Positions 1 to 64,000 of a DNA stretch of 64,000 bases are shown here, piece after piece. Each line of letters starts with the position of its first letter. Positions within the stretch are counted from its first letter, which is position 1. The stretch spans positions 25,594,075-25,658,074 of the forward strand of contig NC_026658.2 of NCBI RefSeq assembly GCF_000004075.3, given 5' to 3'. The position numbers were made by a program, and so were the translations under genes. Source of the stretch: Cucumis sativus. Its lineage: Eukaryota; Streptophyta; Magnoliopsida; Cucurbitales; Cucurbitaceae. The notes under the pieces are model-generated. The model did no database searches and had not been told where the DNA came from. It saw only the letters and a program-made list of their open reading frames with translations.

Positions 1-862
1 ATCTCAAATACCTTGGTTTCAATTATAAATTATAACAAATTTAAATAATTTACATACTCGAATATTTGCTCACAAAAAATCATAAATTATTGGAAAAATC
101 ACGATAAATATTAACGGAATTCGTGTAGGTCCAAGGTGTCTAAGCCCATATCAAATTCATGGTTGTGCAAGGCGTGTAGTACGGAGTTAGAGAAGCCACA
201 CCAAACATTGACGGGATTAGTGTAGGGCCACGGTATCTAAACCCTATCAATTTCATGCTTGTTATATATAACTAACTTCGTATCAATACCATTAGCTAGC
301 CGGTCCAATGATAAGTGAGTCTTCTAGCTCTCTTTAAACTATTTTTAGTTAACTATAAAAGATTTTTGTCACCGAAATTTATATATTAGTGCGAATAATT
401 TTTTTGTAAAAGTACAACTTTACTCACACACGCTCAAGCCTGCCTAGGATCATACTATCATCATCAACACAATTTGTAATATTCCAGTGGTACTTAGCTA
501 TTTACGCTCATTTGCTTCCTCCATTTTTATAATTGGAGACAACAATAGAGGTAACTTTGCATTGGATCAAAAGACCCCGTCTTTTTCAACGGAATTATCC
601 CATTTAAATCTGGTATAAATTAAATAATTTTTCACCACCCAAAGCGCCTAATCAGAAAATTTTAATCAATAAAAAATAAGCTAAAATTATATTAATTAGC
701 TTTTTAATTGAAAATGTTCTAGCAAATTTTCAATAGTGTCATTTCTTTGATATTACTAATTATAAAGGCTATTTTTCTGAAAACTATTAAAAACAAACAC
801 GTGGCGCAATCTGAATGCATCCATCATAATCACATCATCGAAACTTTCATTCGATAGAAGGC
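1..862. other. AT-rich intergenic spacer upstream of SKA2-like gene
   Basis: No coding region was recognised. A diverged direct repeat is visible: about 110-172 and 207-264 share the pattern TTRACGGRATTNGTGTAGG, CTAAnCCC and ATTTCATG, at a spacing of 97 bases. The rest is AT-rich sequence without a clear feature up to the promoter of the next gene. Confidence 0.5.
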
Positions 863-935
863 ATATAAAAGGAATCCATTGGCGCGGAAGGAACTTCAAA
901 TTGAGAGAGCGCGAAAACCCTAGCGGAGAGAGAGT
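863..935 (+). promoter_or_regulatory. Core promoter and leader of SKA2-like gene
   Basis: A TATA-type element (TATAAAA) lies at about 864-870, some 70 bases before the start codon. An E2F-like motif TTGGCGCGG lies at 879-887. The short leader that follows is purine-rich, with GAGAGAGAG just before the ATG. The TATA box is a sequence match; the E2F role is inferred and fits a cell-cycle gene. Confidence 0.45.
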
Positions 936-3900
936 ATGGGGATCGATCATCATCTTGATCAACATCATCAAGCGGCCGATGGATTGATGAATTTGTTCAC
1001 GAAGGCCAATCTCGATCTCTCAGTAGTTCAGTACAGGCTCGAGAAGGAGTTTCAGCAAATCTATCCTGAAAGCGTAAGAGCAACACGATCTTTTTCCTTC
1101 CTTCCTAGCTTCTTCTTCTTCTTCTTCTTCATTTTATTATTCTCGTTGATTGAATACAGTAATTAGGCACTGATTAGTTTAAGGATGAACTTCTAGGGCT
1201 AGAAATGAGTATAGAACTGTTTACGTCTTTCTAAGCTGTGAGTGTTTCACAGTGCTAGTACCAGATCTTCGAGCGCTTACGTAGAATGACTTCATTTCTA
1301 CAGCGCAAGAGCATTATAGGCTTTCTCTATGTTTTTTATCGAGACACTATTAGATGGAGTTCAAGATTTGGATCTCAATGTTAAACTATTTTGTTATCTA
1401 TTTGCTGTCGTTTCATTGTCCTAATACAAGAAATCGAGCTTAATGTAGGATTATTCAATTCGACAGCGTAAAAGGAAGTCACCTTTCCTGTCAGTAAGAG
1501 CTTCATACATTTAACTTTTCTTCTAATTCTTCTTCTTCTGAGCTGAATCAAGATATATTTCATTATCTTTTGGTTATTCACATTTCACAACAGCATCACA
1601 AGATATTGACCTGCTCATGAGCTAGAGTGGAATTATTTCGGTTTACAGTGTAAGAGCAATTAATCTATCCTGCTGTTCTATATGATTTGAGGAGGAAATA
1701 GTAGCTAGATCTCGAGCTTAATGAAGAGTTATTTCATTTTTCAATTAGAACGGCGGTACTATTGTATGATTTTATGCTGAATGTAGAATTGTTTCTTTAC
1801 CTCTTGCCAGTCAGTTTATTCCATACCGCTAACCAGTAATTTATTGTGGTTCTTGATTTTAAAAGGTTTGTTTCGCTCTATAAATTTGTGGATCCTGTAA
1901 TTTTTAGGTTGAACTTGGAAAATTTGTTCACCCATAGTTTCTCTTCATTTTTGAAATTCTGATTCTATTCAGCTTTTTGATGCTTAACGTCTGATTATTT
2001 CCGTTTGTTTCTCAATAATCTTTTTTGGCGGTTAAAATGCATTCAAACACAATAGTGACCAAGGTTATTCAGTCTTTGTTTCACGGTTGAGATTAGAAAG
2101 TTCTCTTAGAATATGTAATGGTGACGGGGATGAAATATCTCAATGTACCAAGTATATCTCCTTGCAGCACAAAGATAACCAATGAATAAAGTGGAATTCA
2201 ATCTACTATTTTCTTCCATATTCTTTCTGGATAATAAGAGTACTAATTTGTTATTGTTCGGTGGTGATTTTATCCAAGATTTTGTGAGTTTTCTGCAGGC
2301 GAATCCAATGAAGTTAGTTTCAAGGATAAAGAAGATACAGGATGATATATCAACATTGAAAGAGCAGTGTCGTGAAGTTTTAATAGCTAAACAGGTACTT
2401 TCTTCATTTATTATCTCAAGAAAAGTATTGGCTAGAAGAAACAAGTTTGAACTGCTAGATCATGCTCTATGTATATGAACTTTTTTTTTTCTTTTAAGAA
2501 TTAGGTCTGTCTCCATTTCACTTAGATTCTGTGTGATGGAATGTTGATATGATGCATATTATATCTAAATAAATGAAATATGATGTTTGGTAATGTGATG
2601 TCTGATGATAATATAGGAGAATGTATTTGGTTGGTGAAAATGTGATTTGTATTTTTTTATATATAAGTTAAAGTCTAATTGTATGTTTCATTAGATTTAT
2701 TTCAAGAATATTTTGTTTAATATATTACAAACATTGAACTTAGAAATTATTTATGGTTAATAAATTTTCATTGAAATATCTAAATAAATATTTTGTTTAA
2801 TCCAATTTTCTTTACGCAGTTCTCACCTTTCTTAAACAAGCATTTGGATTTGTAGTCAAATTCTAAAAACAAAAACTATTCTTTTTTTAGTGTTCGTTTT
2901 GTATTTTAAAAACATGAGTAGAACATAGATAACAAAACAAAAATACTTGGAATTGTAGTGTTTATAAGCTTAATCTTTAAAAATGACATTCTAATGATAT
3001 GTTTAATAATGACTTTTTATTCAAAGCCAAACCATGTTTAGAAAACTCGACAAACAAAAAATGTTAAACGTCTTGGTAGTTGGTGACTCTTCTTCTCTTT
3101 ATCGTAGGACATGGATTAGAAAAGACGTGTACACTATTTTTACTTGTTTTAGAACTGAATGCTCTGTTTGATACCTATTACTAATTTTTTTAGGAGGCAT
3201 GATACGGTGACATGTACGGTATTTATTTTTGTTCTGGAAGTGAAACTGAGTAGTTCCAATACATACTGAAACGATGATATGCTGTTCAAATGCAGGATGT
3301 AATCGATCAGGCCCGGACGGTTCTTCTTGGGAACAGAAACATGCTGCAAAAAATGCAAGCATCCATGGGCATACCCTTTGTTAGTGATCTCGATGATCCT
3401 GCATTTTCGGAATTCAAGCAGGTATCCATCATCAATGTCCCTTGATTTGCATTTTGCTGTGTACTGGTGCAATGCATTGATTATTCCTCAGTCTTGAGCC
3501 TGAATTGCATTTCGTGGTTAATATGCTTATGCAAACTATTGCAGCTTTTAGTTTTGATGTCACAATGTACTCTTACTCTTATTTTAGGCATGTTTGGAAT
3601 TGATTTTGAAATGTTCAAAACCACTCTAAAACATGCCTTTAATGACTTGAAGTTAATTTAATATTTAACTTTACTCTTTTAAATAAATTTTTTATTTCAA
3701 TAAAGTTAGTTTTGAATTATAAAGAACATGTTTTATAGTGATTTTAACCATTTTAAAATCACTCCCAAAACACTTTTTTGTTTTTGTTTTTAATGTACCT
3801 GTTGTCTTAGGTCATTTAAGTTTCCACTTAACATCTTACTAAACTATCGTTCTTCCTTAGCTATTAAAAAGAGTAACACAGTGAATTACTAATAAGTTTA

Positions 3901-4833
3901 GTTTCTAGGATAAACACTTTTGTCTCACGTGCTCCATCATCTGCTTTCTTTTTTCTTTTTTTATTTATTTAAAAGGGTTGCAATTTCCAAGTGGTGCTTT
4001 TAGTGTTTGTACCATTTGCCAGCAAGTAACCAATATTAAATATTACAAAAGGCTTTTTCTTTGGATTGGACATCCACATTAGTTTGTATGTGGTATTTCC
4101 ATCTTTTGGATAAAGCTTACATAACCAAATGTCTCACCCTCTCTATGTAGAAGTGTTGTGTTTTTAAAGTATTTAACGAGGATGGAGATTGAACCCCTAA
4201 CCTTTAGAGAGGAAGATCATGCCAATTACTAATAAGTTAACCTCATTTTGGCTTTAGGAGTCATTGATTAATGCTAAACCATTTTCTGTATTGGTCTCCT
4301 GCAGATCACTGAAGAGTGGACAACACAAGTTCAATCAAAATTTTGTAAGGATTCTTTTCAAGCTTTCTACAGAATTTTCTGATTCCAATTGCACTCTTCC
4401 TAGTAAAAACTCTAGTCACAACCACTGAACCATTGATTTCTTTTATTTGTGTTCTTTGTAACAACACGTGGGGTGCGGCATGGGAAGCGGAGAATTAAAC
4501 ATAGTTACTTTAAGGTCTAACACTACAACCTATATGCCAATTGTATATTCTTAGTAAGAAGATGAAACAAGTCGTTTTAGTGTATGTTTGGATGAACTTT
4601 CTAAGTGTTGAAAAAATTGTTTATAAACATTTCCAAAGCCAATCCAATTGTACCCTTGATAAGATTAATAATATGAGGCCCTGTAGCTTTCACCCTGCCC
4701 TTCATAGGGTGTGCTATATATATGATTGTGCAAATTGTGTGTTGGTGTCAATGCAGCAGGGGAAGATGGCCAAGAGGACGCCGATTGCAATGATGTCAAC
4801 AAGTTGCTATTCTCGGCCGTGGTGCAGGCTTGA
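936..4833 (+). CDS. SKA2: Spindle and kinetochore-associated protein 2 (SKA2-like)
   Basis: Five coding exons: 936-1073, 2299-2394, 3296-3421, 4305-4344 and 4760-4833 (or 4757-4833), all with GT-AG borders and closing phases, giving about 157 residues. The N-terminal stretch LDLSVVQYRLEKEF with the following YPES resembles the animal SKA2 segment LDYIQYRLEYE followed by HPDS. The rest looks helical and coiled-coil-like, as expected for a small subunit of the Ska complex, which links kinetochores to spindle microtubules in the nucleus during mitosis. The last exon encodes an acidic tail ending in NKLLFSAVVQA. Its acceptor is a tandem CAGCAG, so two isoforms (W versus SG) are possible. The start is the first ATG after the TATA box. 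The family call is by motif memory; the exon structure is read directly. Confidence 0.8.
2821..2988 (-). repeat. Foldback repeat, family B copy (SKA2-like intron 2)
   Basis: Reverse-strand copy of a family also seen at 7541-7843 and 20578-20800. Shared landmarks are AAACACTAC, GTTATCTA, GTTTTTGTTTTTAGAATTTG and a poly-T/poly-A flavoured end. It lies between exons 2 and 3 and has no coding capacity. It is probably a MITE-like non-autonomous element. Confidence 0.5.
3591..3772. mobile_element. Foldback MITE (TGTTTGG type) in SKA2-like intron 3
   Basis: The left end, TGTTTGGAATTGATTTTGAA and onward, pairs with the reverse complement of the right end, TGTTTTGGGAGTGATTTTAA and onward. The inverted repeat runs about 45 bases per arm and ends in TAAAACATG on both arms. 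The element is about 182 bp, sits between exons 3 and 4, and has no coding potential. A clear target-site duplication was not found. Confidence 0.6.
4181..4250 (-). repeat. tRNA-derived (SINE-like) relic
   Basis: On the reverse strand the segment contains a B-box-like GGTTCAATCTC preceded by a degraded A-box-like region. The cloverleaf cannot be formed, so this is a relic and not a tRNA gene. It lies in intron 3 of the SKA2-like gene. Confidence 0.3.
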
Positions 4834-5666
4834 TTTGTAGAGTTTCAGAAGGAAAATTAAGTTGCATGTATTCAGGTATTTCTCTACCTAATTTCATGAT
4901 CTCGCCCTGCCCTCCCGTCTACTAAATCCCTTTTATCTTTATCTTTTGGGAAAAAAAAAAAAAAAACTCTGATGAAAACTAGTAGTCTGTTAATACTTGT
5001 TTTTTTTCTTCATTTTCTACACATGATATGATCTCGTTAGTAACGTTTTTTACCCCACGAGGCCACCAATCATCACTCATTTTTGAAATTATTGGATTTT
5101 ATTTTGTTTTGAACTTTTCATCTCTTAAGATTTGAAACATTTTTAACTTTATTTAGTGGCCTAGACAATTTGTATTTAAATTTTATCTACGCTTTTTTTA
5201 GAAGGGAAAAAAGGGACGATTTTCAACATCTCAATTTTTTGAATTAGGTATATTCATTCAAATTTTCAACAGCCTCCACAAAGCTACTTTTTGAACTCTT
5301 CCATTAACAAAAATATACCTAAGATTTTTTTTTAAAAGTAATAATTAAAAATCTGAAATAATAACATATAAAATTTTGAGTTGGCTCCTGCAGGTACCTT
5401 AATATCAGTTTGGCAACGGTAAAAGATGTCAAGAGGTTAAATGAAACAGGTCTGTGAGCCGAATGAAATTTGAGTATGAACAATTTACTGAAAAGCACAG
5501 TTTTTACAAAAATTTGGAAACAACATATTTGCATTAAAAAAACATCAAAAGCAGCATTATTAAGCTAAAACAATTAAAATTATGTAACAAAGCAATTTTT
5601 TTTTTTTTTCATTATGAAATAATCTTTTGTGTGGAACGGGTTGTAATAGTTGAGTTAGAGATGAGG
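4834..5666. other. Convergent spacer between SKA2-like and DnaJ-type genes
   Basis: This 0.8 kb region holds the 3' untranslated parts of both neighbours. It contains a run of 15 or more A bases near 4951 and a T run near 5590. No coding sequence was recognised. Confidence 0.5.
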
Positions 5667-8600
5667 CTATTTAGAGATGGGTGGCTCTCCTAGCCATTTG
5701 GCCCGGTAACCTGTGCCTTTACAGTCAGAGCAACACCTAGATCCCTGAAAAATGATAATCATACCCATTTAAGTAATACTGTTATATGCTTGGTGCTTGA
5801 CAAATTATGGAGAAATAACTAATAATGAATTTCATCCGTAGACAATTAAAAAGGTTTATTTCAAACAAAAGAATGGTAGAAAAGGGAAGGGGTATTTATT
5901 TAAGGTGGTGACCACTTGATCCAAGTTTAAAATAAAATAAATAAAGAAAAATTACAATTTTTTTAAAAATAAACAACCTTATAGCACTTTTGTAATATGA
6001 TAAATAAAGTAACTAATGTTATGGAAAGGTTTCATTTTTAAATATATAATTTAAAAAATGTAGTGAAATGCATTTTATTATCATACTTTTTAAATTTTTA
6101 TTTACTTAATTATATATTAAATTTTAGATTAATATGTGAAAATAAGTAAATAAAATTCCAAAATCTAAAATACAAGTTTGAGAATTTATTGGGAAAAAAG
6201 TTATCCAAACAAAAACTTATAAAATTAATATAAATATATGGACATACATAAAAGTATCATGAGTAAAAAAAACACGTTTTTTCAAATTAACAGTTCAAGA
6301 TGGTTTGGGTTATTTCAAATTAAACAACCAAACCCTAGCACTTCCAATTTTTTTTTTACACAATTCAATCCAAATTAGTTAATAATCAATCCTAAACCGT
6401 TAGGTTGGGTTGCATTCATCATGTTTTTGGGATTATCATTTTTGTAACACCCCACTTATAAATAAATGGTTTTTGAGTTAAATTGAGCTACGTTAAAGTT
6501 GACAATTTTTATCAATAACCATTCATATAATCGAAAAAATAATTTATTTGTTGTTTTTTTAATGTAAATAGAGCATTTAAAACATACCGAACAAGGAAAA
6601 TCTCTTTTCCAAAAAATAAACTCATCTAAGACACATCTACCTCAATCCACAACTCTTCTAGAAAATCTTCATCTTCCCCATCGAGTAGAATAAAATAAAA
6701 TATACAGCTCTAAATAGATCCAACCATCGTAGAGACGCCCAAAAAAATTCATAAATAAGACCCTAATTTCAAAATTTCTATTGAGATCGAAGAAAATGCA
6801 ACTAAGTACCATGAGGACTATAACTCAACAACTCCAAAATGTAGAATCCCTTTTTCTCAAACCCAAAAAGAAACTTCTAAACTTTTATACTCTCTTCCTC
6901 TATTATACTATTAAAAGGCTTCTTAAACACATATATAATAATCACATTTATAGAATGGTTTTCTTCCTTGATCAAGTGTTGAGTGTGATTGTGTATGAAG
7001 AGCTATGTTTAAGAGGAGGAAGAGAGTGGCAAGGGAAACAGATAACAAAGGAGAAAAAAAAACTCATTGCCACCTCATCTAGAAATTGACAACTCAACAC
7101 CGTTTTTCCAATAGTTACTTCTAAATGGTCAAATTAACTTAAAAAACCATTTAGAAGTAGTTTTTAAAACTCAATGTCTAAAGTGTTTCATGAATCAAAA
7201 ATGCATTTACGAGATTATTTTGTACAAAGGAAAATATGCAAAGAAAGAATAAAGGGCAAAAGCCAAAAATAGAAGCGCACTGATTTTCCTATAGCCACTA
7301 CGAGCTTAGCTCAACTGGTGAAAACATACAACAAAACTCCACCAGCTAATTCAAGACAAACAGCAAATCCCCTCAACTAGTTTAGAACATACAAAGAACC
7401 CATATCCAGAGGTTGAACAAAAGAAAACTACCTCTCGACTCTTAAGATATGTTTTTATTCCTAATACCCCTTAGCTTTTTTCAATGTTGTTAATACAATG
7501 TTTCTAAAGCCATGTTTGATATATTTATGTCTCGTTTGATGACCATTTTGTTTTTTAAAATTAAGTCAATAAACACCACTATCAACTCCAACTTTATTTC
7601 TTTGTTATCTACATTTTTTTTTATGAACCAAACAGCTTTCATTGGGAAGGAATGAAAGATACATTCTACTAATGGTATACTAGTCAAAATTTGAAGGAAA
7701 AAAAAAAAGGTAACTTTAAAAAGCTGTTCTTGTTTTTAGAATTTGACTAAAGAATACAACCATCATACTTATAAACATTGTAAGAAATTGAGAAGAAATA
7801 TGCTTATCCTTTAAAAACTAAAAACAAAAAATGAAATTGTGCCAACAGACCTTAGTTATTATTATTATTATTATTATGAAATTTGTCACAATTTCTTAAT
7901 CATAACTTTCATTTTTTCTAAGCAAAATTTTGAATTCTTGGCCAGGTTCTAGTAACAAAAACAAGTGTTTTCCCCCTCAGATTTTGAAAATACTATTAAA
8001 ATGAAAAGTGAAATAAAAAACTTATAGGTGAGAGTAGTATCTACCAACCTAATTTTTAAAACTCAAATGGTTATTAAAATGGAGCTTGATTTCTATAGAG
8101 AAAGTGCAAGTGCTTTTAACGTATGAAAAAGCACTTTCAGTTTCGGCCATAATACTTGAGGGATAGTTCTCTTAATAATTAAAATTTTATTCAGCTAAGA
8201 AAAAATACAAATAAAAATGTTATTTATCTAGTAGTTTAAAACATTTTGACCTGCCTCAAATAACTTAGACACCCCTTAGTAACCATTTGGGTTTAGCTCA
8301 TGTTCTTACAAATTTATATCACTAATTTATATATGCACTAATAAAACGTTGTACCTTAGTTTTAAGCATCTTATTTTACTGGCTTGTCCGTTCTAAAAAT
8401 GTGTAAGTAAATATTAATTATTCAATAAATATTTTTATTATTAAACACATTTCATTAAGTATTTATCTGAGAAATTTGGAAACGAGCACTTCACAGTTCA
8501 TACCATGATATCACCAGCAAACACAAGTGAAAGTGGTTAAAAAACACATCCAATGATGGAAGAAAAATAAAAGTATGAGATCAAAACCAGTTTAGTGATT

Positions 8601-9867
8601 ACCTTGCCGGCACAAATGACACAGCTAGTGTTTCTGGAAGGAACTTGACAAAGCATATTATCTCCAAGAATAAAGAAGCCAGTTCCTCTACACCATTTGC
8701 ACTCAACATGTCCATTTGAGTTGCAGGAAGAGCAGCAAATAGGCCTTGGTTGCTGTCAACATATAAATACGAATGTTAGGCAGGCTCTTCTCAATGTCGC
8801 ATTCAATTCATCTTAAGTTCGAACAGGAACGCACAGCATAATTTATCTTTTAAATATAGAAATCATCTTTCTATAAGATAATGAACAGGAAACGGTTATA
8901 ATTGGCTACAGTTCCAAGAATTTGAATATTCTACTATCATGCTGGTGAAGACGGATGTAAATTCTAAACTGCCATAGCACGACAGAAGAATCAGAGATTA
9001 GAAAACTTATTGGCACATTCGCCTGACCGCGTTACAGCATAGAAAAACGCTAGTGAGCTACGAACGTTATGTTGTGAGGACGTTTGGTTAGGTTAACAAA
9101 TGTTCCTCATCCTCTTCCTCCTCCTGACTACGAAAACACAGGATAGGAAGGTAAACAAACAGGCTCGTTGATTTATCGGGAATAATTTTCTCTACTAGGT
9201 TCATGAATGCTCAGAGTCTTTATGAATGTCTACAGAGTGTCAAAAGGAAATGAATAATTCAATTTTCGTTGGAATGAAAGACGTGGCCTAAGAAAAAAGA
9301 AAAGAAAAAACAATCTACTGGTTCTACCATGTCTCAGAGAACAGGAAGAGAGATAACTAAGTGAAACAGCCATGAAATGAGAGGAATAGAAGATCGCGAG
9401 TACCTGAGAGAGATCTTCAGTCTTCGTTAGAAAGAAAACGCACGAAAGGAATGTAAACAAACAGACTCGTTGAATTATCAGGATTAATTTTCTCAATTAG
9501 GTTCATGAATGCTCACATTAGATGAAATGAATATTTCAATCTTCGTTAGAAGGAAAGACATGGCTAAGAAAGAGGAAGCAAACATCTACTGGTTCAACCG
9601 TCATGATTTAAAGAAATACAATACCGCCAGTACCTGAGAGATCTCCCATGCTTGCTCCATCCTCTTGACGAAATCGGAGCTTCCATAAGAATCAACCATG
9701 GAAGCTCGCACGCCACAAATCCTAGACTTAAATAGTCTCGAATCGATGAGCGAAACACGATTCGCAGCAAACCTGGAACAGATTGATACTGTTCTCGTAC
9801 ACGCAAATCCTTTGCTGTCAATCGATTTCGCCATAATCACAGACTTGCAACACACAGAACTCGACAT
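5667..9867 (-). CDS. Plastid-targeted DnaJ-type zinc-finger protein (BSD2/LQY1-like)
   Basis: Three exons on the minus strand: 9867-9634, 8752-8603 and 5744-5667, giving 153 residues. The first 60 or so residues are rich in Ser and Arg and poor in acid, like a chloroplast transit peptide. Residues 84-140 carry four Cys-pair motifs of the DnaJ cysteine-rich type: C85-C88, C96-C99 (CKWCRGTG), C122-C125 and C133-C136 (CSDCKGTG). There is no J domain. Plant proteins of this class (BSD2, LQY1, PSA2) are plastid chaperones or thiol enzymes that help assemble Rubisco or photosystems; which of these roles applies here cannot be told. The protein ends in WLGEPPISK. Intron 2 is 2.86 kb and contains repeats; intron 1 carries a tandem duplication. 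Met12 is an alternative start. Confidence 0.82.
7116..7159. repeat. Perfect 14-bp inverted repeat (hairpin)
   Basis: TACTTCTAAATGGT at 7116-7129 is matched by its exact reverse complement at 7146-7159, with a 16-base loop. It lies in intron 2 of the DnaJ-type gene. It may be the stem of an old foldback element. Confidence 0.6.
7541..7843 (+). repeat. Foldback repeat, family B copy (DnaJ-type intron 2)
   Basis: The ends resemble inverted repeats: ATTTTGTTTTTTAAAATTAA on the left and TTTAAAAACTAAAAACAAAA on the right. The interior has AAACACCACTATCAACTCC, GTTATCTAC, TTGTTTTTAGAATTTGACTA and CATTGTAAGAAATTGAGAAG. About 60 bases near 7620-7680 interrupt the alignment with the copy at 20578-20800 and may be a later insertion. 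Confidence 0.55.
9129..9645. repeat. Intronic tandem duplication with copied splice donor
   Basis: Copy 1 (about 9129-9420) and copy 2 (about 9431-9645) share GTAAACAAACAG, CTCGTTGA, AGGTTCATGAATGCTCA, ATCTACTGGTTC and, at their right ends, AGTACCTGAGAGA. On the coding (minus) strand this last motif is the real 5' splice site of exon 1 at 9632-9633, and it is repeated at 9402-9403. The copies differ by substitutions and indels, so the event is not recent. Confidence 0.7.
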
Positions 9868-10160
9868 TTCTCTCCGTTTCTTCTCGTCTCAATCACGTAC
9901 TGCCAAGAGAGAGCAATCGGATTCTTCTTGTGTGATTTCGTTCGAAGCACGAACCGCCAGAGAAATTCTCTGGTATTCAAAGAAAGACACGGAGCCGAGA
10001 AAGTTGAAGATATCTTGGAGGGTTTCTTTCGGGCCCGCCCTCATGTTCGGTATTTGGAGCGAAAGAATTTCCGTTTCTTAGGGCAATCTCTCTCCGCTTC
10101 ATTCCTTCTTCTTATCAATGCCAAAGTTTGACACTCCAAATAAAATCAACCTTAGCGTTT

Positions 10161-10206
10161 TGGGCCTACTTCAGCCCATTAAGAGCCCATCTCTTTTCTC
10201 GGCCCA
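10161..10206 (-). promoter_or_regulatory. Site II (TGGGCY) cluster, DnaJ-type gene promoter
   Basis: Four copies of TGGGCC or its complement sit at 10161-10166, 10174-10178, 10185-10189 and 10201-10206, about 300 bases upstream of the minus-strand start codon. Site II elements bind TCP factors and are common in promoters of organelle and translation genes, which suits a plastid protein. Confidence 0.5.
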
Positions 10207-11856
10207 CAACTTGAACGTGTCATACTTTCGAGATTTTTGTACGCATGGTTAACTCCTAAAGACGGTCAATACAAAGTGATAGAATTTTTAAAAACTAATG
10301 AAAACTAACATTATGCGGCACTTCACCGCTTGAAACTCATTATCATCTTATGGATGCATTATCTATCACAAAATGGTCGGATTCCTAATGTCATTTCCAT
10401 TTTTAATTACCAATTCATCTACCATTCACTTTTTGAAATTAAAAAAAAAAAACTTTCATTCAAATGTACATCAGGTTAGGGTTTCAATTTCAACGAGGCG
10501 TTCCTCTCTCACATTACATGTCAAAATTTGAGACTGAAATTACTTATTTTTCAACCCAACTTGATATAATAAACGACATTTATTAATCGAATTATAAGAT
10601 ACGATAATCAGTTGTTTTAAAGAATAACTGTTATGAAGAAATAAAAAAAAAACTTCATGAAAAACAAATATGATAGAGTAAGTTGGTTTTTTCATAACGG
10701 TTATAGTTTTTTATATATAAATTGCTTAACTAAGTTGGTAGAGCGCAACGTTTCATGTCTATTACATTTAGAGTTGTTATTTAATATTGAGATAGTTGCG
10801 AGTATAAAAATTAAATTCAAAATATTAGCATATATAACATTTTTTAAGGTAAATATAACAAAATTTGTTAAAGTCTATCAATAATACCTATACATTAGAC
10901 CATGTTACAAATATTAGTCTACAGTTAATAAATTACTAAAGTTTACCAGGAATAGAAATCTATTATCAATAGATCATAAGAGTCTATCAACAATAAAAGT
11001 ACAACCGATGTATTTGGTTATATTTGTAGATTTTATTTTAAATTTTGCTATACATTTTATTATTATTTGTAAAATAAAATTGTTACTAAATCAAATAAAT
11101 TACTTTTTAATATTCCCTTATTTGTCCAATACATTGGATATTAGAAGCAAAATTACTTCCTCTATGTCCTACTTTAAAATACTCCCCTCTACCTGAAAGG
11201 ATTAAAGAACCACTAACTATATATAATGGATTGTTAGGCTTTACCCCACAACTTACCCAATTAAATAATCCAAGGTTAGTTTTAAAAAATAAAATTTAAA
11301 GTCAACAATTTTATAGTTTTAACCTTTCTTATAGAATTAAAGAAAAATGTTTTTTAACGTACACTACCACGTTTCTAATTAAATAATAAGAACAAATTTA
11401 AAAATAATAAAATAAATTAAAATATTTACATGCTATAACAAAATTTTAGATTATATCTACAATAGTTACTAATAAATGACTAACATATCGATAACTATTA
11501 ATAATAAAAATTATAAAATTTACTATTTTTGAAAACTTTTCTAAAAAGAAAGTTAGAAAAAAAAAAGTAAAAAACAAATAAAAGAATTGTACATGTTTAT
11601 AAGTTAATTCAAACTATAAAATTTGAGGACCCTAACGCTTTAATATCAATATTTTATATAAAAAAATATAAACTCAAACCATATATTTCATTTTTTAATC
11701 AAAACTTATCAAGTTTTAAAAGCTTATGTTACTAATTTATTGTGTGTATATATAAATATATGGATATATGTATATATATATTGCTATACACATATATATA
11801 TACATATTTTGCTATACATATATGTATGTATGTATTTTGGAGGCTGATAGGTACCG

Positions 11857-11864
11857 TTATAAAG
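11857..11864 (+). promoter_or_regulatory. TATA-like element of VQ gene
   Basis: TTATAAAG lies about 90 bases before the ATG of the VQ gene. It is followed by a short leader with CTCTCTCTCT just before the start codon. The TA-rich microsatellite immediately upstream also contains TATA strings, so the element actually used is uncertain. Confidence 0.35.
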
Positions 11865-11951
11865 AAGATCATACCCAGTGGTCAGAAAATAACTTCCGGA
11901 AAGCTCAAAAGTCACTGACTCATTCCTCTTTTTCCCCTCTCTCTCTCTATA

Positions 11952-12479
11952 ATGGAAAGACATGTAATCACCGCCTCTTCGCCGCCGCCGTCAACTTCTC
12001 CGACCACCTTCGTTCAAGCCGACACAAATTCCTTTAGAGACCTCGTTCAAAAGCTCACAGGCTTTGCCGGTGACTCCGAAAAGCTTCCGGTCACCCACCT
12101 TTCCAAGCTTTCCTCTTCGAAGCCCTTCCCTCCCCCCGCCGCCGACTACCATACCGGTCCCCGTCGGTCTCCATTCAAGCTTCAAGAGCGCCGTCACACA
12201 ATCCGTAAGCTAGAGATCCAGCTCGCCCTCACCAGACCTTTCAAAAACTCGTCTCCGAGTCACACTCGCCGCGTCGACTCGCCCGTTCCGGGTCCAGTTA
12301 CGCCTCTTGCTGCCGAGTCGTTGTTTTTTCGAAGACCGAGCGTGACCTCGCCGCTTTCGCCGCCAGTCACGGCCGAGGATAAGGCCATAGCTGACAGTGG
12401 ATTTTATCTTCACCCGTCTCCGAGGAGTTCACAGCCGCCGGAGCTCTTAAATTTGTTCCCTTCTAAATTCCCCAAGTGA
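11952..12479 (+). CDS. VQ motif-containing protein (VQ4/VQ31/VQ33-like)
   Basis: Single exon of 175 residues, intronless as most VQ genes are. The diagnostic motif FxxxVQxLTG is at residues 28-37 (FRDLVQKLTG), preceded by ADTNS. A second conserved block, SPFKLQERRHTIRKLE (near residues 73-88), and many Ser-Pro or Thr-Pro sites follow; both are typical of the VQ subgroup phosphorylated by MPK3/MPK6. VQ proteins are nuclear cofactors that bind WRKY factors and tune defence and stress responses. Codons are GC-rich compared with the AT-rich flanks. The start is the first ATG after the CT-rich leader. The VQ assignment is firm; the exact orthologue is not known. Confidence 0.9.
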   Translation: MERHVITASSPPPSTSPTTFVQADTNSFRDLVQKLTGFAGDSEKLPVTHLSKLSSSKPFPPPAADYHTGPRRSPFKLQERRHTIRKLEIQLALTRPFKNSSPSHTRRVDSPVPGPVTPLAAESLFFRRPSVTSPLSPPVTAEDKAIADSGFYLHPSPRSSQPPELLNLFPSKFPK

Positions 12480-15400
12480 TCAGCTGTCTCTAAATGCATA
12501 AAATTACATCGTCTTTTCTCCATTTTTTCCCTTAATAACGTCTCTGTATATTTCAATTTTTGTGCAATTTTTAAAATTTCGAAGCATCCTGAGTTTGATT
12601 ATTAAACTAAATTATCAAAACAACAATCTTATATAAACTTCTGACTTTGACAAGTTTGACTTGCTACAATATTTTTTATTGACCACACTAGATAAAATTT
12701 TGAATTACTTTTTTTCCTTTTGTTAGCAATTGTTAACAATAATCCACTAAATTGTTCTTATTTTTCTTTGTGTGGGTTTCGTGTGATGCTTGCCGAATGA
12801 ATAGATGAAGATAGAAAAAAAAAATCAACTAAATGAAATAGGTCGGTTAGACTCTTATTGTTCTAGCTTCAATTTATATTTTTGATATCCTACAAATCTC
12901 AAATTATAAAGAGAAGTTGAGACTAAAAACTCTTACTACATACATCATATATATAATTCCTCGTAACACATTGTTCTATAATATGTATTTTAGACCATTA
13001 TATAGTGAACCAACGGAAGAAAAATAAGAACAATTTATTATACTATCTTAGTATTTTTACATATTTTTTAACTAAACTAAACTTATCTTGTAAATTAAAA
13101 TAAAATAAAAGATAAATTCAAACTATATTTCATATCATCGTATCATCCAATCTACAATTATAAGAAGTTAATGATGGTAAAAAAATGTAATGATGATATA
13201 AAGTGTTAGGGGGCAGAAAAATTCGTCAAAGAAAGAAATAAATGTGACAATAGACATTGAAAACAAGAGTCCACGATGACACAATTAGTGGGTCCTATTT
13301 TTAGCTGTAAGAAGGAACATCGACGTGGTGTTGTAGTGGGTTGACGTTGTCCTTCTCTTTAACGAAATATGTGTGTTTTGGTGATCGTGAGCCGTTGGAT
13401 GAACTCATCGGACGGTGAAGAAGTCCAGTTTGATGGCGGCTGCTTTGCACAACCCCGGCACGTGTGTACCTTAAGGACCGTGTAAGTGCTCATAGCTTTA
13501 TCCTCCAGCCTTGACAAATGCAGTCTCAAGTATGCAATTTATGTAAACGTGTCGAATTCCTAGTGGTCAGTGACCAAGGAAAATGACTGCAGTTCTCTAC
13601 CCTTTTTCTAACTACTTGAAAAGTTTGACAATCTACTCTTATAATTTTTTTTAATTATAATAAACAACAATTTTATACCATTTTTCTTCTGCTAACAAAT
13701 AGGGTTTTCAACTAAGGATAATCTATGCAAGTTTTTAATTAGTAAGTAACCATTGACATTTAAGAGTAATAATTTGTGTTTTGTTTATTGGACTATGCAT
13801 TAATTGATATGTAAATTAATTCAAGTCTAGAGCTTAGCCTATGTGTTATCCTTTTATCTTTCTTTTGTTTTTAAGATATCGTCTGTTGTTTAGTATTTTC
13901 TATGGCTTGTATCACTTTTAAGAAAGTAATAAAACTTTTTCAACTTTTCTTTTATAGTTTAAAATTTCTATTGATTTTGATAAAGTTCATGTGATAATTA
14001 GTAATAGTTATAAATTAAAATTTATTTTAGTTCGACCAAATTAAAGATCTTTAATTCATATATCTTCTAGTTAAAAGAAAAAAAACGAAACAAAAAGTAT
14101 CTTATAACAGAAAATTTAGCTAATTGTTAAATAATGAATTAATTATGGATTTGTGTATATTTATTTGTTTTCAAATTTTTTTTAACAATTTAATAAAAGA
14201 TAAATTTCTGGGACATTTTTAAAATAAATATTTAAAAACTATAACAAAATTTTAGATTCTACGAATCAGTAGCATTCATAGAATTTGTTGTATTTGAAAA
14301 TTCATATTTGCTATTTTTAAAAATCTTCTCTAAATTTTAATGGACGATATAATAAATATAGTAAAAAAAGTTAATTATCTATATTTTATAAATAGTTTTT
14401 TCGTTATATTTTAAAAAAAAAATCGTTTAGAATTATTTATTGTGATAATAATTATTTTATATCTTAATATATGTAAAAAATTAGTGTGTACAAATATCAC
14501 ATAAATTTGTTTTTTCTCTTTAAAGTTCAGACATTAATTTCTCACTGCTTAGACTATATTAGTCAAGATTTTATCTGTTCACTGCTTTAATATTCTTGGT
14601 ATCGCTTTCTGAAGTGCAAAGACCAATTCTATAGTGCAAAATTCCAGAAAAGGTAACCAAGTCAGAGACGAGAAGTAGTTGTAAAAACAAAGTTGGACAC
14701 GTAGATCGATAGAAAAACAACAAATATTTAAAACAATATTTTTTTGCATAACTATCGCTCTAGACAACGTTTTGAAGATTATTTAAGTAAGGTGTTTAAA
14801 TTGTTAAAAGGAAAAAAAACAATTTCAATTTCTTTTTTTCAATTAAAATAATATTTTAGTTACTGTAATTTAAAATTTATTCAATTTTGAGTCATGTATT
14901 TTTAAATGTTCAATTTTAATACATTTAACTTTGTATAAGTCTTAAATTTGATTTCTATAGCTAAAGTTATGGTATATTTTTTCATTATCTTTTTATTAAC
15001 ATTTTCACCCTAAATTTTAAAAATGTATTAGCATGAGTTTCTTTAAATGAAAATTATTATAATTATTTAATCAATTTTAATAAAAATTAAATTCGAGTTA
15101 TTGAATTTATTTTTTGAAGTTAAAAATTATTATTAAAAGCTCGAAAATATAAAATTTAAATCGAAAAAAATTTAAATTGCAATGATCAAAAACATATTTT
15201 AACTTTTTTTTATCGATAATTTTTATTTTTAAAAAACCTGATTTAATTTTATATAGATTTGAAATTGATTGACTCGGTATGGTTGTTTTCAAATGTACTT
15301 GTTCTAAAAAATATATTTACAAAACATAATAAATCCACCGAGTTTTCTATAATCTGTTTAAGTTTTTTTCTTTTTTTTTTTGTTATCTATGACAAATTTT

Positions 15401-17755
15401 TATTATAATTATAATTTTTAATTTTTAATATTATAAATATGAGGCTACGTTAAATTTATTTTAGGGAAATTGAGAGGAAAGAAACCAAAAGTTCAAAAAA
15501 TTAAAAAGTGAAATTAATAATAAATGCACATCTTCTCAAATAATCTAAAAATCTATATTTTTCAAAAACAAGTTGCTTAAAATTAGACCCAATTACAAAG
15601 AGCAAAACCAAAGACCTTGAAGTTCTCTTCTTTACAAAAATTTCCACCCCTTTTTCAAGAGGACATATTCTCTAATATCATGGGATGTTCCCCAAATAAA
15701 GCTTGACATATGAAGGCAATGGTACTTTTTCTTCTTTTTTTCCTTTCAACTATATATTACATCATATTTACCCTTCTCCTCGTACTTATGGGCTTAAAAG
15801 ATGAGAAATACCCTAAAACAAATGAATATTAACTTAGTAGGAAACAACAACACATAAGCTTGAAAACGAACATCTGGACCAATGGTGAATTCAGAAAATT
15901 TATTGATAGAAAACTTTATGGGTTAGTAAAAAAAAGTACATATATAGTACCTCTCATAACTATTATTATTTTTCTTCAAAAGAGATAATGACTTCGTCGG
16001 TTTAGATTTTAAATTTAATCTACAATAACATAATATTATAATGAAAAGATATTAAAAAGTTGAGTAACTACCAAACTAACGTCGTATATTAAAAATAAAA
16101 TAGTTTTTAAGAAATATTATATATATATATATATATTATAAAGACGATAAAGTTAAAAGGAGCTTAGATCTATACTAAATCTATTGATGATTTGGATCAC
16201 GTGTTATAAACATCTTATTAAATCACCAATCGATCCAAAAACCTAAACTTGTGAATGAATATAGATTTAATGTAGTATCAAACATTTTTGTTTTGGAGGC
16301 ACAAGGAGTTGTCAACATTTTGCCACCACTAGAAGCAAAGGGGAAATGGCATAATGATTGTGATTACGAAACTCTCATTTTTTCTTTTCATGGGGTGTTT
16401 TTGGAGGATTTGTTCTTATTCTTTGACATGATTGCTACCAAAAAGACATTCTCTCTATGTAATAATATGGCTTTTTGAACTTTTTTTTCTTATATCGTGG
16501 AATTCAGCATATGCGTAGTGATTTTTGGCACTTTTGTTCAAAAAATTCCACGACTTTCTGCCTCACTTTTTTGGTTTTAAGTGATCCTTTTTCAATTATG
16601 TTATGAACTCTTTTCAATTAACATTTTGATTTCATGTAGGTTTGATACGATTATTTTATTTTATCTTAGCATATATTTCATTATTCATAATTAAGATATT
16701 GCTAAGTTGACTTATATGTTCAATAATCTCTCAGAAAAATACAAAATGCAAAATAAGATATTGAAATGATAAATTGAAAATAAAAAAACGATCTTTTGTT
16801 ACTCGTACAAAAAAAAATCATACTTTCTAAAAGTAATAAATATTACTGAAACAAACGTGATGATCGATAGTATCCTTTAGCTATATACAAAGTTATTAAC
16901 TATAGCGTAATAGCTATCAAGTAAACAAATAACACAGAGGAATTTGTTAACTTAGTTTGACAATATCATCTACGTCGAAGAGCTTACTGCTCAGACAATA
17001 AGTATTATTCAAAAATAAAAAAATGAATAAATATTCTATTTTTTTGCATTAAGTGACAAATTATTTTAGAAAAAGTAGCTCATAATATCTATTTTTTTGC
17101 ATATTGCAAATTTGACGAATATGACTCGTAATTAACGATAATATACTTTTAAATTTGTATTTTTTACAATTTAGAAAATATAGATGACATAGGTTCTATT
17201 ATTATAAACAATTTTACTATTTTTGCAAACTCTTAAAAGAAAAATTGTATTAGATAACAAAAATTTAGAAAAAAGTAGTTCATAACACATATTTTTTGTA
17301 TATTGCAAATTTGATAAAAATAATGTGATAATTTAATTTAATGAGTAATGTAATTGGTTACTTTTACCGTTTAAAAAATACAAATGATATAAACACTGTT
17401 ATCATTTTTCTTTTGCTATGTTTTTGCAAACTTACAGCCTATGTTGTTATTTGTTTATTTTCGTTTATTTAAAAAAATAAAAGGCATAAGTTAATTATTG
17501 CATTGCATACTATGGCGCGCACACGCATTGTGATATTTGTCGAAAGCTTGGAGACGGTGTGTCACTTGACCCACTGAATACTCAACAAACTTTCGCCTCC
17601 AAACAAAACACGGCTCCGATTCTGAGGCATTATTATGATTATTATTATTATTTCCCGATGTCGAACCACAACCACCTTCTTTACCCGAAATCCAGGTCGG
17701 TTCCGGTTCCGGTTCCGGTTAGAATAATTTTTGAGCGCCGTACGTCGATCGGCAA
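12480..17755. other. 5.3 kb AT-rich intergenic region with repeats
   Basis: No gene could be supported. A less AT-rich island lies at about 13250-13600 with a G-box (CACGTG, 13459-13464) and several TTGAC cores. Repeats include foldback fragments near 14211-14327, a (TA)n tract near 16118-16136, an inverted repeat at 16495-16553 and two tandem copies of an AT-rich family at 17040-17435. The last 200 bases are the leader of the transporter gene, with a short GGTTCC repeat near 17699-17720. A 75-codon open frame at 16251-16478 has no recognisable product. Confidence 0.5.
17040..17435. repeat. AT-rich dispersed repeat, family C, two tandem copies
   Basis: Two adjacent copies (about 17040-17230 and 17265-17435) share TTAGAAAAAGTAG, TCATAA, TATATTGCAAATTTGA and ACAATTTAGAAAATA or its variants, ending in CTATTTTTGCAAACT. 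Related copies occur at 18210-18372, 42115-42420, 43415-43620 and 50765-50935. Confidence 0.5.
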
Positions 17756-20700
17756 ATGGGCTGCAAATATAAGATTGGTTTGGGATTGATTTGTACGGCG
17801 GTTCTTATATGGGTCGCTTCCGCCGAGATTACTCAGGTTTTAGTTAACATTCCTTTCGTTTCTTTGTACCTTTTTTTTCTTCTTTTAATTAATCCCTAAG
17901 TTTTTGTTTTGGAAATAAATGGAAATTAAATTACTTGTTTTTCTTGATGCTCTCTCTTCAACATGCATTGACCGATCGCATTCGTTTTTCTTTTCTAAAT
18001 AAGAATGAAGCTTTTTTAGTACAAGTACTCACTGTGTGGTTAAACATAGATGCAATTGAGCTAAGCTCTTTTAGAATTATTTGAAGTCCATGAAATAAAT
18101 TTTAAAAAAATATAATTATACTATGCATTTATCTACTTATATCCTAACAAATTGACAATTTTCTTTGTTATATTTTTTATTTACGTGTAATTAATAGATA
18201 TTTTAATAGAAAATTGCATTAGATATCAACAAAATTTAGAAAAGAACAACTCATTAACACGTATTTTACATATTACAAATTTAGCAAATATAACGGTAAT
18301 TTGCTTTTAAATTTGATAAAGTGACATAAATTCTATTATCATAATTTTTTTTTGATATTTTTGCAAATTCTCCTATTTTAATGCATTGTTAGTGTGTGAT
18401 GGGTTGAATGTGAATATTGTCTAAAATAATATAATATGTGAGTAGAGGTTGCACCTAACTTCATGTTCTTCCTTTTTTATATATATATATAGTAATATGT
18501 TCAAGTTTGATTATTGTACAAAGAGGTACTGTCCATGTGCAACATCGTAAGTTCTATTGTATTACTAGATTTTCTAACTAATCAACAAAATGTTGTAGAG
18601 ATGAAGTATGTACTAATCGTTGTAGGTATGAGAGATCTGTGCAGGTGTTGCATTTTGCATATCTATGACATATTTGAGAAATCTACGTGAACAAAGATAT
18701 ACTATGCCATCATTGTTTCGTATTTTGGGAATTTTTCTAGTAATGGAGTATACTATAATAATCTATTTTTTACTCTAAGAATTTGTCTTGAACCCTATAC
18801 ATTAATATAAGTGAACTATACTATATTTCTGAAAGCATGTTAACGTGTAAAACAATATATAGAGGTAGTATGAAACCATGTAGAAATTTTTCGTTGTTTA
18901 TTTTTTTTATTGGTTTTGTTCTTTTTCCTTTTTATTTTATGCTCTTTTCTTGTGTGGGATCACCAATTCCCCTCAAGAGTATTTTAAAAATTTTATGCGT
19001 ATTATGTGTTGATGCCAATACTTGTAATTTGGATGGGCAAGAAATACCACATTTAGAGAAAATTCTAAAATCATTATTTAATACCATTGTAGTTATTGGT
19101 TTTATATTTTCAAATGCATCAAAACTGATTTTGAATATAGATCTAAATAAATTACTACTAATTAAACTCAACATACCACATGTCAAGGTTGAAATTAATT
19201 GGAAATTATGCTAAATTGCTATTACTATATAAACTTAAGTTAAAGTGAATGGTTATGATATATTTAATCTTCTATATGCATACTCTTATCCTTTCTATTT
19301 AAAGTAGGAGACTAATCACATAAGCACTTTTGGAAGAAAAATGTGCAAAATAATGCTTCCTCTACAAGCACTTATTTATCTGATTTTAGTAATTCTTTTA
19401 CAAAATAAAATTCACTATTAACAGTAAATTAGTCGTGGACCCAAGAACCCCTTGAGGTCAACTTGTAGAAGAAAATGTTTAAAATGCTTCCCGTACAAGC
19501 ACTTATTTACCATGTTTTAGATTTTTTCGAATCACTTTTGAACACCGTAAATTTTTTCAATCATGTAAAAAGGTCATTCCAAACCGACCCTTTAAACGTT
19601 TATGTATATATTAACCGACACTTATGTTTGGTACTGCAGAGAATCTTCAGTGAATATAAACATCCATTTGCTCTCTCATATTTAGGGGTATCTCTCATGG
19701 TGATATATTTACCAGTGGCAGTTCTCAAAGATTTGGTGTGCAGTTTATTAAACCCTCATAGTTTACTTGATAATAATTATGATTCTATTATAAGCACTTC
19801 AATTGGAATTGATGGCCCATTGAGATTTAATGAAATACATTACAATTTGGATGAAAGCATGGGACATTGCCTTATAATTAATGATAAAGATTTGAGTACT
19901 ACTGAAAGGGAAGAGGGACAACCTTTGATTCCTAATTTTGAATCATCACATCATAAAGTTAGTACATGGGAAATTATTAAATGCAGCCTTTATCTTACTC
20001 CCTTGTGGTTCACTACGGAGGTACATTTTCTCTTAAACTATTTTAGTTTATTTTGACTCTTGCATATATTTCTTTTTGTGGTACACGTTTCTTTCTTTGG
20101 TGCACCTTGAGGTGATGGATTTGAACTCGGGATATTTTGGTTTTTAGCCCATCTATATATTAGTTGAGTTAAATTCTTGTTAGCATTTAGTACATGTTTC
20201 TTACTTTTTTTTTAATGTAATTTAATATTATTCTCCTAAACAAATAAAAGAAAGAGGAATTTTCAATAATGACAAAATATTTACAAAATATAGCAAAATT
20301 TCAGATTCTATCAAAGATAGAAATTGATAAATGTTGATATGTTTCTATTAGCGACTTTGAAGTTTATCCATTATTGATAAAATTCAAAATTTTACTATAT
20401 TTTGTAAATATTTTAGTTTATTTGAAAATGTCCCTAAAAGAAATGTGTAATGTGTATATGCTTGTTTTCCATACTATATATGATTCACACATTTCTTGAA
20501 AGAATGTTTGAACTATTTTTGGCCAAAATTTTAAAACCAAAAATAAGTTTTTGAAACACTACATTTTTTCTAAGACTTCATTTGGTATTTTTGTTTTTGG
20601 TTTTTCAAAATTTAGTCTATAAACACTAACTCTACCTCTAAGTTTGTTATCTATTTTCTAGGACCAATGTTTTCAAAAGTTAAAGCCAAATTTTGATAGC

Positions 20701-22613
20701 CGAAAATAATTTTTAAAAATTTGTTAAAATAGACTAAAACTATTTTAAGAAATTGATAAGAAATAGACTTATAATTTTCAAAAACAAAAAACGGTTAATA
20801 AATGGGCCTAAATCTTAGACCGAATAAATGTGGTTGTATGTGAATGTCTACTGAGGTTTTCATTTATCATTGATTGTTAATTTTAGGAACTCGTGTTGCT
20901 GCAATAATGTCGTTTGTTGAGACTTTTGCAGTACTTCTCAAACTCGGCCCTAGCAAATACGAGTGTTGCGACGGCAACGATCTTGAATTCGACATCAGGC
21001 CTTTTCGCCCTTCTGTTTGGAGCTCTTGTTGGACAAGAATCCATAACCATTTCCAAAGTGGTTGCTGTTTTCATTAGTATGGCTGGGGTCATCATGACAA
21101 CCTTGGGAAAAACTTGGGCAACCAATGAGTTCCTAATCATTTCTGAGTAAGCTTTACTATTAATTACTATATAGTTTCAATTTTCTTCATTTCATATGTA
21201 AGATGAACGTTATCACATATTGGTGAGTCATATCTTTTTGGTAAGGTCAAGAGGTCTAAGCATCACAGGAGACATTTTCGGTCTTCTTTCGGCCGCAATC
21301 TATGGATTATTTACTGGTATGGCGTTCTAACTAGGGACTGTTTTGTTGGTGATTCAAATGCTTTACATGATAATTATTAAAATTCTATGATTGGTATATG
21401 TATATAGTGCTGCTAAAAAAATCAGCTGGATCAGAAGGAGACAAGATTGATGTACAAAAGTTTTTTGGATATGTTGGTCTCTTTACCGTATTGGGTCTCT
21501 GGTGGCTTGGTAAGTGGATCAGTAATATCTAGTTAATGATGATTTGTTCTTCTTCATTGAACAGATTTTTTAGGGTCAGACAGAAGTACTTGACCATGAA
21601 AATTTAAGCACTTCATTGACAAGTTATGAAAACGTATTTAGCTGAGTTTGTGTTCAACACATGTTGTTGAACTCAGTAGTCAGTACAGTAGATGTGTTAT
21701 ATACTAGTTGTACGAGGTCGAAATAGGACCAACAATCGGTAGAACAAATCAAGCACTTGTTACATACATTTGTTTCATTTTCTTTTTTCCTCGATGAAAG
21801 TAAAATAGATGTTTGAGTATATATAGCAATCCATAGAGTCTTGTATCTATTTGTATCCATGCTGCCTTTACAAAGTAAACTGTTCTTATCAGTAAAATCA
21901 CTCCTTGCAGTTTGGCCTTTAACTGCTATGGGCATTGAACCTCCTCTCAAGTTTCCTCCCTCGACATCCTTAACCGAAATCGTGCTTTTGAATGGCTTCG
22001 TCGGGAGCGTTCTGTCGGATTACTTTTGGTATGTCGACAAAAATACTATATATGTTCAAGTTGACCACACACCCGGTTGGATAACAATTTCCTTTACAGT
22101 TTTTTCCCATGCAAATATCTAGAAAAATAATCTGAAAATAACAAGTCATTTCATTGATAAGAGTTACCTCTTCGAAAACTTATTGAGACTTTGTTCTGTT
22201 TGATTGAAAATTCAAAGAGAGGATTTGTTCATACTTTGGCAGGGCCCTCTCTGTGATTTGGACTTCTCCATTAGTTGCCACACTTGGCATGTCATTGACA
22301 ATTCCCCTAGCTATGCTGGCTGACGTTATATTACACGGTCGTCGCTACTCTGCTCTCTACATCCTCGGTTGCATTCAGGTAATCGCTCATCAACTCAGTT
22401 AAAATTTTAGAACTCAAGAACAAAATGGTACAATGGATATCACGTATTTCGAACACGATATCGATCTATTTAGTTTATACAGATGTTTCGTATTCGAGTA
22501 TTCAAATACTTAAGGGAGAAGTGTTCTTAGGCTCTTGGCTCTGTTTTCTTCTTTCCATTCAGGTGTTTGCTGGATTTTTAATAGTGAACTTTTCAGACAA
22601 GGTCTCTACTTAG
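17756..22613 (+). CDS. SLC35F5-like / EamA-type membrane transporter
   Basis: Eight exons: 17756-17836, 19640-20020, 20932-21146, 21246-21316, 21408-21509, 21911-22028, 22243-22378 and 22563-22613, giving 384 residues. Residues 1-27 form a first membrane segment ([20 protein letters not shown]). After a polar loop in exon 2 the core shows the drug/metabolite transporter signature [20 protein letters not shown], then several hydrophobic helices, ending SDKVST. Family members are predicted 10-helix carriers of the nucleotide-sugar/thiamine-like superfamily in endomembranes; the substrate is unknown. Intron 1 is 1.8 kb and intron 2 carries two foldback repeats. Phases 0, 0, 2, 1, 1, 2 and 0 all close. 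The start was chosen because translation runs directly into the first helix and on into exon 2. Confidence 0.85.
18210..18372. repeat. AT-rich dispersed repeat, family C copy (transporter intron 1)
   Basis: Shares AAATTGCATTAGATA, AAATTTAGAAAAGAAC, TTACATATTACAAATTTAGC and TATTTTTGCAAATTCT with the tandem pair at 17040-17435. It has no coding potential. The rest of intron 1 (17837-19639) is AT-rich. A diverged local duplication at about 19326-19402 and 19460-19540 shares ACAAGCACTTATTTA. Confidence 0.45.
20107..20180 (-). repeat. tRNA-derived (SINE-like) relic
   Basis: On the minus strand an A-box-like TAACTCAACTAATATAT is followed by a B-box-like GAGTTCAAATCC at the usual distance. No cloverleaf can be drawn. 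It lies in intron 2 of the transporter gene. Confidence 0.35.
20255..20435. mobile_element. Foldback element with long terminal inverted repeats, family A
   Basis: The left arm reads AATATTTACAAAATATAGC then AAAATTTCAGATT; the reverse complement of the right arm reads AATATTTACAAAATATAGT then AAAATTTTGAATT. The outer ends are AGGAATTTTCAATAA and AGGGACATTTTCAAATAA. Arms of about 60 bases flank a short centre with AGATAGAAATTGATAA. Similar sequences lie at 10830-11060, 11395-11545 and 14211-14327. Confidence 0.6.
20578..20800 (+). repeat. Foldback repeat, family B copy (transporter intron 2)
   Basis: Ends resemble inverted repeats (TTTGTTTTTGGTTTTTCAAA and the complement of TTTTCAAAAACAAAAAAC). 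The interior has AAACACTAACTCTACCTC, GTTATCTATTTT and CCAATGTTTTCAAAAG. It aligns with 7541-7843 but lacks the insertion found there. Confidence 0.5.
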
Positions 22614-23729
22614 GGGAGAACCAACTCAAAATCCTCGGAAGAAGAAGGTGGATGTGTTAAATGTAACTTTACAAATGTAAATATTGAACATCTTATGAAT
22701 ATAGGTATAGAAATGTTAAATATTTGAGAGTTAGAATATAATTATGTGTTGGATATGTATATTTGAGAGTTTAATGTCTCGTGTTTGATTATAGATTTGG
22801 TTGATGGGAAAATAATTTTAATTATTAGATTTAATTGGAATATATATTTATTTTAACAGGTTAAAAGATTTGGATTAGTTTTAGGAAAATTGTCAAATAT
22901 TGCAAAATATTTACACTTCAAGTGTAAACAAAATTTTATATTTTTGAAAAAAGAAAAATTTGCAGTAGATAATAAATAAATGATAAATTAAAGCAATTAA
23001 ATTTAATTTTTAGATTGCTAAAATGAATTTGGTTTAGTGGTGACGTTTTCTAAATTGATAATTCTTTTCACTAATAGGTTAATTGTATATATATTAGAAC
23101 TTTAGTTAAAAATTACTAAAACTTTAACAAAGTAATAATTTAGTCAAATTATATATAGATTTATTCCTTTTAAGCTTTAACATACGACAATTAAGTTCTA
23201 TAATTTTAAATTATTGACTATTTAATATATATTGCATAGCATCTCATCAAATTTAATGGTTAACTTTAACTACCTAACTAGAATTTAACTCTTGGCTTAT
23301 CTATCAATTTATATGTAAAAAGATTCATTATAATTTAATTATATTTTTTTTACAATGGCAACTAAATTGTGACCAATTTACTTTTTTTAAAAAAAAATTG
23401 TTACAAATTGAAAAGTATATAATTTAAAGTTTAAGCTAAGTTTTTAAACCTTTTTATTTATTTATTTATGTTGAAGACTAAAGTTTTTGTATTAAATCCT
23501 TTTTTTCATACAAAAGTAAGGGTAAAAACTAGTAAATATTCGGACTTATTATTATAATTATTATTATTATAAAATCATTTCCTTCTTAGTTTTGGTATTG
23601 GAAATTAAAAGAGATATTAATCTGGTTGAAATTTTCGGACCATAAACCTTCAAAAGGATCTGAATCTAAGCGTCTAAGTGAATCAACTCCAAACTCCACC
23701 ATCGGAAAATCAGGAACCCCGTAATCTGA
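22614..23729. other. AT-rich spacer between transporter and EMC4
   Basis: Holds the 3' untranslated region of the transporter and, in its last 150 bases, the promoter and leader of EMC4. Between them is simple AT-rich sequence with an ATT-repeat stretch near 23550-23572. No gene was recognised. Confidence 0.5.
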
Positions 23730-25961
23730 ATGGAAAAGGGCAAGGGTTTGATGGTGGACAGCCGGCGATGGGCCGTCGATTTCTCCGACAATTCTTCGTC
23801 GAATTCAACTCGCGATATTCCTGATCCACCCGGTTTCACTCGTGCTTCTCAAGATCAAGACGATTCCACTCTCAGTCGCCAGAAGAAGGATGCCGAATCC
23901 AATTGGAAGGCTCAGGTGCTAGTCGAAATTGTATTATTTTGGTCGATTAGGGTTTCTTTTGAGATTCTTCGTCCTTAATTTTTCACGCATCTCGATGGGT
24001 TTTAGTTCTAGCGAAATTTAGAGCTTAGCAATAATCAATTATCTTTTTAGGGGAGGAGTTGATAAGATTACTTAGTAGTAGAAGCTTTGTTCTTCATTTT
24101 ATGTGGGATTTTTAAAAAAAGTAAATATGGTAGACAAGAATTTTGTTGCCAAATGCAGTGATCTAACTTTGCAATATATGAGCAGAAAGCTTGGGAAGTG
24201 GCCCAGGCGCCGTTGAAGAATTTGTTCATGATGGGATTCATGATGTGGATGGCTGGAAGCACTGTTCATTTATTTAGCATTGGCATCACATTTTCAGCTC
24301 TTTGGCAACCCATAAGCGCCCTGCAAGGCGTTGGAAAGGGTAGGATTGATATCCATTCTCTTTGCTAACTTCATCTTTTTCGTTATGTGTGTGTGTTTTG
24401 TTTAGCATGGTGTTGTCTTATCTCTATCGTTCTGTCTATAAGCACATTTGACCAAGTAAGGTTGTAACTAGGTAGTGTTTTTTCAATAGCTTCCTTTTCT
24501 AGTGGATTTCTAATAAGTAGAACTAAATATCGATTGCTCTGTTTGTAGAATGGCTATATAAGATATAAAATTTTGAACTATGTAAGGAAAAATTATATTG
24601 TTTCTGGGATCAGGGATGTTAGTGATTTGATTTTAGTAGGTTTATCATATTGTTGGCTGTTTGTATTGATATTTCTTTTTCCTGCAGTTTTTGAGCCTTA
24701 CAAGGACAGTAAAGTAGATCTTCTTGGACCTAAGTTGCTCTTTATTGCTCTCAACCTCGGAGGTTTAGCATTAGGTGTTTGGAAGGTGAGTTTTCTAATA
24801 TTATAAATCTTTTTTTTAATCTCTTAATCTCTAAACAAGTTCTGAACGCCTCTTTTGTATTTTCTTACCACTGCTTAATTTTCCTACATTTCAAATGTGG
24901 CTTTTGCAGCTTAACACTTTGGGGCTTCTGCCAACACATATATCAGACTGGGTTTCGTCACTACCACCTGCTCAGGTCAGTTTCTTACTCATATGTTAAT
25001 ATGATTACTCCCTTTCATGGGCATCTGCTGTTATGGCAACTCATGGGCTCCATGTTTCAATAACTTGTGGTTCTACTTCTAAATGCTGTCATGTTAATCA
25101 AATACAGTGTTAGGATGCAAGTTCCTCATGCTTTCACTTCAGTTAGGATGCAAGTTCTTTTGTTAATAATCAAGAAAAAATATTTTTAAATTGGTCCGGT
25201 TGATTGGATTTCTAGGCCATCTGTTTGGTTTACTCTTTCAAGTAGAGTTGAATCGTTTCTAATGTGGACTGAGTTTTGATTTTTAATGGTTGACTGCTGG
25301 AAGGTTAGTTGTTTGTAGTTAGCTTGATTGCAGGCTGTTAATTAGTTAAGTTGCTTGGATAGGAGAAAATAGAAGGGGGAAGAATAAGGTATGAGTGAAA
25401 GCAATGGGTTAATAGAGTATCACCTCGACCAAAAGGTCAGAGGTTCAAACCTCACTCCTTGAATTTTGAACTCAAAATAAGGGATGAGAGAAGTAATGAG
25501 AAAAATATACTTCTTCATACTTCTCTATCCTTTGATTATGATTAACTGTAGCTTTTAAATTCGGATTGAAGTCACTTAACATTTGATAGGATCTACAGGG
25601 TTAGTTTTATTTAAACTTTGTTTCAATCGGATCAGAGATCTTCTCTATTATCATTTATAGTTATTCTGATTGTTTATCAAATTTTAACATGCAATTAAAT
25701 GCTCCCATCTCATAATCCCGACAAAAAATTCACTAGTCGATCTTCGCATTGAATTGAAATGCCACTTGAGATGTGCTTGGTTAACAAGAAGAATAGTAAC
25801 TTGTTGTGCCTATTAATTTTTTAAACTTTTGGTTAGTGCTAGCACCTTGGAACTTATTCTTTATGATAATAGTCCTTCCATTCTCTGTACCATTGTTAAA
25901 TATTTATCATCTTTTTTCTCAGGAGGTCGAATTTTCTGGTGGTGGGATTTCTCTTCGCTAA
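23730..25961 (+). CDS. EMC4: ER membrane protein complex subunit 4
   Basis: Five exons: 23730-23915, 24186-24339, 24688-24785, 24910-24975 and 25923-25961, giving 180 residues, the usual length for plant EMC4. A hydrophilic cytosolic N-terminus (about 60 residues) is followed by the family core, with a first hydrophobic segment near residues 73-98 (FMMGFMMWMAGSTVHLF) and a second near 125-145 (LLFIALNLGGLALGVW). The short end is EVEFSGGGISLR. EMC4 is a subunit of the EMC insertase, which puts tail-anchored and multi-span proteins into the ER membrane. The last intron (947 bp) holds a SINE-like relic. All splice phases close. The next gene, UBP22, is also a neighbour of EMC4 in Arabidopsis as I recall. 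Confidence 0.92.
25405..25465 (+). repeat. tRNA-derived (SINE-like) relic
   Basis: A good B-box match, GGTTCAAACC, lies at 25442-25451, following a region like GAGTATCACCTCGACC. A true tRNA fold is not possible. It lies in EMC4 intron 4. Confidence 0.35.
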
Positions 25962-28733
25962 GATGCACAACATCATTTCATCTGCTAACGACAGTGAAAC
26001 CAACAGAGAATCATAGAGCCACTTGTTGAGGATCGAACTTCATGGATGGATTGCTCGTGTTGTGCATGAACGTGATTATAAGTCTTTATATTATGCCTGC
26101 ATGGATTGTGCTTGATCAAGAACAGTGTTAGAGATGTGCTGAGGGCACAGCTATTGTTTATGATACTCAGTTTTCTTTAAAAGATTAGATCCTGCTAGTA
26201 AAAAATATTACTGACTGGTAAAACCATCCCATAGTTTGCTAATTCCTTGCTCTGTATGCCCAAGAACAAAATGCTTTACATGGAATATGGTTTAACATTT
26301 TTTTTAATTCTCTTTTGCATTATTTTTTAACAAATAAATCCCTGGAAAGTGATGGTAGTCAAATGCATGTCAATATGGGAAGAATGATTATGATCGTTTT
26401 CTTTTCCTTTCTATGTTCTCCAACTTGGAGATCAAAGTACAAACTTTATGCGGGTTGAATTATGATTCATGTGGTGTTAGAAGGTCTTACGCTTTCCAGT
26501 TGGAGCACTTGAAGTTACCTTCTGATAGTGAGCTGCTTGTTGATGTCAATCGAGTGATGGACCTGTTTTTGTATGTTAGGTGTTTTATTGACGATATCTA
26601 GAATTTTTCTTTCATTTCTGTTAATTTTTGCTTCGTTTGTTGTGATTGGAATTGAACCTCTTATATACACTAGCTGGTAGGGATGGTTCGGGTATCTCTT
26701 TAACGTGGTGTTGTGATTTTCTTGATTAGTTATTTTCCTCTCGTAGGTTGGATATTCGTCTATTCTTCTCTGCCAAGTTTGGCAAGTTTCTGAGTTAATT
26801 AAGTTTTGTTTCTCCAGGGGATGCTAAATAGAGACTAAAAAGCAGGGTTTGGAAGTACTTAATAGTTTAAATTTATAATTTAAGTTATATATATATGGTC
26901 TTCAAATAAAAATAGTAAGTTGCAACTATATAAATTGATTTCAAAGTATTTACAATATGAGTACTAGTTTTTGAAATGTTATATATCAATTATTAGTTCT
27001 AAAAATATATTGCTCGGGAAGAAAACTACAAATTCAAAATATACTTTTCTTAGTAATTAATCTGAAAAGTTGAATATGAAATTTATGCTTCAATTATTAA
27101 GTTTGAACATTTGATTATTCTCTTCTTTTGAAAAGGATATATTTGTGTGTACGTATATATTTATTTATTTTCTCTTGTTTAAATTAAATTTTCAATTGAA
27201 ATCTGGAATGAGGATGAACGTGATGTCAAGGTGTGTAAAATAGTGATACAAAGAGTAAAAGTTATTTAAATCACACTTCGAGGTAAATAGTTATATAAAA
27301 AAATTGTAAAAGTTCTCTCGACCAATAATTATTCACGTTTTAAGTAATTTTGTACCTTAATATATAATTCACATTCGTATAAAGTTTACAAAATAAAATA
27401 TATTTTTAGAAAAGTAAACAAATATTCTCTTGAATTGAACACAATATTTGAGATGAAAATTCAAAGGTATTTGGTAAATGGTATATGTTTCATTAACTAG
27501 TTGAGTTATATTCATCATTATTAAGTTCGATTATAAGAAAGTGACTCGTCTTTTAAATGGAATGAATGATTTGATGTTCAATCGATCTTGCTAAAAGTAC
27601 TTCATGTAGTATAGATGAGTATTCAAAGTTTGAAGCATAACTAGTGAACTTCAAAATCATGGTGTTGTGTTGATGGTCTTGCAAATGCATCAATAATGCA
27701 GTTTACTCTCAACATTTGGGAAGACACTTTATCATATTGGATTACATTTCTTATCCATGAGGATAGATAGTGTTACAAATGTTGTATTGTCGTGGGTCAA
27801 GATAGAATACATTTAATAGATAGAAGAAATTTTATTATGACTGTAATAAGACTCACGATAGAGAATACATTCATCTATGTTCTAAAAAATTTATGCCCAT
27901 TGAGGTAAGTTGGAAAAAAATGAAACATAGCATGTTGGAGATATTAGACGAGGTTTTCACATTTATTAAACATCATATTGATACGTTAGATAACTAACGG
28001 TTCTCTTTAGTTAGAACCACCATCACAATATTGGACATGACTCATGAGAGACAAATACAACACCATTTGCCCACTTTTGTGGAAAGTCACAAATTTATGG
28101 TCTTTAATATGAGGGTACCTTTTTCTTGTATAGAAATAATGCATTAACAAGAACAAAGGTATAAACTGAGAAGTGCTAAAATCTTTCATAATCAATGTAG
28201 GGCGAGAATTTAAACGTTTTCTTAATACAATACATTTAGATTTTGAATTAACTTTCATATTCAGGAAAAGAATAACGATAGATCTATCCACTAAAGTATG
28301 TTCGAATTTACATTTTGTTACGTTATTATGAATTTCCTCTTGATAGATAGAAAAAAGAGAAATGGCCAAATTATTGAATGGGCCTTAAAGGGAAATGATG
28401 GAAGGGTTGTTGTATTATGAGTTTTGTAGCAGTCAGAAGCACCGCCTTTCCTTCCTTCTCCGCTAAGTCCTTCAATTTTCATTCCTTTCGAACACACCCT
28501 TCAGCTCTCTACCATTTTTCCCTTCATAAAACGTGAGAGATTTTCTCAACCCAAATCCAAAATTTCCAAACCATTTTTATTCATTCACTCCTTTGAAATA
28601 AATACATTTTTTTTTAACTATTACTTGTTGGTTCTGACTGTCGATTTCTTCTTTCACACAATATAAATCATCCGTTTGATTTAGTGTTTTTTGTATCAAA
28701 CGAATCTGTGGTTCTGTGTTTCTCTTTTAGAAC
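25962..28733. other. Spacer between EMC4 and UBP22
   Basis: The first 650 bases are moderately GC-rich and probably include EMC4 3' untranslated sequence; the 62-codon frame at 26413 has no recognisable product. From about 26830 to 28380 the DNA is AT-rich with nothing identifiable. A single TGGGCC at 28379-28384 and the following 350 bases form the UBP22 promoter and leader. Confidence 0.45.
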
Positions 28734-31459
28734 ATGTCCCAGAGGAACCCATCTTATTCTAATCCAACACCATGCAATCATCTCGCTGATTACAAGCTCA
28801 GATATGGGTTAAACGGCTATAAATCCATTCAAAATCATCTTAAAACTTCCCCAAATGGCAGAACCAGTATTCAAAACCCCGATTCGAAGTTACCCAGATG
28901 CGGTTCTTGCGATGGGTATAAAGGAAGACTTTACATATGCTTGATTTGTGCTTCAATCTCTTGTTCAAATCACACCCTTCTTCATTATCAATCTGAAAAT
29001 GGCCACGATTTGGCTGTTGATGTTGAGAGAGCTGAGCTTTATTGTTATGCTTGCTCCGATCAGGTTTACGACCCGGATTTTGATCGGACGGTGATGTCGA
29101 AGCACATCGTTGTACCAGAGAAATCGAAATCGCAATCGGAGAGTATTGGGGAGCGATCGAGTAAGAGAAGGAGATTGGGATCTGTAGATTTATTGGATTT
29201 GAAGAATTTGAAACCGTTGATTTCCGTTAAAGATCAGCGGTCGAAATCGTGTTATCCTTTGGGATTGAGAGGATTGAATAACTTGGGCAATACTTGTTTT
29301 ATGAACTCTGTTCTTCAAGTGTTTCTTCATACTCCTCCATTGAGCAATTACTTCTTGAATGATCAGCACAACCGTGAAACTTGCAGCAAAAGACCCATTG
29401 GGCAGCTATGTTTGCCTTGTGACATTGATTGTATTTTTTCTGCTGTGTTTTCTGGTGATCATATGCCTTATAGTCCAGCTCAATTTCTATACAGGTCTGC
29501 CATTGTATGATTTGTCCCAATTTCTTAATTTTCTCTGTTGGGTTTTTGGCCTTTTCTAGTAAGAAGCTCTTGACAGAGTTCACTGATCTGTTCCTATTTG
29601 TCTGTCTTGGCCATTCATGGCCTGTATAAGAAGAAAAACTAGATGGTTCTGAATTGTTTGTTGTTCAATAACATGTGGGTCCGTGATTTGAACCTCTAAC
29701 CTCTTAATGCATGGTATGTATCTTAATCGGTTGAGCTTTGGCAAGTAAATGGTTCCGAACTATGCATATATCCTAATCTATTAGCTTAAAGCTTTCAAGT
29801 TTACCGAGTAAATTAACATGTATCAATGCAAGAGATTTGTACATTGAACTACTGCAATGTCATTGCCTTTCTTGGTAATCTCTTTTTGGATCTTGTGTTA
29901 AGAACTAAGAGGATTGTTAAGAATTTGCATAAAAGCTTATCTGTGCCCTAAAACTTGTGGGTTTAGTCTGTTCTCTTTCACAACCTTATTGATGAAGAAA
30001 TGTGTTGTTTGTGGGTTTCAGCTTCTGTAATTCTTTGGATTCATATATCTGCTTTCAGATCTTGGGGTATTTTCTAAACTATTCAAATCTTGTTTTCATA
30101 TCTCTAAGTTGGTGGCAGCACTCTGCAAATTTAGCATGTTATGAGCAGCAGGATGCCCACGAGTTCTTCATCTCAGTTTTAGATCGAATCCATGAGCGAG
30201 AACGGAAATCTAGGAGCCAAGATAAAGGTGATTTTTTACTTTTTTTATAAAAAAATTCCCTGTTTAGTGTTTAAGGAGGCCACTTCTTTCTCCCGTCCTT
30301 TGTTTGAGCCTTATTCTACGACTGTGACATCTTATTTGGCTGTTTATGAATGTTTTGTATGCACCAAAGTTTTTTATTGTTAAAAGATTCTTTGTGAAGA
30401 ACACTTTCATGATTTTGACATAAGTAAATGCATGTGCTGTATGATCATGCCAACACCATTTTAAGTTAATATTGTTACTTAATTTTAATGAATAGAACGA
30501 TCATGATGTTTAGTCGAACTTATGTGAGAAAAAAAAGGATATTAGTAGTTAGAACAGATTAGAAATGCATTTACTCTAATAACATGGATGAGGGGAAAAT
30601 GGGTTGGAATAAACTTTTGGGATTTCTTTGATGATTCTGTATTTGCTTAAAACTGAAACTCTATTTTTCTTTTTTGACAGAGAATGGCGATTGCAAATGT
30701 ATTGCTCACAGGGCCTTCTCTGGACAGTTGAGATCAGATGTGACTTGTATGACCTGTGGATTCACTTCAACAACTTATGATCCATGTGTGGACATTTCGC
30801 TTGACTTAGACACCCAAGATTTCTCTTCTAGAAATATAGCTGGCAAATTGACGAAGCCGGCCGATTTCAGCAGTAAGTCTACACTATCTGGTTGTTTGGA
30901 TCTTTTCACAAGACCGGAAAAGTTGGGATCCGACCAGAAACTTTTCTGTCAAAATTGTCAAGAAAAGAGAAATTCAGTGAAACAAATGTCTATCAGAAGG
31001 TTGCCGTTGGTCTTGTGTTTGCATATCAAACGATTTGAACACTCCTTTATCAGGCGAACATCGAGAAAAATCGATCGGTATTTGCAATTTCCTTTCTCCC
31101 TCGACATGATTCCTTATCTTTCATCATCTATTATCAGAAACCGATTTGGGAATAGGATTTTTGCTTCTGAGGGGGATGAATTAGATGCTTCATCAAAGTT
31201 CGAGATTTTCGCTGTGGTTTCACATTCGGGGACGCTTGAGTCTGGCCACTATGTAACTTACTTGCGTTTGAGAAATCGATGGTATAAATGTGACGATGCC
31301 TGGATCACGGAAGTCGATGAAGAAATGGTGCGAAATTCTCAGTGTTATATGATGTTTTATCTACAGAAAACAGCAAGCCACAAATCAAATGAGGATTTGA
31401 GCTGCCTTCCTATTTCCCCACGTAACGATGCATTTCAACAAATTGCTGGTTGCTGTTAA
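28734..31459 (+). CDS. UBP22: Ubiquitin carboxyl-terminal hydrolase 22 (SAGA DUB module)
   Basis: Three exons: 28734-29494, 30109-30227 and 30681-31459, giving 552 residues, close to the Arabidopsis length. The N-terminal ZnF-UBP domain (about 14-115) has C14-x-H16, CGSC, CLIC, CSNH and CYAC motifs. The USP catalytic core begins with GLNNLGNTCFMN, catalytic Cys188. The Asp/Gln region EQQDAHEFF is split over exon 2. The His box is ESGHYVTY with His483, followed by WYKCDDAW with Asp498/499. A Cys-x2-Cys pair in MTCGF and another in CQNC form the USP zinc-binding fingers. The enzyme removes mono-ubiquitin from histone H2B in the SAGA/DUBm complex in the nucleus. A basic patch (KRRR) near 145 may be a nuclear signal. 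The start is the first ATG of the long exon. Confidence 0.95.
29672..29745 (-). repeat. tRNA-derived (SINE-like) relic
   Basis: On the minus strand AGCTCAACCGATTAAGATAC (A-box-like) is followed about 30 bases later by AGAGGTTCAAATCACGG (B-box-like). This is the clearest of six such relics. The arms do not pair as in a tRNA. It lies in UBP22 intron 1. Confidence 0.45.
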
Positions 31460-32515
31460 TGCCGAGTTTCGCCTAAGGTTCCCACATTGTGCATCACACA
31501 TCCAAGCACGATTAAGGATCCAGATGGAAGGTCGAACGATCGGTGGTGTGGTACTTCATGGACTGACTTTGTTCAAGATCAGAAATTTGCAACCCTGATT
31601 GTTTCTTCTGTTGTGCCTCTACTGGAATTCCAAAATTTCATTGCCAAGTACACTTGGGAAATAAATGGGACGAATGTGACCTTAAGCGAGTCGCTAAGGT
31701 TAAAACAACAGGATGATGTGATATCGAAAACGATGAATTTGCCTACCTTGCCATTTCAATGATGCATCTGTGGTTTGTAAAAGCATGGATGAGGCATACA
31801 GAGGCTTTTCCTTTCTTTCTTTCTTGTTTTATTTAATAAGAAAGCCAAAGGTGTAAGAAATTTAATCACTTTGAAAACTGTAATAAATTTAAAAGTTCTG
31901 CTATGCACAACATCAAGAGAAGTTCCAATTTCTGCATAGTTCAAGGTTCTCTATTTTCTTCTTTTGAATCATTGGAGCGAGTTCAATGCAATCGAACTTA
32001 GTAGAAGAAAGTGCTTTTTGGGGTGTGGTGGAAATACTATTACTTACTTATTTATTACTATTTTGCTTGGTTCACGGGTCGTTCTCGGTTAGGGGAAGAC
32101 TCATCTTGTTTTACATTTTTTGGGTTATTAAAACACTAATGTCATTTTGTCATGTAGCTTAGGTTTTGCTTTTTATTCTATGTGTTTTAAACAAAAATTA
32201 ATTTTAGAAGATTAAATATATAATTTTGATTAAAAATAACTTTAGAAGGTTAAATTTAAAATTTAATTTAAGTTTATTGAGAAATGATAATAAAATGAAT
32301 ATTGAGAAATGATAATAAAATGAATATTTTGTTTTTCCTTTTTTTTTAAAAAATAATAAAACATACAAAGTTTATAAATATCCGAGAATATGACAAATCC
32401 TACTAGGTGTCTGTTAGATGTCTTACAATATATTTTGGTTTATTCTTTTATATTTGAAAATAATTTTTTTCATTAAAATGAAGGTGATTGAAGTGGATTT
32501 GATATCTATTACTTC

Positions 32516-32766
32516 TAGGGGTGAGCATGATAGATCGAAAAATCTAGTCGATCGACCAAACCAAATCAAACTCAGTCAGTCAAAAAACGAGAGGGTTCGG
32601 TCAGGTCGATTTCGAAAAGTATCAAATTGATAATTTCAAAAAGTATTTTTAAGTGTTAAATTAATCAAGCCTTACTCATCGGTGTCGTTATCAATTCGAC
32701 ACTTTATTAAATTGACTATGGTGAGTTTGTGGTCAGTTTTGACTCGAGCCGATCTGATCACTCCTA
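32516..32766. mobile_element. hAT-like MITE with 8-bp target duplication
   Basis: The left end is TAGGGGTGAGCATGATAGAT and the right end, complemented, is TAGGAGTGATCAGATCG. The flanks are ATTACTTC (32508-32515) and ATTATTTT (32767-32774), an 8-bp duplication with two mismatches, as expected of an old hAT insertion. The element is 251 bp without coding capacity. Related left ends occur near 38492 (TAAGGGTGAGCATGATAGAT) and near 51640. Confidence 0.65.
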
Positions 32767-33221
32767 ATTATTTTTATCAATCACTTTATTGATCAACATC
32801 TAATAACTTTTAAATTAAATTGATAAAAACAATGTTGTTCCCTTAGCTTCTTTAGTGAAAGTGTACCGTTTCTATCGCATCAATCGATTGCAAAATGTCG
32901 TTTCATACGAGTTAGCTCGTCGGGTAACGAATCAAACTTAGTATGCTTGTTCGCATGAGAAATTTTGGGTCTATCATCTTGTTGACAATGATAAGAATTT
33001 TTTATTATTTTTTCTATTTTTTTGTATTTCTACAAGAAAATAAAACAAAAAGAGAAAGATGAAAGATGAAAGATGAATTGACTTCAAAAAATTAAGAAAA
33101 AGAAAAAGGACTACATTGAAAAAATTATTGCAGATAGGGACCAGTGAGTAAATTTCAGCCCTTAAAAGGGGAAAGAAAGTGCCAAAGTGCCAAGTGGAAC
33201 GTTAGAGAAGAATGTTTGAAA

Positions 33222-33234
33222 TGGGCCTGGCCCA
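33222..33234 (+). promoter_or_regulatory. Site II pair, Myb-like gene promoter
   Basis: TGGGCC at 33222-33227 and GGCCCA at 33229-33234 form a near palindrome about 25 bases before the TATA-like TATAAAG. This spacing suggests a proximal promoter element. Confidence 0.45.
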
Positions 33235-34354
33235 CTTAATTTGAAGCCCTAAGAATATAAAGGGGGCCTGTATGGCAATAGGCACAAGTTGACTCCGTGA
33301 CCAAACAGCTTTGGTATTTTTTGCTCCTATCCCGGATTAGGGTTAACTCTTCCGACTAACAAATTTTGTAAGGCGCCAACTGAAAACTCCCCGCAATTTC
33401 TCACTTCTCACTACACCTTTAACAACAACAAACAGGTAAAAAGCAACTCACCATTTTTCTTTTCCCTCATTGAAATTTCTCCTTCAAAATCTTCCATTGC
33501 ACTTCTTCTATCCTCCTCTTTGCCATCGGACAATGCTGCTGTTGCACTGTAAGGATTTTTAGTGTTTTTGTGATATGAAAACGTTCTGGCATTGTATTGT
33601 ATGTGATCGAATCCTTCGAAACTAGAAGATGAGTTTGTCAATGATCACGTTAAGTTGTATTCTGTTGGAGAGGATTTGGATTTCTGAATTCTGAAATGGA
33701 CTCGATTCTGATGGATTTTTTGGGAGATTTTGTGCAGGCTGGGTTTCGTGGAGATAACGTAGATGTTACTTCTGGCAATGAGTGCTGATTTTTACTTTTG
33801 ATTTCATATGTATTGAGTATGACGTAGACATTCTTTGACTCTTAATGCCTGCAGCTGCTTTGTGATCCTCGATTGAATTGTCTTGCATGTTAATGTGCAG
33901 TGCTTATGACTTTTAGTGGTTTATTGCATCTGTCAAAGTATTACCAATTGCAACGGCCAATTTTTGTTTCGAATGTGGTGTGAAAATCGTTTCAAATCTA
34001 CCAAGAGATCGGCAAAGAGTCCATAGGCCATATGAAGTTCTTTCCTTTTCCTGATAATTCAATGAATTGTTTTTCAATCTTGAATGTTTTGCTTCTCTCT
34101 TGCCCTTACTCTTGAGCATATTTAAAACTTAATAGTGAAGTTCTCGTATCAAGCTCCTCTCTTTCTCTGAAATTCAGCATTTTAGGTTCTAATGAATGCC
34201 TAGGTAGACATTTTTGCAAAGGGAAGAGGCTAATGTAGTATTGTTCTTTTCCCTTCCATGTGGTTATAATTATGAATAATATATTTATGAGTTTTTGCAA
34301 CTCACTGGATGAGTAATCTTAAAAAGACTCTTTATGATTTCTAGAAAAAGGAGA

Positions 34355-37300
34355 ATGGGTAGCCAAACTATTCCAAGCCATGAGCGCTCCCGAACATATT
34401 GGACACCAGTAATGGAACGTTACTTTATTGATCTTATGTTGGAGCAGCTTCATAGAGGGAACAGGAGTGGGCACACTTTCAACAAGCAGGCATGGACAGA
34501 CATGCTCACGATGTTCAATACAAAATTTGGATCTCAGTATGATAAAGATGTATTGAAGAGTCGCTATACAAATTTGTGGAAGCAATTCAACGATGTAAAG
34601 AATTTACTAGGTCATAGTGGTTTTTCCTGGGATGAAGGTCGACAAATGGTAATAGCTGATGACTATGTATGGGACATTTACATCAAGGTGAAAAAATTTA
34701 TTCATGAAGAATTAATCTGAAGTTTGATGATGATATGCCATTATTTTAAATGACAGCATAATTTGTAGGCTCATCCCGATGCACGATCCTACAAAACTAA
34801 AGCAGTACTGAATTTTAGTGATTTATGCCTGATATATGGATACACTAATGCTGATGGAAGATACAGTCGATCAAGTCATGATATAGACTTTGACGATGAA
34901 GTCCAAGCTGTAAATGCAGGTAAAACTTTTTTGCTGTTATTAACTCGTGTTAAGTTAAACCCTTATGTAATGGCTCTCCCTTCCCCATCTTTTCAATAGA
35001 ATATACTTTAGTGGTGGACAGAGTTGACTATCATATATAATAAGGAACTTGCTCTCAATTTTCAGGTGATACCATGGGTTGCCTAGCACCTCCTGATCGT
35101 CCGAGGACAGATTGGACTCTAGAAATGGATCGGTATTTCATTGAGCTTATGCTGGGTCAAATAGGAAGAGGCAATAAGACGTCTAATACATTCAATAAGC
35201 ATGCATGGACTGATATGCTTGCACTGTTTAATGCTAAATTTGGTCCTCAACATGGTAAAAGGGTGTTAAGGCACCGATATAAGAAACTATGGAAATACTA
35301 CAGTGATATTATGAATCTACTTCAACAAAATGGATTTTGCTGGGATGAAGTACAGCAAATGGTGGTTGCGGCTGATGATATTTGGGATGCTTATGTTAAG
35401 GTGCCTCATCATTTGTTGTTAAAACATAAGAATATCTTCTTTTTTTCCACGCTTATTACTTTTATTACAGTATTCTAACTGACGTTCATCGAATGCAGAC
35501 ACACCCATTTGCACGAAGCTATAGAATGAAACCCTTGCCAAACTACTATGACTTGGTTCTCATATATGGGAATGTAATTGATAATGAGAACCAGAATCAT
35601 TTGCAACTAGATAAAAACATTCAAGACCACATATCAGAGGTAAAGGGTGGTGAGTCACAAGTTCTTTACAAACATCTTGGTCTATAAAGCTATTTAACCA
35701 ATCAAAACCTTGCAGTGAAGATTACCGAAAGAAAAGGAATCTAATCAATGCTTATCAACATGCTATATACGATTGGAATGTAGTCATTTATCTTTTTGCT
35801 TTCTTCATAAACTCGGTAGGTGAACTTTTTAGTTCTGCTGGTAGTTTTAGAAATTTTTTATGGACAGTATTGAACTTTTTCCCTTCTGTTCTGTCTGTAG
35901 CTAAAAAATGCGCCTGAATTTAGTCATATAATGAATAAACGATCTTCATCCACTGACTCCGTAGACATATTAAAAATATTATGCACCTACAGGAGAATCA
36001 AATGAGAACCAAATGGCAACTGTCAGCGATCGTACAAGAACATATTGGACGCCCCCAATGGATCGTTACCTCATAGACCTGCTATTAGAACAGGTGCATA
36101 GGGGCAATAAAATAGGTCAGACATTTGTTAGTCATGCTTGGATTGACATGGTTACTGCTTTTAATGCCCAATTCAGAGCTCACCATGACAAGGATGTGCT
36201 GAAAAATCGATACAAACATTTGAGACGGTTGTATAATGAAATAAAGATTCTTCTCGAACAGAGAGGATTTTCGTGGGATGAAAACCGTGAAATTGTTACT
36301 GCAGATGATCATGTTTGGGATGCTTATACGAAGGTTTTCACCCACTTAATTGTTTGACGGTTTCCTTTTTTTTTACTCCTTTCCCTTTTGTGCTTATGTA
36401 TTGAATGCACAGGATCACCCTGATGCCCGATCATACAGAGTTAAAACTGTACCAAGCTATCACAAGTTGTGCTTTATATTTGGTGAAGAAAGTTCTGATA
36501 GAAGATATAGCCGTTTGGCCCATGATACCCATCCCAGTAATGGAGCACCTGTTCTGATGACTGGTATGTATAATTAGTGATATCATCTAAATTATGGGTT
36601 CTTTTGCTTGGAGATTCATAAAATATGTTCCTTCAATAATTTGTCTTTTTATTTTGTAGATGAAAAGAAAAATAATGAAGTTTCTGCTGGACCTTTACCC
36701 ATGATAGATTGGACACCACAGATGGATCGCTCTTTTATTGATCTCATGCTCGAACAACTGCAAGAAGGAAATACCTTTGGTCAAGCATTTAGTGAGCAAG
36801 CATGGACTCACATGATTGTATCATTCAATGAGAGGTTCAAACTTCAATGTGACAGATATGTTCTAGAAGATCGTTATTTCTGGTGGATGAAGCAATACAG
36901 CGACATCTACAATCTTCTCGATCACAATGGGTTCGTGTGGAATGAATCTCAACAATTGATTACTGCCGAGGATAATCTCTGGGAAGCTTATGCAAAGGTA
37001 ATTTAATTTACCAAATTACAATATCGAAAACATTTAACTTAAGGTAGCAAATCTCTGAACTGTGATTGTAGTGTTGATTCTCAGATTAAGGGCCGACCTT
37101 GTTTGGAATAATTTTCCAAATGCTTAAAAAAGTCACTCTGAACTAGTTCTAAGAGGCTTTACTCAGAGAACAGAATATCTGTTTTAGTATCCTTTCTAAG
37201 TTACATGAAAGGATAGTTAGCTAAGAAGTTCATTGTTGTTACCTATAAATAAGACACGATCTTTTGAACATTTTGCAGGAGCATCCAGATACCCTCTTGT

Positions 37301-37806
37301 ACAAAGACAAATTCCTAGGCTACTATACCGATTTGTGCAAGATTTTTGGGAACATATTAGACAGAGGAGTTAACGGTCAGTGTACGGGTGAAACCAACAA
37401 TGGAAATTTGGAGATAAAGGTGGATGGAAATGAACACCTACTACTGAAGTCAAGAGAGACTCAAATTTCTCAACAGAGAAAGCGTCCTGCAGACATAATA
37501 TCATTGGACAGAGAGCTGTCGAAGAAAGTGGATAGAACCGAGAACGACGTGCAGAAAGCTATCTCTGAGATGGCAGGTGTTGTCTCAAAATTGGTGAACA
37601 TGAAACAGCAACATAACTATAAAGCAGTGGAAGGCGCCATTGATGCTCTTCAAGCTATACCAGACATTGATGATGAACTAATGTTAGATGCTTGTGATCT
37701 ATTAGAAGATGAAAGGAAGGCTAAAACATTTGTGGCTTTGGATGCAACCTTGCGAAAAAAGTGGTTACTAAGAAAGCTTCGTTATCAAGCCACTTCCTTA
37801 CAGTAA
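34355..37806 (+). CDS. Four-repeat Myb/SANT-like domain protein, PIF/Harbinger-related
   Basis: Eight exons: 34355-34687, 34769-34919, 35066-35400, 35499-35649, 35993-36333, 36413-36563, 36660-36997 and 37279-37806, giving 775 residues. Four Myb/SANT-like (Myb_DNA-bind_3) modules start near residues 13, 165, 330 and 500. Each has RTYWTP or a variant, then F/L-I-D-L/E-L-M/L-L-x-Q, AWxxM, YxxL and GFxWxE. Each module is one long exon ending in WDxY-x-K plus a following HPDARSY-type segment. The last exon adds a basic and coiled tail with LDACDLLEDERKAKTFVALD and RKKWLLRKL, like accessory Myb proteins of PIF/Harbinger transposons. It is probably nuclear and DNA- or chromatin-binding, and probably domesticated. 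Related plant proteins (At2g24960 as I recall; L10-interacting MYB-like) share this layout. The start Met at 34355 is the first in the exon after a likely leader intron; 34334 is the alternative. Confidence 0.85.
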
Positions 37807-38946
37807 CTAGTAAGTATTTTGCTAACTTCCAACTAAGTTTACTGAGTAAAAAAATGATTTTTGTTTGTTGTTTCTTATATTGTTGTATGGTTTCATCCAC
37901 CTCTCCCTGACTGGTTGATAATCATGTAGTTATAAGTGATTGAAGTTAACTTTTTACCTTAAACGTTTGCTTTAACGGTGTACATGATGGAGTATAAAAT
38001 GGAAAAGGTTTTAGACTTTAAGTTGGCTTAGCCTGAGTTTAGTTCAATCTATCGTGGTCACTTACTTGATTTAATATTCTATAAATTTTTGGTTAAGTAG
38101 ATTATCATGTGAGATTAGTTAATGTATGGATAAACTAATCTTGACCATTCATGAATTAAAAGAAAAGTTATGTTACACATCATATATCCTCTTTCTTTAT
38201 TAGGTAAGAGATTTGTTTTAGAATTTTCATATCGGTAACCCATATGTTTGAAGTTTGGGAGAAATTAGAGGTGTCAAGTTTTTTGTTTTCTTATCCATCT
38301 CTTCCGCAAGCTTTCATTTTCATCAAATTGCAATTAGAGATGTTCAACGACTGGGAATTTTGAGGTTCCAAGTTAACTTTGTTGACAATTAAACAAATTG
38401 ATGATTCCTTAGCAAGTTACTAAGAAATTGTCCGTAAAAACAGTTTGTTTTGATACTTGAAAAAGTGGAGGCGTAATATGTTAGTAGTTTCTAAGGGTGA
38501 GCATGATAGATCAAAAGATGAGTCGACCAACTATGTTGGAAAATTATAAATTGGCAAAGTTCAAAATATTTTTAAAGAGTTTAACCGACTAAGTTTGACT
38601 CTTCGACAGTCAGGATTGGTTTGAACATTTGTCGAAAAACCAACCCCAACCAACGCTCAATCCACAACTCTTAAAGCCTATCACTCAGATTGTCAGGGCA
38701 AAATCCCACAATAACAAGTAATTCTCAAATTGCGTCATATACCAATACTATTATGATATTGTTATAAAAACATGAAAAGAGATGAAGTAAATACAAGTTT
38801 CACTCATACACCGTACCAATACAATTTGGACAAGCCTCTATGACGGTAAACGTATGTACATCTTCTGTTCATTTTCTTTTCTTTTCTTTTCTTTTTCTAC
38901 CTCTAATATTTAACTGCTACAAATTTTTCCCCATCAGCTCCACGTT
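37807..38946. other. Convergent spacer between Myb-like and GPX genes
   Basis: Contains the 3' regions of both genes, a truncated relative of the hAT-like element starting near 38492, and a short (CTTTT)n microsatellite near 38873-38896. No gene was recognised. Confidence 0.5.
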
Positions 38947-41679
38947 TTAGGCAGCAACAAGCTTTTGGATATCCTTCTGAAAAAACGTAAAAATTGTAAT
39001 CAGAATAGCACAAGTTTAAGGGAAGCTTTTACCAACTGAAAAAAGCACTTATTTAGCTTGGTTGGCTATGAATACATAGTTCATGACTTAAAAACTATGT
39101 TTTAATGTCAAAGAAAGGAGTATATGCTAATTTCTACTGAACTCATATTGGAAAAAGTAACGTTTTAGATTTACCACTCCAAAAATTCTTTATATAGAGT
39201 TTCAGTCTACCTATTCATGATTATTGCAGACCTACTTTCATCAAGATAAAATTATTTCCATCTTTTCTTTGGGTTGATGCAATTTGAATTTGGTATTTTA
39301 TAGTATAGTATTCATGAAGGTTCAAATTCCATGTTCAATTCGTATAGTTGTTTGCACTAGGGGAGGAGTGGGTGGACCGATACTCAATGATGACAAATAA
39401 TGTTTTGAAAAAGTTAATTTGGAAAGTTGAAGAACACAATTTAATAGCTAAAACAGCTGAAGCTTGCAGCGAAAATTCAAAATGGTGCACCTAAAAAGAA
39501 GTAGAAAGAAGGGAAGAAAAAACAGCCCTACCTCAATTTGAAAAGGCGATGTTGTTGGTGGGTATCTCTCAACAACTTTACCATTTTTGTCCACCAAAAA
39601 TTTCTCAAAGTTCCATTTGATAAGATCACCTAAAAACCCTCCAGCACTTGATTTAAGAAACTGATATACTGGGGCAGTATTTGGACCATTGACATCAACC
39701 TGATATGCAGCAATTCTGTCACTATTTTGCTAAACAGTAATAGCATGTGTATGAGTGATTCTAAAAGCGTTAAAATTATTTTGTATCATTTTCAAAATTA
39801 AACTTTTAATTTATATAGTGATTGGTTTAACAATTTCAAAATCAGTTCCAAACATGCACGTTTCGTGATAATATGTGTAGTCAGTTTACCTTGTCAAAAA
39901 TTGGGAACTCGGCCTTGAACCTTGAGCAGGCAAACTGCTTGATTTCTGGATTGGACCCAGGTTCTTGGCCCCCAAATTGGTTGCAAGGAAAAGCCAAAAC
40001 CTCTAGCCCTGCCCTCCCAAACAAACACACATACATACATAAGAACGTGATGATAAACAATGTCAACAATTCGTTTCTTAACCAAACACAAATCTCCATA
40101 CTCTATTTCTTTTGGCTGAACCTGATATATTCATCTTGGATTCAACTGAAATCTAAACGAAAGTTAACCAAATAACATATGAGTAAATCAAGTTAATATG
40201 ATGCCTGAACCAATATCAGTTCTCCAGAAGTTCAATCTTGCACAGCCCCAAAGGAATTAAGGTTTTCATCATCCAATTCTCTTTACTAGGATTGAAATAA
40301 TTTTTTGAGTGCTTAAGAACTCTTTTCTTACCATCTATAAAAGCCCTTTTGTAAGTACTTGAAAAGTCATTTTACATAACCGGTGATTCGAGGATATGAA
40401 CCCCCCCCCCCCCCCCCCCACATTGGGAGATGCAATCTTGTCCTAGAATTGCAGTAACCATCTTATAAGCTAAAGAAAGCTACACAATCATTTGATGAAA
40501 CGAAAAATAGAAAAATATATCAGATTAGCCTGTTCAAGTAATTTGTTAGGTGTCTTTGGCGTGGTAGTAGATAATGCAACCCATACCAAAGCATTTTCAT
40601 ACCTTGAGCTTTGTATTTCTCATACAAGTGTGACAGTTCTGAGTAGTTTGCAGTAGTCAAGCCACTGTCATAACAAAAGAAATTCTGGATTAAACTATTG
40701 ACATATAAATTCTTCAAGAAACTCAATTGCATAATTTAAAGCTAAGTATCTACTATCTAGTGTAACCAAAGTTATGTAGTTTGAATACCATCTAGATGCA
40801 ACGTTTACTATCAGAAGAACCTTCCCTTTGAACTTGTTCAGTGAAACACCTTTGCCATCAATATCCTGCACCAGAAAACATTCCTTACATGTCTCAAGCA
40901 TTCTAAAGAAATCCATTTTCAAAATTTCAATTAAGCCTCCCAACACATTCAGATTTACAACTTTCCACAACGGTGGCCATATGCCATATGTGCTAAAAAA
41001 TTTATTCGAATTTTAAAGTCTATTATGTAAAGGTGTGACTGTTAAGTGTTTTTATGTGCAAAAAGAGTACTTTTAAACATTGAGAAAGTGGTTCCCAATA
41101 GAACTGAAGTTACAATATAATCATTCAAAATCTCTAATTAACACCATGTTTAAATCAACTCATATACCACAAAAGCTTGAGCAAAGATAATATATCAGAA
41201 AGCATATACTCTTAAACAGCATCGGAGCTTCTTTACTCCTTTCGTATGAAAACAATGACCAAAAAAACAAGCAAATTCCCAGATTAACAACAGTTCATCT
41301 TAAACTCTGGCTGAATTATATCTACATATACTCAGAGAAACAAACAGTAGATCAACTTCACCAGAACAATTTTGAAGAATAGACAGTAAGAAGAAAAAAG
41401 AATAAAAACCTTAACAGTGAAATCGTAAATACTCTTCTCCGTAGCAGCTCTAGCAGAAACACCAGAAAATCGAGCTTTCGAAAACACCCCACGAGAAATT
41501 GAGGACTGCATAGTCAAATTATGGCGCAGAAAAGGCGATTTGGAAGCTGCAAGCGAGGATTTGAGTGAAGGAATCAAGTTAGCGGCCATGGAAGGCCATG
41601 AAGCAAAGGAATAGCAGAAACGTGTTGAGGTTTTCGAGCAGACATAGATTGGAGCTGGGAAAGTAGCGGATAAAGACAT
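38947..41679 (-). CDS. Glutathione peroxidase, chloroplastic (thioredoxin-dependent type)
   Basis: Six exons on the minus strand: 41679-41410, 40865-40789, 40664-40603, 40008-39890, 39699-39532 and 38976-38947, giving 241 residues. About 80 N-terminal residues, rich in Ser and Arg, form a chloroplast transit peptide. The GPX fold follows: NVASRCGLTTANY with peroxidatic Cys116 (Cys, not selenocysteine), [14 protein letters not shown] with Gln151, resolving Cys164 in FACSRF, and Trp205 in IKWNFEKF. Plant enzymes of this type reduce lipid and hydrogen peroxides using thioredoxin and protect thylakoid membranes. The C-terminus is KDIQKLVAA. Closest in layout to Arabidopsis GPX1/GPX7. Phases close; Met31 is a possible internal start but would cut the transit peptide. 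Confidence 0.93.
40401..40419. repeat. Run of 19 C bases
   Basis: An uninterrupted C tract (G on the gene strand) in intron 3 of the GPX gene. Long C tracts are rare in AT-rich plant introns and are prone to length change. Confidence 0.9.
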
Positions 41680-42114
41680 GGAATCTCCTTGAATGAAGTG
41701 TGATTGAGAATTGGAGGATGGGAAGTTGGTGTGTGATAGATTTTACAGAGCGTTTATGGAGATGATGAAGAATAAATAACAGATTGCGACTAACTATGTG
41801 AATGGCACATTTCTCTAAGTTCATAACAAAACAATGGTTTAGATGTGGAAGATGTGGTTACACGTGGTATTGTGTAGATTATTTTAATTCTTATGAACCA
41901 AAAACATTCATTAATTTATTTTCAAACCAACAACAATAATAATAAGGGTAATAATAATGTTTGCGGCTGTGGTGGTGAGCCATTGATGGTTAGGAGGTCC
42001 ACTTTATGCTATTTACATACACTATGTATTAAAAATAAGAGAATAGAGCTTCCCAACTTCATCTCTACTCAATTTTCTAAATTATAAAAATGAGTTTTTC
42101 AAAAATAACAAAAA

Positions 42115-42420
42115 AAAAATTATCATAATAGAGTTTAAGTTCCAACATTTTCTAAATTTACAAAAGTAACAAATTTAAATGTAAAAATTCTCTTACATCT
42201 CTATAATAATTTATGATTACCATCTAATAGTAATTTGATATAACTAATTTTGTCATATTTACAATATGCAAAAAATTTGTGTTTTTTTAAATGTTTTTGT
42301 CATTTGATACAATTTTTTCTTAAAAAATGACAAATTTAAAAGCATATTATGGTCAATTACTGGTCATATTTGCCAAATTTGCAATATAAAAAAAATAAGT
42401 GTTATGAGCTGATTTTTTTT
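42115..42420. repeat. AT-rich dispersed repeat, family C copies
   Basis: Two adjoining copies, in reverse orientation to those at 17040-17435, share TTTCTAAATTTACAAAAGTA, TTTGTCATATTTACAATATG and GCCAAATTTGCAATAT. A further copy at 43415-43620 has TTTGTCGTATTCGCAATATG. Confidence 0.45.
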
Positions 42421-43774
42421 CTAACTATATTAAAATTTGAATTATGTCAAGAACATAAATTGATAAACTTCTATCATTATCTATCAATGTCTATTATTGA
42501 TTAAAAAAAACAATCTTAAATTTTGTTATATATTTTTTAATTTTTTTTTATCAAATTTGTTATCTTTTATAAAGTAATATTAATATTGTCACTCTTAAAT
42601 TTAGGTTAAAGCATTTGTTCTTATATTTTTTCACTGAATTATAAACTCTCATCAATATTTTCTTTTTTATCAACCATTGTTGTAAAGAGAAGTAAGTTTG
42701 TATTATTGACTTTATTAGAGGTTAGTTTTTCATTGCGTATTCAATTTCCTATCACGTAGTTATTGTCCTAAAAGCAAGTGATGCGTTCTCCACATTGTTT
42801 GTATAAAAGTCAATAAAAGAGGAAAGGTAAATTCACTTACGTTTGATATTTACTTTAGTTTGAAAAGGTTTGGATATATTGAAAGTTTGGAAGTAACAAA
42901 TAACAACATAAAATTATTAAGAACTGCTTAATTAGTTGCCAGTGTGGTTTAGATTTTATAAAATAAAAGTTAAAAGATAATCTATGTATGGTTATTTTAA
43001 AAAACAATAAAATAAATAAAATAAAGAAACAATATTAGATTCCTCTCCAAACATGTTAAAATAAGCTTAATTGACATAGTGTATAGCATGTGAAGTTTGA
43101 AGTTTTAAATGTAATAATCAAAAATAAAGAAGAAGAAAGTTAAATAATAAACATAAATCAAAATATGAAAAATAAAAGGTAAATAAATAAACGAAAATTG
43201 AAAAAATAAACTATAGTTTTTTGGAAAAGAGAAAGTAAATATATTGGAAAAGCACCAAGTGTGAAGGTGGATTTTCTACAAACACCATGTAAAATATAGA
43301 AGAGAATTCGAATAGATTGAAAAAAAAAAAAAAACAAAAGAAAAACTATGAAAGCATCATGAGTTTTTTCTACATTTAAAAAAAAAAAAGAAGCAAAATA
43401 TGTTAGTATTTTCTAAAGGAATTTTTGTACAAATAGCGAAAAGATTTATGAAAATAAAATTTGTAAAATGCAATTTTTAAAGTGATGATCATTTAATAAC
43501 TTACGATGAACGTCCAATGACCGTATGATATTACTAATTTTGTCGTATTCGCAATATGCAAAAAAAATTGGTAATATTTATTTTTCTGTAAATGTTGGAT
43601 GAAACTTCTATTTTCTAAATTGTAGAAGTAGCCATTTTAAAATCGAATAACCTGTGACAGCTATTTAATAACCCTCTAATTGTTGTTTAATATATCTAAT
43701 TGTCAAATTTATTTAGTGCACAATTTTATTTTTTGTTACTCTATTCGAACTTGCAATTAAACTCACAAAACTGA

Positions 43775-43856
43775 GCCCACAAACCTATGGGACAGGCCCA
43801 ATTCCGGATCAGAAAAAAGTTACTGGGCCAGAATAAACCGGCTGGCCCAGGGCCCA
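43775..43856 (+). promoter_or_regulatory. Site II cluster, eIF(iso)4G promoter
   Basis: Five GGCCCA/TGGGCC/AGCCCA elements lie at 43775-43779, 43795-43800, 43824-43829, 43844-43849 and 43851-43856. Such clusters are typical of genes for translation components. Confidence 0.5.
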
Positions 43857-44099
43857 CGTTACGCTTTATAGATTCAGTGCAGAAATAATAATGATAATAA
43901 TTAATTTTGTAAACAAGTGCATAAATAATTATTGAATTTTATTTCTGAAAGTATTTAATTTAATTTGGATTCGGCCTTCCCAAAACAATAAGGAAAGACA
44001 CGAAATCCTAAAATGGAAGAGATTTTAATTACCAAAAGGAAAAAAAAAGAGATTTGTAATTATTACAAAATTAAGAAAAGAAAAGAGAGGAATTTTTTT

Positions 44100-44172
44100 G
44101 GCTAATAAAAAATAAAAAGAAAAAAGAAAAAAGAAATAAAAAGAAAAAGAAAAAAGAAAAAAGAAAAAGAAT
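44100..44172. repeat. Polypurine A/G tract
   Basis: About 70 bases almost purely of A and G on the + strand, in units like GAAAAA. It lies just before the presumed transcription start of eIF(iso)4G. Confidence 0.7.
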
Positions 44173-44457
44173 AACGGCAACAATAAGGGTTTCTTTGGTG
44201 CTCGCGTTTCTCCTCACTCACCCCATTTTCTCTTTGCAGCTGCGAAGAGATACAGAGAGAGAGACGCAGGTAGAGATAGAATCCCACTCTGTCTCTATCT
44301 GTCGAAATTAATCTCCAAAATCCAACATCCTCCATTTCCAATCCTCTCTTTTTTCTCCGCCTCCATCGTTTCTACCTCTTTCTCTCTCTAAATCTACCTT
44401 TTTTCTTCTCTCATCCCTCTCTGTTCCGTTCAACAATCGGATTGCATCGCTGGAGTT

Positions 44458-47400
44458 ATGCAGGCAGATCAGACGGTGATAAGTTTGAGACCAGGTGGTG
44501 GCGGTGGCCTTCGTGGAAGCAGATTTGTTACTCCTCGCTTCGATTCCTCCTCCGCCGACTCTTCGTCTCTTCGTCCACATGGCGGCGTTGCTTCAATCCT
44601 CAAGGTCGAATTTTATCACTTTTTATTTTGTAAATAGCGTTAGGGATATGGTTTTCTTGGTATATGTATATGTGTACGGATTACTTTTTGGGGTTTTTAT
44701 GGTGTCTTTGTGTTATTTTTATTGATTTGGATGCGTGGATTTGTTTTTATAGATCTGGAATCTACGAAAGTGTTATCTTTTTCCCGTTTTGAGGTTCTTT
44801 TCACTTTGGGTTTTACCTTCCTGTTGTTGACGTCTCTTTGTTTTTTTTCAACTATCCTGATTGGAGTGCCAATTGGGATCAGCCTGAAATTGTTAAGTTT
44901 TGAGGAATGTTTGGTTATTGACATCTTTTTTTGCAGTCTGAATGTTAACGATTTTAGTTGATATCAGATTGTAACCTATGGGGTTTATGTTGATGGTCGG
45001 GATTTTTTTTCTCTATAAAGTGATTTTGTCCTAATTCTTGTCAGGGCACTCAAGTACGTGTACCTGATGTAAATATGGACATAGAATATGATGTAGGATT
45101 TTAGGTGGGCATAGCTTGAGTTAACGATGCCCATAAAGAGACTACATTACATATAAATTTTCAAAACTTCAATCGATTGGTAAATGCAGCGTGATAATAG
45201 GATTTGGGGCATTGATTTTGGTCAGGAAAAGTGGCTTCTGTGTGTCAAAAACTAGATGTTTAAAGTAGCATTGCATTTCTTATAAAAAAATAAATAAGCA
45301 AAATAGCATTGCTATTTCTCATTTCTAAAAGAACTAAAAACTATGTTTCATATATAGACATCGGAACCACCATGAGTAGGAGAGGTAATCGAAGAGGCAA
45401 ATTGTATTATAGATACTTTTGGTGTCATGCATTCAAACCACGATGCTAACCATTGTACAAGGTTTCATGGCTAAATGTTGTACAGTCAGGTTGTGGTTCG
45501 GGGGCACTTGTGATTATAAATATAAGATGGGGGCATGAGAAGTTCTCTATATTGCTTTACAAATGTCTAGTAGTTCATTTGTCTATAGGCCTGAGAAATT
45601 TCTTTTTCTTACAATTTTTATGATTTGTTTGATTACATATTAATCTAATCATTGTATTCTGTAAACTTGTTTTAGACTGGCGATCTACGGTTTGAAGGTC
45701 GTGAGCGAATCCAATACACCCGAGACCAGCTTCTTCAGCTTAGAGAGGTATTTGTTCATTTGTCTATCTCCAACCCTTGTTTGGTTGGTGGATGGCTAAT
45801 GCTTGTTGTTGGTGGAGATTAAACTAGTATATCTTTTTTGATGTCATATTTAATTAAATCTGTGGTGTTGCTTGGGTAATGATTGTCATCATATGCATTG
45901 TTCACATGTAAAGATAGTTAATTAACATATATTTATTCTCAGGTTGCAACAGTTCCCGAAGATATCTTGAAAGTCAAACTAGAAGTTGAGTCTGAGATAG
46001 GTGGGGAGGATCAAACATGGAACCGTGCTGAAAGCAATGTGAGTTCAATGGTTTTTTTTTTTTTTTTTTGCTTCCAGAAGTTATTGATCTGACATCATAC
46101 ACACCCGTGAATCATCCATTTACTTCCTACTTTCCATTGTGCACACGCTCTTATATCCTTGCTTGAACTTCAATGACACATGTTCCTATTTTCTTCAGCC
46201 GCAATCGCAATCTCAAAGCCGTTACTTTGAGCCAGACAATCGAGATTGGCGTGGCCGATCTGGGCAGGTTCCGGGCTCCACGGAGGAAGGCTCTTGGGAT
46301 GCAAATAAGGATTTGTCTGGACAATCTGAGTCAAGGTTCCAAGACTCGAATAATAGAACTCAAGTTTCTGGTAACCAAGGGGTAATAATTTCCTATAAAT
46401 TTACTTAACCTAACCTATATTGAAATCATAAGAATGCATTTTTTATTATTTTTTTCATTTCAGAAGTAGGATAGATATCAATTTGTTACTATGTATACCC
46501 ATACTCGTAATGATCTATTTCTTTTTGGATATTAGATGATGTGAAGGTATATTATGGGATCCTCTATCTATTCCATTCACGAAAGTTTTACATTCGACAT
46601 TAGTTTTTGAATGAGCCCCTTTCTCTGTTGATGTATTTCTCCTGGCTCTTGGTCGGTCTTATTTTTTCTGTGCAAACAGGTTGGTACACCTGCTCTTATC
46701 AAGGCTGAAGTTCCTTGGTCAGTTAGAAGAGGTAATATCTCAGACAAGGAACGGGTTTTGAAGACAGTTAAAGGGTAACTATTATTCACTCTATTTATTA
46801 TTTCCCAACATTTCATGGAACATTGGAATTAACTTTAGTATTTTTCTGTTTCCCTTTTTTGCAGTATACTTAATAAATTGACTCCGGAAAAGTTTGATTT
46901 ACTCAAAGGTCAACTGATTGACTCTGGAATTACATCTGCTGATATTTTGAAGGTTCCTACTAATGCGCTTTGCGTATTTATTTCTATACTTTTATTAGAT
47001 AGATAATGGAGTAACGTAATTGAAGTTATGGAATGTAGGATGTCATATCACTTATATTTGAGAAGGCCGTGTTTGAGCCCACATTTTGCCCTATGTATGC
47101 ACTTCTGTGCTCTGATCTTAACGAGAAGCTTCCTTCATTTGCATCTGATGTGCCTGGAGAGAAAGATGTCACTTTTAAACGAGTTCTCTTAAATATTTGC
47201 CAAGAGGCATTTGAAGGTGCTGATAACCTTAGGGCAGAAATCAGGCAGATGACTAGTCCTGAGCAGGAAATGGAAAGAAGAGATAAAGAAAGAATGGTTA
47301 AGCTTCGAACTCTGGGAAACATTCGCCTGATAGGTGAGCTTCTAAAACAGAAGATGGTACCTGAAAAGATTGTTCACCATATTGTTCTGGTAATTTTCCG

Positions 47401-49290
47401 TGCTTGTCCACTTACGTTTTATGTTCTTTCTTCTTAATGGCATGTATTGTTAATTTGATTCTTTTAACAATTCAGGAGCTTTTGGGGCCTGACCCCAAGA
47501 TATGCCCTGCTGAGGAGAATGTTGAGGCTATTAGTCAGTTTTTTAACACGATAGGTAAGCAACTGGATGAGAGCCCAAAATCTCGGCGGGTCAATGATTT
47601 ATATTTCAGCCGGTTGAAGGAGCTCACTGCAAACACCCAACTAGCACCTAGGTTGAGATTTATGGTCCGTGATGTTCTTGATTTACGGGCCAATAGCTGG
47701 GTTCCTAGACGTGAAGAGGTGAATATTTTTTTAAACTGGTTTACAATTTCTTTGTTCTAGTTACTTTACATGGTGCTCTTATATTGTGTCTTTCTGCAAT
47801 TTCTTGTTTGTCTGCCATGGCGTATTATCAGTGGTTATATTTGGGTAGCAAATCATGTAACAATATGATTACAAAGTCACCAACACCCTACTTTTCTTTT
47901 TGGTCCTTTTTCCTCGTTTATGTTTATGGTAGCCTCTAGTAATGAATGGTTCCATTATATTCGCTATTGAAGATACTATTGTATAGGAAGGAATTTAAAA
48001 ATGGCGGTTGTGTGGTATGGTGTTATGGAAGATATTATTGTATATGAAGGAATAAAAATGTGGTTGTGTGGTATGGTGTTATTGAAGATATTGTATATGA
48101 AGGAATATAAAAATGCAGTTGTGGGGTATGGTGAGTGACCGCATGTTTGTTTCTTATTCAGTGATAATTGAAGGGTTTTATTTTCTCTCTTGTTTTTCTT
48201 AACATAATTTGTCATGCCAGTCAACCTGCAAATCTGATGGCTTGTTTCTGGGGTGCAGGTGAAAGCAAAAACCATCACTGAAATTCATACAGAGGCTGAA
48301 AAGAATCTAGGGCTTCGTCCAGGTTCAGTTGCAATGATGAGAAATGGCCGTAATGCCGAGGCACTTGGGGGATTAAGCCCTGGTGGTTTTCCTGTTGCCC
48401 GACCTGGCTTTGGAGGTATGATGCCTGGAATGCCTGGAGGGAGGAAAATGCCTGGTATGCCTGGATTTGAGTCGGACAATTGGGAAGTTCCTAGATCTCG
48501 ATCAATGCCAAGGGGCGAGAGTGGAGGTCATACTCAGGCTTCTGCACGTGTCCAATCATCACTAATGGGCAAATCACCTTCCATTAATTCAAAATATTTA
48601 CCTCAGGGAAGTGGTGGTGTAATTACAGGGAAAACAAGTGCTTTCCTACAAGGTAGTGCTGCGGCATCTCCTGCCCGACCACCAAGTTCCATGCCTGTTG
48701 CTCTCAGCCCTAAACCAGTTGCTCCAGTTGCACCTGTCGTATCTTCTCCTCAGAAGCCTGCCGCTCCTGCTGCATCCAACGTAGCTGAACTTCAAAAGAA
48801 AACCGTTTCGCTGCTTGAGGAGTACTTCAGTGTACGGATTCTTTATGAAGCCCTACAGTGTGTAGAGGAGCTGAAATCCCCAGCTTATCATCCTGAGGTT
48901 GTTAAAAAATCCCTTACCATAGCACTTGAGAAGATTCCGCCACGCGTAGACCCAGTCGTTGAGCTTCTTGAGTACTTGCTTCGCAAGAATGTCTTGACTC
49001 CAAAGGATATAGGTACTGGGTGCTATCTATATGGGTCACAGATGGATGATATTGGCATCGATCTGCCAAAAGCGCCAAACAATTTCGGTGAGATTCTCGG
49101 GAAGTTGATTTTGATCGGGGGTCTGGATTTCACAGTTGTGAAGGAGATTCTCGAGAAGCTGGAAGATGACTACTTCCAGAAATCCATATTTGATGGTGCT
49201 ATGAAGACCCTCAAATCTAGTCCTTCTGGAGAAGGAGTTCTCGCAACTCAAAGCGATGAGGTCCAGGCATGTGAAACTTTACTTGCGTGA
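44458..49290 (+). CDS. eIF(iso)4G: Eukaryotic translation initiation factor isoform 4G
   Basis: Nine exons: 44458-44604, 45676-45747, 45943-46038, 46199-46381, 46680-46774, 46865-46952, 47039-47389, 47476-47718 and 48259-49290, giving 768 residues. The eIF4E-binding motif YxxxxLL is Y63TRDQLL69. The MIF4G domain spans about 190-425 (from [19 protein letters not shown]) and binds eIF4A and eIF3. A Gly/Met/Pro-rich linker (about 450-590) is followed by an MA3 domain near 600-720 ([11 protein letters not shown] onward). The protein is the plant-specific short scaffold of the cap-binding complex eIF(iso)4F in the cytoplasm. Its leader is strongly pyrimidine-rich (44340-44430). The length fits the family and phases close throughout. 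The start is the first ATG after the leader. Confidence 0.95.
47966..48133. repeat. Tandem repeat, three units of 53-59 bases
   Basis: Units start near 47966, 48025 and 48081. Each has ATTGAAGATA or ATGGAAGATA, ATTGTATA, GAAGGAAT, AAAATG and GGTTGTGTGGTATGGTG or a close variant. It lies in intron 8 of eIF(iso)4G. Confidence 0.75.
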
Positions 49291-52200
49291 ATTGAGTCAT
49301 GTGGGATTGATTTCCCATTACGTTTTTGATCAAAACAAATTTTCATTTCATGTTTTACGTTCCGATCGCAAAAAGACAAATAACTGATCATTTATATTGA
49401 GTTGTATATTTCTTTTTTTTTTCTCCTTTTTTTTGGGGTTGGGGGGGTTCTATCAAGTATCAACTTTGTTGAGTAATTAGGAGCAAAATTTCTTGCATTT
49501 CTCTCGTCCACTCATCGAAGACTTCTCGGGTGGCTTGAGAATAACAGGAATTGATGATATGGGTCCAGTTGTTACATTAGATTTTGAATTTATATGATGT
49601 ATCCAATACATTGCTTGTTGTACTTTAAGCCCTTATGCGGCCCCTGAGTTTTTCTTCTCAATAATGTCTGTTTGTCTTTCCCCAACTCCCTTATCTTCCT
49701 CTCTGTTTTGCATTTTCCTAACATATATTACAGGTAGCTTAACTTATCGTTGAAGTCTGTGATGTTTGTGTTGGATTTTAATTTTAGAATTTAGTGCCAT
49801 TTTTGTTTTAATTTGAAATATGGCAACATTTCATATCTATCACTCCTACACTCACAGAAGTTATTGATATCTCTACAGTTCTACAGAGTTCCTTTTCTTT
49901 CAATGTATCCTTAATTTGCATATTATATCATTGGTTGATGGTTGTACAGTGGAAAGGAAATTTTATTGGTCTGTCTACATGTTTTCCTTTGATGTAAAGA
50001 TCACATATTTACGCAAAAATGATCAAATATTCACAAAGATATTAATCTATCTTCCTTAGTTTAGAACAATTTTTCTACCATGTTTATATTTATTCTAAAA
50101 TTTTGATATATTTAACCCTTTCAAAATTAAAAGAAAAACTTTGTGGTATCTTCTAAAATATGAAAGAACAAATATTGTTTTAGATTTCTCTTCTTTTTAA
50201 CTCTTTACATATTTGATAAGATACATAATATATGAACCCTTTACTAATTATCCTTCTAGAAACCATGGTTCTAACCATGGTTCTTATAGTACATGGTTTT
50301 GTTTTTGTTATTATGTGGCGTGGGATAAGTCAATTTAATTCAGCAATTGTCCCACTGAATTGGTCGCATTTTTCTTAGGCTTTTGAATATCTATATATGC
50401 TTTTTCTCACAACACAAATTAATTATTGATTACATATCATCCATTTTATTCATTCCTTGAATTGGTCAATTCTACTCAAACCTCCCCTTACTTTTACGCC
50501 CTTAAATTCTTTATTTATTGCTATGGTCTTTTGATTGTGATTTTATTGAGTCTCTCTTCACATATTTTGAAACAATTTTCTTTTTCCGTAGAAGAAAAGT
50601 ATACGACACATATTTTTTCTTTTTTTCTTTTTATAAAATATATTTATGTCAGTGGTGTATTTATTACTAAAATTATATTTTATAGTTTCTTAAAGAAGTT
50701 GGCATCTTTATTAATTGGAATTTTTAAAAAATGGTTATTAGTTAAAAGGAAATTGCATCAACAAAAACCATTTAAAAATAAATAGCTCGTAACACTTTTT
50801 TTTATATCGTAAATATTACAAAATTAGTAATATTAGACGGTAATCGTAATGTTATCAATTTTTAAATTTGCTACTTTTACAATTTAGAAAATATAATAAT
50901 TTTTTTTGCTATTTTTACAAGAGCTCTCGAGAAATTGCATCAAATGAGAAAAACGTTTAGAAAAAAAATAGCTCAGACATCTATTAGTGATATTGTGTTT
51001 GTTATTATTATTTTATAGCTTATTTGTTATTATTATTTTATGTTTATAGATTATATTCGAAGTTGAATTATTGAAATATGATTTGTATCAGTTGCTTCAA
51101 AACCATTATTGAAGTAAAGGAATCAAACCTTTAACATTAATATCGATTGCAAATGTTTGATATCTATCTAATTGTGCTAATTTGGAATAAATAGAGAGAG
51201 AGAAAATAAATGATTTCTTAAAGATATAGTATGATATGAATATATGATAATTGATACACAAGATTTGATTGTTAATTAAGTACAGATCTGCTAATCTCTT
51301 AATACAATAATCTTCTCTAATATATTCTGTTCAATCATTTTGTAGATTTAGCACAAGGAGTTGCCATGGACGTTCTAAACTGGAATTTTAAAATTCAATG
51401 GATGCTTACACGTTTTATCATTATTTTTTTAAATCAAACAATCTATAATTTGTTTATAGTCTTGAAGAGGTTGAACCGTTTTGTTGCCAATTATTTAGGG
51501 GGAAATATTTCTGAAGAGATACGACTGACGTTGAGAATAATTAAATATAAACAGAATAATTATAAGACCATGTTAGTAATTTTTTTTAGTTCAATTGTCT
51601 TTTTGAAACTTGTAAATGTTCACGGCCTATTTTACCAAGGGTGAGTGTCAGTTGGTTGAAATTGACTGAAATTGAGTATAGTCGACTTAATAAATGATCA
51701 AACTGAGGTCAACCATGATGTAGTACAAATATGGTCGTCAATCGATCGATTTAAATTCTTTAAATTTCAAAAAATGTTGTCCAATTGGATTTTTCTAAAT
51801 TGAATCGATCAAATTCCTCTTTATCTTCGACTTATCATCTTTAATTTGGTGAGCTCGATATTCGATCTCATATTATTTTAGGATTTTCTAAATAAAACTT
51901 TAAAAGCTTAAAAATCAAGGGCAAATATCTTTTTAACTCGCTTTAAAAACTAAAAGCATTCTTGAAATTTTTATCTCGTGCAACAAAATTCATTCGTCCA
52001 CTATATCTAAACATATTTTTTCTCTATATTTTGTAAATTGTTTTATTCTCATATTCTGTAAATAGTTTTATTCTCATGTCCGTCATTTCCCTGAAAATTT
52101 TAAATTATATTTAAAGAGGGTTTTTTTCTTCTAAAAGTAGAACAAAAAATTATTTACGACAAACAGACAGAGAAAAACACTAACAAATTAAACTAAAGTA

Positions 52201-53733
52201 TAATTACAAGATAACTATACTTGAGTGCATCTAATTTTTATTAAAAAGAAAGATTGAAACGTGGCAAGGTGTGGTTGGAGAAAGTAGGTGGGTCCCACCG
52301 TAGAGCTTTTTTTAAGTAATTTCTAAACAGATTTAACTACATTTAATTTAAACTTAAGTATTTGATTAGTTATAATGTACTAATGAATGGAAGTAAATCA
52401 AGAAATGCCCGCGCTTACAAGCTCTGTTCGGCGCGCAAAGAGCCATTCGCTTCATCGATCGACGGTCAAAGCCATGGCTCGCCGCCATAGCCGAACCCTC
52501 GCGTCCAGTTGGAACCGTGTGCTACAGTTAATCGAGTACTTTTTCATGGTGGTTTTGTAGTTGTGGGCTGGCCATGAGAAAGAACGACAAAGAGAAAAAG
52601 TATGAAAACGGGAGAGAAATTTGACCGATTGATTGATACTGACATTAGCCTCATGGTTGAACAAGAAAGTGAAATTTTTTTAATCGATTTTACCAAGAAT
52701 CGTAAAAAGACACAGGCGAAGACTAGAAAACGACTGTATATTTATACCATTGCTGCAGTGGAGCTTGCTTTTTTCAATTTTGGTTTCCGTTTCAGAAGAT
52801 TATACTCACTTTTCTACCATCGCTGTTTGTGTTTCTCTTGCGATTGGTCTCTCTCGTGGTTTGTTCCTTTTTTCCTCATTCTATTGCTGACTTTTTTCGA
52901 GATTTCACGTGGATTTTCATAGATTTCTGAAAAAAAAAAGCTTGCTTTCGTATCACTTTTCTCGCTTGCCTGGAATTTGGAATATTTTCTACTTTTAATA
53001 GTATGTACTGCAGTATTGGGATTGCAGACAGAATTTTCACTTTTCACTTTTCCCGTTTTCAGATTCTTATTTCTATTCATTCCTGATGCTGGTTTTCAAT
53101 AACATATCTTGAGTATTTTGTGTCTTAGTCTTAATTCTAGGCATTCAGCTGTCAGGATCACTGGGTATGTATTGATTTTGGAATTCCCTTTTTCCATTGT
53201 TGATCCAAATTCCAATGGAAATTTGGATCTCATTTTCCCATTATCATATCCAACTGAACTGTGGGATCCTGAACAGTAGATGTTCTTCTATTCCATTTTC
53301 ACACCTTTTTATATACTGTTGGTAGCTTTGGTTATGTAATTTGATGACAATTTTATATTTAACTTCGAAGCTGTTTTGCTCGTTGATTTTATGTTTGATG
53401 CCGATGTAACCCTGCAAGTGGACAAACAGTAGTTGATTAGAGGTCCTATCTCACAATTTCTTCCCCTTTAATAAATATTTTTTGTCTTGCATAACCAATA
53501 GGATTCTCTTTGTTATATACTGGCAAGTGGGTCTATTAGATTGATCGGGAAATGAGCTCATAGATTTGAGAATTGCTCACATTTTTTTTGTTGTTGTTGG
53601 TTTTAGAGTTATGTTTATACGCTCTTCTCCTACACTCTCTGAAATTATGTGTCACATGTTCTTCCCTTCCTTTGTGGATTCTAAGCGTTATATTTCTTGA
53701 CCTCTTCTCTGTTCTGTTTAATGTCAGATTGAA
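49291..53733. other. Spacer between eIF(iso)4G and PP2C, with PP2C leader
   Basis: Contains the 3' region of eIF(iso)4G, AT-rich repeats including a family C copy at 50765-50935, and a hAT-like relic near 51640-51850. From about 52380 the DNA is the PP2C promoter, leader exon and leader intron. The intron is inferred from an acceptor (TGTCAG, ending 53727) six bases before the ATG. A 106-codon frame at 52602 lies in this leader and has no recognisable product. Confidence 0.45.
50765..50935. repeat. AT-rich dispersed repeat, family C copy
   Basis: Contains AATAGCTCGTAACAC, TAAATATTACAAAATTAG, TTTTAAATTTGCTACTTTTA and ACAATTTAGAAAATATA, in the same order as the copies at 17040-17435. Confidence 0.45.
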
Positions 53734-56700
53734 ATGGGTATATACCTTAGCAATCCCAAAACTGAGAAGTCCTCTGAAGACGGTGAGAATCGACGACTTA
53801 GATATGGACTATCATCCATGCAAGGATGGCGTGCCACAATGGAAGATGCTGTAAGTAATTAATCCAATGGCTGTTCTGTCTAGTCTCTATCTGATCGATA
53901 AGAGCTCAATTAAATTTCTTCTTTTCAATTTTTTCTGTTGCGTTGATATGCTTCTATTCAATGTTTTGTAGCATGCTGCAGTTCCTGATCTGGATGCCAG
54001 CACTTCCTTCTTTGGTGTTTATGATGGCCATGGAGGTAAGAATGCATGTCTCTGTCTCGTGCTCGTATAATGGTTTCTTTTTAATGTGGGGGTTTAAAGT
54101 TATTGGCTAGTTCAATTCTTAGCTACTACAATTATGAGTAATGACTGGAGAAAATATTCTGTCATGATCATAACTTTTTTTCTTTTTCGAAAATTCCCCA
54201 CGGAGTATTTGACAATTGACATAAAAAATGAAAATACTGCTTGAGCTTTTATTGTAACTTAATAGCATTGGGAAAATCTATTTTTATTCATATTGTACAT
54301 CTACTGGAATTAAATAGCTATTTGAGAGGGACTATCCAAAAGAAATCCAATTTAGGAGTTAGCGACAAACGTGATTTTATTAAGCAAATTACTACTGACA
54401 TTTAAAATTAAGTAAATTTGAGGTTCAGTTTGGGACTTTTTTTTATTAATCAATGGGGAGAGCTTCAAATGATTACATCTACTTTACATGGCAATTGCTT
54501 TTTGTAACGATTCTGAATAATTTAAACTTGATATGGTTGTCTATGTAATATGTTCAACTATTCAGGTAAGGTGGTTGCGAAGTTCTGTGCAAAGTACCTA
54601 CATCAGCAAGTGAAGAAAAATGAAACTTGTGCGGCTGGAGATATAGGAGCTTCTGTGCAGAGAGCATTCTTCAGGTTATTTCTCACCATTGGGCTATGAG
54701 TCAGAGTCAGTGTTAATGCCATTTCTCAAATTGTTGGGTGTTTGGGCTTGTCGAGTGGATCAGGATGCTGTTTCTATGGATTGTAAGAAGTAGGTGGTTC
54801 TTTTAAGGAGTGGAAGGAGATAAGAAGTTTTCATGATCCTTTGATTTTTCCATTTCTCAACGAGGAGTACTCTTAAGAAGACCTTCATCTTTGTTTTTCT
54901 AATTATCTCCCTTTCTTCACTTGTTTTTTTACTCCTTCATTCCGACTAGAGAAATCCTTTTTCCTCAACTTTCTTTCTGAGTTTGAATCCCCAGGTTGGT
55001 TATGTTGTGTCTCCTACTTGCCCAATTCTTTTTATCTTTCCTTTTATTTTTATTTTATAATATATGGAGAGAACCAAGCTTTCATTGAGAACTTTTATGA
55101 ATTTTTGTTGCATGAATAGAAAATCAGGATTCCTTGGTGGAGTTTACGGAATTAGATTGCACACGAGCAATCCAATTATCCTTAGGTTTATATGAGACAG
55201 CACCAACTATGAGACACATTGGTTGTTGAAAAATATACTACTTGAGGAAGATGCCTTCCTTGGTTGGTCTATAGCATTCTTTGTTGGAGGTGGAGGAAGG
55301 CCTAAATCATTTACTTTGGAGTTGCAGTTATGCTTTGGTCAGTTTGGCATTACTTTTTATGGCAAGCTAGGTTGTTTCTTTGGGAGAGAAACAATGCAAG
55401 TTTCAAAGGGGTTGATTGGGATCTTTTGATGTTTGGCCCTTTTGAGATTCCATGTTTCTCTATGGGCATCATTGAGAAACTCTTTCTGTGACCATTCGTT
55501 AGGTCTTATTCTGCTTGATTGGAATGTGGCTTTGTTTTTTTTTAATGCTCAATAAAAGTTGGTCTTTTCTTATAAATAATAAAAGTACAAATAAACAATA
55601 CAAATTTAAGAAAGCCACATTTTGTTATCCCATAACATTGGTCTATCGTTCTATCACCCTTAAACACCTTATTGTCTAACTTTTTTGAGTTTCCAACCAA
55701 TAACTAATTCTGGCAGAATGGATGAAATGATGCGTGGACAAAGAGGTTGGAGAGAATTAGCTGTTTTGGGAGATAGATTGAATAAGTTCACTGGCATGAT
55801 AGAAGGTTTTATCTGGTCGCCAAAAAGCAGTGATGCAAATGACATAGCTGATGATTGGGCTTTTGAGGAGGTATGAAACAGAAATTTAACTTACTGTTTA
55901 AACATTTTAAATTTCGATTTCCCATACATCCATCTGCTTTTTAGAGAGCAGCTGTTTTTTGTGGTTTGCTAGGTCTGTGCTGTTATTTGGGATCTTTGGG
56001 GGGAGAGGAATGATAGGGTATTTAGAGGTAGAGACAAGGATCCTTACAAGATTCGGTCCTTAGTGAGGTTCCATGTGTCTCCATGGGCTTCAGTTTCGAA
56101 GCTTTTTGTAACTATTTCATTGGCAATATTTTACTTAGTTGGAGCCCCTTCGTGTAGTTGGGATCTTTTCGTGAGCTGGTTTTTTCGTATGCCCTTGTTT
56201 TCTTCCATTTTTACTCGATGAAAGTTGTTTCTATAAAATAAAAAATAAAAACACACACAAATATGGAACAAGGATAAGAAGATGACACTCAATTTTTGAA
56301 AAATTAAGGCATTGATTTTATTTTGTTCATTTTTCTCAATAAAAACTCAGGTTCCCATTTTAAAAAATCAAGGCAAGTGAGAGATTTTCTATTAATCTCT
56401 AACATTTACCAGCACATCTCAATAGTTACCTATTGATGGATGTATAGGAGATCGAAATTTAAAATTATGGATAAAGTAAAGTCCAAAACACACTATGTTT
56501 AAAAGTTTAGGATAATGGATACACATGCAAGTAACCATGATATAAAATACCCCCATAAAGTAAAAACCCTATTTTTCTAAATTTCTTTGTGTCCTGGTCT
56601 CTATCATAAGTGAAGATGTAATGATCTTCTTACCTTTGAACAGTGGAACAGATATGGAATATGTTGTAAATCATTTCAGCTGCAACATTTTTCACCACTG

Positions 56701-59700
56701 CTTTCTATTGTCATTTTACTTTTATCAGTTAAGTATTTTAAATTCAAATTTAATAATGTTGGCAGGGTCCGCACTCTGATTTTTCTGGCCCAACTTCTGG
56801 GTGTACTGCTTGTGTTGCAATTATTAGAAATAGCAAACTTGTTGTTGCAAATGCTGGTGATTCTCGCTGTGTGCTATCAAGAAAGGGCCAGGTATATTTT
56901 TAGCTTGCAAGTCTTAAGCATGATTCTTTTTCACACTGCTACTCAAAAGCAAAACGATATATGCTAATTTTGGGTGCCAATAAGTGAGAGTAATGACTTG
57001 GGAACTGTTTGGCAGCCATGCTTTAAAATAGTTAAAATAAGAAATGGAATTTCACTGTCGATTGTATGTAACTATTTGTATTAGTTGGTAGTGTGTAACT
57101 ATTTCTTAAATTATTATACAAATTTAGTTTGAAGAATGGTTTCAATAAATAGCCATTGTAAACAATTTAACAAGTCAGTAAGCAAAATTGATTCTAAAAA
57201 TAATTTCTGATGACACTCTTGTATAGGCCCACAGTCTCTCTAGAGATCACAAACCTGATCTTGAGGCTGAGAAGGATAGAATTCTGAAAGCTGGTGGTTT
57301 TATTCACGCTGGACGAGTCAATGGTAGCTTGAACCTTGCCAGAGCTATTGGTATGTGAAAATCTGGAAAGCAAATCTCTTACTCTGATCTGGCCCTAGAA
57401 CAGTATTTTTATTTGATTGGGGTCAGTGTGTTTCTTTAATATAATTTGTTCTATGTTAAATGTCATTTTAATCTTGCGCTTTCAAATGCCAACACGAATT
57501 AATTCAATTGACACAACCAAGAGGTCAAAGGCTCCAATCCCCATCCTCCATGTTATTAAACTCAAAAAACGTCTACATAGTTTGAATAGTTAACCCCAAA
57601 ATTAGTTTATGGTTAATTTTTGCTAAAAAACAACCTCTTTCCGGCTAGGCAACTTGCTGTATTTTCTTGAAAAGGAAATAAACTACCTTCAAAATAACTA
57701 TAGAGAATACTTTTAAGATAATTTTGACATTTAACATTGAACGAATTAAGATAGGACAAGTTTTGAAGTATTGAGACCAACTAAAATAAAACAAGTAGTT
57801 ATAAAGTATTGGGACCGAAGAACGATTTTCTTTTCTAGTACAACTTGGGGTGGGGGGATTTGAACCCGGTGTCTCATGCCCTTAGGTACATACAGGACTG
57901 AAAACGATATTTTATCCTTTGTTTTGTGTCCAATTGCATGGTTCTACCATCATCCTATTTACTTCCTAGGTAACTTTGCTGTAACTCAAATGGCAGTAGT
58001 TTGTACTTGTAGCTTTTGTAATTTGAGTCTTGATACACTCAACGAAAGTTGTTAGACGTGGAAGAAGGGTGAAAACCAATGTCCTTCTCTGGTCTCTTGA
58101 ATCTTGAAGGAATGAACTGAATGAGGAAAAGATTACTAATTAAACTGAGCAACTGTAAATTTTGTGGAGGTGAATTTTTCACTCGGCCAATACCTAAAGA
58201 TTCCATATTCTAATCTCTTCTTTCCACTGCTGCAGGTGACATGGAATTTAAGCAGAATAAATATTTAACTGCCGAAAAGCAAATTATTACTGCCAATCCT
58301 GACGTGACCACTGTACGTATTCTACCTGCTGTCTTTCCAATTCATATTTCCATTACTTATGTAAACATCACTCTCTATCTACTTCTTTGACAACGGGCTT
58401 ATAAATTGTGGATACTCTTTTTCTCAATCAAATTTGTCGGTATGAAATGATTTCTTTCTTCTATTTTTGGCTAATTAGAGTCATTTGTATCAATAAGTTT
58501 GAAGAGGGTCATTCAACCCATAATTCGTACAAAATGCTTTGGCATGGGAAATGGAAGAGGTCATTGCTAGATCTCACCTCATCCTCTTCTCTTTCTCTCC
58601 CATGAAAATTCTTCTATCTTTTTCCTTTTCAAAATTCTCAAGGACTGGCTAAAATGACGCTTCCAACTTTTTTCAATGATTAATTGATTCGAGCTCTTTA
58701 CTTCTTCAAATAGGTCTACAATTTTAATGACACTTTTTTCTTTTCCTTTTTTGGGAATTAGGTTGAGCTTTGCGACGATGATGAGTTTATTGTGATAGCT
58801 TGTGATGGTATATGGTATGTATTTATGGTTTATCTTTGTCTTGCTATTTCTTATATGTATCATTTCCACAGTTTTCTTAATACAACAGTATTGGTATTCC
58901 ATTTAGCCTTGTAGGCTTGTTTTTTTCCTCCATGAAAGCTCAGTTCCTTACCAAAATAATTGCTTTCTTTTAGCATGATTGTGCTAATCGTTTCTTTTAG
59001 TTTGAACAACGTACCGAAATTAATTTTATTGAAGTAATCTTGAAATTGTATGCTAATATGCATTCTTATGAATTTCTAACAGGGATTGCATGTCTAACCA
59101 GCAACTGGTAGATTTTATACATGAACAGCTAAAATCAGTAAGTAACATATTTTATTGTTCAACAATGATTAGGTTTTGTTGTTGGTTAGCTGTATCGATA
59201 CTTTTTTAATAATTGTCTATCGTCCCTCCCTAACTGACTCTTGAGAAGACTTTGACCCCTTCAATTAACTACTAAAGTTTTAAATTAGTGACATTCTTGG
59301 TCTAGAAGCTTGAACAAAGATCTTGAGGATGTCCCCGTTCCTTGGGGGTTTTTTTCTTCCGAATAAAATACCATTTTGTTCCTTTATGGATTTCATGTAC
59401 TTGTTTTCATAAATCTTAAATTTAACCTTTTTACTTCCAATAGATCTTTAGTGCTATGTGAGTTATTTTCTTTTCAAAATTGGTCAAACAATAACCGTAA
59501 TTTTATGCCAGAATAGTGTACTATCAATAAATCTTTAGGTTAATTTTAAAAAAAAATGCTAATAGAGACTTTTTTTTTTTTTTTTTTTTCATTTTTTGTG
59601 GAAATATCAACCATAAATTAACAAGCATATTTTTAAAAATTTATTGGAAGGAGAGGGCCAAAATTTAATATTTGAACTGGGGGATATTCTATAGACCAAA

Positions 59701-60213
59701 ATGGTTTCTTTTATTTATTATTATCATTATTGACTATATGTGAGGTGGAAGAGAATTGTTGAACTTCTGACTTCAAAGTCATTTTACAAGCTTATGACAG
59801 TTGATCTAGTTGGAAAATGGCATCTTTTATTGATATTTATCTAACCACATACATCATTCATCCATTGGCATAGCATTTTTTGGATTTCAATAAATCTTAC
59901 TTACAGCTCATTTTCATGGATTACAAAAGTATAGATATGATCTTCTCCCTGTTCTCTCTTCCTTCTGATAAATTGATAAATGCAATAAACTATGCAGGAA
60001 AGTAAACTCTCTGTGGTTGTTGAGAGAGTACTTGATACATGTTTGGCACCTTCCACAGCTATTGGCGAGGGATGTGATAACATGACCATGATTTTGGTGC
60101 AGTTTAAGAAAGATATTCAATCAAATTCCTCGCTGGGTGATGGAACTTCACCCGTCGCCGCCCGTGCCGGTCCAGACAGTACAGAATCAGTACAAAAAGA
60201 TGAGTTTAGCTAG
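53734..60213 (+). CDS. Protein phosphatase 2C (AtPP2C21/60-like)
   Basis: Ten exons: 53734-53850, 53972-54035, 54566-54674, 55717-55870, 56766-56891, 57227-57350, 58236-58312, 58762-58814, 59083-59137 and 59998-60213, giving 364 residues. It begins MGIYLS, a good N-myristoylation signal. PP2C motifs occur in order: GWRATMEDA with metal ligand Glu37, GVYDGHGG with Asp57-Gly58, a Trp-rich acidic insert [55 protein letters not shown] with Asp272, and GCDNMT with Asp320. All metal-binding positions are present, so the phosphatase should be an active Mg/Mn-dependent Ser/Thr enzyme, probably membrane-associated by lipid. Introns 3 and 4 each contain a LINE remnant. The next gene, PGR3, converges from the other strand. 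Confidence 0.94.
55290..55560 (+). mobile_element. LINE ORF2 3'-end remnant in PP2C intron 3
   Basis: Broken frames read [14 protein letters not shown], then [18 protein letters not shown], then [14 protein letters not shown], followed by an A-rich tail. This is the familiar C-terminal end of plant LINE reverse transcriptase proteins (zf-RVT tail). It has stops and frameshifts and is dead. Confidence 0.6.
55965..56260 (+). mobile_element. LINE ORF2 3'-end remnant in PP2C intron 4
   Basis: An open stretch reads [18 protein letters not shown], then [18 protein letters not shown]. It matches the same LINE C-terminus as the copy at 55290-55560 but differs in sequence, so it is a separate insertion or an older duplicate. 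It ends in an A-rich tail (AAAATAAAAAATAAAAA). Confidence 0.65.
57497..57560 (+). repeat. tRNA-derived (SINE-like) relic
   Basis: TTAATTCAATTGACACAACC (A-box-like) precedes GAGGTCAAAGGCTCCAATCC (B-box-like) in PP2C intron 6. A second relic, on the other strand, is at about 57855-57890 (GATTTGAACCCGGTG). Confidence 0.35.
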
Positions 60214-61136
60214 TGACTTTGACCTCACAAATGGTTATTTCTGTTGTGATTTCTTTCTAAAGGGAGTAGATTACTCGTACTTCTTCCCATTTGCTATAAA
60301 ATATGGATTCTGGGATTTGTAACCATAGATGTCTTAGTTGGGGTTCCCTTTTTTCCTCTTCTAGTGCTTGAGTGTAGAATGAGGTCAACTACTTTAATTA
60401 TGTACAGTTTTCTGTAAAACCAGCTAGCTCTCTAAGACTCTTGAATGATAAAGCCTCCATTAAAATGAAATTTCCCATTCTGATTGCCTTCTCTGTTTGA
60501 AGATTCTTTCTTTGGGTTAAATGTTTGTGTTTATCCTTTCATGCTCGTAGCTGTTGCTCCTAGCTTCACGCACTTTTGAGTGATTGTTAAACTAGAGATT
60601 TCATGGAGCCTTTAGACTTCATTTGACAAACATTTGGTTTTCGAAGACTGTACCTGTTTTCCAAGTAATTTCTTCATATTTTTATCTTCGTTAGGTAAAC
60701 ATTGGTCAAATTCTAAATGTAAATGGCTATCGAATTTTGTAATGTTCATTGCAACTCTTCTTTTGTTCCTCAACCTAAATCCACTCATTGATCGTGTTAT
60801 GTTGCGTTTGCCTTTGCCACTATTGATTTCCACTAATTGGACATTTTCTTCTTCAACTTTAGCTTCCGTGAGGAAAGATTTGTATAAACCAATACAATGG
60901 ACAGAAATTTCTACAGTTTGTACAAATGATGTTACTATATATATGTGTGCTACAGCTCATGTCTTTGTAATGTCTTCAATGGTCTCTTGTCAAGGTCTGC
61001 TCTAAAAAGCCCGACTTTGCAGCAACCAACAAGATGAGCAAGAAAACAGATATGTGTGACCACTTGTATTCCTAAATCTGAAAGATCCTATTTCAAATAT
61101 GTACAGCGTGTGCTCTCAATAGTATGCATTGATACT
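60214..61136. other. Convergent spacer between PP2C and PGR3
   Basis: Contains the 3' untranslated regions of both genes. Open frames here (for example 60634-61005) have no recognisable product. Confidence 0.5.
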
Positions 61137-64000
61137 TCAAGATTGATTAGGGAGCTGGGCGTACGTACCAATGTTGGGGTTGCAGCCGTCGACCATCATG
61201 TTCTTATAAACTGTATAAGCGTGCTCGGGGTTCTCCGACAAGCTGTACCCTCGAATGAGAGCATTATAAGTGAAGACGTCAGGTTCTAAACCAGCAAGTT
61301 GGAGCTCTTCATACATTCTCTTGGCTTGTTCCACCATTCCAGCGAGCCCAAGATTAAGCATCAATGAATTATAAGTGTACAGGTCAGGAACAATGCCTCT
61401 GTTTCGCATTTCATTGTATAAGGCGAGAGCTTCCTCCATTCTTTGCGATTTTCCAAGACCGTTTATTATACGATTATAAGCGATAAAGTCAGGATCAAGA
61501 CCGGTTGATTTCAGTTCATTGAAATAGTATAAAGCTTCATCAACTCTTCCAGCAAGGCAGAGGCAATCTACAAGAATGGTGTATGATTTCAAGTCTGGCC
61601 TTATACCCTCATTCACCATCCTTTTAAACAACTGACAAGCGGTTTCTGTGTCACCTATTTTCCCATATCCATTTATCAAAATGTTGAATATTGCACAGTT
61701 TGGCTTGCATCCATAGTCTGACATCTCTTCAAAAAGCCGCATTGCTTCCTCTAAGCGCCCCACTTTTGCTAGTCCGTCTATCAAAGGGCCATAAGTGCGA
61801 GGAGTGGGGCGGAAATCACTACTAACAAGATCATAGAAAAAATCTAAAGCCTTATCCAAGTTATTAGATTTTGCAAGACTGGAGATGACAATGTTGTAAG
61901 TTATGGCGTCTGGCTTGCATCTCCTTGAAATCATCTCTTTGTACAGTTCAAAGAGTTCAGTGATTTTCCCAGACTTTCCATGAACGGCAAGTAGCATGTT
62001 GAAGGTAAAAGCATCGGGAGCACAACCAACGTTCTTCATATCCTTAAAAAGATCCCAGGCCTTTTCGGTGTAATGGACTTCAAGAAGCTCACCTATCAAA
62101 CAATTATACGATGCCAACGTTGGACTGATTCCCAATTTCTTTGTAAATTTGTCAAATATTTGATAAGCATAAAGTTCTCTCTTATGCTTACACAAAACTC
62201 TAACTAGAGGTATTAAGAACGAGTCTTCCCTACAGATCCCATTCAATACCAATTCTTCAGCAAATATAATAGCCTTGTCCATCTCAGCTTCAACTAATGT
62301 ACCTCCCATTAAATCTTCCCAGAAAGATCTATTTACACGAAAACGGACTTGATACATAAAATCCCTTGCAATCGATATAGCATCCCCTATCTGCCCACAC
62401 TTCACGAGGCCAGGAAGAAGGGTACATATTGTGACATGATCAGGGTGCATCGATTTCTTCAGCTGGTGGAAGAACCAGAATGCATGATTTACTTTGTTTT
62501 CTTTGATCAAGCCATAAATAACAGTGTTGTAGGTCAAGACATCAGGTTTACAGTCCATTACAGTCATTTTAGAAAACATTTTTAAAGCCAATTCGACCTC
62601 ATCATTTTTGCAAAAGCAATCCAGGAGCGTGTTAAAAGATATCGTATTCGGAGAACACTTTTTTTCAATCATACTTTCAAATAATTCAATGGCTTTCTGG
62701 ACTCGACCCTCTTTCCCTAATCCAGAGAGTAACGTATTATAGGTCACAACTGTTGGAGAAAGCTTCATGTCCTTCATTCTGTCAAACATTTGCCATGCTT
62801 CATCAACTCGTCCAGCCTTGTAAAGTGAATCAATCAAAGAGTTAACCACAATCACATCAGGTTCACATCCATTTCTTATCATCTCAGAAAGCAAATTCAC
62901 AGCCTCATCTACTTGTCCTACTTTGCTATAGCACTTCATCATCATGTTATAGGTCACTGAATCTGGAGCTAAACCATTCTCTCTAAGCCCATTGAACATG
63001 GTTTTTGCTTCTCTTAACCTCCCCATTTCAGCAAGGCTGTACAACGATGCATTGCACGCTACAATATTTGGAACAATTCCTTTAGCTTTCATCTTCTCAA
63101 AGGTTTCAACAGCTTTGCCAGTTTCTCCAGATTTTCCAAAATAGTCAATAAAAGTAATGTACGTATAAGCAGTAGGTTGAACACCTACGGATTCCATAGT
63201 ATCTAAAAGCTTTAGTGCATCCTCAATTCTACCTGCCCTCAACAGTCCACAAATAAGTGTGTTATAAGTATGAAGATTTGGCAAGATACCTTGCTTTCTC
63301 ATGACATCAAAGGTAGCAAATGCTTCATCAAAGTCTCTGGCTTTGCATAACACATCAACAAGAATAGTGAAGGTAACTACATCAGGCATATACCCATCCG
63401 CTTCCATCTGACTCCAAAATTCTTTAAATGTGTCCAAGTCTCCAAAATCGTTGAACTTGTCCAACAGAGTAATGTAGATAACTTGATCAGGTTTGTGGCC
63501 ATTAGCTTTCATCTTCACAAACAACTCCTTAGCATTTTCCAACTGTCCTGCATTACAAAGAGCATCAATGAGGACTGTATAAGTAACAAGGTCAGGTCCA
63601 CAACCTTCATCATCCATTCTTCTAAATATCTCATATGCCTCGTCAATTTTCCCAGCCCTCCCTAGTACTCTTATGCATATTGTGAATGTGTAAACATTTG
63701 GCCTCAATCCTAAATCTTCCATCTCTTTCAACAGAACCATTACCATCTCCGAGTCCCTCTTCTTTCCCAACGCAACCATAAGTGCTGAATATGTCTTCAG
63801 GCTAGGCTTAAGCCCTTCTGAAACCATTCTTCTGTAAACTTCCAAGGCCTCACCACAGAATCCTGATTGAATCAGCAAATGGATCAATCCATTGTATGAA
63901 TATGCATTCAAGACAAATCCAGCTTTTCTCATCTTATTTAGCACAGTCGTCATCTGCCGAAGCCCACCTCTGATGGAAAGAGCTTTAAAGATAGTCAAGT
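61137..64000 (-). CDS. PGR3: PPR protein PROTON GRADIENT REGULATION 3 (partial)
   Basis: The frame runs from the window's right edge to a TGA at 61137-61139: 953 residues without a break. The 5' part, with the transit peptide, lies outside the window. The sequence is almost entirely P-class PPR repeats of 35 residues, about 26 by length, with typical [20 protein letters not shown] and [14 protein letters not shown] blocks. The segment around [10 protein letters not shown] (near residues 520-580 of this part) is less regular. The end is [14 protein letters not shown], matching the family end as I remember it. PGR3 binds plastid RNAs (petL and ndh transcripts) and is needed for cytochrome b6f and NDH complex accumulation. 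Intronless in this part, as is common for PPR genes. Confidence 0.93.

Follow-up and report, generated by a model that had tools for sequence, protein, structure and literature searches.

We found that a segment of cucumber (Cucumis sativus) DNA on C4 contains one predicted gene in which four Myb/SANT-like modules precede a single C-terminal domain. The gene lies on the + strand at 34355-37806 of the window (the whole 64,000-nt stretch of DNA that was analysed). Splicing of the window sequence joined eight exons into one open frame of 775 amino acids with no stop, and all seven introns had GT...AG borders. Exons 1 through 8 are 333, 151, 335, 151, 341, 151, 338, and 528 nt. The long exons end in phase 0 directly after the motif W(D/E)xYxK, and exons 2, 4 and 6 in phase 1. 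This is the eight-exon plan, with the lengths, phases and borders, that had been described in an earlier note on this DNA. The features are as follows.

34343..34344, + strand: putative 3' splice site AG of an intron in the 5' UTR, shortly before the start codon (inferred from sequence)
34355..34687, + strand: exon 1, module 1 Myb, 333 nt, phase-0 end (PF12776, 125 bits)
34769..34919, + strand: exon 2, module 1 C-terminal extension, 151 nt, phase-1 end
35066..35400, + strand: exon 3, module 2 Myb, 335 nt, with an internal ATG-Gly kept at 35074 (PF12776, 104 bits)
35499..35649, + strand: exon 4, module 2 C-terminal extension, 151 nt
35993..36333, + strand: exon 5, module 3 Myb, 341 nt (PF12776, 114.1 bits)
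36413..36563, + strand: exon 6, module 3 C-terminal extension, 151 nt
36660..36997, + strand: exon 7, module 4 Myb, 338 nt, acidic, net charge -9 (PF12776, 85.5 bits)
37279..37806, + strand: exon 8, module 4 C-terminal extension, tail and stop, 528 nt
37642..37776, + strand: At2g29880_C tail domain (PF24769, 30.4 bits, cut-off 26)

We placed the predicted splice sites by the sequence itself, by homology and by relatives that share the plan. Alternative in-frame phase-1 GT sites are also present in exons 2, 4 and 6 (in module 2, at 148 and 181 nt); the predicted 151-nt borders, which have the usual donor context, are likely the ones used. Elsewhere in the window, Pfam matches marked genes for a VQ-motif protein, a zf-UBP ubiquitin protease, and a MIF4G/MA3 protein (presumably eIF(iso)4G-like) at 11919-12476, 28731-31456, and 47039-49287 (+), respectively, and a long PPR protein gene at 61140-63998 (-). 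A scan for bacterial-type promoters and terminators was set aside, as this is a plant gene.

All four modules matched the Myb_DNA-bind_3 profile (PF12776) over nearly its full length and far above the gathering cut-off of 23.6 bits, in agreement with the profile match proposed earlier. The tail passed the gathering score of 26 for PF24769 (At2g29880_C), with 30.4 bits as noted above and 32.5 bits in a search of the genome. Matches to the trihelix profile PF13837 were below its cut-off of 27 for modules 1 and 3 (20 and 16.7 bits), and there was no match for modules 2 and 4 at E values up to 1. Sequence searches of solved structures gave no relative of the Myb exon. A profile of the Myb exon had seven matches among solved structures (best E 0.25), none related, one of which (E 1.1) was the Myb-type factor LUX. 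The tail had eight matches there (best E 0.64), none related. Two weak PHROGs matches of the tail were rejected, and a scan of viral contigs with 99 amino acids of module 1 gave no relatives.

We compared the four modules for features that might bear on DNA binding. Module 1 has Trp in five columns, and in four of these every module keeps it. The fifth column, in helix 3, has Trp in only 3 of 24 rows of the family alignment (window modules 1 and 2 and the first module of a related gene on C1). We considered and rejected a loss of the helix-3 Trp in modules 3 and 4, since its absence is the usual state of the family. The net charge of the first 100 residues is +1, +3, +1, and -9 for modules 1-4; module 4 has 7 Lys plus Arg and 16 Asp plus Glu. 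The fourth module of the C1 gene is at -7 and the last at -1. Because the Mybs of transposable elements range from -5 to +4, charge is a weak guide to DNA binding.

We searched the cucumber genome (226.6 Mb in 88 contigs, of which C1-C7, at 32.9, 24.8, 40.9, 26.8, 31.9, 31.1, and 22.5 Mb, together make up ~211 Mb) for relatives. There were 40 matches to PF12776. Three loci besides the window had more than one: C1:24.675-24.680 Mb with five Myb exons, C7:18.7505-18.7516 Mb with two, and C1:28.568-28.570 Mb (L011) with three. Matches to PF24769 above the cut-off were found at at least three loci, namely the window gene, the C1 gene and the C7 gene; the tail of L011 scored 15.5 bits against the cut-off of 26. 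The C1 gene combines five Myb exons with four short exons and ends in a tail. Its short exons are 151, 145, 139, and 151 nt, in phase 1, with donors chosen from several candidates, partly by length, so the 151 nt seen here is not independent evidence. In the C7 gene two modules precede the tail, and the first short exon is predicted at 94 nt, ending at the sole phase-1 donor found beyond 90 nt. By these gene models, the exon pair is the unit of the family, with a copy number of two, four or five in the tailed genes. The four-module gene fits neatly into this small family and is no surprise.

Two of these loci have irregular features. In the fifth module of the C1 gene (L010 6287-6598; C1:24.6798 Mb) the two final Trp columns are missing, and we found no extension downstream of it. 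This module looks relaxed, while its partner in position, window module 4, keeps both Trp columns. L011 (C1:28565500-28573500) is a three-module Myb_DNA-bind_3 locus at 2218-6798 that forms a clade separate from the window family. Its second module has an in-frame TGA at 2982-2984, its first extension runs to the second Myb without an intron, and the frame changes before the tail. It is either a decaying gene or a gene that requires another model.

The four modules of the window gene are direct repeats in register. Three blocks of 104, 76, and 45 nt are each found four times, 63-76% identical to the reference copy, with copies spaced 713, 933, and 664 nt apart. At the protein level the modules are 40-57% identical in the long exons and 26-40% in the short exons, and at the DNA level the final 300 nt of the long exons share 60-66% identity. 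The introns had no similarity between modules (best E 0.11), indicating that the copying is old. Synonymous differences point the same way: for four pairs of window modules pS was 0.74-0.92, near saturation. For four pairs of a window module and a C1 module, pN was 0.18-0.38 and pS 0.58-0.95. By this comparison the protein sequence is kept by purifying selection (pN well below pS), with pS so close to saturation that an exact ratio is not obtainable.

Trees of the modules indicated which copies correspond between genes. In a tree of 24 rows, window module 1 grouped with C1 module 1 (92/91), module 2 with C1 module 2 (83/85), and module 4 with C1 module 5 (98/93, starred). The same pairs were recovered with 27 rows (93/97, 82/85, and 98/92, starred). 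In trees with fewer rows the first pair had 88/91 and 80/82 and the last 90/93, none starred, and the second pair fell below 80. A single clade of the four window modules was rejected (AU p 0.0067; the test was chosen after inspection of the tree). Among 120 maps of window modules onto C1 modules, the best kept the order (1173), and the runner-up (1170) swapped the two middle modules. Only the first and last pairings are fairly safe. Because these modules of the C4 gene each group with a C1 counterpart and the four-module clade is rejected, the first and last modules were probably distinct before the duplication that gave rise to the C4 and C1 genes, and the array probably predates that duplication. 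We also looked for collinearity around the C4, C1 and C7 genes. In a protein search, three neighbours of the window gene (the MIF4G/MA3, ubiquitin protease and VQ genes) had no match near C1:24.67 Mb or C7:18.75 Mb.

These results bear on two other ways to read the locus. One is that the modules are recent copies made inside the window gene; in its favour, the exon lengths are alike, with three short exons of 151 nt. Near-saturated synonymous sites, introns that cannot be aligned, and the rejection of a common clade (tested after the tree was seen) all speak against recent copying, which we regard as very improbable. We give as little credence to the view that two or more neighbouring genes, or a pseudogene, have been misread as one gene. 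The gene model is a prediction from sequence, and such a misreading is conceivable on that account, but it would have to yield eight exons with GT-AG borders in one open frame, a protein sequence kept between paralogues, a tail at the end only, and two relatives with a like plan.

The earlier note had read the matching intron positions of the four modules as evidence that a two-exon unit was copied in tandem. The tandem copying itself held up, given the repeats and the plan of the relatives; the phase-0 intron turned out to be the wrong evidence for it. Of 36 family rows compared, 34 have a GT donor at the matching codon, where the Myb domain ends, and they include the Mybs of Harbinger elements. 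The count comprised 22 of 22 rows at the core of the comparison (the 11 modules of the three tailed genes, the 3 of L011, the one-module Mybs L013, L014 and L017, and 5 Harbinger-type Mybs), four further rows (L032, L034 and L036 with the donor, L031 without), and ten more (L015, L016, L018, L019, L022, L023, L026, L033 and L035 with it, L030 without). Many of these rows contain stops, and the donor of L035 is in a shifted frame. Where a profile match stopped one or two codons early, the position was shifted to the matching profile end. L020 and L028, for which the printed sequence did not reach this point, and a match on C81 were left out. Because the donor is at the same codon in nearly all rows, the phase-0 intron is, as far as predicted donors can tell, ancestral to the family, the Mybs of Harbinger elements included. 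Being family-wide, it is by itself no evidence of copying within the gene. More generally, a control across the family is required before shared intron positions are read as within-gene exon copying.

The copied unit is the whole core of the family, Myb plus extension, and the intron special to the arrays is the phase-1 intron between modules. The inner unit is symmetric (phase 1 at both ends), so units can be added in frame. There is a hint as to how the introns between modules could have arisen. An ATG-Gly lies 15 codons upstream of the first Trp in window module 1, 13 codons upstream in window module 2, and 15 codons upstream in the first module of the C7 gene, and an AG acceptor lies 10, 8, and 1 nt 5' of the ATG in these three modules. 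Module 2 may be a copy of the first coding exon together with the acceptor of its UTR intron. The evidence for a UTR-intron origin is thin, as it comes from one module, and two observations go against it: the first module of the C1 gene begins with ATG-Asn, and the other inner modules have no ATG-Gly.

We compared the gene family to the PIF/Harbinger elements of the same genome, as it had been suggested that the tail resembles the accessory Myb protein of these elements. There were 93 matches to the transposase profile DDE_Tnp_4; this search scores the best candidates only, so degenerate copies can escape, as in L022. Some of the matches lie in long open frames, for example of 515 and 573 amino acids at C4:25198883 and C1:25885655. 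Of the 40 PF12776 matches, 10 had a DDE_Tnp_4 match 356-422 bp away and another 3 had one at a distance of 1.3-1.4 kb, always on the same strand (two of these 3 are overlapping matches at one locus). Two gene orders were seen. In L021, L024, L025 and L029 the transposase match precedes the Myb by ~400 bp, with both on one strand; in L016, L019 and L022 the Myb comes first and the transposase after it (~1.4 kb in L016 and L019). When translated, L016, L019 and L022 had a Myb, an extension and a C-terminal part, followed by a stretch resembling transposase, which passed the Pfam cut-off for DDE_Tnp_4 in L016 and L019 and was below it in L022 (20 vs 24.8). No DDE_Tnp_4 match adjoins the window gene; the nearest of the 93 matches is 205 kb from the modules. 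For the C1 and C7 genes the nearest is more than 1.2 and 2.1 Mb away. We found no convincing terminal inverted repeats in 32000-39500 among the 25 longest of 50 pairs.

Single-sequence search and PF24769 both missed a Harbinger counterpart of the tail, and translation of the loci followed by profile comparison gave one. We built a tail profile from the window, C1, C7 and L011 sequences, with tail limits set by eye. It scored 27.0 against the element L019 (best of 100 shuffles 17.9), 30.8 against L014 (17.1) and 41.6 against L013 (17.6). Scores against the L016 group (20.9) and the L025 group (16.1) were below the best column shuffles (26.0 and 20.9, respectively). The proposed likeness of the tail to PIF/Harbinger accessory Mybs was therefore borne out for L019 and failed for the L016 and L025 groups. 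The tail of L013 and those of the three element groups did not detect each other (scores 8.7-18.8). The tail of L015 is broken by stops and was excluded. The L019 element Myb has the donor, the extension and the tail in common with the window family.

In a tree of 27 rows the window family joined two groups, L014/L015/L019 and L016/L017/L022 (support 91/95, not starred), while L011/L013 and the L021-type element Mybs stood elsewhere. An alternative grouping of the window family with L011/L013 was not rejected (AU p 0.27). Rows with TE_ names were named by sequence type; one of them, TE_L027, has no transposase match within 3 kb. We conclude that the Harbinger kinship of the gene family is supported by sequence comparison, and that the four-module gene likely descends from a Harbinger element.

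Known proteins suggest what such a gene might do. In two papers, the Harbinger Myb protein is described as binding DNA and, through its C-terminal part, the nuclease (PMC7282668; PMC9710019). The C-terminal contact with the nuclease is stated there for the Ping Myb, NAIF1, HDP2 and ALP2 (PMC7282668). ALP2 is described there as lacking three Trp, which is taken to mean no DNA binding (PMC7282668).

From the domains, the exon plan, the relatives, the pairing of first and last modules, and the tail kinship with one element group, we infer the following, with a probability of roughly 0.55. The gene would be a host gene of the Myb/SANT-like (Myb_DNA-bind_3) family that includes the accessory proteins of PIF/Harbinger elements. 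An ancestral core consisting of the Myb exon, the phase-0 intron and the C-terminal extension would have been copied in tandem before a single C-terminal domain, in frame, with inner units that start and end in phase 1. The protein would be nuclear, with front modules that touch DNA at repeated sites. A protein partner would be held by acidic module 4 together with the tail, much as the C-terminal parts of HDP2, ALP2 and the Ping Myb hold a Harbinger-type nuclease. If the gene is such a multiplied transposon-type Myb core, then module number (two, four, five), order and chemistry can be compared and dissected by experiment within one genome. A more specific version, which we consider unlikely, is that a Harbinger-type accessory protein was captured by the host and its Myb core was multiplied together with the acceptor of the 5' UTR intron before a partner-binding tail. 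The introns between modules would then be former 5' UTR introns. The modules would have settled into fixed positions with different jobs, the first ones reading DNA and the acidic last one binding protein, and would form an ordered array of readers, two to five modules long within one genome.

Kinship with the elements could have arisen in the opposite direction. The gene might be an ordinary host Myb/SANT-like regulator that was never part of a transposon, a relative of which was captured by Harbinger elements. The absence of a transposase match within 205 kb and of convincing terminal repeats fits this direction, as do the one-module Mybs L013, L014 and L017, which have no stops in the pieces seen and no transposase match within 3 kb, and the fact that L013 has the closest tail. 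However, L014 (C5:3.19 Mb) lies beside L019 in the tree (87/67) and L017 (C3:33.77 Mb) beside L016 and L022 (100/99, starred), as expected if elements repeatedly seed host genes; L014 and L017 are candidates for separate domestications. In addition, two genes, one of them Myb-like, are described as typical of PIF elements in PMC9710019. We consider a host origin possible and do not favour it. The other point of disagreement is the role of module 4. The earlier note had proposed that the gene may have become a tetravalent DNA binder, for which a repeated binding site would be expected. Four complete Myb_DNA-bind_3 domains above the cut-off, and the four Trp columns kept in every module, would suit a protein in which all modules bind DNA. 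The charge of module 4 (-9, vs +1, +3 and +1) argues weakly against it, given the range among element Mybs. DNA binding by the acidic module 4 is doubtful, and a contribution from all four modules, while possible, is not what we expect.

The reading that we prefer, a multiplied Myb core in a host gene, places the gene near several known systems. Like HDP2 and ALP2 of Arabidopsis, which are domesticated Harbinger Myb-type proteins, it would be a host gene with a Myb part followed by a C-terminal part and with kinship to Harbinger accessory Mybs, a comparison made by description (PMC7282668). Unlike them it has four Myb plus extension modules before its one tail; the available portion of that article mentions no repeated Myb for HDP2 or ALP2 (PMC7282668). 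It belongs to the Myb/SANT-like class, as do the trihelix (GT) factors, and differs from them in Pfam family, with sub-threshold matches to PF13837. By length alone, no protein among the 29 cucumber trihelix factors tabulated in PMC12750867 (Table 1) has the 775 amino acids predicted here. Among the matches listed in the open-licence literature, titles and the starts of abstracts describe no multi-module gene of this kind.

The accessory Mybs of the PIF/Harbinger elements (L016, L019, L022, and the group of L021, L024, L025 and L029) share with the window gene a Myb_DNA-bind_3-type domain, the donor at the same codon and the extension, and L019 has a similar tail. They differ in having one module and an adjoining transposase, and some copies have stops. 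At2g29880, the namesake of PF24769, is like the window gene in its C-terminal domain, which in the window gene is above the Pfam cut-off; we take At2g29880 to be a shorter protein with a single Myb domain, unlike the window gene. AT2G24960 presumably has several Myb_DNA-bind_3 domains and possibly the same architecture as the window gene, in which case this architecture may already be known to annotation databases.
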